Shown here: piece after piece, positions 1-64,000 of the stretch
Position numbering within the stretch: position 1 is the first letter of the stretch
How the letters are laid out: the number at the start of each line of letters is the position of its first letter
NCBI GenBank assembly: GCA_030737835.1
Contig: JAUJYN010000039.1
Span: forward strand, 434,001-498,000
Source of the DNA: Acorus gramineus
Lineage: Eukaryota > Streptophyta > Magnoliopsida > Acorales > Acoraceae
Reading direction: 5' to 3'
Length of the DNA: 64,000 nt
The notes under the pieces: generated by a model
Databases searched by the model: none
What the model was told of the DNA's origin: nothing
What the model saw: only the letters and a program-made list of their open reading frames with translations
Made by a program: the position numbers and the translations under genes

Positions 1-618
1 GCGCGTGCGTGCGGGAGTGCGCGCGGGTGGAGCAGGAGCGTGCGGGTGCTGTGCGGTGGGCGCCGTGCAGGGGCGTGCGCGCGGGGCGCTGCGCAGAGGC
101 GCAGTGCGTGCCGCGCACAGGGGGCCGCGTGTGGATGTTGCGTGCAGGGCGCCGTGCGGGGGCGTGCGCGCGGAGCGCTACGCAGAGGCGCAGGCGTGTT
201 GTGCGTGCGCGATGAGGCGAGCCGGTGGTGCGCGCGGGGTGCGCGCGGGGTGAGGCGCTGGGGTGCAGGGCATGCGGGTGTGCGCGCTGGTGCTGCGCTG
301 GGGCGCAGTGAGCGCGCGGTGCACCCGGGGGGGACTCGGCGGCGTGTCCTGGCTTGCGGGCAGGGGCTCGACAGTGTGCCTAGGTGTGTGGGCTGGGGCG
401 CGGCTGTGCGCCTGGGTCGGGTGGCTGTGTGAACGGCTGCCGGGGGTTCGGGAGTGAGTCGGGGTGCTCGGACTCGCGTGCGTACAGGCCGTATGTACGC
501 TTGTCCGAGTGTTGGGTATTTTTGTGTATTTTTGTATATATTTGTGTATTTTACTCACCGAGTTGATTACCCTGTCTTGCAGATCTTGACGGACGGTCGC
601 GCGACGACCCGGTTATCG
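1..618 (+). other. L1: GC-rich putative intron 1 (3' part) and micro-exon
   Basis: Positions 1-480 are CpG-dense low-complexity DNA followed by a T-rich tract. The tract ends in a consensus acceptor, TGTCTTGCAG, at 573-582. The next 36 nt (583-618) are the conserved micro-exon-like block, followed by the strong donor GTGAGT at 619-624. Long open frames in the GC block are composition artefacts. That this is an intron is inferred from comparison with L3. Confidence 0.6.
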
Positions 619-1340
619 GTGAGTGGGACAACCCAACCCAGTAGGGAGGCGCTATATGCACTTGGGCGTATACCGTCCTCCCCTGGGGCACCACGGTTAA
701 TATTAACTTGATTAATATGTAGTATGCATGCTACCCTAGACTTTGTATGTTAGGGACTTGCACCCTTAGGATATGTGTAAGAGCCATGCATCCTGTCACC
801 CTGTTCTCACGCTAGGAAGCCTCGACCTATGCATGTGTCCTACTAGTTTAATTTATTAAATTAAATGTGAACTTATAGTATTTTAAGCATGCCTTAGGGA
901 ATATTAAGGGGCCTTGCGAGGTCAACATTGAGACCCGGGCTAGGGTACTCCGTGTTCCTTGTTTGGTTGTCGGGATGTCCTATATCGGGACCTCATGGTG
1001 CCCTCCCGAGGTTTCTTTTCCCAATAATATTATATATGTTCCCCACATCTTGGTTATGCGCCCTGGAGGAATTATGAAGAATTCATGGCATTGGAGTTGT
1101 TGAGATGCGTTGTCGACGGATCCGAGTGGATCATATGCGTATGGATAGGCTGTTTCTGTACCCTTCGTTGGATCCGTGTAGAGACTGCCCCAGCGTTAGA
1201 AAGGCCATCCCGTGAGAGGGCTCCCATCAGTAGGTACCTCCTGATTTTGGATTCGGACCGTGCTGAATGTGGGAGTGACCAAGCGGCCTACGGAGTGGAG
1301 GAGAGACTATCGGTGGACCAAGGGTGATTAACAGCCTAGT

Positions 1341-1418
1341 CAGTCCCAATATCCTATGTCACCATATTGAGGGGTGAGGGTGAGGGTGTGGTGGGTCGGC
1401 GATGTAGCGACCCACTGG
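1341..1418 (+). repeat. L1 G-rich plus hairpin module
   Basis: A G-rich run (1371-1395) has four G3+ tracts spaced as GGGGTGAGGGTGAGGG...GGG and could form a G-quadruplex. It runs into an inverted repeat, GTGGGTCG (1391-1398) with CGACCCAC (1408-1415), an 8-bp stem with a 9-nt loop. The module begins with the recurring phrase CAGTCCCAATATCCTATGTC. Other copies with paired substitutions are listed under the other LTRs. Confidence 0.75.
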
Positions 1419-1941
1419 ATTTGTGTAGTTCCTGCCACTTTGAGGCTTTTAATGATTATTTGTGGTTAATATAAATTGTGATGCATGGGTTGTGCTATTC
1501 ACTGAGCATGTGGCTCACCCCTCGCATAATTTTTCTCCAGTTATTACTGATTCTGATCTGAAGGAGGAGCTCCTCGAGAGACTTCATCAGTAGCGGAGCA
1601 GCGCCACGTCCCGCGAGTATTAGAGGCCATCAACATCCTTTCTTTGATTGTATGTATTATATTTCCGTGCTTGGGCACTCGTTGTATTATATTTGGATGT
1701 ATGTGTGTATATTGGCTCTCACAGGATAGTTGATTATGTATCGAGTCTGTAGTATGTTTTTGAATTACAGACTCAGTCTTTTAGCTTCCGCTATCTTTGT
1801 ATATATCATGTCATCCTTGCTTTGTTGTCTGTGTTGTCATTTTAGCTGTTATTTAGAGTATATTATTGATCTCCTGTATAGACTGCTGATATCATGTATA
1901 CACTTGCCGCGTCCCGGGGACGGCCGCCCTGGGGCGTGACA

Positions 1942-3519
1942 GATAGCCGTATTTGGAGTCATAATAATCGTGTCTAACCCTTTTGTTTGTTTGGTCATTG
2001 TCGCGTTACCCTCCGGCACGTTCTAAGTGATGATGGTGTATTAGGACTATATAGGACTAGGGTTTCGATCGCTTGGAGCGATTCTTCCCCAATAGGTTTG
2101 CATGAAGGATGGCTTGAATAACTAGTGTGATGTGACTCCTCCACTATTCAGAGTGGTGTGGGTCGGTGCTGAGTATGACACACCCCTAGATAAGTCGGCC
2201 GTTCGTTCGGTTTTAACCACTACATGGCATTCCCTTTCAGATGATGGGTTGCCTCCAAGTCCTTGACGTGTCGTCAGCATGACCAGTTGCTGGGTTGGTC
2301 AATCCCTTTGACGTGAACCATTCTAGGTGTAGTCGTGTGGGAGCTGGACCATCTCTTGGAGGCCTGAACCGTGAAGACGGCGCTACCCCGAAAGACAAAT
2401 TTGAATCGTCCCTAGGCCTAACCGCACTTGCTGTATTGCCTTTTGAGGGAAATTTTGATCTGCCCCCGGCTTAAGCTGTCTACGCAGCGTCACCCTATGG
2501 GGGTTAGTTCACGTGTCCATTGCCTTGAACCTCTGAATGACGTAGCCCTAAGGAACTTGGTTTGCGATGGCTTGAGCCGCTTGCGCGACGTCAGCCTATG
2601 GGGGTCCGGTTTGTCTATGGCTTGAGACAACCGTGCGGCGTCGCCCTATGGGAATTGATCTACCACTGGTGTGAGCCGGCTGTGCGGCTTGAGGGGGTGG
2701 GCCAAGGAGCCGACCTGTAGAGGTGAACGAAAGAGACGCGTCGCCGATGTGACGACCTTTAGAGGAATGCATGGAGGCGACCTAGAGAGGTAGCCGAGGG
2801 GGTGCGTCGAGGTGACGAGGGGTAATGAGCCGAGGAGGTGGGTTGAGGTGATGGGCCGAGGAAGCATGCCGTGGTGGACTGCCGAGGAGGCGAGCAGAGA
2901 TGGTGTGCCGGTGAGCCAACCTACCGAGGCGACCTGCGGAGGTGTGCCGATGCGGTGACGACCTACGAAGGTGGCGAGGCGATCTGCCGAGGTGACCTGA
3001 GGTGGCGAGCTGAGGCAATTGAGGATGGCCCGAGGCATCGGGAAGATTGCTGGAGGCGACCGGAAGGCTGTCGAGGTGCTGGGGGGCGGTCGGAGTTTGG
3101 TGGCCAGTGGTGGTCGACAAAGGAGAGAGGCGGCCGGTGTGAGCACATGTGGCAGGGGTGCATAGGAGTGCGCGCAGGGTTGCTCCGGGACGTTCAGAGG
3201 CGTGCTGAGGTGCGCTTGGGAAGTGTCCCGTACATGATCCCAGGAGATTCGGGGCGCTGTCTCTGGAGATCTGGGGCGCTATCTCGGGAGCGCTGGTACA
3301 AACTGGTAGGGGCTGGTACTCGCTGGTAGGGTAGATCCCGGGATACCCAGGAGTGTTAACACATGCTGGTGGGGCAGATCCTGGGATATCCGGGGCACTG
3401 TCCTGGGATCGCTGGCATGCGTGCAGATCGTGTGTGCGTGCACAGATTGCGCTGGCAAGCGCGTGTGAAGATTGCATGGGTGTGCTGGCGCTCGTATGAC
3501 GCAAACGTGGTCTCACTAA
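1942..3519. other. Unassigned repetitive, GC-rich intergenic DNA
   Basis: No coding region is supported. Around 2485-2650 a phrase like GCGTCACCCTATGGG recurs about every 60-70 bp with changes. From about 2690 to 3080 there is a degenerate short repeat built on GCCGAGGTGACC-like words. Around 3235-3420 phrases such as GATCCTGGGATATCC and GGGGCGCTGTCT recur. Open frames here read across these repeats and on both strands, so I treat them as non-coding. It may be the decayed end of another retroelement. Confidence 0.5.
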
Positions 3520-3676
3520 TTGTAGGGGTGCAACTTGGGCGGGTTGAACCCGACCCAACCTGACTCGTGGGCGGGTTCAGGTTGGAGTTTTTCTCTAACG
3601 GGTTCAACCCGACCCGAACCTGAGATAACCCGAACCTAATTCGGGTCGGGTTCGGGTTAGTGGCTCGGGTTGGTCG
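3520..3676. repeat. hAT-like transposon terminal fragment
   Basis: The stretch starts with TAGGGGTGCAACTTGGGCGG and continues as alternating CGGGTT / AACCCGACCC words. This is the style of sub-terminal sequence seen in many plant hAT non-autonomous elements. It is cut at 3676 by the start of LTR L2. No matching second end was found, so the family call is an inference from sequence style. Confidence 0.35.
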
Positions 3677-6617
3677 TGTTATGCCTGTGTCATTTGGAGC
3701 GCTCTGATTGAAAATTAGGCTACATAATTTTCTCCTAGAAGTTATGTATTTCCGATTTGGTATTTGGATTTAATTTTGTTAAAATCCAAGATGAAGAGGT
3801 TTAAATATGATTTTATTATGAGATGCTCAGTTTTGAGTTAGCTTTCGTACAAAAGTGGAATTAGATCAACTGGATTCATGTAGTAAAAGTTATGGGTATT
3901 TTTCCAAGTATACCCCGGGGATGAAAAATTCTGGCAGCAGCCCTGTTCAATGTTTAGCCCTCATTTCGGAATAGCTGGAGGGATTATTTGATCTTGGCAT
4001 AAACATGAAAGTTGTAGATAATCTTCTTGTGGACTTTGAATTGTGCAATTCGGAGCTATATTGAGGAAGTTATGGCTGTTCTAGTGAAGCATGTACAGAA
4101 TTTCTAGTCAGGGACGAATTGGTCATTGGATCCCTCTTTTGGATATTTATTGGCCCAAATGGAAAATATCTCTCTCTCTCTCTCCCCCCCAAGTGTTTGT
4201 GTTATTTCCTCAAAGAGAAGAGAAGGAGAAGGTGAAGGAAGAAGAGAAAGGTTTGTGTAGGTGTTGTTGTTGTTATTGTTTCCCCTCTCTCAAGCACCTT
4301 TTCATGACCATTCCCCCCCCTGATTTGCAGCCAAAGAGGGCTGGTGAGAGGCTGAAGAGGAGGCGTGGTGGTGGTGGTGGTTGAGGTGGCCGTGGGCGCG
4401 TCGAGAGCCCCGCATCTCCCCCTTTCCTTTTCCCTCTTTTGGTAAGTCCTCTTCCCCTTCTTCTTGATTTTTTTTGGGCTGTTGGGATGGTTGGGGAGGT
4501 CATGCATGCTAGGTAGATGGGTTAGAGTGTGTGTGAAGAGTTGGGGAGGGTTAAAAAGGGGTTAAGATCTGCTGGGCGCGCGCTGGGGGCTGTGCGCGCG
4601 CAGGAGGGCGCTGGCAGGTGCAGGCGGGCGCATAGACGCGCGCGCGCGGGTGCGCGTGGAGTGGGCACGCGGGTGCTGGCGCGAGTGGGGGTGCGTGCGG
4701 GCGCGCGGGGCATGCGTCTGGGCGCGGGACTGGGTGTCAGTGCGCGCGTGCGCGTGCGTGCGCGTGCTGGGGCATGCGTGGGGCTGCCCAGGGTCTCGGG
4801 TAGGTGCTGGGGCACTCGGGCATGCGTGCGTACGCGCGTGCTTGCATGCGTGCGAGCCCGTATGCGTGCATGTCTAAGTCTTTGGCATTTCTAGTAAATT
4901 CTAAGTGTTAAATTGTGATGTTACTCACCAAATTTGATGCCCTTACCTTGCAGATCTCGTCGGATGGGATGTGCGAGGTCCCGGGTTGTAAGGTGAGTGG
5001 TTCGATTCCAATCCCCCCCTCTCGGGATGCGCTCGACGCGCGTAGTCGCGCGTCGCGCATCGATGGGCCCCCTAGCTATACTACTTGTGTAGATAAGTAG
5101 TATGGCCATGCTTAATCTATAATATGTAGATATCTTGCATGCTAGGCTTTATATACATATATTGTATTCATGTATGAATGATTGTGTTGCATGAGCCCCT
5201 CTAGTATGGGCATGTATTTTTGAAATCTTAATGGATGTATAGAATATGGCATGCCTTAGGTAGTATTGTAATAATACTCCCACCATATTAATTGGAATAT
5301 CGAACATGATTAAGTCTGGGTTAATAACGGGCACCTGCCTAATATTCCCTTGCGATAAGACTCGAGGGCGTGGTGTAGCTGTTGCGCTCATGCTAATGGG
5401 GCAAAGCTCTGATTAGCTTTATGAAATGATGATCTCTCCCGCCCTCTCTCTGAACGAACTGAGTAAGTAGATGCGATTTCCTACTCGACTCAGGTTCGTT
5501 TGGAATATTGGCATGCACCTGTTAGTGCGCGAGATCGCGCTTGACCCCTTTCTTTTAAGTTGGCGATATCCAACGCATGTTAGAGTATATTTTGTATGTT
5601 TATGTGATTAATGACCATGTATGCATGTTGTATGATTTATTATGATGTAAATCCATGTTAGGGAGTGTCCCTATAATTATTAGATGATTGTGCATATGGT
5701 TCATGCACATAGCTAGATATAAAATTCTCCTGGATATATTTATATGCGCATGTTAAAAAAAAACTGATAGGCCTATCTGGGATAGGCGTGGGTATGACCC
5801 GCTGTCGGGTTGTACCTTATTAGTTAGAGCGCTAGCGATGTAATCGCCCTGTGCATCCAAGCGATGCACTCGTTTGGAATTCAGGAGAATTCATTATCTT
5901 ATCGGATTGTTAAGCCGGTAGTTGGGGCGTGACACCCCCCCTGTGTTCGAGCGACGCAACCGTGTGGGAGTACAATAGTGTTCCCTATCATCGATATGTG
6001 ATTATCGAGTGTAGTGTTTTTCCATTGGGTTCGCTTTGCGAACATGGAATGTTTACTCCCAATGTCGTCTGTGTTGAAGAGGTCTAGGTTGTAGCTGTCC
6101 TGACAGAGGACTCCTATCCGTAGGTACCATCGATGTGTTCTGGAGCGTACTGATCGTGGGAGTGTACCAGGTAAAGGCTATCTGGGAGAGGGCTAATGAA
6201 TAATATTGCGAGCGTGGAATCGTTCTCCCCTTCGTTGGATCCGATGTAGGAACTCCCCGGCGGTGGGAAAGCTGTCTTGACAAAGGGCTCCCATCCGTAG
6301 GTACCACCGATGCATTCGTCGGAAGGTACTGATCGTGGGAGTATACCAGGTAGAGGCTACGCGGGGGAAAGGGCTACCGGTTGACCAAGGTGTAGAGCAG
6401 TCTAAGTCTCTTCCAAAAGTCTCAAGAGTCTCCCTCCAGGAGTGAGGGTGAGGATGAGGTGAAGACACGTCGCCTCGTGACCCATTCGTTGTTCGTCTGT
6501 TCCCATAGTTGTTGGGTCCAGTCTCGTATCGATGTTTAAAGACATCGTTGGGCAGTTATCTCGAAGTAGATGATCTAGTAGTGTTGCGTAGACCAGTAAG
6601 CCCGGGTCTCCTCGGCC
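3677..6617 (+). mobile_element. LTR L2 (U3 type I, body type B), left part
   Basis: It starts TGTTATGCCTGTGTCATTTG at 3677. The U3 is type I: GAGCGCTCTG, AAAGTTATGGGTATT, and the phrase about a CCCCGGGGATG core also seen in L5 and L8. The downstream body is type B, like L13: a donor TTTTGGTAAGT, a 39-nt micro-exon, the GGCATGCCTTAGGTAGT region and a GTGAGGGTGAGG module near 6440. It is interrupted at 6617 by solo LTR L3 and resumes at 11668. The expected type B terminus is missing, so it is truncated at 11893. Confidence 0.75.
4442..4992 (+). other. L2: putative intron 1 and 39-nt micro-exon
   Basis: The donor TTTTG|GTAAGT lies at 4442. A CpG-rich low-complexity block fills about 4570-4870, and the acceptor CTTACCTTGCAG ends at 4953. 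The micro-exon-like block is 4954-4992 (39 nt), followed by donor GTGAGTGG at 4993. The block reads ATCTCGTCGGATGGG..., related to but distinct from type A. Confidence 0.55.
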
Positions 6618-7659
6618 TGTTATATATGTGTCACTTTTTGCCTTCTGGTCACCATTGGAGCATTCTGGCAGTTTTTCAACTTTTTCTTTTCTATCAGAAC
6701 CTTAGCTATCATCCTGAGCCTAAGGTCTCCGATTGAAAATCTGATTGCATATTATGTGTCCTGGTGCCATTTCAAGCCACTCACGAAAATTTCATCGAAT
6801 TCTGATAACTTTCAGAATTTCACAGTTCCGAATCGTATCCGGGTTTTGACCAAGCGAAAAGTCATTGGAAGAGTTTAACCAAGTCAAGTTTGACCCTTGA
6901 CTTGGTCAAAATCTTTTGTTTTCTAGTGTGGTTGGGTTGACTAGGGTCAAAGTGCAACTAAACCTAGCTTAACCTAATTAATTCTAAGTGTAAGTGAGTG
7001 GTGAGTGTGTGAGTGTGTGAGTAGCTATGTGTGGTGTGTGTGTGGTGACTTAAAGTCCACACCCACCAATAGTAATGGCCCTATTCATCTTCTTCTCTCT
7101 CTCAAGCTCTCAAAACCTCTCATCCCCTCTCTTTATTTCCCACTTTTGATCTAGTAGAAGGTGTTGGATTGGAAAACCCTAGAAGGAGAAAAGGAAGCCT
7201 TGCTAGGGCTGAGAAGAGGCTTGGTGGTGGTGTTTCGGTGCGCGAAGAGCACCCGATCTTCCCTCCTTTCCTTTCCTCCCTTGGATCTTGACGAGCGGTC
7301 ACGCGACGACCCGGGTATTGGTGAGTGGGACAATCCAACCCAGTAGGGAGGTGTTCGATGCACGTAGTCGTGCATTGCCCTCCCCTGGGGCACCATAATT
7401 GCGTATTAATTTGTAATAAGTGTAATCTGTGCTATGCATGTTCACTATGTTGTATCCGTGCCACCTTAGGCTTTGCATGCTAGGAATATGCACCCTTATG
7501 TTGTGGATAGAGGCCTATACATCCTGATACCATGTTTCCATGCTAGGAAAGCCTCGACCTATGCATGCTTCCCATTTAGTTTAATTTATTTAAATCAAAT
7601 GCGAGCTTATGATTATTAGCATGCCTTAGAGAATATTATAACCGTGTTGTTAGAATATA
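6618..7659 (+). mobile_element. Solo LTR L3 (type A), left half, intron-less
   Basis: It begins TGTTATATATGTGTCACTTT, the type A LTR start. The U3 is type II (GTATCCGGGTTTTGACC, TTGGTCAAAATC). Exon 1-like sequence runs to 7284 and is joined directly to the micro-exon at 7285. The roughly 800-bp GC-rich stretch found here in sister LTRs is absent. L3 is split at 7659/7660 by inverted LTR L4. Flanks of L3 are TCCTCGGCC (6609-6617) and TCCTCGACC (11668-11676), an imperfect 9-bp direct repeat rather than the usual 5 bp. Confidence 0.85.
7285..7320 (+). other. L3 micro-exon joined directly to exon 1
   Basis: The junction reads CCTCCCTTGG|ATCTTGACGAG at 7284/7285. In L14 the same exon 1 ends CCTTCCTTGG|GTGAGG (58724/58725) and its micro-exon starts CTTGCAG|ATCTTGACGG (59519/59520). 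Removing L14 bases 58725-59519 reproduces the L3 arrangement exactly. The micro-exon is 36 nt and is followed by GTGAGTGGG. This is the structure expected from a spliced RNA copied into DNA. Confidence 0.8.
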
Positions 7660-8177
7660 TGTCACGCCCCAGGGCGGCCGTCCCCGGGACGCGGCAAGTG
7701 TATACATGATATCAGTAGTCTATACATGAGATCAATAAAATACTCTAAACAACAACTAAAAGGACAACACAGATAAAAGCAAGGCTGACATGATATATAC
7801 ACATAGTGGAAGCTAAAAGACTGAGTCTGTAATCCAAAAACATACTACAGACTCGATACATAATCATATGTCCTGTGAGAGCCAATATACACACATACAT
7901 CCAAATAAAACACAAACTGGGTGCCCAAGCACGGAAATATATACATACAATCAAAAGGATGCTGATGGCCTCTAAAACTCGCGGGACGTGGCGCTACTCC
8001 GCTACTGGTGCAGTCTCTCGGGGAGCTCCTCCTTCAAGTCCGCCTCCGTAATCACTGGAGAAAAATATTATGCAAGGGGGTGAGCCACACGCTCAGTGAA
8101 TAGCACAACCCATGCATCACAATTTATATTAACCACAATTAATCAAATCAATAGCTTCCAAGTGGCAGGAACTACAC

Positions 8178-8340
8178 AAATCCGGTGGGTTGTTACATCG
8201 CCGAACCACCACACCCTCACCCTCACCCCTCAATAGGTGACATAGGATGTTGGGACTTAATAGGCTGATAATCATCCTTACACAAATCCAGTGGGTCGCC
8301 ACATCGCCGGCCCACCACACCCTCACCCTCACCCGTCAAT
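8178..8340 (-). repeat. L4 G-rich plus hairpin modules (two copies)
   Basis: Two units lie in tandem. In the first, arms 8185-8192 and 8202-8209 carry one mismatch. In the second, arms 8291-8298 (GTGGGTCG) and 8308-8315 (CGGCCCAC) pair throughout with one wobble. Each hairpin is followed on this strand by CACCCTCACCCTCACCC, the complement of the G-rich run. Confidence 0.7.
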
Positions 8341-9105
8341 ATGGCGACATAGGATATTGGGACTGACTAGGCTGTTGGTCGCCCTTGGTCCACCGATAGT
8401 CTCTCCCCACTCCGTAGGCCGCTTGGCCACTCCCACATTCAGCACAGTCCTTCCCAAATCAGGAGGTGCCTACTGATGGGATCCCTCCACGGGACTGCCT
8501 TTCTAACGCCAGGGCAGTCTCTACACGGATCCAACGAAGGGAACAGAACAGCCTATCCATGCGCATATGATCCACTCGGATCCGCCGACAACACATCTCA
8601 ACAACTCTAATGTCTTGAATTCTTTAGAATTCCTCCAGGGCGCATAACCAAGATGCGGGGAATATATAAGATAATAATGAGGAAAAGAATCTTGGGAGGG
8701 CAACCTGAGGTCCCGATATAGGATATCCCGACAACCCAACGAGGAACACGGAGTACCCTAGCCCGGGTCTCAATGTTGACCTCGCAAGGCCCCCTTAATA
8801 TTCCCCAAGGCATGCTAAAAATATCATAAGTCTGCATTTAATTTAATAAATCAAACTAATAGGACGCATGCATAGGTCGAGGCTTTCCTAGCATGATAAC
8901 AAGTGACAGGATGCACGGCTCTTACACATATCCTATGGGTGCAAGTCCTTAACATACAAGTCTAGGGTGGCATGCATTCTACACACTAATCATGCTTGCA
9001 CAGATTACATATTAATCAGTTAATATTAACTATGTGCCCCAGGGGAGGACGGTATACACCAAGTGCATATAGAGCCTCCCAACTGGGTTGGGTTGTCCCA
9101 CTCAC

Positions 9106-9996
9106 CGATAACCGGGTCGTCGCGCGACCGTCCGTCAAGATCTGCAAGACAGGGTAATCAACTTGGTGAGTAAAATACACAAATACCACAAAAATACACA
9201 AAATACACTAAAAATACCCAACACTCGGACAAGCGTACATACGGCCTGTACGCACACAAGTCCGAGCACCCCGACTCACTCCCGAACCCCCGGCAACCAT
9301 CCGCACGGCCACCCGCCCCGGCACACCACCGTGCCCCAGCCCGCGCGCCCAGGCGCACTGCCGAGCCCCCTGCCCGCACGCCAGGACACGCCGCCGAGCC
9401 CCCCCCGGGTGCACTGCGCGCTCACTGTGCCCCAGCGCAGCGACTCGCGCTCACACCCGCACGCTTCGCGCCTCCTCGCCTCGCCCCGCGCGCACCCCGC
9501 GCGCACCACCGGCTCCCCAGCGCCCCATCACCTCACCCGCGCGCACCCCGCGCGCACCACCGGCTCGCCTGGCCGCGCGCGCACAGCACGCCTGCGTCTC
9601 TACGCAGCGCTCCGCGCGCACGCCCCCGCACGGCCCCCTGCGCGCAGTATCCGCACGCGGTCCCCTGCGCACGCCCGCCCGCTCCGCGCGCACGCCCGCG
9701 CACGGCGCCCAGCGCGCAGCACCCGCACGCTCCTGCTCCACCCGAGCGCACGCCTGCGCGCATGCGCGCGTGCCCTGCCAGCTGCCCTGCCTGCCCTGCT
9801 CGCCAGCCTGCCTGCCTGTGCTGCCTGTGTTGCCAGCCTACCCGAGCTAACCTGCCATCCTGCCCGAGCCACCCTACCACCCCTCACCGGCCACCAATGG
9901 CCACTAAACACCACCAATCACCACCAGCAGCCACCCATACACAAAACCATCCTCCTAGCATGCATCTAAGCAAGAAAGGAAGGAAAGAAGGCTTAC
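9106..9996 (-). other. L4: putative intron 1 and micro-exon
   Basis: Read on the minus strand, donor GTAAGC lies at 9996-9991, the GC-rich block at about 9780-9290, and acceptor TTGCAG ends at 9142. The micro-exon is 9141-9106 (36 nt), followed by GTGAGT (9105-9100). The putative intron is 855 bp. The block also contains the Cys/Ala-rich and Pro/Arg-rich long frames that arise from its composition. Confidence 0.6.
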
Positions 9997-10775
9997 CCTA
10001 GGAGAGGAAAGGAAGGGAAGGGGACCGGGAGCTCTTCGTGCACCGAAACACCTCCCCAAAGACCTCCACCACCAAGATCTCTACCTAGCCCAAGGGGGGC
10101 TGAAATCAGAGAATAAAAGGGGGAGTTAGAGGGGGCCAAACAAGTGGGAACTCAAATCCGAGACCACCGGTGGATAGATCGGGATGAGATCTAACCTTTC
10201 TCTTCTTTGTGTTTTGAGATCCAAGCCCTCTAGCTAGGTCAAAACAAAGAAAAAGAGAGAGAGGGAGAGAGAAAATCAAATGGGGAAGATGATGAATAGT
10301 GAGGGGTTGAAGTCGTAGGATTTATTTATCCTCACTCCCACTCCACACACTCACACCCCTAATTAGATTAGCCCTAATTAGGTTTAGGGGGGGGGGGTTT
10401 AAGTGGGTCTAAGTGCAATTTGACCTAAGTCAACTCAACCACACAAAAGGACAAAAGAGTTGACCAAGTCATGGGCCCACATTGACCAAGTCAAGTCTCC
10501 CAATGACTTCTCGCTCGGTCAAAACCCGGATACGCCCCGGAACTGTGAAATTCTAAAACGTTACCGGAATTCGATGAAATTTTCGTGAGTGGCTTGAAAT
10601 GGCACCAGGACACATAATATGCAGTTAGATTTTCAATCGGAGTCCTCAAACTCAGGATGATAGCTAACAGTCCAAAATTTTAGCGGTTCCGATCGAAAAA
10701 TGAAAAAACTCAAAAACTGCCAGAATGCTCCAATGGTTACCAGAAGGCTAAAAGTGACACATATATAACAATATA

Positions 10776-11667
10776 TGTTTCCCCGCATCTTAGTTATGCG
10801 CCCTGGAGGAATTCTTCAGAATTCATGACATTAGTAGAGTTGCAATCGGTGTCGGCGGATCCAAGTGGATCGTATCCGTGGGTAGGCTGTTTCTCTTCCA
10901 TTCGTTGGATCCATGTAGGGACTCCTCAGCGTTAGACAGGCCGTCCTGACAGAGGGCTCCCATCAGTAGGTACCTCCTGATTGTGTTTTGGACTGTGCTG
11001 AATCGTGGGAGTAGACCAGGCGAGCTACGGAGTGGAGGAGAGGCTATCGGTGGACCAAGGGTGATTAACAGCCTAGTCAGTCCCAAAAGACCATGTTACC
11101 CTTGAGGGTGAGGGTGAGGGTGTGGTGGGTCGGCGATGTAGCAACCCATTGGATTGTGTAGTTGTTGCCACTTAGAGGCTATAAATGATTTGAGGTTAAT
11201 ATGAATTGTGATGCATGGGTTGTGCTATTCATTGAGCGTGTGGCTCACCCCTCGCATATATTTTTCTACAGTTATATCTGAGTCGGATCTGAAGGAGGAG
11301 CTCCCCGAGGCACTTCAGCGGTAGCGGAGCAGCGTCACGTTCTGCGTGTGAGAGGCCATCAGCATCCCCCTTTGATTGTATGTATTGTATTCCGTGCTTA
11401 GGCACATGTTTGTATTACATTTGGATGTCATTGTATATTTATTGGCTCTCACAGGACAGCTGATTTTGTATCGAGTCTGTAATATGTCTTTGAATTACAG
11501 ATTCAGTCTTTTAGCTTCCGCTATTTGTATATATTATGTCAACCTCTTTGTTGTCTGTGTTGTCAGTGCTGATATTGTTTAGAGTATATTATTGACCTCT
11601 TGTATAGACTGCTGATATCATATATACCATTGCCGCGCCTCGGGGACGGCCGCCCTGGGGCGTGACA
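10776..11667 (+). mobile_element. Solo LTR L3, right half
   Basis: It continues L3 after the L4 insertion: CCCCGCATCTTAGTTATGCG, the GAATTCTTCAGAATTC palindrome at 10810-10825, one hairpin module, a GAGCGTGTGGCTC hairpin with candidate acceptor TTTTTCTACAG (ending 11270), and the end GGGGCGTGACA at 11657-11667. L3 also lacks the roughly 145-bp GGGGCCTTGCGAGG segment present in L1 and L14, apparently deleted between AATATTA repeats near 7635. Without L4 the LTR is only about 1.94 kb. Confidence 0.85.
11095..11155 (+). repeat. L3 G-rich plus hairpin module (decaying)
   Basis: GTGGGTCG (11125-11132) faces CAACCCAT (11142-11149), with one mismatch and one wobble. The run GAGGGTGAGGGTGAGGGTG precedes it. 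The weaker pairing fits an older, non-mobile copy. Confidence 0.6.
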
Positions 11668-11893
11668 TCCTCGACCAACGGTATGGTCTCTCCCCAAAAG
11701 TCCCAAGAGTCTCCCTCCGGGAGTGAGGGTGAGGGTGACGTCGGTGATCCAGTAGTGTTGTATGGACCAGTAATCCCGGGTCTCCTCGACCAATGGTATG
11801 GTCTCTCCCCAAAAGTCCCAAGAGTCTCCCTCCGGGAGTGAGGGTGAGGGTGAGGTTGGTCGCGCCGCCGTGTGACCCTGTTATCCATGGGTA
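11668..11893 (+). mobile_element. LTR L2, continuation after L3
   Basis: It resumes L2 and holds two tandem copies of a type B unit beginning TCCTCGACCAA (11668 and 11785), each with CTCCGGGAGTGAGGGTGAGG. The second unit ends in a hairpin, GGTCGCG with a TGTGACC arm, near 11861-11880. L2 stops where LTR fragment L5 begins; the rest of L2 is not found downstream. Confidence 0.65.
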
Positions 11894-12946
11894 TGTTGTG
11901 CATGTGTCATTTGGAGCGCTCTGTTTGAAGATTTTGGGTACATAATTTTTTTTGTAAGTTATGTATTTCCAATTTGCCATTTGGATTTGATTTTGTAAAA
12001 ATCCAAGATGAAGAGATTTAATTCTGATTTTGTTATGAGATGTCCAGTTTTGAGTTGGATTTCGTACAAAGGTGGAATTAGATCAACTGGATTCTTGTAG
12101 TAAAAGTTATGGGTATTCTTCCAAGTGTACCCCGGGGATGGAAATTCTGGCAGCAGCCCTGTTCCATGTTTGGCTCTAAATTCGGAATAGCTGGAGAGGT
12201 TATTTGTTCATGTCATAAACATGAAAGTTGTAGATAATCTTCTTAGCTTTCCATCGGTTTTGGAATTGAGCCATTCGGAGCTATATCGAGGAAGTTATGG
12301 CTGTTCCAGTGAAGCTTGCGCAGAATTTCTAATCGGAGGGCGACTTAGTAAATTTTCCTTAAGATATTTGATAAATATCTCTCTCTCTCTCTCTCTCCCA
12401 ATGTTGTCGACAACATTTCTGGTCCCTCTCTTTCTCTCTTTTCCTTGCCCACCAAGTGTTTGATGGAGGGCCTCAAAGAGGAGGAGAAGGTGGAGGAGGA
12501 AGTGGAGGTGGGTTGTGTTGTTGTTGCTTGTTTCTTCCCTTCTCTCAAGCTCTCTTTGCATGATCTCCCCCCCTGTTTTGCTGCCATAGAGGGCTGAAGA
12601 GGAGGCTGAGGAGGCTGAGTGGTGGTGGTGGTGGTGGTGGTTCCGGGTGGCGGCGTTTCGGTGCGTGAAGGGCCTCGAACCTCCCCCTTTCTTTTCCCTC
12701 CCAAGGTGAGCTCCTCCCCTTCTTTCTTGGTTTTCTTGGCTTGAGGGGTTGGTTGGGAGGTCATGCATGTTGGGTAGGTGTGTTAGGGAGTGTGTGAGGG
12801 GTTGGGATGGGTGAAAATGAGCTTGGAGTGGGCTGGGCGCGAGCTGGGCGCGGTCTGCGCGCGTGCGCGCGCAGGCGGGCGCAGTCGGGCGCGCAGGCGC
12901 GCGCGAGTGCGCGCGGAGCGGGCGCGCGAGTGCGCGCGGGTGCTGG
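11894..12946 (+). mobile_element. LTR fragment L5 (U3 type I), 3' truncated
   Basis: It starts TGTTGTGCATGTGTCATTTG. It matches the U3 and exon 1 of L8 (minus strand, about 33158 back to 32200) and L2 (3677-4600). Near 12375-12398 is a CT microsatellite. The donor CCCAAG|GTGAGC lies at 12706, and the first part of a GC-rich block follows (about 12835-12946) before the copy stops abruptly. Confidence 0.75.
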
Positions 12947-12960
12947 ATAATGTATATTTA

Positions 12961-13932
12961 GTCCCCGTTTGGATGCTGAATAATATTTATGCATGGGTAT
13001 ATAATTATTTAAAGATAATTAGGAATAGAGTTGGAATAAGTGATTTTCTATTTGGTTAGAATATGTACTTATTCTCGTTGGGAAACGTAAGAATAAGTTG
13101 TGAGTTGTTTGGGTGATATTGAATTGATGAGTGAATAAGATATGAATATTTTTTTCTAAAATACCTCAATAAGATAATATACTGTGTATAACTAAAAAGT
13201 ATGTTTATGTTTTTTTTAAAATTCAAATACATGTATGGAGATCCATAACCCACGTTAAACATATGAAAAATATTTTATTTCAGTTCCAATTATTTCGTAG
13301 GTTGTTTAAATATTTGATAAGGATGGGAATAGCAGATCATCCATGTAAAATTAGATCCTCCAACATGACTAGCCTTATTATAGCTTCTCATTCACGAATC
13401 TCCAATATTTGTAGATTTAGAAGCCACCATTGTAGATTTTGAAAGATCGTCAACTACCCAATCACAGGTTTTATTGAAAAAGGGGTGATGGGCAGGTCAA
13501 GGATTCGGTGAAACGAAATAGTTGAAACAACTTTTGTGATGTCGATTTCATTGGGAAGCCATGGATTCGCTGTTGGTGAAGCTTTTCGTGCAGCTTTGAA
13601 TGGATTCTGCACAGGTCCCTTTTGAAAGCAAAAAATACCTAAGAAGAAGAAGACCTGTACAGGTTGTTTGTTTTTTCAACAAAGAGAGAAGGTGTGGTGT
13701 ATGAGTTGTCAAAGAAAAAGTAATAATTGTTGTGGGTCCCACTTATCCTTTAACACGGTATAAATAAGCATAAATCCCATTCTTGGTGACCATTGGAATA
13801 CATACGCAGGGTTATCCAAGATTATTCGGGCATAAGTTATCCCTCAGTATACCGCCCATCCAAACAACCAAATAACCTTATTCTAACTTATTCCACTGCT
13901 TATCTGGGTTTATTCTTATACCAAACATGGGC
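12961..13932. mobile_element. Harbinger-like non-autonomous transposon
   Basis: The 972-bp element starts GTCCCCGTTTGGATG and ends with the reverse complement of GCCCATGTTTGGTAT, so imperfect 15-bp terminal inverted repeats are visible. It is flanked by TTA at 12958-12960 and 13933-13935, the target duplication typical of PIF/Harbinger elements. No transposase frame is seen. The interior is AT-rich. Confidence 0.65.
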
Positions 13933-13935
13933 TTA

Positions 13936-14310
13936 GGGATTTTATGGAATCAATTAATGATGTTTCCAAATCTAACATATATTATTGTGAGGATTTTGGG
14001 AATCATCAATGATGGTCCATAATAAAATATATATATTGTTTAGATTTGGGAGATCAATCATTAATAGTCCCAAATCAAATATATATATTGTTGGGATTTG
14101 AAAAATCAGCCAGGGATATATCCAAATCCAATATATTATTCTGAGGTCTCTTTATTGATAATACCAAAATCATATTTTTTATTTGGGATTTGATCCCACA
14201 TATGACTTGACAATTTTTAGTGCTCGAATATGGAGGGTTTGACGGGTTGGATCCACCTATGGTCGGTGATCTGGGTCGTGAGCCCTCATGGGCCATCAGT
14301 ACGTGGAGCA
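13936..14310 (-). mobile_element. LTR family E fragment (U3 repeats)
   Basis: Three or four degenerate units of roughly 55-60 bp recur, each with a phrase like GGGATTTnnnnAATCAnnnA and a run of AATATATATATT. A following segment contains GGATCCACCTATGGTCGG and GTCGTGAGCCC. The reverse complement of the whole matches 56530-56860. This looks like part of an LTR from another retrotransposon family; no ends are preserved. Confidence 0.5.
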
Positions 14311-15399
14311 TAATTGGTAGGCCTCATTTTTTAGCCCTACAATATATATCAAAAAATAAAATAAAAAATAAGATTAAGATTGTATATGAGTCTATAGATA
14401 GCAAAACATTTTTGCATTTCCTCATTACGTCATGGTTGACAGTAGAAGTATAGAACCTGAAAAACAGTCGGGTAAATGGGTCCTAGATGTAATTCGAAAA
14501 TGAGGCCCCATATTACCAATCCAAACATATTCACAGAAAAAAAAATTGCAGAATTTTTTTTTTTGAACGAAAATTAAATTCTACTTTTTAAGATAATATC
14601 AAAATAATATCCCAATAAATCGAATCGAAATATAAAGAACAGATTGAATTTAAAATAGATACATAAAATATAACAATATTTTCAAAAATACAATATAAAG
14701 AAACACATAAAAATAAAAAATAAAAATAAAAAAAATATGAAAAACAACACAAATCTAATCAGACAATATTTTTTAAATCAAATAACAAATAAAATAAAAT
14801 TCCATTAAAGTTCAACTAATGAAGATGACAAGATGAGGGCCTTACCATAATGTCCAAAATGATTGGGACTCATGATCTCCCTGAACTCTCTCGACTTCCA
14901 ATTTATAGTTATCAATCATTTTTTCACATTTTATAAATTTTTATCCACAATTTATTTAAATTTTATCTACAATTTATCCATGGTAAACAAATAAACAAAA
15001 AACTTTATTATTACATTTTCTAATAAGAATAATTAAAAACATATCCAAACAAAAAATCATTTATCCTTTATCTATATTAAAATAATTATAAATCTTAAAA
15101 TAACTTAATTTTCTATCAAAAGTGCTTAAATTTTATATTTCAAATCAGATCTGTATGTATATCATCAGTACATGAGTAGAGAGAGATTTTATGGTTCTGT
15201 ACGCCCAGGTTCATGAAACACTTGCTTAATTATGTAGCAGACATGTTCTCAGAATTTCGTCTCTTCCTACGTTTGTCGGCTTCTACCCTTCAATTCACCT
15301 TTTGCTTTTTTTTTTTTTTCATTTTCTTTGACTATGTAGTACACTATTGTCGATGTCTATATGATTGCCTGGACCCAACCCCCCCCGCGTATAGGGTAT

Positions 15400-15880
15400 G
15401 ATATTAGGTTATTCGCTCCCGATAGTTTTATTGGAATAGATAACAATCCAAGTTGAATAAACAACTTTTTGTTTGATTATCTTTTTTGTTATTCTTATTG
15501 GAAAACGTAAAAATGATTTTTTTGTTGTTTGGTTCACTTTGGATAAAGTGATGATAAATGGTTGATAAGGGATGAATAAGAGTTTATGATTTTTTAAATG
15601 ACAATTATACACTCTGAAAATAGTGTGAGAGATATATGATTGATTTGATAGATGTGACAGTTTTTGGAATCTATGTGAGTCTGTTAGGTGAGATAAATTT
15701 TTTAAAATAATGGAGAAGGGTATTTTTATTCATTGGCATAGATAATCCTTGATCAGCAATTCCACCATTTCCTAAGAATAGTTATCAGGCCTTATTCTAG
15801 CTTATCCAGACATAACTATCGGGATTTATTCTATCAAAACAAACAATTTTTTTTAGCTATTCTCATCTATTCTTCATTAT
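15400..15880. repeat. Possible relative of the 12961-13932 element
   Basis: TATTCTTATTGGAAAACGTA (about 15491) resembles TATTCTCGTTGGGAAACGTA in the Harbinger-like element (about 13070). The right part, around 15790-15840, carries the same ATTCTAGCTTATCC-like wording as its right end. Clear terminal repeats are not seen, so it may be a decayed copy. Confidence 0.35.
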
Positions 15881-16750
15881 TCTTGCCTTATGTTTCATGC
15901 CATAGAGGGGGGGGGGGCAAAAGAAGAGCAAGAAAATGTTCCAAGAAGTCGCATCCACTCATTCTCTCATCCTGACAGGGTATTTCTCCATGTTACGTTG
16001 CACCATGTTTAGCCGCACACCTTCCCCGGCTAGAGCTCCGACATCCGCCTTCGGCTAGACCTCAGTCTCAGTCACTCACAATCACATACTCTGTCAAAAA
16101 CTTTCATCCGTCATCACCCTCTCCATCTTTCATAAACATTGAATGGTCTGCGTTTTTTTTTTTTTTGTTTCATATGTACTGGTGTAGAGAAAAGAGAGTG
16201 CAACGTGATTGTCTTTCATGTGTCCTTTCTATCATTAATTTTCTTTAACACAAGAGTTTGACTACTTACATAGTTAATCTATGATTTTTCAATGCTTATG
16301 TTTTTTATTATTATGTGATGTGATATGCTATATTGTTTTCACAAATGTTATGCATTATTTATAATCTACAATTTAAGTTATTATAATTGTTATATTTAAA
16401 ATAACATATATATGATAATAATTCTCTTATATAATATGTATTTTTTATTCCCGTACATTTTTCGTATCGATCATGTACGATTCACGAATGTTTACGTACA
16501 GTACCGAACGGAACACTCGCCGAACATTTGCTGTACACGAACTTTGTCACTATAGGGGGGGGGAGGGTGGAGGCAAGGCGGCGACTAGTGGAGTTCGCCG
16601 CCCTCTTTCTCTCTCTCTTTCAATCTCTCTCTTCTTCTCTCTTCCCTCCACTGCCACCCTCCTCTGCCCACCATCGTCGTTGTGCTCCTCCACCACCACT
16701 TCTGCCGCCTTCCCCAACCCTCCCTCCCTCTTTCTTTCTTTTCCTGTAGA

Positions 16751-16795
16751 TTGCTAACCCACCCCCATAAAAACTTTTTGGGGGTGGGTTAGCAA
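16751..16795. repeat. Perfect 16-bp inverted repeat (hairpin)
   Basis: TTGCTAACCCACCCCC (16751-16766) is perfectly complementary to GGGGGTGGGTTAGCAA (16780-16795), with a 13-nt A/T-rich spacer. A partial third copy, GGGTTGCTAACCCCC, follows near 16803. It is probably a remnant of a small inverted-repeat transposon; no host role is evident. Confidence 0.7.
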
Positions 16796-19248
16796 CCTGG
16801 TGGGGTTGCTAACCCCCCCCCCCCATCTGAAGGGGTGTTGTTAACACAGTTTTGTTAACAGTAACATATAGTATACATTTTTTTTATTTTAAAAAAAGCA
16901 GTATACCTCATCTAATGAGGTATGTAGTTTTATATAAAAAAAAATATGTAGTATATACTCTAATAAATCGTACAAACTCATTTATCGAATGTGGAAAAGA
17001 TTTATAACAAGATATATACCTTATAACAATGTAGATGGTTATTGAGATATGTGCGACTGTAATGGATTGATTGTAAAATGGACATATCATTTTCCTATAT
17101 AAAAAAACGCTACCACTATGTGAATTGAAAATGCTGCGCCCAAATTGTGACACTGTCGTGAGTCTGGATCCAGTCAGAAATGATTTCGGTCAGTTCAATC
17201 AATACTTACTGCACATCCTATTAATCGAACTATATAGCCCATGTAGCAAATTGCATAGTCAATTATTGGATTCATGTGTCGCTCTCCTGTTGGGTTCAGT
17301 CACTGTTGGGTTCAGTCAAACATGAGTTTGGTCAGTACTATCAGTATCTAATAGGAGAGTGATACCTATACACAATAATTGGTTGTGCAGTTCGATTAAT
17401 AGAATGTGTAGTTTAATTCATAGGTTATGTAATTTGTTACTAATTGGACTGATCGAAGTCAGTCTTGATTGGATCCGGACTCCACTGTCGTGCATGATAG
17501 ATGTTTAAATTAAAAAAGAAAAAGAAAAAAAAAGAAAAAAAATCTGAGGCTGATGAGGGAATGAGTGGATGCAATTCCATGGAACTTCCATGCCCTTTTT
17601 GGGTCCCAATTAATCATATCTATGGACAAAATTGTACTGCAAAGCCAAAGAAAATGGGAAAAAGGAAAAGCAATAGGTGGATTGAAGGTAGAAGCAGACA
17701 AATGGAAGATAGCAAATTCACACGTCTACACAAAAGTTAGTGTTCCATGAACCGGGGCATAATGAATAGATGGTTTTGTTTAATCCATTCGAATTTGATA
17801 TGAAAAGATTCACATGCTAAATTTAAGAACATAATCATTGTTTTTTTTTTTTTTTGTAGTACACCTTCTGTGACAATGTCATGAGTAGTGATAATTCCAA
17901 TTAAATTAGGATAATAGGATGTATATTTAAATTTCAAATCAATTCAAAATTAATGGACATTGACTGTATCCATTAATCCATCAAATTTATCACATCAATG
18001 TCAAACCATTGACCATTCTGATGGCCTCATACCAACACTCCAAAAGCATGTTATATCTCACAGCTCTTTGATTCATCCACTACAAATGCCAAGGGGAACA
18101 AATCACTATTGTATCCTATCTGGTAGCAATAAGCATGTTTCCATTGTATTTATTCATCCAATGGCATCTACCCAAGCACACAAAGGGTTCGCAACACAAT
18201 TTAAAAAATTACACGACATGCATGGAAACGAACAAAACTCTCATGAATCATCCAAATCTAGTATATAATGGATAATACATCCTTGGTTAGACTTTATAAT
18301 ATGTTGATACAACTGTTCAATAAGCATGAAAGGATACATGCCTCTCTCTCTCTCTCTCTCTCAAAAAATAAGCATGAAAGAATATGGAACATTTCCATGA
18401 ATGAGTTGCATGGCCATCACTCTTCCCCATTGCATTAATTCTTTTACATGGAACGGTCAATTTATATTTTCGTTTTAACTCAATTTAATATTGGATGGAC
18501 CCATTTTCAAGAGTTTTATGAAGGATTAGCATAATTATATTGGTTGTCCACATCGATGATGATATGTCATAGTCAACTTGATTGATCTATGTGCATTATG
18601 CTTGTCATCATGTTTCTTCACTACAAAAGTCCCTCCATCCTGTAGGATCAAAGCATGAAGTTGTCTTTTACAGCTACTTTCCCTACAAACTTTTGTGACC
18701 CACACATTATCAGTTCACCCACTTTGAAAAGAACTCATTCATGCAATACTGCCTGAGTGCATTCCTAAATGAGTTGATATCAAGAAAGTGGGAAGCTACT
18801 TTCATATGTCTGGGTTCTTTGAATTGAACTTTGACTCCTCTATCATAGTCTCCAAAGCCTCCTCAATATCAATACATGATTCATCATTAAACTTACCACA
18901 ACAAACCAATCACCCACTTATGCTCTCAATCCTCTAAATCCTTTGATGCCTCACCATCATTTGTTATAAGATTCCTTGGCTTCTGTTATACTTGTGTCAC
19001 TTTTAGCCTGCAGGTAACCGTTAGAGCGTCCTGGCAGTTTTAAAAATTTTTAGGGTTTTCGATCGGAACCGCTTATTTTTGGACTGTTAGCTATCGTCCT
19101 GAGCTAGAGGACTCCGATTGGAAATCTGACTGCATATTTGGTGTCCTGGTGCCATTTTAGACCTCTCACGAAAATTTCATCGAATTCCGGCATCGTTTCA
19201 AAAAATTTCGCAGTTCCGGGGCGTATCCGGGTATTTTAAGTCGCTCAC

Positions 19249-19256
19249 TATATAAG
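19249..19256 (+). promoter_or_regulatory. L6 TATA box
   Basis: TATATAAG lies about 265 bp after the LTR start. The conserved phrase ACTATTCATCATC follows at about 19281. This places the transcription start near 19280 and makes U3 only about 300 bp, with R-U5 about 2.8 kb. L11 has the same box at 41942-41949. Confidence 0.6.
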
Positions 19257-19574
19257 TGGGATCTAAAATTCCCGAGTTACTATTCATCATCCCCGACCTT
19301 GGACTCTCTCTCTCCTCTCCTCCGTTTTTCTTCCGTTTGAGCCCCCTACACCCCTCAAAATCAAAAACCTAAAGCACGGGAAGTGTAGATCGGGTCCCAA
19401 TCTACGCTCCGGTGTCTTCAAATCCCGATTCCGACGACTCTAGCCACTCCGTCCCCCTCTCTTTGTCCTCTGATTCGGGCCATTTCGAGGGCCGTGGTAG
19501 ATCGGGGCGTAAGAGAGCCTTTGGGAAAGGTTTCGGCGCGCGGAGAGCACCCGGTCACCCCTTCCTTTCCCTCG

Positions 19575-20454
19575 GTAAGCTTCTTTCCCTCCTTTTTCTT
19601 GTTTAGATGATTGCTAGGGGGGGGGGTTTCTGTGTTTGGGGGTGGTCGGCTGCAGTGGGGGTCGTCGGAGGGTGGTTGGAGGTGGTCGGAGGTCGTGGGA
19701 GGGGCGGTGGTGGCGCTCGAGCAGTGGCTGGGCTGTCCCGGGCAGCAGGCAGCAGCGGCAGCGGCCCAGGCAGCGCGCGGGCTGGGCGCGTGCGGGGATG
19801 CGCGCGTGCGCGCGGCGTGCGCGCGGGCGTGCGCGAGTCTGGCGCGAGGTGCTGGTCGTGCTGGGCGCGCGGGACGGGCTGGCAGTGCTGGCAGCGAGCG
19901 CAGGGGGCCGGCTGGGCGTGCGCGCGAGCGTGCGCGCGGGCGTGCGCTCGGAGGTGCGTGCGAGGTGTGCGCGAGGAGCAGCGGGGCAGGCGAGGTGCGT
20001 GCGAGGTGCGCGCGAGGTGCGGCAAGGTGGCGGAGGTGCGTGCGAGGTGCGCGCGAGGTGCGACAAGGTGGTGGAGGTGCGTGCGAGGTGCGGCAAGGTG
20101 GCGGAGGTGCGTGCGAGGTGCGGCAAGGTGGCGGAGGTGCGTGCGAGGTGCGGCAAGGTGGCGGAGGTGCGCGCGGGGTGCGCGCGGGGCGAGGCGCTCC
20201 GCGCGGGGGCGTGCGGGGTGCCTCGGGAAGCGCGGCGGTGCACCCGGGCGGTCGGGTGGCCGTGCGGGTGGTTGCCGGAGTGCTCGGGCTAACGTGCGTG
20301 CGGGTCGCGTGCACGTTTGCCCGAGTGTTAGGTGTTTGTTGTGGGTTTTGGGGTATTTTTTTGTGTATTTAATGATAACTGTGGATTTATACTTACCAAG
20401 TAATACCCTGTCTTGCAGATCTCGACGGGCGGTCGCGCGACGACCCAGATACCA
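19575..20454 (+). other. L6: putative intron 1 and micro-exon
   Basis: Donor CCCTCG|GTAAGC at 19575; acceptor TGTCTTGCAG ending at 20418; micro-exon 20419-20454 (36 nt) with donor GTGAGT at 20455. The putative intron is 844 bp, GC-rich with a T-rich tail from about 20310. Confidence 0.6.
19991..20176 (+). repeat. 30-bp GC minisatellite inside L6 intron
   Basis: A unit of about 30 bp reading GAGGTGCGTGCGAGGTGCGG + CAAGGTGGCG recurs about five times with small changes. The inverted counterpart is in L10 near 39955-40080 with a different unit number, so the array is unstable between otherwise near-identical copies. Confidence 0.8.
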
Positions 20455-21409
20455 GTGAGTGGGACAATCCAACCCAGTAGAGAGGCGTTGTACGCACTTG
20501 GGGCGTATACCGACCTCTCCTGGGGCGCCATGGATAAATATTACCTGCAATAATATGTAATCCATGCTTGTGTGAATTATGTGTAGAATGCATGCTACCC
20601 TAGTCCTTGCATGCTAGGGACTTGCACCCTTAGGATATGCGTATGAGCCATGCAGCATGTCCCCTGGTTTTCATGCTAGGAAACCCCGGCCTATGCATGC
20701 GTCCTACTAGTTTATTTATTAAATTAAATGCTGGTATCTGTTAGATCGCATGCCTTAGGATAATATTATAGGGAGGAGCCTTGCGAGGTCAACGCTGAGA
20801 CCCGTGTTAGGGTACTCCGTGTTCCTTGTTTGGTTGTCGGGATGTCCTGTATCGGGACCTCGGGCTGCCCTCCCAAGGTTCTAGTCCCAATAATATTATA
20901 TGTAATGATTGTATGATTGGTATAATTATTAGCATAGTTGGTGGATATTATAGGGGAGGGGCCTTGCAAGGACAGCGGTGAGACCCGGGTTAGGGTACTC
21001 CGTGTTCCTTGTTTGGTTGTCGGGGTATCCTATAACGGGAACTCACGCCGCCCTTCCGAGTTTCTTTCCCCCAATGATATTCCAGCCTTGCTGATTTTTG
21101 TACATGTTCCCGCATCTTGATGATGCACCTGGTTGAATTCAGAGGAATTCATGACATTTGAGTTGTGATGATATGTAGTCGGCGGATCCGAGTGGATCAT
21201 ATGCGTATGGATAGGCTGTTCTGTTCCCTGCGTTGGATCCGGTAGAGGCTACCCCCAGCGTTAGACAGGGCCTTCCTGACAGAGGGCTCCCATTAGTAGG
21301 CACCTCCTGATTTGGTTTCGGACTGTGCTGAATGTGGGAGTAGACCAGGCGGCCTACGGAGTGGAGGGAGAGACTATCGGTGGACCAAGGGTGACCAACA
21401 GCCTAGTCA

Positions 21410-21580
21410 GTCCCAAAATCCTATGTCACCCATTGATGGGTGAGGGTGAGGGTGTAGTGGGTTGGCGATGAGCGACCTACTGGATTTGTGAATGGATGAT
21501 TATCAGTCCCAATAGCCTATGTCACCCATTGATGGGTGAGGGTGAGGGTGTGGTGGTTCGGCGAAGTACGAACCACTGGA
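21410..21580 (+). repeat. L6 G-rich plus hairpin modules (two copies)
   Basis: The first hairpin is GTGGGTTG (21457-21464) with CGACCTAC (21473-21480), fully paired counting two G-U wobbles. The second is GTGGTTCG (21553-21560) with CGAACCAC (21569-21576), perfect. Against the L1 stem the fifth pair changes from G-C to T-A, a two-sided change. Each is preceded by GGGTGAGGGTGAGGGTG. Confidence 0.8.
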
Positions 21581-22371
21581 TTATGTTGTTATGTATTGAT
21601 GGCTGGATAAAATAATGGAATATTGGTAAATATTGTCTGTGATGCATGGGTTGTGCTGTTCACTGAGCGTGTGGCTCACCCCTCGCATATGTTTTTCCCC
21701 AGTGGTCACTGAGCCTGAGCTAGAGCCGGAGCAGCAGTGGAGCTTTCGAGGGATTTCTTCAGTAGCGGAGCAGCGCCACGTTCCGCGAGTGCCAGAGGTT
21801 ATCAGCATCCCTTCTTGACTGTATGTATTTGATTTCCGTGCTTGGCACGTGTTTGTATATGTTCAGTTGTATTTGTGTATATTGGCTCTCACAGGACAGA
21901 TGATTGAGTATCGAGTCTGTAGAATGTTTATTCACAGATTCAGTCTTTTGCTTCCGCATTTGGTGTATATATCATGTCAGCCCCTTTTGTTGCATGTGTG
22001 TCATTCTAGTTGTCTGTGTATGATATATATTATTGACCTCCTGTGTAGGCTTCTGATATGATACATACACTTGCCGCGTCCCTCGGTTGGCCGCCCTGGG
22101 GCGTGACAGCTTCTCTACTACATACTAAAGTCATTCAAGCAGAGTGAAAATTGATCATTCTTTCAACTTTCATCAATCTATATCATTTTTTAATAACCTA
22201 TCACAATCATCAATCATTCAATCATCTTCTATCACACAATGAAATTATTGATTCATTCACATTTTTAACAAAGCATCATATAAATGAAGAGAAATAATTA
22301 ACGATAAATAAAATATCCAAGTCCACTCCTTCTCTCAATTGTATTATCATTGAAAAATTATTAACATTAAA

Positions 22372-22443
22372 GTGTTTGTAGTCCAACGGTTAGGATAATT
22401 GCCTTTCAAGCAATAGATTCAGATTCCACTCCCAACAAAAGCA
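22372..22443 (+). pseudogene. tRNA-Gly(UCC) pseudogene, unit 1
   Basis: The D arm and 5' half match the intact copy at 24520. The anticodon loop reads CTTTCAA instead of CTTCCAA, changing the anticodon from TCC to TTC. The T arm (GATTCCACT) has lost its stem and B-box consensus. It is not expected to make a functional tRNA. Confidence 0.8.
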
Positions 22444-23257
22444 AGTATTTTTCTATATCTCTTTATGCATCTCCTCTTAGAATGCCTTTTTGGTCCATTT
22501 TTTTTATTGCTCATGCTCTCCTCTATCTTGAATTCACCTTGTTTGGGTCGTGCTTTGATCGATTATTCTTCTATCAATTATTTCTATATCGGTTTGTATG
22601 TGTATAATGGAAGGAATGTGAATCCCTGTTATAGTGATGAGATGATGTATGCATGCGGCTCCAAATTAATGATGTGATATCAATGGAGACATCGATGTCA
22701 ATTTTGTGAAGCACACAAGATCTATCCATTGTCAAGTCACCCTTGTGACTGGTTGGATAATAAATGTTATGCATAACTATAGAACTGAGGAAGAGGTATC
22801 CAAGAGGAATTTATACAAATTGAATGTGGCTTGCAACAATATGAAAGCCATAAAATTCTTCGTACACATCATCTCAAGGGACCAAATCTTGGTCTAGTGC
22901 TAAAATGGGAGCTCGAGGAAGACTTATTAGTGTTTGTTTGGATGCATGTTTCCTACATTCGGATTTTCACTACGTAGCGTTTCAGACAGGGTGGATGAAT
23001 AAGCTATTTTTTCTTCATTGTTTATACATTGAGAATCCTGTTTGACTCATAGAACTGCGTTGACTTTTTAGAAGAGGACGATTAAGAATATGCCCAGGTG
23101 ACTTTTTAAAAATGAGGTTATCAAAATATGGAGGGATAATTTGGTAAAATATGAATGGAGAGAGATAATCAACCTTAAATAAAATATTCAAGTACCAAAT
23201 AAGGTTATTCATTCCTCTTCTCAATTGTATGACCACCAAAAAATTACTAACATCAAA

Positions 23258-23330
23258 GTGTTTGTAGTCCAACGGTTAGGATAATTGCCTTCCAAGCAAT
23301 AGACCCCATGTTCGACTCCAGACAAACGTA
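23258..23330 (+). pseudogene. tRNA-Gly(UCC) pseudogene, unit 2
   Basis: The anticodon arm is intact (TCC). The T arm carries an extra base and a disrupted stem (CCCATG against CCAGA), and the acceptor stem now pairs through wobbles (GTGTTTG with CAAACGT). It is 73 nt instead of 72. Confidence 0.75.
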
Positions 23331-23345
23331 GGGATTGTGCTTTGC

Positions 23346-24065
23346 TTCTTTATGCATCAATTTCTTTTTGGTCCATTTTCTATTGCTCCTGCTCCCTTCT
23401 GTCTTGAGCTCACATTGGACATCAGTGCCAATTTTGTGAAGCACACAAGCTCTGCCCATTGTCGAGTCACCCTTGTGACTTGTAAAATAATAAATGTTAT
23501 GCATGACTATAGAATTGAGGAAGAGATGCCCAAATTTCTTTATGCATCAATTTCTTTTTGGTCCATTTTCTATTTCTCCTGCTCCTTTCTATCTTGAACT
23601 CACATTGGACATCAGTGCCAATTTTGTGAAGCACACAAGCTCTGCCCATTGTCGAGTCACCCTTGTGACTTGTAAAATAATAAATGTTATGCATGACTAT
23701 AGAATTGAGGAAGAGATGCCCAAAAGGAATTTATACAAATTGAATGCGGGTTGTGGTAATCTGAAAGACACAAAAGTCTTTGTATACATCATCTCAAGGG
23801 ATCAAATCCCGATCTGGTGGTAAAATAGGATCTTGAGGAGAATTATTAGTGTCCATTTGGAGCAGGGATTGTGCTATGTTTCTTTATGCATCAATTTCTT
23901 TTTGGTCCATTTTCTATTGCTCTTGCTCCCTTCTGTCTTGAACTCACATTGGACATCAGTGCCAATTTTGTGAAGCACACAAGCTCTGCCCATTGTCGAG
24001 TCACCCTTGTGACTTGTAAAATAATAAATGTTATGCATGACTATAGAATTGAGGAAGAGATGCCC
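23346..24065 (+). repeat. Internal triplication in array unit 2
   Basis: A block of about 187 bp, from TTCTTTATGCATCAATTTCT to GAGGAAGAGATGCCCA, occurs at about 23346, 23536 and 23879. Copies are almost identical, so these duplications are recent and explain why unit 2 is some 390 bp longer than its neighbours. The third copy begins beside GCAGGGATTGTGCTATG, the usual tRNA 3' flank, without a tRNA. Confidence 0.8.
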
Positions 24066-24519
24066 AAAAGGAATTTATACAAATTGAATGTGGGTTGTAG
24101 CAATATGAAAGACACAAAAGTCTTTGTATACATCATCTCAAGGGATCAAATCCCGATCTGGTGGTAAAATAGGATCTTGAGGAGAATTATTAGTGTCCGT
24201 TTGGATGCGTGTTTCCTACGTTTGAATTTTCACTACGCGGTGTTTTAGACACGGTGGATGCATGGACCGTTTTTTCTTCATTGGTCATACATTGAGAAAC
24301 CTGTTTGGCTCATAGACCTGCATTTGGCTTTCTAAAAAAGACGATTACGAATATGCCGCTCATGACTTTTTAAAAACGAGGGTTATTAAAATATGGAGGG
24401 ATTACTTGGTAAAATATGAATGAAGAGAGATAATCAACCGTAAATAAAATATTCAAGTACAAAATAAAATTATCCACTCCTTTCAATTGTATTACCATTG
24501 GAAAATTACTAACATCAAA

Positions 24520-24591
24520 GCGTTTGTAGTCCAACGGTTAGGATAATTGCCTTCCAAGCAATAGACCCGGGTTCGACTCCCGGCAAACGCA
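24520..24591 (+). tRNA. tRNA-Gly(UCC): tRNA-Gly (anticodon TCC)
   Basis: The 72-nt gene folds into a full cloverleaf: acceptor GCGTTTG with CAAACGC and discriminator A; D stem GTCC with GGAT; anticodon stem ATTGC with GCAAT around loop CTTCCAA (T33, anticodon TCC, reads GGA/GGG codons); T stem CCGGG with CCCGG around TTCGACT. The internal B box GGTTCGACTCC is intact. A T5 run at about 24632-24636 could stop RNA polymerase III. It is the only fully paired copy of five in the tandem array, so it is the likely functional one, although plants usually have many tRNA-Gly genes elsewhere. Confidence 0.93.
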
Positions 24592-25383
24592 GGGATTGTG
24601 TTATATCTCTTTATACATCTCCTCCTAGAATGTCTTTTTGGTCCATTTTCTATTGCTTCTGCTCTCCTCTGCCTTGAACTCACCCAGTCTCGGTCGTGCT
24701 CTGATCGATTATTATTCTATCAATTATTTCTATATCGGTCTACATGTGTACAATGGAAAGAATGTGAATCCCTACAACAATTATGAGCTGATGTATGAAT
24801 GCGGTTCCAAATTAATGATGAGAGATCAATGGAGTCATCAGTGCCCATTTTGTGAAGCACCCATCGTCAAGTCACCCTTGTGACTAGTAGGGTAATAAAT
24901 GTTATTCATGACTATAGAATTGAGAAAAAGGTACCCAAGTGGTGTTTATACAAATTGAATGCGGGTTGTGGCAATATGAAAGCCACAATAGTCTTTGTAT
25001 ACCTCATCTCAAGGGAACAAATCCCGATCTCGTGGTAAAATGGGAGCTCGAGGGAGACTTATTGGATGTTTGTTTCCTACATACGGATTTTCACTACGCA
25101 GCGTTTCAAACACGGTGGACAAATGTGCTGCTTTTTCTTCATTGTTCATACACTGAGAATCATGTCTGGAACATAAATCTGCATTTACCTTTATAAAAGA
25201 GGACGATTATGAATATGCCCTAGTGACTTTTTAAAAATGAGAGTAATCAAAATATGGAAGGATAACTTGGTTAAATATGAATGAAGAAAGATAATCAACC
25301 ATAAATAAAATATCCAAGTATCAAGTAAGGTTATCCACCTCTCCTCTCAATTGTATTATCATTGAAAAATTATTAACATCAAA

Positions 25384-25455
25384 GCATTTGTAGTCAAACG
25401 GTTAGGATAATTGCCTTCCAAGCAATAGACTCGGGTTCGACTCCAGGCAAACGCA
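25384..25455 (+). pseudogene. tRNA-Gly(UCC)-like copy, unit 4
   Basis: It keeps length (72 nt) and anticodon TCC. There are mismatches at the third acceptor pair (A against C), in the D stem (GTCA) and in the T stem (CTCGG against CCAGG). The B box is near-consensus, so transcription is conceivable but a stable tRNA is doubtful. Confidence 0.7.
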
Positions 25456-26263
25456 GGGATAGTGCTATGCCTCTATATGCATTTTCTCATAGAATTTCTT
25501 TTTGGTCCATTTTCTATTGCTCTTACTCTCCTCTACCTTGAACTGACATTGTATAGGTTGTACTCTAATCGATTATTCTTCTATCGATTATTTCTATATC
25601 GATCTAGAGTGGAAGGAATGTTAATCCCTACAACAGTAATGAGCTAATGATGTATGCATGCGGTTCCAAATTAATGATGGGAGATCAATGGGGACATCAG
25701 TGCCAATTTTGCGAAGCGCACAAGCGCTATCCATTGTCTAGTCACCCTTGTGATTGGTAGGATAATAAATGTAATGCATGCCTATAGAATTGAGAAAGAT
25801 ATACCCCTAAGAGGAATTTATACAAATTAAATGTGGGTTGCGGCAATATGAAAGCCACAAAAGTCTTTGTATACATTATCTCAAGAGATCAAATCCTAGT
25901 CTGGTGGTACAGTGGGATCTCGAGGGAGACTTATTAGTGTTTGTTTGGATGCGTGTTTCTTACATCCAGATTTTCATTACACATCATTTCAGACACGGTG
26001 GACGAATGGGCTGCTTTTTCTTCATTGTTCATACACTGAGAAAAATGTTTGGCTCATAGACCTGCGTTTAGCTTTTTAAAAGAGGATGATTCAAATATGC
26101 CCCTGGTGACATTTTAAAAACGAAGGTTATCAAAATATTGAGGGATAACTTGGTAAAATATGAATGAAGAGAGATAATCAACCATAAATAAAATATCCAA
26201 GTACCAATAAGGTTATCCACTCCTCTCAATTGTATTACTATTAGAAAATTGCTTAACATCAAA

Positions 26264-26334
26264 GCGTTTATAGTCCAACGGTTAAGATAATTGCCTTCCA
26301 ACCAATAGACCCAGGTTTGACTCCAACAAACGCA
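26264..26334 (+). pseudogene. tRNA-Gly(UCC) pseudogene, unit 5
   Basis: It is 71 nt. The anticodon is still TCC, but the anticodon stem has a mismatch (ATTGC with CCAAT), the D stem is altered (AGAT), and the T arm is shortened and changed (GGTTTGACT). Confidence 0.8.
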
Positions 26335-27004
26335 GGGATTGTGTTATATCTCTTTATGCATCTCCTCCTATAATGTCTTTTTGGTCCGTTTTCTATTGCT
26401 TCTACTCTCCTATGCCTTGAACTCACCTTGTCTGGGTTGTGCTCTGATCGATTATTATTCTATCAATTATTTCTATATCAGTCATGCAAGTGTATAGTGG
26501 AAGGAATGTGTATCCCTGCATCAATGATGAGCTGATGTATGCATGCGATTCCAAATTAATGATGGGAGATCAATGGGGACATCAGTGCTAATTTTGTGAA
26601 GCACACAATGTAGCGACTCTGACTTGTAGGCTGTAATTAACTTGCTTTTATGGTGTGATTAGTATTCCAAATTTCTAATGGTTTGGCATGTTTAGATTTC
26701 TTGTTTTGTTGGCTTTCCAAAGCTTTTTACGGATCGTAAATCAGATGCGTATAGATCAAGTTATGGACCAAACAGTAACAGGGTGTCAGATAGTGTCTGA
26801 CAGATCATATAACTGCCGTCAGGCACATGGGCAACGGATTGGGGAGAGCCATCGGAAACCTGGGTGATGGATACTATAGGAGCCGTCGATCTAGAAAATC
26901 ATATTTTCAAAAATAGTTTCCGTTTTTGGAAGGAACAGGTGCATTAATTAGGATTAATGCAAATTATTGGAGTCGTAATTGTTTCCTCACGTGCACGAGA
27001 GACT

Positions 27005-27010
27005 TATAAA
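27005..27010 (+). promoter_or_regulatory. L7 TATA box
   Basis: TATAAA sits about 400 bp after the LTR start, just before a pyrimidine-rich stretch (CCTCTTTTTCTCTTTC) and the CCCTAG-type leader. This suggests a transcription start near 27035. Confidence 0.55.
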
Positions 27011-27859
27011 CCTCTTTTTCTCTTTCATTGCCTTGAAACCCTAGAAATTTCAAGCCCTAAAAGATCTTCTTCTTGTTTTTGGCATCATTGTTGAGGTGCC
27101 CGGGAAGGGAACTTGAGCAAGGGTTTAGGTGAGTTTTCTAAAGAGTTTTGAAGAGTTTTTGGTTTATAATGATTCCCTTTAGATGTTCTTTTAATATGAT
27201 CTCGTTTTCAAGGTTTTCCAAACAAAGATGATAGTTTTCTTCTTGTTTCTTAGGTGTTTTCACATGATTTTGAATTGCTATATTTTAACAATGATATAAT
27301 GATGATTTTATGATGTTTTTGTAAGCTTTGATGATAGTATTATGTCTCACATGAATATATTGGAAGTTTATGCTTTCTTAGGTTTTCTTATTGGATTTCC
27401 ATATGATTTTATGGGGTGTGGGTTCTTATGATATAGCCATGATGTTAAGCCTTTTTTTTTTAAAAAAGATGGTTTGTAAGTCTTTCATGTAAAAATAAAT
27501 ATGCTTATGTATATACCATGTTTAGGTTAATTCGTTAAGGTAGAAATCATGTTTTTATGATCTTTAGGCCTTATTTTGAACCTTGTACGCATAGATCCGA
27601 ACCTATGCATATATGTATGATTTTTGAGGTTTAAACGTAGATTCATATTGGTTATTTATACATATGATAGACCTAGAGTTTTCAAAGATAGTTTCAAGGA
27701 GTTTTGATTGGTTTTAATTGGATTTTTGGAACGAATGATTTGACAATCGATTCTTTTCTGATTAACAAACGTTTTAGAAATGACTCGTGTCTTGTTTTCA
27801 ATGGTAGAATGTTTTAAAGTATTTCTACAAGAAAATTTAGGGTTTCATGCTTCTGCCTC

Positions 27860-28445
27860 AGGACGACTCCAGTGAGAGCCGTCGGGTATGTTTCGGACGG
27901 CCCCTATGGGAGCCATCGGATTTATTAGTATCGGCCCCAATGGGAGCTGTCGGGTTGGTCAGTGACGGTCCATGTGGGAGCCGCCGATTTCTGCATGTAC
28001 AGGTACCATCAGGTTCCGTACTGTATGTATGTATTTTGATCGGTTCACATCATTTCAGGTCTGACTAGATTGCTTTAGGCCTTCTGGAGTTGTTTCTGTG
28101 TCATTGGACCTAAGGTGAGTGGGTCTAGTCTCTACGTAGATTTTGAAACTATTTATATTTATATCATGACCGCATCATGCCTATTTTATGAATACAACTG
28201 TTATCTTGATTATGGAATACATGAGCATGACACCATGATTTTAAGGTATTATTTTACGTATAATCTATATTGGAGACTATGTTATTCTTGCATGCAAATT
28301 ACTGTTTGATAAATTGATCTTGCATGCATATCATCTGTCTGTGTGACACCTGTCCGCGTGACATCTTCTGCGTGACGACCGGTCTGCGTGACCCAGTCCA
28401 GTGGGATCTTGTCTGTATTACGACCGGTCTGCGTGACCAAGCTCT
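27860..28445 (+). repeat. Short tandem repeats within L7
   Basis: From about 27870 to 27995 a phrase like GGCCCCTATGGGAGCCATCGG recurs about four times at roughly 35-40-bp spacing. From about 28345 to 28440 the word GACCGGTCTGCGTGAC recurs with changes. Both lie in the presumed transcribed leader. Confidence 0.6.
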
Positions 28446-29044
28446 AGATGGAGCATCTTTCGGCTGCGTGCCATACGGGCATGCATGTCCGTTGCATCAT
28501 ACGCATCATGTAGTTAGTGTGAGATTGTGGCTATTCCTCTAAAGAGATGCATTATGTTTTATCGTTACACTTGTGACAATTATATGTATATGTTTATAAT
28601 CTGTTAGTTCGGATTTTTGGGATTATTTTTATTATTATTGGGACGCTATAGGTCCATTCACTGAGCTTGTGGTAGCTCACCCCTCTTTTCCCAACCTTTT
28701 AAGGTAGTTGTTGGTTATTGTTGTTCATGGAGGGGCGTTGGCAATCTAGTTCGCGTTTTACCTTCGTTGCATCGTAGGTGTTGAATAAGCCTTCTTCTTG
28801 GCATGTAGTGGACGTCATTAGCCTTATCAGCAAAACCAGAGGAATTATTATCTGTATTAAATAAAGAACCCGTGTGTATTCATTTAAACTTAAGAATGAA
28901 TTATTGAGATCCTGTGGTTGGTTTATGTTTTAAACTTTCAAGTTTATGAGTTTATTTATATTATCCAATATATTGTGAATTGTGCTGCGGTAATGCACTG
29001 TATCGCATGCCTTAATTAAAAATAATGGGTACGGGAGCGCTATA

Positions 29045-29270
29045 CACAAACTCTATCCATTGTCAAGTCATCCTTGTGACTGGTAGGATAATAAATGTTA
29101 TGCATGACTATAGTTTTAAGGAAGAGATACCCAAGAAGAATTTATACAAATTGAATGTGGGTTGCGGCAATATGAAAGCAACAAATGTCTTTGTATATGT
29201 CATCTCAAAGGATCAAATCTAGGTCTGGTGGTAAAATGGGAGCTCGAGGGAGACTTAGAAGCTGACCATT
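29045..29270 (+). repeat. Tail of tRNA-array unit 5 after L7
   Basis: It resumes the unit landmarks (CCATTGTCAAGTCATCCTTG, GAATTTATACAAATTGAATG, GGTAAAATGGGAGCTCGAGG) directly after the L7 target duplication, then leaves the repeat near 29260. Confidence 0.75.
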
Positions 29271-30477
29271 TAAATCTGTAGAGACAATGATGTACTATCT
29301 CTAAATGAGTGTCCCAAATGAGTTTGCTTTGGTGTTAATTTGATCTACATAGAATAAGTAACTTTGAGAAAAAGAGACATGGACTTTCACCCACAATCCA
29401 TGACAAATCCGTAGTGCAATCATATTTAGGGCATGTTTAGATACAGTGATTATTTGTACGTGTTTTTCTGTACATGCAAATTTTATATTGCACGTGCAAG
29501 GAAACTTTGTACATTGTTTGCACATATTTGTCTGTTTGTATATGTGTCAATTTATTATATTAAAAAATAATAATATTATAAATAGATAATATATTTTTTA
29601 CAAATGATTATCCAATATGTTATTTTCTTAAAATCGAAAAAATATAAGAAAGATATATTATATTTAAAAAATTTAAATTTAAATATTTCATATATTAGTT
29701 TTTTTAATCTATATATAAGTCAACGTGGTTAAAAAAAATAGTTCTAATATAAAAGAATATAAACAAAAATTAATATGATTTCAACTAACAAATAATCCCA
29801 CAAGGTTTTTAAAATTTTATAAATAACAATTTTGTTGGATAATATCTATGATAGTTAGTTAAGATTTCTAGGTATATTTTAATATAATAACATTTATATT
29901 ATTCTAAGTTATATAAATTTATAAAATATAATTATCTATTATTGTCACGCCCCGGGCGTCCCCGAGACGCGGCAAGTGTATATATAATATCAGAATCTAC
30001 ACAGGAGGTCAATAATATCATACACAAACAGCCAGAAATGACACACAGACAACAAAAGCAGGGCTGACATGATATATACACCAAATGCGGATAACTAAAG
30101 ACTGAATCTGTAATTAAAACACACTACAGACTCCATACATAATCACATGTCCTGTGAGAGCCAATATACATACAAAGACATCCAAATACAACCAAACGCG
30201 TGCCCAAGCACGGAAAATAATACATACTGGCACAAGGGATGCTGATAGTCTCTGCAACTCGCGGGACGTGGCGCTACTCCGCTACTGATGAAGTCCCTCG
30301 GGGAGCTCCTCCTCCGGATCCGACTCAGATGGCACTGAAGAAAAATATTGTGCGAGGGGTGAGCCACACGCTCAGTGAACGGCACAACCCATGCATCACA
30401 GACAATATTGACCACAACCAGATATCCTTATAATCCACAATTCATATTACTTAATCCACAAATGATAGCACAACTCA

Positions 30478-30780
30478 AAGCCGTGGGTTGCTCAATCGCC
30501 AACCCACTACACCCTCACCCTCACCCTTCAATGGGCGACAAAGGATATTGGGACTGGCTACACATAACCAGCGGGTCGCTTCCGCCAACCCGCCACACCC
30601 TCACCCTCACCCTTCAATGGGTGACATAGGATATTGGGACTAACAACACATAACCAGCGGGTCGCTTCCGCCAACCCACTACACCCTCACCCTCACCCTT
30701 CAATGGGTGACATAGGATTTTGGGACTTACAATGCATCCAATCACAACTCCAGTGGGTCGTTCATCGCCAACCCACTACA
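30478..30780 (-). repeat. L8 G-rich plus hairpin modules (four copies)
   Basis: Four modules lie in tandem at about 80-90-bp spacing. Plus-strand arms are GTGGGTTG/CAACCCAC (30483-30490, 30500-30507; perfect), GCGGGTCG/CAACCCGC (30571-30578, 30586-30593), a similar pair near 30655-30680, and GTGGGTCG/CAACCCAC (30753-30760, 30769-30776). On the minus strand, the sense of the LTR, the apparent C-A oppositions become G-U wobbles, so pairing is kept in the sense RNA only. Confidence 0.78.
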
Positions 30781-31591
30781 CCCTCACCCTCACCCTTCAA
30801 TGAGTGACATAGGATTTTGGGACTGACTAGGCTGTTGGTCACCCTTGGTCCACCGATAGTCTCTCCTCCACTCCGTAGGCCGCCTGGTCTACTCCCACAT
30901 TCAGCACAGTCCGTCCTAAATCAGGAGGTGCCTACTGATGGGAGCCCTCTGTCAGGAAGGCCTGTCTAACACTGGGGTAGTCTCTACCGGATCCAACGAA
31001 GGGAACAGAACAGCCTACCCATCGCATATGATCCACTTGGATCCGCAGACGGCACATTATAACAACACTAATGTTCTGAATTCCTCAGAACCCACCAGGG
31101 CGCATAACTACGATGCGGGGAACATGCATAAGGTTATAACAAGGGTGGAATATCATTGGGGGAAAGAAACTCGGGAGGGCAGCGTGAGTTCCCGTTATAG
31201 GACACCCCGACAACCAAACAAGGAACATGGTGTACCCTAACCCGGGTCTCACCGCTGTCCTCGCAAGGCCCCTCCCCTATAATATTCACTATAACATGCA
31301 ATTTAACAAAATACTAGCATTTAATCAAATAAATAAACTAGTAGGGCACATGCATCGGCCGGGCTTCCTAACATGGAACCAGGGGACATGCTGCATGGCT
31401 CATACACATATCCTAAGGGTGCAAGTCCCTAACATGCAAAGTCTAGGGTAACATGCATTCTACAATTTAATCATGCTCGCATGATATACACATTACAATA
31501 TGTCAATATTTATCCATGGTGCCCCAGGAGAGGTCGGTATACGCCCAAGTGCGTATAACACCTCTCTACTGGGTTGGATTGTCCCACTGAC

Positions 31592-32348
31592 CAGAGATCG
31601 GGGTCGTCGCGCGACCGTCCGTCCAGATCTGCAAGACAGACATTCAATATGGTGAGAACAATACATAAATACTCTAAAATACCCCAAACACACAAAACCC
31701 ACTCACTCCCGAACCCACCGGGCAGCCGCACGCACGGCCACCCGCCCCGAGCGCACAGCCGAGCCTCGGCCCGCGCGCCAAGGCGCACTGCCGAGCCCAG
31801 CCCGCACACCCGGACACCACCGGCGCACTGTCGCACGCCGGCCCGCGCGCCCCGACGCACCGCCGCACGCACGCGCACGCTCGTGCGCGCCCGCGCGCAC
31901 CGCGCGTCCAGCCCAGCGCGCCCCCGCGCGCACTGCACGCACGCCCCAGCACGCGCACGCACTGGCCCCCAGCACCGCGCGCACTGGCCCCCAGCACCGC
32001 GCCCAGACGCATGCCCAGGCGCCCTGCCCAGCACCCAGGCGAAGTGCCCAGGTGCCCTGCCGCGCGCGCGCACGCTCGCGCGCACGCCCGCGCGCACCCG
32101 CGCAGACCCCCGCTGGCACGCCCGCTCGCGCCAGCATCCGCGCGCACTCGCGCGCACGCGCCCGCGCGCGCCTGCGCGCCCGCGCGCGCACGCGCGCAAA
32201 CGACGCCCAGACCGCGCCCAAGCCCTCTTAACCTCCTTTTAACCCATTCTAACCCCTCCCACACACCTCAACCTACCCAGCCACCATGCATGACCTTCCC
32301 AACACCCTTAAGCCAAAAAAAATTAAGAAAAGGAGGGGAGGAGCTCAC
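31592..32348 (-). other. L8: putative intron 1 and 37-nt micro-exon
   Basis: On the minus strand, donor CCAAG|GTGAGC at 32348-32343; GC-rich block about 32220-31710; acceptor TCTTGCAG ending at 31629; micro-exon 31628-31592 (37 nt), followed by a weaker donor GTCAGT. The changed length and donor suggest decay. Confidence 0.5.
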
Positions 32349-33463
32349 CTTGGAGGGGGAACAAAGGGGGATGTTCGGGGGCCCTTCGCGCACCGAAACG
32401 CCGCCACCGAGACCACCACCACCACCACCTCTCCTCAGCCTCCTCTTCAGCCGAAAATCAGGGGGGGGGGGAAACATGCAAAGGGAGAGCTTGAGAGAGA
32501 GGAAAACAAACAACCATCACACATGCACCAAGAATCCACCACCACTTCCTCCTCCACCTCCTCCTTCTCTTTGGGGCATTTAAACAAACACAAGGGGGGC
32601 TTGAAGAGGTGAAAGAGAGAGCCTCAGATGAAGGTCGACGTGCACTTGGGAGGGAGAGAGAGATAGATGAGATATTTATCATATAACTTAAGGGGAAATG
32701 ACATACGCACCCTTTCACTCGAAATTCTGCGCAAGCTTCACTGGAACAGCCATAACTTCCTCGATATAGCTCCGAATGGCTCAATTCCAAAACCGGTGGA
32801 AAGCTAAGAAGATTATCTACAACTTTCATGTTTATGACATGATCAAATAACCTCTCCAGCTATTCCGAATTTAGAGCCAAACATGGAACAGGGCTGCTGC
32901 CAGAATTTCCATCCCCGGGGTACACTTGGAAGAATACCCATAACTTTTACTACAAGAATCCAGTTGATCTAATTCCACTTCCAAACGAAAGCTAACTCAA
33001 AACTGGACGTCTCATAATAAAATCAGAATTTTACCTCTTCATCTTGGATTTTTACAAAATCAAATCCAAGCGGCAAATTGGAAATACATAACTTACGAAA
33101 AAAAATTATGTACTCAAAATTTTCAAACAGAGCGCTCCAAAATGACACAGGCACAACATCTATAATTCTTAAGATAAGATTAGGAGAGAAAATATTTGTT
33201 TTAGATAATATAGACTTTAACAAATTTGTTAGAGGGTAAATATATAAATTTGCTTTACATACAATTGAGAGGTGTGAAAATAAAAGCTGTTACAAATAAC
33301 AACACATGGGGTTGGTTAGGATTTTGATTGTCAATTTAATGTGGCAAATGAGAACTCTGAGATTTTATTTGTTACAGTTTATTATCATAACAAAATAAGA
33401 TATTGTGTTTGACACAGTGCAAATAAAAACTCACCCCCATTTATACAGTATCTAAACAATCCC

Positions 33464-34202
33464 TTATGAATGCAATGAAAAACCAACAAAACAGGAAACA
33501 TGCAAATATTAAATGAGTTTTCTTTTTTCGGTATTGTTTGTTGAAAATGATTTTTTAAGAAACAATGATAAAAAAGAGTCCAATCAATATAAAATTGGTT
33601 CGTAATATTCATGATTTGGATGAAAAAAATTGTGTTGAATTTCTAGAATCCAAATCTCATAATATGAGACGAGGTGAATGAACAATCGTTCAAATGATCA
33701 AGAATGATCATATGGACAATCGACTGCAAATGTTCAGATTTAGGGAATGAAAAAGATTTGTCTATACATATTCTCTGAGCGGTGATAACCAGGCCCCAAC
33801 TCACAGGCCCCACTCACACACAGGCTCCATGAGGTGTCATTACTTTATTGGTTAACTTGTTAACTTTTGAAAATAGATAAAATGACAAAATACGAATATG
33901 CCCTTCATTAAAAATACATCCCATTAGCCCAAATCCCCCTTTTTTCTTTTATTAATCTTACACCAAAACTTACCTAACTTACACATAAATTACCTAAATT
34001 GTTTTTTATCAAAATTACAGCAAAACTTACCTAAATTACAGCAAAATTACCTAAATAACACAAAAAAAAAGTTTTTTTTTATGATTATAACTATTACAGA
34101 ATGTAACAGTGTTGCATAAATGTAAATGTAACAATCTTATGATTGTATAACTGTGTTGTATAAATGTAACAGTAAATTTAATGTAGCAGAGGAGTCTACA
34201 AC
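33464..34202. other. AT-rich spacer, nothing recognised
   Basis: No gene is supported. A motif with AGGCCCC words near 33790-33835 resembles the reverse complement of CTCATGGGGCCTGTGATGGG at 52576-52596, so a small shared repeat may exist. TGTAACA words are frequent from 34090 and link this stretch to 37527-37967. Confidence 0.45.
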
Positions 34203-34739
34203 TGTCACGCCCCAGGGCGGCCGTCCCCGGGACGCGGCAAGTGTATATATGATATCAGTCTAAACAGGAGTTCAATAACATACTCACACAACAGCAAAAA
34301 TGACAACACAGACAAAAGCAGGGCTGACATGATATATACACAAATAGCGGAAGCTAAAAGACTGAATCTGCAATCCAAAAACATATTACAGACTCGATAC
34401 ATAATCAACTGTCCTGTGAGAGCCAATATATACAAAAACATCCAAATAAAATACAACCACGCGTACCCAAGCACGGAATATAACACATACAATCAAAAGG
34501 GATGCTGATAACCTCTGATACTCGCGGGACGTGGCGCTACTCCGCTACTGATGAAGTCCCTCGGGGAGCTCCTCCTCTAGATCTGACTCAGATGACACTG
34601 GAGAAAAATATTATGCGAGGGGTGAGCCACACGCTCAGTGAACAGCACAACCCATGCATCACAGATATATTAACCACTAGATATTCTTAACCACAATTTA
34701 TATTATTCAAGCCAATAAATGACAGGAACTACACAAATC

Positions 34740-34850
34740 CAGCGGGTCGCTATCGCCAACCCACTACACCCTCACCCTCACCCCTCAATAGGCGACATAG
34801 GATATTGGGACTTACAATCCAGTGGGTCGCTACATCGCCGACCCACCGCA
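34740..34850 (-). repeat. L9 G-rich plus hairpin modules (two copies)
   Basis: Arms GCGGGTCG/CAACCCAC (34742-34749, 34757-34764) pair in the sense RNA with two G-U wobbles. Arms GTGGGTCG/CGACCCAC (34822-34829, 34839-34846) are perfect. Confidence 0.75.
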
Positions 34851-35680
34851 CCCTCACCCTCACCCTCAATATGGTGACATAAGATATTGGGACTGACTAG
34901 GCTGATGGTCACCCTTGGTCCACCGATAGTCTCTCCCCACTCCGTAGGCCTTTTGGCCACCCCCACATTCAGCACAGTCCGTCCCAAATCAGGAGGTGCC
35001 TACTGATGGGAGCCCCTACACAGGACAGCCTTTCTAACACGGGGGTAGTCTCTACACGGATCCAACGAAGAGAACAGATCAGCCTATCCAACGCATATGA
35101 TCCACTCGGATCCGCAGACAACACATCAGAGCAACTCTAATGCCATGAATTCTTCAGAATTCCTCCAGGGCGCATAACCAAGATGCGGGGAACATATATA
35201 ATAATAATTATTAACAAGAGCTATAATTATAATTATTAACAAGAGTTATAATATTATTGGGACAAGAAACCTTGGGAGGGCAGCATGAGGTCCCGATACA
35301 GGACATCCCGACAACCAAACAAGGAACACGGAGTACCCTAGCCCGGGTCTCAATGTTGACCTCGCAAGGCCCCTCCCTATAATATTATACAAGGCATGCT
35401 AGCATTCAATTTAATAAATCAAACTAATAGGACGCATGCATAGGTCGAGGCTTTCCTAGCATGATAACGAGGTGACAGGATGCACGGCTCTTACACATAT
35501 CCTAAGGGTGCAAGTCCCTAACATACAAAGTCTAGGGTAGCATGCATACTACATTTTTATCATGCTTGCATGGATCACACATTACAACAAGTTAATATAA
35601 ATCCACGGTGCCCCAGGGGAGGACGGTACACGCCCAAGTGCGTATAGCGCCTCCCTACTGGGTTGGATTGTCCAACTCAC

Positions 35681-36746
35681 CGATAGTCGGGTCGTCGCGC
35701 GACCGTCCGTCAAGATCTGCAAAATAGGGTAATCAATTCAGTGAGTAAAATACACAAATAAATCCAAAAATACAATAAAATACACAACACTCGGACAGGC
35801 GTACATACGGCCTGTACGCACGCGAGCCTGAGCACTCCGACTCACTCCCGAACCCCCGGGCAGCCGTACGCACGGCCACCCAACCCAGGCACACAGCCGC
35901 GCCTCAACCCGCGCGCCCAGTCGCACGGCCGAGCCCAGCCCGCATGCCCGGACACCCTGCCGAGCCTCCCGGGTGCACCGCGCGCCCACTGCGCCCCAGT
36001 GCAGCAACCCGCGCGCACATCCGCACGCCCAGCGCCCCAACGCCGCACCCCGTGCGCACCACCCGCTCGCATCACCCGCTCGCACCACTCGCTCGACCAG
36101 CCCCAGGTGCACCCGCGCGCACTGCGCCCCAGCGCAGCGTCCCGCACACGCACCCGCCCGCACTGCGCCCCAGTGCAGCGCCCGCACACATGCCCGCTCA
36201 CACTCCCCGCTCGCACCGACTGCTCGCCCTGCGCGCACTACGCCCCCTGCGCAGCACCCGCACACCACCCGCTCGTCCACGCGCCCTTGCGCAGTGCTCC
36301 GCGCGCACGCCGCGCACTGCGCCCAGCGCGCCCGACCGCCCGTGCCCAGCGAGCCCGTCAGCACGCGCCCAGCGCGCCTGCCCGCAGCTCGCCCGCCTGC
36401 GCCTGCCTGCCTGCGCCCGACCGCCTGCGCCTGATCGCCTGCGCCTGTCTGCCTGCGCGCGCCGCTGGCCGCATGCGCCCGAACCGAGCTCCACCCGCGC
36501 GCACGCCCGCGTGCACGCCCACGCTGCCCGAGTACTGCCTGCCTGCGCGCTGCCTGCCTGCCTGAGCCCTGCCTGCCTGCGCGCACAGCCTACCCGAGCC
36601 CTCTACCACCACCCAACGGCCACCAATGGCCTCCAACTGCCTCCGACCGCCACCAACGGCCACCCTCCGCCACCCACAGCCACCCTAACTCAAAAACCTC
36701 CTCCTAACAAGCATCTAAACAAGAAAGGAAGGAAAGAAAGCCTTAC
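35681..36746 (-). other. L9: putative intron 1 and micro-exon
   Basis: On the minus strand: donor GTAAGG at 36746-36741, the longest GC-rich block in the window (about 36620-35830), acceptor TTTTGCAG ending at 35717, micro-exon 35716-35681 (36 nt), donor GTGAGT at 35680-35675. The putative intron is 1030 bp. The 333-codon open frame at 35944-36945 lies in the opposite sense across it and into exon 1, and is judged a composition artefact. Confidence 0.6.
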
Positions 36747-37526
36747 CCAAGGGGAGGAAAGGAAGGGAAGGGGACCGGGAGCTCTTCGTGCACCGAAACA
36801 CCTCCCCGAAGACCTCCACCACCAAGACCTCTTTCAACCTTCAAAGGGGTTGAAAATCAGAGGAGAAAAGAGGGGGTTAGAGGGGGTCAAACTCGTGGGA
36901 AGTCGAATCCGAGACCACCGGTGGATAGATCGGGATGAGATCTAACCTTTCTCTTCTTTGGGTTTTAGGTTTTGACCCCTTGAACTAGGTCAAATGGTGG
37001 TTTTAAAGAGAGGGAGAGAGAGAGAGAAATTTGGAAACGATGATGAATAGGGGGGGTTTTGTCTTGGTTGTGGGATTTCTTTATACTCACACCCACACCT
37101 CACACACTCACACCCCCTAATTAGATTAGCCCTAATTAGGTTTAGGCTAGGTTTAGGTGATCTAAGTACACTTTGACCCTAGTCAACCCAACCAAACTAA
37201 AATCCAAAACCATTTGACCAAGTCAAAGGTCAAATTTGACCAAGTCAAGTCTCCCAATGACTTTTCACACAGTCAAAACCCGGATACGCTTCGGAGCTAC
37301 GAAATTTTGAAGCGTCACCGGAATTCTATGAAATTTTCGTGAGTGGCTTGGAATGGCACCAGGACACATAATATGCAGTTAGATTTTCAATCGGAGTCCT
37401 CAAACTCAGGACGATAGCTAACAGTCCAAGATTTTAGCGGTTCCGATCGAGAAAACGAAAAAAACTGAAAAACTGCCAGAATGTCCCAACGGTGACCAGA
37501 AGGTTAAAAGTGACACATATATAACA

Positions 37527-37967
37527 ACAACAATGACTATTTGCTCTTCAAATAAAAAAACAAATAAAAAATTTGCTCTTCAATGACTATTTAGATTGTC
37601 ATGTAAAAAATGTAACACTTCCACAACAATACACCTGTAGTTAACTGTTACATTTACAAATATATAAATCATTACATGTATGCGATTGATTGTTACATTT
37701 ACAAATGTAACATATATAAATCATTATGTGTATGCGATTAAATGTTACATTTACGAATGTAACGAAAATATACATTTATGAATGACTGTTACATTTACAA
37801 CTGAGCACATACAAATCATTGTGTATGCGAACTGACTGTTACATTTACAAATGTAACACTGTTAAGAAAATGACTACTTATGTTGTAAAGAATGTAGCAG
37901 TATCATCAATTCAAACAACCACATATAAAATGTAACAGTATCTAGTGTTACATTTAGATATTGATAC
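37527..37967. repeat. Palindromic TGTTACATTTACAAATGTAACA repeats
   Basis: Between about 37640 and 37865 a unit containing TGTTACATTTACAAATGTAAC (nearly self-complementary) plus TATAAATCATTA and GTATGCGAnTGA recurs about four times at 50-60-bp spacing. TGTAACAGT words also lie left of L9 (34095-34190). L9 and probably L10 inserted into one AT-rich element carrying these sub-terminal repeats. Confidence 0.65.
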
Positions 37968-38500
37968 TGTCACGCCCCAGGGCGGCCAACCCAGGGACGC
38001 GGCAAGTGTATGTATCATATCAGAAGCCTACACAGGAGGTCAATAATATATATCATACACAGACAACTAGAATGACACACATGCAACAAAAGGGGCTGAC
38101 ATGATATATACACCAAATGCGGAAGCAAAAGACTGAATCTGTGAATAAACATTCTACAGACTCGATACTCAATCATCTGTCCTGTGAGAGCCAATATACA
38201 CAAATACAACTGAATATATACAACACGTGCTCAGCACGGAAATACAATACATACAGTCAAGAAGGGATGCTGATAACCTCTGGCACTCGCGGAACGTGGC
38301 GCTGCTCCGCTACTGAAGAAATCCCTCGGAAAGCTCCAACTGCTGCTCCGGCTCTAGCTCAGGCTCAGTGACCACTGGGGAAAAACATGTGCGAGGGGTG
38401 AGCCACACGCTCAGTGAACAGCACAACCCACGCATCACAGACAATATTTACCAATATTCCATTATTTTATCCAGCCATCAATACATAACAACATAATCCA

Positions 38501-38620
38501 GTGGTTCGTACTTCGCCGAACCACCACACCCTCACCCTCACCCATCCATGGGTGACATAGGCTATTGGGACTGATAATCATCTATTCACAAATCCAGTAG
38601 GTCGCTCATCGCCAACCCAC
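38501..38620 (-). repeat. L10 G-rich plus hairpin modules (two copies)
   Basis: GTGGTTCG/CGAACCAC (38501-38508, 38517-38524) is perfect. GTAGGTCG/CAACCCAC (38597-38604, 38613-38620) pairs in the sense strand with wobbles. They match the two L6 modules in order. Confidence 0.75.
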
Positions 38621-39617
38621 TACACCCTCACCCTCACCCTACCACGGGTGACATAGGATTTTGGGACTGACTAGGCTGTTGGTCACCCTTGGTCCACCGA
38701 TAGTCTCTCCCTCCACTCCGTAGGCCGCCTGGTCTACTCCCACATTCAGCACAGTCCGAAACCAAATCAGGAGGTGCCTACTAATGGGAGCCCTCTGTCA
38801 GGAAGGCCCTGTCTAACGCTGGGGGTAGCCCTACCGGATCCAACGCAGGGAACAGAACAGCCTATCCATACGCATATGATCCACTCGGATCCGCCGACTA
38901 CATATCATTACAACTCAAATGTCATGAATTCCTCTGAATTCAACCAGGTGCATCATCAAGACGCGGGAACATGTACAAAAATCAGCAAGGCTGGAATATC
39001 ATTGGGGGAAAGAAACTCGGAAGGGCGGCGTGAGTTCCCGTTATAGGATACCCCGACAACCAAACAAGGAACACGGAGTACCCTAACCCGGGTCTCACCG
39101 CTGTCCTTGCAAGGCCCCTCCCCTATAATATCTACCAACTATGCTAATAATTATACCAATCATACAATCATTACATATAATATTATTGGGACTAGAACCT
39201 TGGGAGGGCAGCCTGAGGTCCCGATACAGGACATCCCGACAACCAAACAAGGAACACGGAGTACCCTAACACGGGTCTCAGCGTTGACCTCGCAAGGCTC
39301 CTCCCTATAATATTATTCTAAGGCATGCGATCTAACAGATACCAGCATTTAATTTAATGAATAAACTAGTAGGACGCATACACAGGTCGAGGTTTCCTAA
39401 CAGAAACAGGAGGCATGGTGCATGGCTCTTACACCTATCCTATGGGTGCAAGTCCCTAACAGAAAAGCCTAGGGTAACATGCATTTCTACATATTCATCA
39501 GGCTCACATGCAATACATATTATTACAGGTTAATATAATCCACGGTGCCCCAGGAGAGGTCGGTATACGCCCAAGTGCGTATAACACCTCTCTACTGGGT
39601 TGGATTGTCCCACTCAC

Positions 39618-40600
39618 CAGAATCGGGGTCGTCGCGCGACCGTCCGTCGAGATCTGCAAGACAGGGTATTATTTGGTAAGTATAAATCCACAAATATTAT
39701 TAAATACTCAAATAAATACCCAAAACCCACAACAAACACCTAACACTCGGGCAAACGTGCACGCGACCCGCACGCACGTTAACCCGAGCACTCCGGCAAC
39801 TACCCGCGCGGCCGGCAACCACCCGCACGGCCACCCGACTGCCCGGGTGCACCGCCGCGCCTCCGCCCGCGCACCCCGCGCGCCTCGCGCCGCCCGCGAG
39901 CACCCTGCGCGCCCCCGCGCGCAGCGCCTCGCCTCGCGCGCACCCCGCGCGCACCTCCGCCACCTCGCCGCGCCTCGCGCGCACCTCGCACGCACCTCCG
40001 CCACCTTGCCGCACCTCGCGCGCACCTCGCACGCACCTCCGCCACCTTGCCGCACCTCGCGCGCACCTCCACGGCCTCGCCGCACCCTCCGCGCGCACCA
40101 CCACGGCCTCGCCGCGCCTCCGCGCGCACCCCGCGCTCGGCCACCACCTCGCGCACGCACGCCTAGCACCTGCGCGACCAGCTCCTCGCGCACCAGCCCG
40201 CCCAGCACCTCGCGCACCAGCTCCTCGGGCTCACTGCCCGCTGCTTGAGGCCCCCAGCACGCCTGCACGACCGGCACAGCACGCCTGCACGACCAGCACA
40301 GCACGCCTCCCGCGCGCGCCAGCTTGCACGCCGCGCGCACGCGCGCCCGCGCACGCACGCGCGCATGACCGCGCGCGCCCAGCCTGCGCGCTGCTGCTGC
40401 TCTGCCTGCTGCCCGAGAGCACCTCCCACCAGCCCGAGCACCACCACCTGCTGCCCGAGACCACCCAAACCACCACCCACCGACCTCCGACCACCTCCAC
40501 CGCCCTCCGACGGCCACCCACAGCCGCCGACCTCCTCCCATACACAGATCCACACTCCTAGCATACATCTATGCAAGAAAAGTGAAGAAATAGGGCTTAC
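39618..40600 (-). other. L10: putative intron 1 and micro-exon
   Basis: On the minus strand: donor GTAAGC at 40600-40595, acceptor TCTTGCAG ending at 39654, micro-exon 39653-39618 (36 nt), donor GTGAGT at 39617-39612. The putative intron is 947 bp, about 100 bp longer than in L6 because the GC minisatellites differ. Confidence 0.6.
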
Positions 40601-41189
40601 CGAGGGGAGGGAGCGAAGTCCGGACGCTCTCCGCGCGCCGAAACCTTTCCCAAAGGCTCTCTTACACCCCGATCTATCACGGCCCTCGATTTGGCTCGAA
40701 ACAGAGGAGAGAGAGGGGAGGTCGGGGAGGCTAGAGTCGTCGGAATCGGGATTTGAAGGCACCGGGGTGTAGATCGGGACCCGATCTACACTTCCCGTGC
40801 TTTAGGTTTTCGATTTTGAGGGGTCTAGGGGGCTTGAAAGGAAGAAAAACGGAGAGGGGAGAGAGAGATCTCGACGAGGAAGACAATGAACAGTGCAAAG
40901 ATATTTTTTTTGATTCCTTTTAAGTAGAGCGCGACTTAAAAACCCGGATACGCCCCGGAACTGCGAAATTTTTGCAAACGATGCCGGAATTCGATGAAAT
41001 TTTTATGAGAGGTCTAAAATGGCACCAGGACACCAAATATGCAGTCAGATTTCCAATCGGAGTCCTCTAGCTCAGACGATAGCTAACAGTCCAAAAATTA
41101 GCGGTTCCGATCGAAAACCCTAAAAATTTTAAAAACTGCCAGGACGCTCCAACGGTTACCAGCAGGTTAAAAGTGACACAAATATAACA

Positions 41190-41675
41190 GATACAAACAA
41201 ATCAAAACTATGTAAAATGACATTCAATCCATGAATAATATTCTTTTTTAAACATTTATAACAAAAAAATACAACACAATTCGATTATAAATCCAATAAT
41301 AATCAACCTGATCGGATAGACATTGATGTGAGATCCAAACAAAAAAAAAAACCAGCTTCCGTGCCTTCCAAGACCTCGAAAGTATAAATTCGGATCTGCT
41401 CCCACATGTTCTTCAATAAACAAAATCGAATCTGATATTCAAACTTCGGTTAAAATTGTTGATCGATTATCATAATTGAATAATGGTGAAAAAACAGAGG
41501 ATCTGATCCCACCTGTTCTTCATAAAAAAAATCGATTCGGAATTCATTAATCGATCGGTTTTTAATGGTGAAAAAACAAACACGATTTCAGAATTGATTT
41601 CATTCCACAATCATAGGGGATCAAAACCGTCCAACACATTTTAGGTAGTTATTATTTGAAGGGTAAAATGGGTAA
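41190..41675. other. AT-rich spacer, nothing recognised
   Basis: No coding or repeat feature is supported. Two related phrases with GGATCTGnTCCCAC and TGTTCTTCA recur near 41393-41420 and 41500-41525, suggesting an old short duplication. Confidence 0.45.
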
Positions 41676-41941
41676 TGTTATATATGTGTCACTTTTAACC
41701 TACTGGTAACCGTTGGAACGTCCTTGCAGTTTTTTGATTTTTTTTTTTGGTTTTCGATCGGTACCGCTAATTTTTGGACTGTTAGCTATCGTCCTGAGTT
41801 AGAGGACTCCGATTGAAAATCTAAGTGCATATTTGGTGTCCTGGTGCCATTTTAAGCCTCTCACGAAAATTTCATCGAATTCCGGTAACGTTTCTGAAAT
41901 TTCGCAGTTCCGGGGCGTATCTGGGTTTTTAAGTCGCTCGC

Positions 41942-41949
41942 TATATAAG
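41942..41949 (+). promoter_or_regulatory. L11 TATA box
   Basis: TATATAAG lies 266 bp from the LTR start, at the same place as in L6. ACTATTCATCATC follows 24 bp later. The transcript would start near 41972 and run through exon 1, the putative intron and on to gag. Confidence 0.6.
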
Positions 41950-42265
41950 GGTCGGATCTAATTTTCGAAACACTATTCATCATCCCTACCAATGTAATTT
42001 TCTCTCTCCCCTCTCTTCTTTTCTCACTATTGATCCCCCTAGACCCCTCAAAGCTTAAAACCTAAAACCTAGGAAGTGTAGATCGGGTCCCGATCTACAC
42101 CCGGTGGTTTCAAATCTCGATTCCGACGAGTTTGACCCCTCCGTCCGCCCTCTCTTCTTCACTGATTTGAGCCATTTCGGTGGTGGAGGTAGATCCGGGC
42201 GGTGGAAGCCTTTGGGGAAAGGTTTCGGCGCGCGGAGAGCGTCTGGACTTCCCTTCCTCCCCTTG

Positions 42266-42831
42266 GTAAGCCCTATTTCCCCTCTTTTCTTGCTTAGATG
42301 GATGTTAGGAGGTGGGTTTTGGGGTTGGGTGGAGGTCGGCGGCTGTGGGTGGCCGTCGGAGGGCTGTGGAGGTGGTCGGAGGTCGGTGGGTGGTGGTAGG
42401 GGTGCTCGGGTATGGGTGGGGGATGGTCTCGGGCAGCAGGTAGCACCGGCAGCAGCACAGCAGCGCAGCAGGCTGGGCGCGCGCGGGGCGTGCGGGGTGC
42501 TCGCGGGCCAGCGCGAGGCGTGCGGGGCATGCGCGGGCGGCTGCGCTGGGGCGCAGGGGGCGCGCGGTGCACCCGGGAGGTCTGGCTGAGGCGCGGCGGT
42601 GCACCCGGGTGGTCGGGCGGCCGTGCGGGTGGTTGCCGGCCGTGCGGGTGGTTGCCGGGGGTGCTCGGGCTAGCGTGCGTGCGGGTCGTATGCGCGTTTG
42701 CCCGAGTGTTAGGTGTTTAGTTGTGGGTTTTGTATGTTTGGGTATTTTTAGAGTATTTATGTTTGTTCTCACCATATTGAATGTCTGTCTTGCAGATCTA
42801 GACGGACGGTCGCGCGACGACCCAGATACTG
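42266..42831 (+). other. L11: putative intron 1 and micro-exon
   Basis: Donor CCCTTG|GTAAGC at 42266; acceptor TGTCTTGCAG ending at 42795; micro-exon 42796-42831 (36 nt); donor GTGAGT at 42832. The putative intron is 530 bp with a shorter GC-rich block. Confidence 0.6.
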
Positions 42832-43608
42832 GTGAGTGGGACAATCCAACCCAGTAGAGAGGTGTTATACGCACTTGGGCGTATACCGACCTCTCTTGGG
42901 GCACCATGGATAATATTGGCATGTGTAATATGTATATCATGCGAGCATGATTTAATTGTAGAATGCATGTTACCCTAGACTTTGCATGTTAGGGACTTGC
43001 ACCCTTAGGATATGGGTATGAGCCATGCACCATGTCCCCTGTTTCCATGTTAGGAAGCCCGACCGATGAATGTGCCCTACTAGTTTATTTATTAAATTAA
43101 ATGCTAGTTTTTGTTAAATTGCATGTTATAGTGAATATTATAGGGGAGGGGCCTTGCGAGGACAGCGGTGAGACCCGGGTTAGGGTACACCGTGTTCCTT
43201 GTTTGGTTGTCGGGGTGTCCTATAACGGGAACTCACGCTGCCCTCCCGAGTTTCTTTCCCCCAATGATATTCCACCCTTGTTATAACCTTATGCATGTTC
43301 CCCGCATCGTAGTTATGCGCCCTGGTGGGTTCTGAGGAATTCAGAACAGTAGTGTTGTTATGATGTGTTGTCTGCGGATCCGAGTGGATCATATGCGATG
43401 GATAGGCTGTTCTGTTCCCTTCGTTGGATCCGTGTAGAGACTACCTCAGCGTTAGACAGGTTGTCCCGTGCAGGGGCTCCCAGTAGTAGGCGCCTCCTGA
43501 TTTGGTAGAAGGACTGTGCTGAACGTGGGAGTGGCCAAACGACCTACGGAGTGAGGAGAGACTATCGGTGGACCAAGGGTGACCAACAGCCTAGTCAGTC
43601 CCAAGAGC

Positions 43609-44368
43609 CTATGTCACCCGTTGTAGGGTGAGGGTGAGGGTGTAGTGGGTTGGCGATGAGCGACCCGCTGGATTTGTCTATGGATGATTGTCAGTCCCAA
43701 TATCCTATCTCACTCCTGTTGAGGGGTGAGGGTGAGGGTGTAGTAGGTTGGCGATAGCGACCTGCTGGATTGGTGTAGTTAGTCCCAATATCCTTGGTCA
43801 CCCCTTGAGGGGTGAGGGTGAGGGTGTAGCGGGTTGGCGGAAGCGACCCGCTGGTTTTGTGTTGATTAGTCCCAATATCCTGGGTCACCCATTGAGGGTG
43901 AGGGTGTAGTGGGTTGGCGTTAGCGACCCACTAGTTTGAGGAATTGTTGTTAATTGTGGCTATGGTAATGTGGTTGTGGATGTTAAGGATTATCTGGTTG
44001 TGGTCAATATTGTCTGTGATGCATGGGTTGTGCCGTTCACTGAGCGTTAGACAGGTTGTCCCGTGCAGGGGCTCCCACTAGTAGGCGCCTCCTGACTTGG
44101 AAGGACTGCGCTGAACATGGGAGTGGCCAAACAACCGCGGAGTGAGGAGAGACTATCGGTGGACCAAGGGTAACCAACAGCCTAGTCAGTCCCAAGAGCC
44201 TAGGTCACCTGTTGAGAGGTGAGGGTGAGGGTATGGTGGGCCGGCGATGCGACGACCCACAGGATTATGAATGGATGATTATCAACCCGCTAAGTCCCAA
44301 CATCCTAGGTCACCTGTTGAGGGTGAGGGTGAGGGTGAGGGTATGGGGTTCGGCGATGAACGAACCCC
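43609..44368 (+). repeat. L11 array of G-rich plus hairpin modules (six)
   Basis: Arms are: GTGGGTTG/CGACCCGC (43645, 43661); GTAGGTTG/CGACCTGC (43743, 43758); GCGGGTTG/CGACCCGC (43829, 43844); GTGGGTTG/CGACCCAC (43909, 43924); GTGGGCCG/CGACCCAC (44236, 44253; one mismatch); GGGGTTCG/CGAACCCC (44345, 44361; perfect). Second, third and fifth pairs vary on both sides, while the loop GGCGnnnG is more constant. Each has the GTGAGGGTGAGGGTG lead. Confidence 0.82.
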
Positions 44369-44877
44369 CGGATGTGATATTATGCCACTTGTGGCTTATG
44401 AATTGATTAAATGTGGTTAATATGAACTGTATGCATGGGTTGTGCTATTCACTGAGCGTGTGGCTCACCCCTCACATATTGTCTTTTCAGTGATCTCTGA
44501 GGGAGGAGCTTCCCGAGCGACTACACCGGCAGAGGGCAGCGCCGCGTCCCACGAGTTTTGAGGCCATCAGCACCCTTCTTTCTGTTGTATGTATATGTTC
44601 TGTGCTTGGGCACTTAGTTGGATTATATTTGGATTTTGTTGTGTATATTATGCATGTTGGCTCTCACAGGACTTATGATTATGTATCGAGTCTGTAGTGT
44701 GTTTTGACTACAGACTCAGTCTTTTAGCTTCCGCATTTGTATATATTATGTCAGCCCTGCTTTTATCTGTGTGTCATTTTAGTGATTGTTTGTGGTTTAT
44801 TATTGATTTCCTGTCACTGATATCATATATACACTTGCCGCGTCCCGGGGACGGCCGCCCTGGGGCGTGACAAAAGT

Positions 44878-44890
44878 TGGTATCAGAGCC
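44878..44890 (+). other. Primer-binding site of element X (tRNA-iMet)
   Basis: TGGTATCAGAGCC begins five bases after the LTR end. It is complementary to the 3' end of plant initiator methionine tRNA, the usual primer of Ty3/gypsy elements. Confidence 0.92.
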
Positions 44891-44969
44891 TGGTCCTGTC
44901 AGAGCCAAATGTCTTCCTTTGATAGAGATGAGTCCTAGGATTTCTATATGCGTATTCTGATCCTAGTGT

Positions 44970-44994
44970 CTGGTTTTCTTAGGTTGCTGATATG
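44970..44994 (+). other. Candidate splice acceptor just before gag ATG (X)
   Basis: A pyrimidine-rich CTGGTTTTCTTAG ends at 44982, nine bases before the gag ATG at 44992. Joined to the micro-exon donor at 42832 it would remove a 2151-nt second intron holding the hairpin array and the primer-binding site. Element Y keeps the same sequence (acceptor ending 61008). No spliced copy is available to prove this joint. Confidence 0.35.
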
Positions 44995-45345
44995 CCTCCT
45001 CGCAGAGGACGACGCGGACGTGGCCCCTCTCGACCCTTGGAGGTCTCCGGACCTGCCAGAGTCGAGGATGTTATCGGTGAGTCCTCAGCTGAGAGGTCAG
45101 GACCAGCGCAGGAGCCTCCTGCCTGGGAGCGCGCGATTGCGCGGTTAGCAGATATGGTGGAGACCCAGACGAGGATGTTAGCAGATCAGGCACGGGAGAT
45201 ACAGGAGCTGCGGGCGGCCCGCGAGGCAGTACCGCAGGTTCCCTTGGCGGCAGATCCGCCTGTAGTGCCTGATACACCCCCAGTCCCCGTGGTGGAGATT
45301 CCGGCGGCCAGAGTCAGGATCCTCAGGAGAGGGAGATGGGGCTAG
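44992..45345 (+). pseudogene. gag: gag N-terminal fragment, element X
   Basis: The ATG opens a basic start (MPPRRGRRGRG) and then a helical, Glu/Arg/Ala-rich segment (WERAIARLADMVETQTRMLA, about residues 44-63). Comparison with element Y shows one base lost near 45317 and another near 45441, so the Gag frame breaks before the capsid-like domain. Gag would form the particle that packages element RNA. The two copies confirm the family start. Confidence 0.8.
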
Positions 45346-45448
45346 AGGCAGCAGCGAGGGTCCAGCAGAGTGGACTCTCAGCCTTTCTGAAGCTCCACCC
45401 TCCCGAGTTCAGAGGACAGACGGAGGACCCCCTTGCTCCGAGAGATGG

Positions 45449-47044
45449 TTGATGGAGGTGGATACCATCTTCTCCACGATGCTATGCACAGATCGCCAGA
45501 GGGTCTCCCTGGCTGCGTTTATGCTGAAGGGTAGCGCCGCCGAGTGGTGGGCTACTAGATCAGTGGATATCCCAGAGGGGCTGGAGCAGCTCACATGGGC
45601 GGGATTCAGGGGATATTTCTTGGAGGAGTATTTCCCCTTCTCGACCCGACAGCTAGTGGAGCGGGAGTTTGAGCAGCTGACTCAGGGCACCATGTCCGTC
45701 GCTGACTACTCCACGCAGTTCACGAGGCTGTCCCGATTCGCTCCAGCTCTGGTGATGGACGAGGCGTCGAGATGCCGTCGCTTCGAGCTCGGTCTGAGCA
45801 ATGCCATCCGAGTGCACGTCACCGCCCAGGGATTCACGAGGTTCTCCGACTTGGTCTCACGGGCAAAGACTGTCGAGAGAGACCTCGGGATCCAGGTGCA
45901 GGCTCCGACCCCGCCGACAGACCAGAGGCCACCCAGAGGTCAGGACAGAGGGCAGCGCAAGAAGAAGAGGGCCCGCTTCGAGCAGTCAGCGGCTCCCTCT
46001 CTTCCAGCAGATGTGGTGCCAGCGCGAGGCCCAGCACCCATCGCAGCCGTGCCGGTCCAGTCGAGGCGACCGGAGACGAGGCGCTGCTATCACTGTCAGC
46101 GCGTCGGGCATATTCTGTATAATTGCCCCGACGCAGGCCGACCCAGAGTGATGCCTCAGCAGCAGCAGCAGCAGTTGCAGCAGCAGCCGTTCCAGCAGCC
46201 GTTTCAGCAGCAGCAGCAGCAGCAGCCTCAGCGCCAGCCGCAGCAGCAGCCTCAGCGTCAGCAGCAGCAGCCACAGGGTGGCCGTGCTGATCAGAGGAGG
46301 CAGCCAGCGCAGCAGGCGAGGCGTGCCATTGCTCCTCAGCCTCAGTTCGTTCAGGGCCGAGTGGCAGCGCTTTCGGCAGAGGAGGCCCAGGCATCCGGCA
46401 GCGTGGTTAGAGGTACTGTTCAGATCTCCCAGCTTCCTGCTTATGTGCTATTCGATTCCGGAGCCACCCACTCGTTCGTGTCTCCCGCTTTCGCGAGACG
46501 GACGGGTGTGGCGTCCGCTCCTCTAGATGCTGTGTTAGAGGTAGCATTGCCCGTGGGAGACCGGATTCTCCTTAGTTCTGTGTACCGAGGGTGCACGGTG
46601 GAGATCGCGGATCATGAGTTTCCGGTAGAGCTGGTGGAGCTCGCGATGTCGGATTTTGATGCCATCCTGGGGATGGATTGGCTTGCAGCTAGTCATGCCA
46701 GCATCGACTGTTTCGCCAAGTCGGTGTCGTTCCACCTTCCTGGTCGGAGGTCTTTCCAGTACGTGGGCGATCGAGACGTAGCTCCTTTGGGGTTCGTGTC
46801 GTCCATGCAGGCGTGGAGACTCCTTCAGGGTGGATGCGAGGGCTTTCTGGCTTATATTGCTCTGGAGGATGCACCGCTGCGGGCAGATATCAGTCAGACT
46901 CCAGTCGTGGCAGAGTTTCCGAGGTTTTCCCCGACGATCTTCCGGGATTACCGCCGGACCGCGCGATTGAGTTTGAGATCAATCTGCTTCCGGGGACCGA
47001 GCCGGTTTCGAGGGCTCCGTACCGGATGGCTCCCGCAGAGCTGA
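45449..47044 (+). pseudogene. gag-pro: gag (capsid, zinc knuckle) and protease, element X
   Basis: An open frame of 531 codons with no true start; it continues Gag after the frame breaks. It shows the retrotransposon Gag domain (about residues 1-125, WATRSVDIPEG, ALVMDE), a basic patch, a CCHC zinc knuckle CYHCQRVGHILYNC (from residue 213), a Gln-rich CAG-repeat linker (46155-46275), and a retropepsin-like protease with DSGATHSF (Asp336) and ILGMDWL. The protease frame leaves the RT frame near 46924: RT lies in the -1 frame. The same break is present in element Y. Gag packages RNA; the protease matures the polyprotein. Confidence 0.88.
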
Positions 47045-48807
47045 GGGTGCTGAAGGAGCAGTTGGAGGAGTTGCTGGAGAAGGGCTTCGCACGTCCGAGT
47101 GTGTCTCCGTGGGGAGCCCCTGTCCTGTTCGTCCGGAAGAAGGACGGTTCACTGCGGCTGTGTATTGATTACAGGCAGTTGAATAAGCGGACAGTGAAGA
47201 ACAAGTACCCGTTGCCGCGGATCGACGATCTGTTTGACCAGCTTCAGGGAGCGTGTGTCTTTTCCAAGATCGATCTCCGCTCGGGGTACTACCAGTTGAA
47301 GATCCGGGAGTCAGATATTCCGAAGACGGCCTTTCGCACCCGGTACGGGCACTACGAGTTCAGAGTACTGCCTTTCGGGTTGACGAACGCGCCGGCGGCC
47401 TTCATGGATCTGATGAACCGGGTATTTCGACCCTTCCTCGACTCCTTTGTGGTAGTATTCATCGATGATATATTGGTGTACTCGAGGAGTCTGGAGGAGC
47501 ACGCTCACCACCTCCGCACTGTTTTGGAGACTCTGGCTGGACATCAGTTGTTCGCCAAGTTCAGCAAGTGCGAGTTCTGGTTGGAGCGGATGGCCTTTCT
47601 GGGCCATGTGATTTCCGGTGAGGGTATAGCTGTGGACCCGGAGAAGACGCTCGCCGTGTCGAATTGGCGTCGACCGTCGAACCCCACAGAGATTCGTAGC
47701 TTCTTGGGCTTGGCGGGTTATTATAGGAGGTTTGTGGAGGGTTTCTCCAAGATAGCCGTTCCTCTTACCCGCCTCACTCGGAAAGACGTTCGGTTCGAGT
47801 GGTCCCCTTCTTGCGAGGAGAGCTTCCAGGAGCTGAAGCGAAGACTCACCTCAGCGCCGGTTCTTACCCTTCCATCTGGGAGCGGTGGGTTCGCAGTATA
47901 CTCAGATGCATCGCAGTTGGGTGTGGGCGGCGTCCTGATGCAGTACGGTAAGGTGGTGGCTTACGCGTCTCGTCAGTTGAAGCCCCATGAGCAGAACTAC
48001 CCCACCCATGACCTCGAGTTGGCTGCGATCATATTTGCGCTGAAGATGTGGAGGCATTATCTCTACGGAGAGGAGTTCGAGCTCTTTACTGATCATAAGA
48101 GCTTGACATATCTGCAGTCTCAGCCGGAGCTCAACATGCGACAGAGGCGTTGGGTTGAGTTCCTGACAGACTACGACTGTGACATCGCTTACCATCCGGG
48201 TAAGGCGAATGTCGTTGCAGATGCGCTCAGTAGACAGCCCCTGGGCATGGCCGCCCACATGGCTGTCCGTCGTTGGAGGCTTCTGGAGGAGGCCGCTTGC
48301 TGGATCAGTGTTCGGGAGACCCCTGCGGGTGGCTTTCTGGCCAGGCTGGTGGTGCAGCCGGTTCTTCTCGATGAGATCCGCACGGCTCAGGCTCAGGACC
48401 CGCATTTCATAGTCCTTTCTGAGGGCGTCGCCCGGGGCGAGCGTCAGGACTACCAGATTCGTGCAGACGGGATCCTGAGATTCAGAGGCCGAGTGTGCAT
48501 CCCCGACGACGCAGAGCTGAGGCGGAAGATTCTGGACGAGGCCCATCGCTCGAGGTACACAGTGCACCCTGGAGGCACGAAGATGTACAGGGGCCTTCGT
48601 CGCGGCTACTGGTGGCGCGGGATGAAGACAGATATTGCCAGATTTGTTGCCCGATGCCTAGTATGCCAGCAGGTGAAGTCGGAGCATCAGCGCCCTGCGG
48701 GGAAGCTGCAGTCCATTGAGATCCCTCAGTGGAAGTGGGAGCAGATCACATGGACTTCGTCTCGGGTTTGCCGAGGTCACGCTCGGGTCGCGATGCCATC
48801 TGGGTGA
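46924..48807 (+). pseudogene. pol: pol: reverse transcriptase, RNase H, integrase zinc domain, element X
   Basis: From [10 protein letters not shown] the frame runs through a complete [42 protein letters not shown], and the catalytic FIDD at 47458-47469. Next is RNase H ([20 protein letters not shown]) and the integrase HHCC zinc finger ending CLVCQQVK (about 48540-48680). The wording is typical of the Del/Tekay chromovirus lineage, which is known for long LTRs. One base is lost near 48748, putting the integrase core in another frame; the last residues to 48807 are out of frame. Confidence 0.9.
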
Positions 48808-49547
48808 TCGTCGACCGGCTGACGAAGTCTGCTCATTTCCTCCCCATCCGACTCACCGATTCTCTGGACACCCTGGCGCAGTTATTCGTCTCCGAGATTG
48901 TCCGACTCCATGGCACTCCAGTCAGTATCATTTCTGATCGAGACGCGCGTTTCACTTCGAGGTTCTGGCGTAGCCTCCAGCACGCCCTTGGTACGAACCT
49001 CCACTTCAGTACCGCGTTTCATCCTCAGACGGACGGCCAGTCGGAGAGGACGATCCAGACCCTTGAGGACATGCTGCGGGCCTGTGTGCTCGATTTCGGG
49101 GGCAGTTGGGAGAGGCACCTTCCGTTGGTGGAGTTTGCCTACAACAACAGCTATCATTCGAGCATCCGGATGGCTCCCTACGAGGCACTTTATGGCCGCA
49201 GCTGCAGGTCCCCCCTGTGTTGGGATGAGGTCGGAGAGCGCCAGCTAGAGGGACCAGAGATCGTTCACCAGACCTCCGAGATGGTGAAGACGATCCGCGA
49301 GCGTATCCGAGTCGCTCAGAGTCGTCAGAAGAGCTACGCCGACCGCCGTCGCCGTGAGCTCTCCTTCGAGGTCGGTGATCATGTGTTCTTGAAGGTGTCC
49401 CCGATGAAGGGCATCTTCCGATTCGGTGTGCGGGGCAAGCTGAGTCCGCGTTTCATTGGGCCTTTCCTCATACTCGAGCGAGTTGGAGAGGTGGCCTATC
49501 GCATCGCTCTGCCCCCACAGTTGGGGCAATCTTTGGAGCATTTTTAG
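48750..49547 (+). pseudogene. pol: pol: integrase core, truncated, element X
   Basis: The catalytic triad is visible: Asp in MDFVSGLP, Asp in IISDRDARFTS, and Glu in SERTIQTLEDM. The C-terminal GPF motif (FIGPFLILERVGEVAY) follows. The frame is cut near 49523, where pol fuses to LTR sequence, so the usual tail after LPPQL, including the expected chromodomain, is missing, as are the polypurine tract and the first bases of the 3' LTR. The element is dead in cis. Confidence 0.88.
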
Positions 49548-50083
49548 CAGTTTTAAAATTTTAGGGTTTTTCGATCGGAACCGCGTAATTTCAGACTGTT
49601 AGCTATCGTCTGAGCTAGAGGACTCCGATTGAAAATCTAACTGCATATTATGTGTCCTGGTGCCATTTTAAGCCACTCATGAAAATTTCATCGAATTCTG
49701 GTATCATTTCCAAAAATTTCGCAGTTCCGGGGCGTATCCGGGTTTTTAAGTCGCGCTCTACTTAAAAGGAATCAAAAATATCTCAACACTATTCATCATC
49801 TTCCCGACTTGCTCTCTCTCTCTCCTCTCCTCCATTTTTCTTCCGTTCGAGCCCCCTACACCCCTCAAAACCAAAAACCTAAAGCACGGGAAGTGTAGAT
49901 CGGGTCCCGATCTACGCTCCGGTGTCTTCAAATTCGAATTCCGACGATCCTAGCCTCCCCGACCTCCCCTCTCTCTCCTCTGTTTCGAGCCAAATCAAGG
50001 GCCGTGATAGATCGGGGCGTGAGAAGGCTTGTGGGAAGGGTTTCGGCGCGTGGAGATCCACCGGACGCCTCCTCCTCCCCTCG

Positions 50084-50986
50084 GTAAGCCTCCTTTCCCT
50101 CTTATTTCTTGTCTAGATGATTGCTAGGGGAGGGTTTTGTGTTTGGGAGGTGGTTGGAGGCGGTGGGGGTCGTCGGAGGGTGGTCGGAGGTGGTTGGAGG
50201 TGGTCGGGGCAGTGGGAGGGGTGGTTTGAGGCGCTCGGCAGGCTGGGGGGACTGTCCCGGGCAGCAGGGAGCAGCGGCAGCGGCCAGGCAGCGCGCAGCG
50301 TGTGCGTGGGTGCGGGTCTGGTGCGTGGGGCTGGTCGTGCTGAGCGCGCTGGATGGGCTGGGGGCCTCAGGCAGCACAGGCAACGAGCACAGGAGCCGGC
50401 TGGGCGTGCGCGCGTGCGTACGCGCGAGCGTGCGCGCGGGCGTGCGCTCGGGGGAGCTGGTCGCGGCGGTGCGAGGCGTGCGAGCTGCTCGGGTGGTGCT
50501 GTGCGCGAGGGGCTGATGGCGAGCTGGTCTGGGCGCTGGTCTGGGCGCGCGCGGAGGTGCTGGCCGAGGTGCTGGGCGCGCGGAGGTGCTGGCCGAGGTG
50601 CTGGACGCGCGAGGTGCTGGCGGAGGTGCTGGACGCGCGAGGGGCTGGCGGAGGTGCTGGCCGAGGGCTGGGTGGAGCGCACGGGGTGCTGGGGCGCGCG
50701 CGGAGGCGGCGCGGGGAGAGGAGCTGTGCGCGAGGCGTGCGCGGGGCGCGGTGGACGCGCGGTGCCCCGGGCGGTGCGCGGAGTGCGCGGGCTGAGGCGC
50801 GGCGGCGCGTCCGGGCAGTCGGGTGGCCGTGCGGGTAGTGGCCGGCCGTGCGGGTGGTTGCCGGGGGGTGTTGGATGTTTGTTTGTGTGTGTTACGTATT
50901 TTTGGGATAACTGTGGATTTATTCTAACCAGTTAATAACTTGTCTTGCAGATCCCGACGGACGGTCGCGCGTCGACCCGATTTCCG
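50084..50986 (+). other. L12: putative intron 1 and micro-exon
   Basis: Donor CCCCTCG|GTAAGC at 50084; acceptor TGTCTTGCAG ending at 50950; micro-exon 50951-50986 (36 nt); donor GTGAGT at 50987. Within the 867-bp stretch, about 50545-50670, words such as GAGGTGCTGGCCGAGGTGCT and GGACGCGCG recur as a local minisatellite. Confidence 0.6.
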
Positions 50987-51780
50987 GTGAGTGGGATAAC
51001 CCAACCCAGCGTGGGAGGCGCTACATGCTTTGGGCGTGTACCGTCCTCCCCTGGGGCTTATAGTTAATATTAACTGTTTTGATGTAATCCATGTATGCAT
51101 GATGTGTGTGTAGAATCACATGCCACCCTAGTTGTGTGATAGGGACTTGCACCCTTAGGATCGTGCATGAGCCATGCATCCTGCCTCCTCGCTATCATGC
51201 TAGGAAAGCCCGACCTGTGCATGCGTCCTATTAGTTTGATTTATTTAATTAAATGCAAACTGTAATAATAGATAGCATGCTTAGGGAATATAAGGGGGGC
51301 CTTGCGAGGTTAACATTGAGACCCGGGTTAGGGTACTCCGTGTTCCTCGTTTGGTTGTCGGATGTCCTACATCGGGACCTCAGGTTACCCTCCCAAGGTC
51401 TCTATTTTCCCTTGTATTATGATTAATAAATGCATGTTCCCCGCATCCTGGTTATGCGCGCTGGTGGAATTCTGAGGAATTCGAGACATTAGAGTCTTAG
51501 AGATGTGCTGTCAGCGGATCCGAGTGGATCATATGCGATGGATAGGCTGTTCTGTTCCCCTCGTCGGATCCGTGTAGAGACTACCTCGGCGTTAGACAGG
51601 TTGTCCCGTGCAGGGGCTCCCACTAGTAGGCGCCTCCTGACTTGGAAGGACTGCGCTGAACATGGGAGTGGCCAAACAACCGCGGAGTGAGGAGAGACTA
51701 TCGGTGGACCAAGGGTAACCAACAGCCTAGTCAGTCCCAAGAGCCTAGGTCACCTGTTGAGAGGTGAGGGTGAGGGTATG

Positions 51781-51914
51781 GTGGGCCGGCGATGCGACGA
51801 CCCACAGGTTTATGAATGGATGATTATCAACCCGCTAAGTCCCAACATCCTAGGTCACCTGTTGAGGGTGAGGGTGAGGGTGAGGGTATGGGGTTTGGCG
51901 ATGTAACGAACCCC
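51781..51914 (+). repeat. L12 G-rich plus hairpin modules (two copies)
   Basis: GTGGGCCG/CGACCCAC (51781-51788, 51798-51805) has one mismatch. GGGGTTTG/CGAACCCC (51890-51897, 51907-51914) pairs fully with one wobble. They correspond to the last two modules of L11. Confidence 0.75.
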
Positions 51915-52422
51915 CGGATGGTGATATTATGCCACTTGTGGCTTATGAATTGATTAAATGTGGTTAATATGACTGTATGCATGGGTTGTGCTATTCACTG
52001 AGCGTGTGGCTCACCCCTCGCATATTGTCTTTTCAGTGATCTCTGAGGGAGGAGCTTCCCGAGCGACTACACCGGCAGAGGGCAGCGCCGCGTCCCACGA
52101 GTTTTGAGGCCATCAGCACCCTTCTTTCTGTTGTATGTATATGTTCTGTGCTTGGGCACTTAGTTGGATTATATTTGGATTTTGTTGTGTATATTTATGA
52201 CATGTTGGCTCTCACGGGACTTTTGATTATGTATCGAGTCTGTAGTGTGTTTTGACTACAGACTCAGTCTTTTAGCTTCCGCACTCGGTGTATATATTAT
52301 GTCAGCCCTGTTTTTATCTGCGTGTCATTTTAGTGATTGTTTGTGGTTTATTATTGATTCCTGTCACTGATATCATATATACACTTGCCGCGTCCCGGGG
52401 ACGGCCGCCCTGGGGCGTGACA

Positions 52423-52558
52423 TATATATCATGTCAGCCCTGCTTTGTTGTCTGTGTGTCATGTTGGTTGCTTGTGTATGATATATTATTGACCTCCTGT
52501 GTAGATTCTGATATTTTATATACACTTGCCGCGTCTCGGGGACGCCCGGGGCGTGACA
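52423..52558 (+). repeat. Extra LTR 3' end of a second copy
   Basis: It starts TATATATCATGTCAGCCCTG and ends CGGGGCGTGACA. It resembles the L6 end (21966-22108) more than the L12 end just before it. With the outer GGTAA duplication it appears to belong to the same original LTR as 41676-44044. Everything between would then be a later replacement of about 0.4 kb of that LTR. Confidence 0.7.
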
Positions 52559-52563
52559 GGTAA

Positions 52564-52906
52564 AAACTTATTGCCACCTCATGGGGCCTGTGATGGGGCC
52601 TATGAGATGGGGCCTAAATAACATTTTTCATTCTCTTTTAGGACAAATGTAAAACAATATGCGTTCAATTTATTGAAGTATTAACTTCAATTTTAGGTAA
52701 AATATATATTTTGTTAGAAAATATATATTTTAATTTCTTTTAAAAGAAGAATGATACACTTGGCCTGTTTTTTAATTCAACTTGTCGTTTTATCCTTTTC
52801 TTTAAGAGTATATATATGCATTTATATAAGATTCACTTGTTATCGTACAAGTGAAGGGGCCATTTTCTAAGACCATTAACTATGCTCCACATGCTCATGG
52901 CCCAAG
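52564..52906. other. AT-rich spacer
   Basis: No gene is supported. A CTCATGGGGCCTGTGATGGG word and its neighbours (52576-52612) resemble, in reverse, a stretch near 33790-33835. Confidence 0.45.
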
Positions 52907-53633
52907 TGTTGTGCCTGTGTCATTTGGAGCTTTATTTTTTTTCGATCGAAGTCGCTAAAATTTTAGCTTTTAGCTACCTGTGGGAGTTGAAGTAATCTAA
53001 TTGAAAATCTAACTGCATATTATGGGTCCTGGTACCATTTTGTACTACCCATAAAAATTTCATCGAATTCCGGTAATGTTTTGAAAAATATGCAGTTCTG
53101 AACTGTATCCAGGTTTTGAGCGTTCCTGGTTTGGTTGGTCGAATAGTGTTAGATATTTTGGTGAATATGGTCACCTTTGGTAACCTCACCACCCTTTACT
53201 TAGTAATGAAGAAACCTTTGGCTTTCTTTAGTGTTAGAGGGTGAGACTAGGTTATGTTTACCTCCCTCTTTTTCCATTGCACTCACCCCCCCCCCCAAAG
53301 AGAACTTTGGGGCTCACTCTCACTTCCTCTCTCTCGACCTCCTCTCCCTCTCCATCTCTCTTTCTCTCCATTTTTGTTATTTGTTCAAGAAGGAGAGGTG
53401 AATGAAGAAAGAGTGCAAAGTAAGGTTTGTGTGTGTTCTTATGTTGTTGTGGTTGTTGTTGATTCCCTTTTCTCTAGCTCCCTCTCATGCCCTTCCCCCC
53501 CTGTTTTCAGCCAAGAAAGGCTTGAGGAGATGCTGATGAGGTGGTGGTAGTGGTGGTGGTGGTTGAGGTGGTCGTGGGTGTGTCGAGAGCCCCGCATCTC
53601 CCCATTTCCCTCCCCCTCTTTTGGTAAGGCAGA

Positions 53634-54137
53634 TCTCTGTCTTCTAAAGATCTCTATGAAACTAGTATTTAGAGGCATATTTTTAGGATTGTTTCGTCAT
53701 GTGATATGATCCTTCATGTGTCTAGATTTTATATATGAAATTTGGTGTCATTATGATACCTATGTTATGAGTTAGAACCTGTTTTGCATGGATTGTCCAG
53801 ATTCACGAGGGAATTGACCTGCTTCTGGAAATATTTTATTTCGGGCTTGTAGAGGCAAAATTAGGTTATGATGTCTCATGGATTATGATTCCAACATGTC
53901 AGAGAATGTGTATGATTTATTTCATAATTTTTGGATGTGTATTTGGTGCTGTGGAGATCAAATAGTAGGGCTGGTTGCAGCAGGTTTAGCAGTTTTGCTC
54001 GATTGTGTGTCAAGGAGTTGTTATGCATGTTGTGGAAACTATCAAGAGTTAGGTAGTCTTTGTTTGAAGTACTCACCCCTTTTGATGCCCTTGCCTTGCA
54101 GATCTCGTCGGTTGGATGCGCGAGGACCCGGGTATCG
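53634..54137 (+). other. L13: putative intron 1 (not GC-rich) and micro-exon
   Basis: Donor CTTTTG|GTAAGG at 53634; acceptor TTGCCTTGCAG ending at 54101; micro-exon 54102-54137 (36 nt); donor GTGAGTGG at 54138. The 468-bp stretch is ordinary AT-rich sequence with no GC block, although both flanking exons are conserved. The filler is replaceable while the borders stay. Confidence 0.6.
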
Positions 54138-55740
54138 GTGAGTGGTTCGATCCAACCCTTCGGGAAGCGTTGGATGCACGTAGTCGTGCGTCGCGCATCC
54201 GTTGGGCACCCTGATTATACTACCTATTTAGATAAGTAGTATGGTCATGTCTAACCCAAAATATGCTAGATATTTGCATGCTAGGTTTGTATAGCTCATA
54301 TACTGCATAGAACCCCTATTCTACCATATACTAGCCTATGTATTGTATTCATGTATGAATAATTGTGTTTTCATGCGCCCTTCTTGTTTGGGCATGTATT
54401 TTCGTATGAGTCTTATGGATGTATAGAATATGGCATGCCTTAGGTAGTTTTCTATTAGTAATACTACCCTGCTATTAGTAATATCCAGCATGTTTAAGCC
54501 TGGGTTAATAACTGGGTTCACATTTAATATTCCCTGGTCATAAGACTTGAGGGCATGGTGTAGTTGTTGCGCCCATGCTAATGAGGCAAAGCTATGACCA
54601 ACTTAAAGAGATTATGAGCTTTCTCTTGCCCTCTCTTTGTACGAACTGAGTAAGTAGATGTGGTTCCTACTTAACTCAAGTTTGTTTGGGAATATTGGCA
54701 TGCACCTGTTAGTGCGCATGATCGCGCTTGACCCTTCCCTTTTTAAGTTGGTGATATCCGGCGCATGTTAAGGTATATTTTGTATGCTTGTATGATTAAT
54801 GGCTTTATATGCATGTTTAATCAGGCCATACCTTGTATGCATGATATGTGGTTCACGCTTTTTATCCATGATTAGAGAGAATCCCTATGGTTAATTACTA
54901 CGTTATCGTGCATATGGTTCATGTACATAACTAAGATATAATTCTCCTGTAATATATATGCGCATGTTAAAACTGATTAGGCCTATCTGAAATAGGCGTG
55001 GGTATGACCCGCTGTCGGGTTGTACCTTATTAGTTAGAGCGCTAGCGATGTAATCGCCCGGCCCCTTGCATCCGAGCGATGCACTCGATTGGAATTCAGG
55101 AGAATTCATTATCATAGCAGTTTTGTTAAGCCGGTGGTTATGGCATTAACCTAGGCCTTCCCATGTTAGGCGAGTGTATGAACCGCCTGTTGGGTTATGC
55201 CTTGGGCTTATCTCTGTGCGATAGCAGAGGTGACTCCCTGCGTCTGAGCGACGCATCTCTATGGGAATTCAAGGGTATTTTGATAGCATCGGTATGGGAT
55301 TACCGAGGATAGTTGATTTTCCATAGGGTTCGCATTGCGAGCGCGAAGTCTTCCTCCCAATATCGTCGTGCACCGAAGCTGCCCAGCGTCGAAGCTGTCC
55401 TGTGTAGTGCCACCACTTGTAAGTGCTACCGATGCGTACTGCTGTACCCATCTGGCAGATGTACCAATCGTGGAAGGCCGATAGGTAGAGGCTACGTGGG
55501 AGAGGGCTACCGGACGATATTGCGAGCGTGGAATCATTCTCCCCTTCATCAGATATGAGTTAAAGCTGCCCGACGTTGAAGCTGTCCTGACAGAGGGCTC
55601 CCACTTGTAGGTACTACCGATGCGTTCGGCAGATGTACTGATCATGGGAGTATACCAGGTAGAGGCTACTCGGGAGAGGGCTACCGGATGACGAAGGGTG
55701 TAGAGCAAAAAGATTCTCCCAACAGTCCCGTGTCACCCTT

Positions 55741-55998
55741 AGGGGTGAGGGTGAGGGTGAGTTGAAGTCACGTCGTCACGTGACTCTTATACCCATCAAG
55801 TTCACTCTGGGTATGCTACTCCTAACGCTTGAGGTATTGAAGTATATCTATACCTCATAGCGGATGGACAAATTGTAACTATTATCCGGTAACACTAAGT
55901 GTTATGGTTAATAGTTATTCCTCCCCGAGTGTTTGAAAAGCCTCCCTCCGGGGAGTGAGGGCGAGGGCGAGGTTTGGTCGCGCCGTCGCGTGACCTTG
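55741..55998 (+). repeat. L13 type B G-rich plus hairpin modules (two)
   Basis: AGTCACG/CGTGACT (55766-55772, 55779-55785) is a perfect 7-bp stem. GGTCGCG/CGTGACC (55976-55982, 55989-55995) pairs fully with one wobble, the first pair changing from A-T to G-C. Leads are GAGGGTGAGGGTGAG and GAGGGCGAGGGCGAG. The stem sequence differs from type A but the arrangement is the same. Confidence 0.75.
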
Positions 55999-56515
55999 TT
56001 ATCCTTGGGGTTTCTACCCATGTTTTTCCTTGAAAGGAAATTGCCTTAGTACTGAATTGTTGTAATGGTGTTTGGTTTTCAGCCACTCACCGAGCTTATC
56101 GCTCCTCGCATACTGTTTCCTTTTAGGGGCAGTGTTGGGCGTGGAGCTGGAGCTTCCCTGTGGCATGGTCTTGCGTGCGTGGAGCGTTCCGTTCGGCGGT
56201 TGGCGAGTGCGAGGCTGTCAGCAGTCCTAGTGTCATTTATGTATTTGAAATCGTGCGTGTTGCACTGGTTGTACTTTATTTTGACTAGACTTGGCTATCG
56301 CAGGACAGTGATTGTGTATTTGAGTTTGTAATAATGTTTTTGGTTTACAGACTTATTGATATTTTTATGCTTCCGCATTTTAGTTGAACTATCAGTTATC
56401 ATTGTTTTGCCAGCTTTGTGTGTTATTTATTGGAGTCATTGTTGACCTCTTGTACTTGATGGTTGATACTTTACATATAGCCACGTCTCGGGGACGGCCG
56501 CCCTGAGGCATGACA

Positions 56516-57180
56516 CTAAGACTCAGATAGCGGAGGTCCACGACCTAGATAGCCCATCGTATGTGGATCCTGCCCATCAAGCCCTTCATATCCGACAACC
56601 AGCTATTTGAAGTCAGTAATTAAGATTAAATGTTGGATTAGGAACCATCAATGGCTGATTTCTTAAATCCTAACAAAATAAATTAGATTTAGTTCTATCA
56701 TTAATTGATTCCCAAAATCCCAACAATACATATTGGATTATGAACTATCATTAATTGATTCCCAAAGTTCCAACATTATATATATTTGACTAGGGATAAT
56801 CAATCACAGATTCTACAAAGCCCATAAATATGTATATATCAGATCCCTCAAAATCAAGGATCTCTCCCTATCCGTTTGATGGGAGAGATATCCACCTGAT
56901 CATAGGGCACCCACATCAGTGCTATAAATAGAGAACTAGTTTTCCCTATTGAGGGATATGATGTGAGAAATCTTCTTCTACAAAAACCTAATTTGTTCAT
57001 TAGTTGACTTGAGCGTTAGAGGCTCTTCTACAGGTTACCCCACCATGTTTCCATGACACTTGATAAGAAGGATCACCGGCAATCCAGCGGAACCCGTCGG
57101 AGGAAGCAGAGTGGATCGATCGTGCAACCTAGATCTGGTTCATCATTTTTTATCCCTCCAGTAAGCATGATCTAAATAAA
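56516..57180 (+). mobile_element. LTR family E fragment with TATA box
   Basis: It contains the E-family units (ATTAATTGATTCCCAAAATC and similar, about 55-bp spacing, 56630-56810) in the opposite orientation to 13936-14310. A TATAAATA box lies at 56933-56940. A transcribed-leader style segment follows (GACTTGAGCGTTAGAGGC, about 57006). Wording of that kind is common in plant LTR leaders. Ends are not recognisable; L13 inserted at its left side. Confidence 0.5.
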
Positions 57181-57949
57181 AATGTGATAAAAACAGTTTG
57201 GTGTATCAAAAGAGCTCTATTACACATAGCCCTTCTTACAATCTCCAATGTAATTTCATATACCTTGTTAGCTATCGAGCGAGGTATATACCTCGTTAAT
57301 TTTTTACACTAATTAAAAATGAGTCCATTCAATTTGAAATGGAGAGATATACATTTCTTACCAAAGTATATATCTTATTAAATGAAATTTACTATTTTAA
57401 AAAATTTAACAGGTGCAGAATATTTGTGAAACTGTATTTGAGGCTGTACCTAACATTATTACTGTTTCAGACATGTTAAAACGGTAAAAGTAAGTAATAT
57501 TTTGGTTTACATTTTTTTGTGTAAGAATAATGTTGGCAAACTTTTTAGTGATACGAGAAATGAAGTAGCAAAAAATGAGTTCCTGGTTGGCAATATGGTT
57601 AGCCCATGGTTGTGGTTTGGAAGCTATGAATTTTAAAACCCGTTACCAAACAGGACACTACAGTTGAAACGCAAGCAAATCGCGGTTTGCGTTTACCATG
57701 TAAAATAGCAAATTTACAAAATGCCTAGAAAGAATGCTTTTCAAACTCTGCCCTCTAAACGCAGCCGGTTCCCCTCATCAAAGTACACAAATGCCCTCAA
57801 ACATTATTGGAAATTACTACTTGTATCCCGAACAATTAAACCCTCGAACTTCAACATAGGGCCTGCCACACACTTTTTTTCTTTCTTCCACCTGGGAATA
57901 GCTCTCCCCAGTCTCTTCTTCGCAGTAGCAGAAGGTGGTCTATCATTGA
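57181..57949. other. AT-rich spacer, nothing recognised
   Basis: No coding region, RNA gene or repeat is supported. The 5 bases before LTR L14 (ATTGA, 57945-57949) would be its target duplication, but the other side of element Y is outside the window. Confidence 0.45.
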
Positions 57950-58724
57950 TGTTATATATGTGTCACTTTTTGCCTTCTGGTAACCATTGAGACATTCTGG
58001 CAGTTTTTCGGGTTTTTTCGTTTTTCGATCGGAACCGCTAAAATTTTGGACTGTTAGCTATCGTCCTGAGTTTGAGGACTCCGATTGAAAATCTAACTGC
58101 ATATTATGTGTCCTGGTGCCATTTCAAGCCACTCACGAAAATTTCATCGAATTCCGGTAACGTTTCAGAATTTCACAGTTCCGAAGCGTATTCGGGTTTT
58201 GACCGAGCGAGAAGTCATTGGGAGACTTGACTTGGTCAAATGTGGGCCCATGACTTGGTCAACCCCCTTTGTTTTCTAGTGTGGATGGGTTGACCCAAGT
58301 CAAAGTGCACTTAAACCTCCCCTAAACCTAGCTTAACCTAATCTAATTTCAAGTGGTGAGTGTGTGAGGTGTGTGTGTGTGTGGTGCTTTAAGTGGGCGC
58401 CCATGCATAGTGTTTCCCCCACTATTCATCATCTTCTCCACTCAATCCCTCTCTCTTCCCTCTCTTTAAAACCCCCTTATGACCTAGCTAAGGTGGTTGA
58501 AACCAAAAACCCTAAGAAGAGAAAGGTTAGGTTTTGTCCCGATCTATCTCCCGGTGGTCTCGGATTCGAGTTCCCACGTGTGTGACCCCTTCTCATGCCC
58601 CCTTTTCTCCTCTGATTTCAGCCATTTTTAGGGCTGAAGGAGATCTCGGTGGTGGTGGTCTTGGAGGTGGTGTTTCGGTGCGCGAAGAGCAACCGATCTT
58701 CCCTTCCTTCCTTTCCTTCCTTGG

Positions 58725-59555
58725 GTGAGGTTTCTTTCCTTCCTTTTCTTGTTTAGATGCATGTTAGGAGGGTGTTTTTGGGTATGTATGGCTTCCATGG
58801 TGGTTTTGGTGGCTGTCGGTGGCTGTGGGTGGTGGTTGGGGTGGGTGGTTGGCTCGGGTAGGCTGGCAGGGCAGGCGGGATGGCAGGCGCAGGGTAGGGC
58901 GCTGTCCTGCAGGCTGGCAGGGCGCTGTCGGGCAGGCTGGCAGGGCACGCGCGCGTGCAGGCGTGCGCGAGGGTGGAGCAGGAGAGTGCGGGTGCTGCGC
59001 GCTGGGCGCCGTGCGGGGGCGTGCACGCGGGGCGCTGCGTAGAGGCGCAGTGCGTGCCACGCGCAGGGGGCTGCGTGCGGATGCTGCGCGCAGGGCGCCG
59101 TGCGGGGGCGTGCACGTGGAGCGCTGCGCAGAGGCGCAGGCGTGCTGTGCGCGCGCCGTGAGGTGAGCCGGTGGTGCGCGCGGGGTGCGCGCAGGGTGCT
59201 GCGCTGGGGTGCAGGGCGTGCGGGTGTGCGCGCTGGTTGCTGCGCTGGGGCGCAGTGAGCGCGTGGTGGATCCGGGGGGACTCGACAGCGGGTCCGGGCA
59301 TGCGGGCAGGGGCTCGGCAGTCCATATGGGCGAGCGGGCCGGGGCTCGGCTGTGCGCCTGGGGCGGGTGATCGTGCGTACGGCTGCCCGGGGGTTCGGGA
59401 GTGAGTCAGGGTGCTCGGACTCGCGTGCGTACGGGCCGTATGTACGCTTGTCCGAGTGTTGGGTATTTTAGTGTATTTTTGTGTATTTTACTCACCGAGT
59501 TGATTACCCTGTCTTGCAGATCTTGACGGACGGTCGCGCGATGACCCGGTTATTG
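58725..59555 (+). other. L14: putative intron 1 and micro-exon
   Basis: Donor CCTTGG|GTGAGG at 58725; GC-rich block about 58850-59400; T-rich tail; acceptor TGTCTTGCAG ending at 59519; micro-exon 59520-59555 (36 nt); donor GTGAGT at 59556. The putative intron is 795 bp. Its borders match the sequence missing from L3 to the base. Confidence 0.7.
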
Positions 59556-60300
59556 GTGAGTGGGACAACCCAACCCAGTAGGGAGGCGCTATATGCACTT
59601 GGGCGTGTACCGTCCTCCCCTGGGGCACCGTGGTTATATTAACTTGTGTAATATGTAATCCATGCAAACATGATTGTTATGTAGTATGCATGCACCCTAG
59701 ACCTTGTATATTAGGGACTTGCACCCTTAGGATATGTGTAAGAGCCATGCATCCTGTCACCTTGTTATCATGCTAGGAAAGCCTCGACCTATGCATGCGT
59801 CCTATTAGTTTAATTTATTAAATTAAATGTGAACTTATGGTATTTTAGCATGCCTTAGGAAATATTAAGGGGCCTTGCGAGGTCAACATTGAGACCCGGG
59901 CTAGGGTACTCCGTGTTCCTTGTTTGGTTGTCGGGATGTCCTATATCGGGACCTCATGGTGCCCTCCCAAGGTTTCTTTTCCCAATAATATTATATATGT
60001 TCCCCGCATCTTGGTTATGCGCCCTGGAGGAATTCTGAAGAATTCATGACATTAGAGTTGTTGAGATGCGTTGTCGACGGATCCGAGTGGATCATATGCG
60101 TATGGATAGGCTGTTTCTGTACCCTTCGTTGGATCCGTGTAGAGACTGCCCCAGCGTTAGAAAGGCCGTCCCGTGAGAGGGCTCCCATCAGTAGGTACCT
60201 CCTGATTTTGGATTCGGACTGTGCTGAATGTGGGAGTGGCCAAGCGGCCTACGGAGTGGAGGAGAGACTATCGGTGGACCAAGGGTGATTAACAGCCTAG

Positions 60301-60380
60301 TCAGTCCCAATATCCTATGTCACCATATTGAGGGGTGAGGGTGAGGGTGTGGTGGGTCGGCGATGTAGCGACCCACTGGA
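60301..60380 (+). repeat. L14 G-rich plus hairpin module
   Basis: GTGGGTCG (60352-60359) and CGACCCAC (60369-60376) form a perfect 8-bp stem, after GGGGTGAGGGTGAGGGTGTG. It is the same as in L1. Confidence 0.78.
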
Positions 60381-60903
60381 TTGTGTAGTTCCTGCCACTT
60401 TGAGGCTTTTAATAATTATTGTGGTTAATATAAATTGTGATGCATGGGTTGTGCTATTCACTGAGCGTGTGGCTCACCCCTCGCATATATATTTTTCTAC
60501 AGTTATCACTGAGTCGGATCAGAAGGAGGAGCTCCCCGAGAGACTTCATCAGTAGCGGAGCAGCGCCACGTCCCGCGAGTGTTAGAGGCCATCAGCATCC
60601 TTTCTTTTGATTGTATGTATATATTTCCGTGCTTGGGCACTCGTTTGTATTATTTGGATGTATTCGTGTATTGGCTCTCACAGGACAGTTGATTATGTAT
60701 CGAGTCTGTAGTATGTTTTTGAATTACAGACTCAGTCTTTTAGCTTCCGCTATCTGTGTATATATCATGTCAGCCTTGCTTTCGTCTGTGTTGTCATTTT
60801 AGTTGTTGTTTAGAGTATTTTATTGATCTCCTGTATAGACTGCTGATATCATGTATACACTTGCCGCGTCCCGGGGACGGCCGCCCTGGGGCGTGACAAA
60901 AGT

Positions 60904-60916
60904 TGGTATCAGAGCC
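60904..60916 (+). other. Primer-binding site of element Y (tRNA-iMet)
   Basis: TGGTATCAGAGCC, five bases after the LTR end, as in element X. The next bases (TGGTCCTGTCAGAGCCAA) are also shared with X, showing that the two elements use the same leader. Confidence 0.92.
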
Positions 60917-61017
60917 TGGTCCTGTCAGAGCCAATTGTCTTCTTTTCGTAGAGATGAGTCCTAGGATTTCTATATGAGTATTCTGATCCTAGTGTCTGGT
61001 TTTCTTAGGTTGCTGAT

Positions 61018-61604
61018 ATGCCTCCTCGCAGAGGACGCGCGGACGTGGTCCCTCTCGACCTTTGGAGGTTTCCGGACCTACCAGAGGCGAGGATGCTACT
61101 GGAGAGTCCTCGGCTGTGAGGCCAGGATCGGCGCAGGAGCCTCCTGCATGGGAGCGCGCGTTCACGCGGATAGCGGATTTGGTGGAGACTCAGACCAGGG
61201 CACTGGAGGCCCAGACGAGAGTATTGGCTGAGCAGGCGCGAGAGATTCAGGAGCTGAGGGCCGCCCGTGATGCAGTTCCACAGGTCCCCTTGGTGGCAGA
61301 TCCGCCTGTGGTACCCGACGTACCCCCAGTCCCTGTGGTGGTTCCGGCGGTGAGAGTTCAGGATCCCCAGGAGAGGGAGGTGGGGCTAGAGGCTGCAGCG
61401 CGAGTGCAGCAGAGCGGCCTCGCTGCCTTTCTGAAGCTCCACCCTCCCGAGTTCCATGGCCAGACGGCGGATCCCCTTGCCCCAGAGCGTTGGTTGATGG
61501 AGGTGGATACGATCTTCTCGACCATGCATTGCACCGACCGCCAGCGAGTCTCCCTGGCCACCTTCATGCTGAAGGGTAGCGCCGCCGACTGGTGGGCTAC
61601 CTGA
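61018..61604 (+). pseudogene. gag: gag N-terminal half, element Y
   Basis: The ATG at 61018 opens MPPRRGR. One base is missing near 61034 compared with X, and the Gag frame continues from about 61062 through a helical VETQTRALEAQTRVLAEQA region and the start of the capsid-like domain (FLKLHPPEFHG, WLMEVDTIFSTM). A TGA at 61602-61604 replaces the AGA of X in the phrase WWATRSVD. The element therefore cannot make full Gag. Confidence 0.85.
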
Positions 61605-61607
61605 TCA

Positions 61608-63029
61608 GTGGACATCCCGGAGGGAGTGGAGCAGCTTTCATGGGCGGGATTCCGGAGGTATTTCTTGGAGGAGTACTTCCCGTTCTCGACGCGCCAGATA
61701 GTGATGCAGGAGTTTGAGCAGCTGACGCAGGGCTCTATGTCTGTCGCTGACTACTCCACGCGCTTCACGAGGCTTTCCAGATTCGCCCCAGCCTTGGTGA
61801 TGGATGAGGAGACACGGTGCCGTCGTTTTGAGCTTGGTCTCAACAGCGCCATTCGGGTGCATGTCACCTCCCAGGCATTCACGAGGTACTCTGACTTGGT
61901 GTCTCGGGCGAAGACAGTCGAGCGAGACCTCGGGATCCTCGTGAGGGTTTCGACCCCTTCGGCAGACCAGAGACCTCCCAGGAGCCAGGACCAGGGACAG
62001 CGCAAGAAGAAGAGGCCCCGCTTTGATCAGTTAGCGGCTGCCTCTCCTCCAGCAGATGTGGTGCCAGCGCGAGGTCCAGCACCCATCGCGGCAGTGCCAG
62101 TCCAGTCCAGGCGACCGGAGACGCGGCGCTGTTACCACTGTCAGCGCATCGGGCATATCTTGTATAATTGCCCCGATGCTGGCCGACCCCGCGTGCTGCC
62201 TCCGCAGCAGCAGTTACAGCAGCAGCCATACCAGCAGCAGCAGCCTCAGCGCCAGCAGCAGCAGCAGCCTCAGCGCCAGCAGCAGCAGCAGCAGCAGCCT
62301 CAGCGTCAGCAGCAGCAGCCACAGGGTGGCCGAGCTGACCAGAGGAGGCAGCCAGCGCAGCCGGCGAGGCGTGCCCCTGCTCCTCAGCCGCAGTTTGTTC
62401 AGGGCCGAGTGGCAGCGCTTTCAGCAGAGGAGGCTCAGGCATCAGGCAGCGTGGTCCGAGGTATTGTTCAGATCTCCCAGCTCCCTGCATATGTGTTGTT
62501 TGATTCCGGAGCCACACACTCGTTCGTGTCTCCCGCTTTTGCGAGACGGACGGGCGTGGCGTCCGCCCCTTTAGATGCTATCCTGGAGATATCATTGCCC
62601 GTAGGAGACCGTATTCTCCTCCGTTCTGTGTACCGAGGGTGTACGGTGGTGGTTGCGGAGCATGAGTTTCCGGTGGAGTTGGTGGAGCTCGCTATGACGG
62701 ACTTTGATGCCATCCTGGGAATGGATTGGCTTGCAGCTAGTCACGCCAGCATCGACTGTTTTGCCAAGTCGGTGTCTTTCCACCTTCCGGGTCGGAGGTC
62801 TTTCCAGTTCGTGGGCGATCGTGACGTAGCCCCTTTGGGGTTCGTGTCGTCCATGCAGGCGTGGAGACTCCTTCAGGGAGGATGCGAGGGCTTTCTGGCG
62901 TACATTGCTCAGGAGGATGCACCGCTGCAGGCAGATATCAGTCAGACTCCGGTCGTGGCAGAGTATCCGAGGTTTTCCCCGATGATCTTCGAGGATTACC
63001 GCCGGATCGCGCGATCGAGTTTGAGATAA
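61608..63029 (+). pseudogene. gag-pro: gag (capsid, zinc knuckle) and protease, element Y
   Basis: Directly after the TGA the same frame stays open for 473 codons. It holds the rest of the Gag domain, a CCHC knuckle CYHCQRIGHILYNC (from residue 175), a long Gln-rich stretch coded by CAG repeats (62199-62325), and the protease DSGATHSF (Asp299) and ILGMDWL. It ends with the same out-of-frame tail as X after VAEYP, because RT continues in the -1 frame from 62972. Confidence 0.88.
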
Positions 63030-64000
63030 ATCTGATTCCGGGGACCGAGCCGATTTCGAGAGCTCCGTACCGGATGGCCCCTGCAGAGCTGAGGGTGCTC
63101 AAGGAGCAGTTGGAGGAGTTGCTGGAGAAGGGCTTCGCACGTCCGAGTGTTTCTCCGTGGGGAGCCCCTGTTCTGTTCGTCCGGAAGAAGGACGGTTCGC
63201 TGCGGCTTTGTATCGATTACAGGCAGCTGAACAAGCGGACAGTAAAGAACAAGTACCCCTTGCCGCGGATCGACGATCTGTTTGACCAGCTCCAGGGAGC
63301 GCGTGTCTTTTCCAAGATCGATCTCCGCTCGGGCTACTATCAGCTGAAGATCCGGGAGTCAGACATTCCGAAGACGGCCTTTCGTACCCGGTATGGGCAC
63401 TACGAGTTCAGAGTACTGCCATTCGGGTTGACGAATGCGCCGGCGGCCTTCATGGATCTGATGAACCGGGTGTTTCGGCCCTTCCTCGACTCCTTTGTGG
63501 TAGTATTCATCGATGACATATTGGTGTACTCGAGGAGTCTTGAGGAGCACGCTCACCATCTTCGCACTGTCTTGGAGACTTTGGCCAGACATCAGTTGTT
63601 CGCCAAGTTCAGCAAGTGCGAGTTCTGGTTGGAGCGTATGGCCTTTCTGGGCCATGTGATTTCCGGCGAGGGCATATCTGTGGACCCGGAGAAGACGCTC
63701 GCCGTGTCGAATTGGCGTCGACCGTCGAACCCCACAGAGATTCGGAGCTTCCTGGGCTTGGCGGGTTATTACAGGAGGTTTGTTGAGGGTTTCTCGAAGA
63801 TAGCCGTTCCTCTTACCCGCCTCACTCGGAAGGATGTCCGGTTCGAGTGGTCCCCGTCCTGCGAGGAGAGCTTCCAGGAGTTGAAGCGAAGGCTCACCTC
63901 AGCGCCAGTTCTTACCCTTCCGTCTGGGAGTGGTGGGTTCGCAGTTTACACTGATGCATCGCAGTTGGGTGTGGGTTGCGTCCTGATGCAGCACGGTAAG
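62972..64000 (+). pseudogene. pol: pol: reverse transcriptase and start of RNase H, element Y (cut by window)
   Basis: An open frame of 343 codons reaches the window edge without a stop. It has [35 protein letters not shown] (63506-63517), the RT thumb region, and the first RNase H motif AVYTDAS. The RT part itself is intact. It is called a pseudogene because gag-pro upstream is broken by a frameshift and a stop and because pol is out of frame with protease. The remainder and the 3' LTR are outside the window. Confidence 0.88.

Follow-up and report, generated by a model that had tools for sequence, protein, structure and literature searches.

Exact intron-less copies point to a spliceosomal intron inside the long terminal repeat of a plant Ty3/gypsy retrotransposon family

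The balance between translation and copying of the transcripts of LTR retrotransposons has been called a major question (PMC3735527). According to the accessible parts of a 2025 review, plant LTR elements are generally without introns, with Ogre and EVADE as exceptions (PMC12786077), and for BARE, DNA copies of the spliced RNA could not be amplified from the genome, as the consulted portion of that study describes (PMC3735527). Among retroviruses, SIV and HIV-2 are described in the available text as having a functional leader intron in R-U5, suggested there as a regulator of packaging (PMC1766366), and up to 10% of the packaged RNA in HIV-1 and RSV may be spliced (cited in PMC5086612). The same review recalls the 1985 experiment with an intron-marked Ty element, in which exact intron loss proved the RNA intermediate (PMC12786077).

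The locus described here lies in a window of 64,000 nucleotides, the whole stretch of Acorus gramineus DNA that was analysed (contig JAUJYN010000039.1, 434001-498000). The initial annotation had noted in this window an LTR copy, L3, that lacks a stretch exactly at the predicted splice sites. This was confirmed: exon 1 (CCTCCCTTGG) is followed at 7284/7285 by the micro-exon (ATCTTGACGAG) with nothing between, and the joint matches the intron borders of another LTR, L14. The borders are exact, and their sole latitude is a one-base slide from the flanking G. The start proposed for L3, position 6618 (letters TGTTATATATGTGTCAC), was also retained, but its extent (6618..7320) was not, as L3 continues to 7659 and resumes at 10776-11667. 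The full copy is a single LTR in two stretches, 6618-7659 and 10776-11667, split by a minus-strand LTR:

6618..7284, plus strand: 5' part of the intron-less LTR L3, with exon 1 at its end
7285..7320, plus strand: L3 micro-exon (exon 2), 36 nt, fused directly onto exon 1
7321..7659, plus strand: downstream LTR part of L3, from predicted donor 2 (GTGAGTGGG) to the nested insertion
7660..10770, minus strand: nested within L3, a solo LTR of the same superfamily that carries the intron, with the duplication ATATA at 7655-7659 and 10771-10775
10776..11667, plus strand: 3' remainder of the L3 LTR, terminating GGGGCGTGACA

The flanks of L3 show no clear 5-bp duplication (CGGCC on the left, TCCTC on the right). 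A longer imperfect TCCTCGGCC/TCCTCGACC is common to positions 6609-6617 and 11668-11676.

L14 shows the homologous sites with the intron in place, reading TTGG/GTGAGG at 58724/58725 and TTGCAG/ATCTTG at 59519/59520. A second intron is predicted downstream of its micro-exon, and it contains the remainder of the LTR together with the primer-binding site:

57950..60898, plus strand: intron-bearing LTR L14, the 5' LTR of an element extending beyond the window
58725..59519, plus strand: L14 intron 1, 795 bp, GTGAGG to CTTGCAG, 69% GC, a branch-like CTCAC motif lying close to its 3' end
59520..59555, plus strand: L14 micro-exon (exon 2), 36 nt
59556..61008, plus strand: predicted intron 2 of L14, 1453 bp, GTGAGTGGG to TTTTCTTAG, with conserved donor and acceptor sites
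60902..60916, plus strand: primer-binding site region (GTTGGTATCAGAGCC), immediately 3' of the LTR end and within predicted intron 2
61018..61020, plus strand: gag ATG, preceded by 9 nt of predicted exon 3

Other LTRs of the window served for comparison:

34203..37526, minus strand: intron-bearing comparison LTR, intron of 1030 bp
18984..22108, plus strand: intron-bearing LTR of a second subfamily, donor CTCG/GTAAGC, acceptor CTTGCAG/ATCTCG
41676..44872, plus strand: LTR with acceptor TTGCAG/ATCTAG, then primer-binding site and gag-pol coding stretch

The acceptor TTGCAG/ATC was present in 9/9 of the intron-bearing window LTRs displayed, L14 included. Three window rows without GGTRAG were rejected as donors, being GC-rich chance matches to the exon-1 motif. 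Comparing the window with itself, we observed that two LTRs (44044-44872 versus 51589-52422, and 42471-43740 versus 50666-51882) are 98% identical in the 3' third and only ~76% alike upstream of it, and that 30368-31702 matches 44047-42723 at 90%. These LTRs are apparently mosaics, which suggests that subfamilies have recombined. A second LTR-end variant, GACGCCCGGGGCGTGACA, stands beside or replaces the usual CGCCCTGGGGCGTGACA at 52423-52558 and 29943-29951.

By its sequence features the family is a Ty3/gypsy LTR retrotransposon. In window pieces between 45275 and 49544, the Pfam models Retrotrans_gag, RVT_1, RT_RNaseH and Integrase_H2C2 scored above their cut-offs and rve below (24.3 of 32.6 bits); gag, RT, RNase H and integrase come in Ty3/gypsy order, and TG-to-CA LTRs, a primer-binding site, a polypurine tract and a 5-bp target-site duplication are all found. 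The integrase frame of the element starting at 41676 enters, at 49546-49566, an LTR without approximately its first 70 bases. The chromodomain end is consequently absent there and was sought in another copy, L013, where Pfam Chromo matched positions 400-720 with an E value of 7.7e-5 and 23.0 bits, under the curated 25.1. The family is probably a chromovirus.

The signals of intron 1 were examined in 21 introns, keeping only rows with a GGTRAG donor and exon 2 in reach. All 21 run from GTRAG to TTGCAG and have a CTYAC motif ~30 nt before the end, so that a GT donor and an AG acceptor in consensus context were found in 21/21 introns and at 9/9 window acceptors. Their length is 591-1256 bp. Nearest donor-acceptor pairs on one contig and within 3 kb (55 pairs, from 70 donors typed out of 100 listed and set against the listed acceptors, 15 remaining unpaired) gave 524-2264 bp with a median of 915, the longest of which may be nested or mispaired. 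Both ranges exceed the 470-1030 bp first given for the variable stretch, which was too narrow. A U-rich body is a usual, though not obligatory, feature of plant introns, and intron 1 does not have it: the body is 65-73% GC with a T fraction of 0.18-0.24 over the whole length of the 21 introns. A T-rich stretch, with 25-31 T, makes up the last 60 bases. The GC-rich body may lower splicing efficiency and so help genome RNA to stay unspliced.

We searched the whole assembly (398.6 Mb, 137 contigs) for the joint seen in L3. The union of the searches gave 46 LTRs on 21 contigs with the exact exon 1/micro-exon joint, L3 included; judged from the copies examined these are at most 38 insertions, 8 of the 46 being second LTRs or duplicates (six element pairs, the L058 tandem and L018/L020). 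With a query of 115 bases across the L3 joint, 40 of 2,027 candidates were scored; 21 of these span the joint, all exactly, and 19 start at the exon-2 border, with 100% identity there in 17 and 98% in 2. The acceptor was present in 9/9 of those 19 that were fetched. Over the query, intron-less copies are 81-98% identical to L3. Patterns anchored in exon 1 found 13 joints when strict and 34 when relaxed (control 0), and a joint-blind pattern, which sets no condition at the joint, found 35 copies (control 0).

These counts bear directly on DNA deletion, random or microhomology-mediated, as the cause of the missing stretch. Large LTR families do lose stretches, and a short CTTG is common to both borders. 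Against this, the joint-blind copies are exact in 35/35 cases, in line with the original argument that a random deletion is unlikely to hit both borders, and none of the 35 retains the CAG before ATC that CTTG microhomology would leave. Genome-wide, the bins for joints ~14-55 and ~45-86 bp longer held no copy, and the shorter-joint bin held one unrelated match and another exact joint, in a copy whose exon 1 is shortened. The test proposed at the outset, exact junctions versus scattered borders, therefore came out at 46 exact joints and 0 displaced ones in the bins searched. The joint is moreover present in both LTRs of all six judged elements (below). Deletion could still account for an individual copy, but the distribution of borders speaks against deletion as the general explanation, which we regard as extremely improbable.

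Intron-bearing copies are far more frequent. The acceptor-joint pattern had 9,454 matches genome-wide (control 0) and the donor pattern 7,311 (control 8), so that about half a percent of the LTRs would have lost the intron, a rough figure given the unequal stringency of the patterns.

In established retroelement replication, the 5' end of the RNA supplies the R-U5 of each new LTR, and for this reason a spliced leader is expected to leave both LTRs intron-less. In the six elements that could be judged at both LTRs, this was the case in 6/6, each within matching 5-bp duplications:

L009/L010: intron-less element, duplication GTGGT
L014/L013: intron-less element, duplication TGTAA
L011/L017: intron-less element, duplication GTATA
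L056: intron-less element, duplication ACCAT
L057: intron-less element, duplication TTATG
L060/L059: intron-less element, duplication AGACT

The LTRs of intron-less pairs are 95.8-98.7% identical, the last pair being compared over the first 1.6 kb only. Four elements are left out of the 6/6 figure: L004, with the duplication GGGAC, misses the exon region of the partner LTR; nested insertions separate L012 and L015 from their partner LTRs; and the fourth is L058 (C55:157200-166200), which has two intron-less LTRs ~6.1 kb apart with a primer-binding site after each, a tandem LTR-internal-LTR-internal arrangement. Seven more single-LTR copies have matching duplications (GTAGG, GGTTT, AGTAT, CTTAT, GATCC, CAGAG and TAATA), those with AGTAT, CTTAT and GATCC being broken by nested insertions. 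Where an intron-less LTR begins an element, the primer-binding site is still present 3' of it. The internal regions of L056 and L057 measure ~2.8-2.9 kb, whereas the window element has ~4.7 kb before its break, and these two are possibly non-autonomous or deleted members.

Existing LTRs might also have been converted in place by spliced cDNA, instead of arising as new insertions from spliced RNA. Recombination of cDNA is known for yeast Ty elements, and solo LTR copies cannot tell the two routes apart. However, intron-less LTRs at both ends of 6/6 judged elements, within matching duplications, are the ordinary product of replication, which makes conversion very unlikely to be the prevailing route; it would in any case need a spliced RNA too and differ only in the last step.

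We asked how often the intron was lost. An unrooted tree was built from 29 of the 46 intron-less LTRs and the 20 available intron-bearing ones, 49 in all, leaving out the intron-bearing L026, whose 5' part was empty, and ten rows that repeated loci already included. It needs at least 12 changes of intron state, 9 of them forced by well-supported branches. Separate trees of the 5' part and the 3' part need 14 and 11 changes. Change counts by themselves cannot separate gain from loss. An ancestral intron-less state with a later gain of the stretch would fit the divergence of the intron-less copies, some of which are old, given their 81-98% identity to L3, but we find it scarcely credible: intron-bearing copies stand on all main branches of the tree and are far commoner (9,454 acceptor matches versus 46 joints), the splice sites are homologous across subfamilies, and repeated gain at one base is implausible.

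Exact joints occur in several subfamilies, and their letters follow the subfamily. The end of exon 1 and the start of exon 2 covary as CTTGG/ATCTTG, CTTG/ATCTCG, CTTG/ATCTAG and CCAAG/ATCTGG, and the 35 joint-blind copies have 25 different exon-1 ends. At least 13 of these 35 copies (7 ends) are letter-identical to a donor-bearing exon-1 end; this is a lower bound, as the comparison was made with 40 donor-bearing ends typed from 100 donor-pattern rows listed. The exon-2 haplotype of L3 itself is the one seen in the intron-bearing copies L022-L030.

Identical exon-1 and exon-2 letters were observed at three intron-less joints (C59:1166670, C59:1321347 and C69:689630), which suggests one intron-less lineage that multiplied, or duplicated loci. 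L013, L014, L018, L020 and L021 form one group on the tree. Both clusters suggest that some intron-less elements did replicate. In addition, the intron-less label is somewhat clustered (14/500 shuffles are as low in changes), a pattern expected from LTR pairs and small lineages.

It could thus be argued that one or a few ancient losses, from few splicing events, passed from subfamily to subfamily, either through template switching between co-packaged RNAs or through gene conversion. The mosaic look of the window LTRs is in favor of this, as are the joint haplotype shared by the three C59 and C69 copies, the tree group just mentioned, and the fact that a tree with only 20 intron-bearing LTRs shows a partly clustered label. 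We nonetheless consider it unlikely, considering the covariation of exon-1 ends and exon-2 starts with subfamily, the changes needed by both partial trees and the intron-bearing haplotype of L3. A single origin of the intron-less state was rejected as unlikely from trees and haplotypes, with the caveat of recombination. Repeated loss of intron 1 is therefore supported, in several separate events, many of which are represented by just one insertion, although LTR recombination could reduce the true number. The idea that a spliced RNA gave rise to one intron-less LTR lineage stood as to the spliced source and failed as to the single lineage, given at least 9-12 changes in the tree.

Conserved sites further predict a second intron, which would run from the micro-exon to a point 9 nt short of the gag ATG. 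Donor 2, GTGAGT, directly follows the 36-nt micro-exon in 49/50 rows. The candidate acceptor 2, TCTTAG/G, lies between the primer-binding site and gag in 20/20 distinct sequences from several subfamilies, many of whose neighbouring bases are variable. Predicted intron 2 of L14 holds 36 ATGs and intron 1 holds 10; the short leader still has some, namely two within the final 250 bases of exon 1 and one within the micro-exon of L14. Genomic copies with the micro-exon joined to the gag leader (GTTGCTGATATGCC), or with exon 1 joined straight to it, numbered 0 in both cases, a result predicted by the two-intron model and equally expected if intron 2 does not exist. Splicing of intron 2 would remove the primer-binding site and leave an RNA unable to prime reverse transcription. 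As the intron-less LTR copies keep the intron 2 region, their template would have been spliced at intron 1 only. Inspection by eye for a TATA box and a poly(A) site gave nothing convincing.

Taken together, we give a probability of roughly 0.9 to the reading that the LTR contains a spliceosomal intron and that spliced RNA was reverse-transcribed, repeatedly, into LTRs lacking it exactly. Exact removal in RNA-derived products was seen in 46 joints and in 6/6 judged elements, and the initial proposal that the long LTR leader is spliced and reverse-transcribed is supported by the 46 exact joints, the splicing itself being deduced from its DNA products. Intron 1 would belong to R or U5, the part of the LTR transcribed as leader, with a transcription start that we infer upstream of exon 1. 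The RNA normally reverse-transcribed would retain intron 1, which would explain its presence in almost every LTR of the family. Now and then, an RNA spliced at intron 1 only, with its primer-binding site intact, would be packaged and copied, and both LTRs of the new element would be without intron 1, their exons meeting exactly at the splice sites. L3 would be one such copy derived from spliced RNA, now a solo LTR. The second intron would strip the primer-binding site from the translated mRNA and keep fully spliced RNA out of replication.

A plausible but tentative extension is that the two-intron leader acts as a sorting switch between three kinds of RNA. Full splicing would give a short-leader mRNA that is translated and uncopyable, the unspliced RNA would be the genome, and RNA spliced at intron 1 only would leak into replication, accounting for roughly half a percent of LTRs. 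Intron-less elements would seldom multiply, intron 1 being required for expression or to hold the genome RNA unspliced.

Under the spliced-RNA reading, the family would offer a natural, countable record of the separation between translation and copying failing, in which each intron-less insertion from an intron-bearing parent stands for one spliced RNA packaged, copied and integrated. Length differences between LTRs of one family can then be splicing scars, which bears on LTR annotation.

How does this family compare with those already described? Tekay/Del elements with ~3 kb LTRs, such as rice Retrosat2, RIRE3 and RIRE8, have LTR length in common with it, as well as the LTR 3' end GGGCGTGACA and a Ty3/gypsy gag-pol, as far as the available parts of these accounts show (PMC3485330, PMC6317226); assignment to Tekay/Del from LTR length and LTR 3' end is a lead. 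The LTR start differs, being TGTCACACCC in RIRE8 and Retrosat2 (PMC3485330) and TGTTATATATGTGTCAC here, and the Tekay/Del elements have an extra ORF0. In the available text of one of these accounts, the word "intron" is absent and "splic" occurs once, in a reference title (PMC3485330).

BARE1 (PMC3735527), Ogre and EVADE (PMC12786077) are likewise plant LTR retrotransposons with a spliced intron, and BARE resembles the family here in that, in the available account, translation uses spliced RNA and replication another RNA (PMC3735527). However, the introns of BARE and Ogre are located in or between coding regions, according to the parts of the sources at hand (PMC3735527, PMC12786077), while the one described here is inside the LTR. 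Penelope-like elements are also retroelements that spread with introns kept, but they belong to a different class, with pseudo-LTRs and another replication mechanism, as described in the accessible text (PMC3846280); in the family here, the kept intron is occasionally lost exactly. The 1985 Ty experiment, as summarized in the review, used an inserted intron in yeast (PMC12786077), whereas here the intron is natural and within the LTR.

In the open-access literature, searched by titles and the beginnings of abstracts, we found no intron in a plant LTR; one candidate precedent (PMC5542766) was rejected, as the part seen concerns an engineered vector matched through the name LTR1. As far as this literature shows, an intron inside a plant LTR with exact natural losses is new. 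The initial statement that LTR introns are undescribed thus holds for plants in the literature searched and fails for SIV/HIV-2, where the available text describes an intron in R-U5 (PMC1766366). It is this system that comes closest, with an intron likewise inside the LTR-derived part of the leader (PMC1766366). SIV/HIV-2 are lentiviruses, whereas the family here is of plant-type Ty3/gypsy, with an intron of at least 0.5 kb and 46 natural loss copies. For the leader intron of SIV/HIV-2, no collection of genomic loss copies is known to us.
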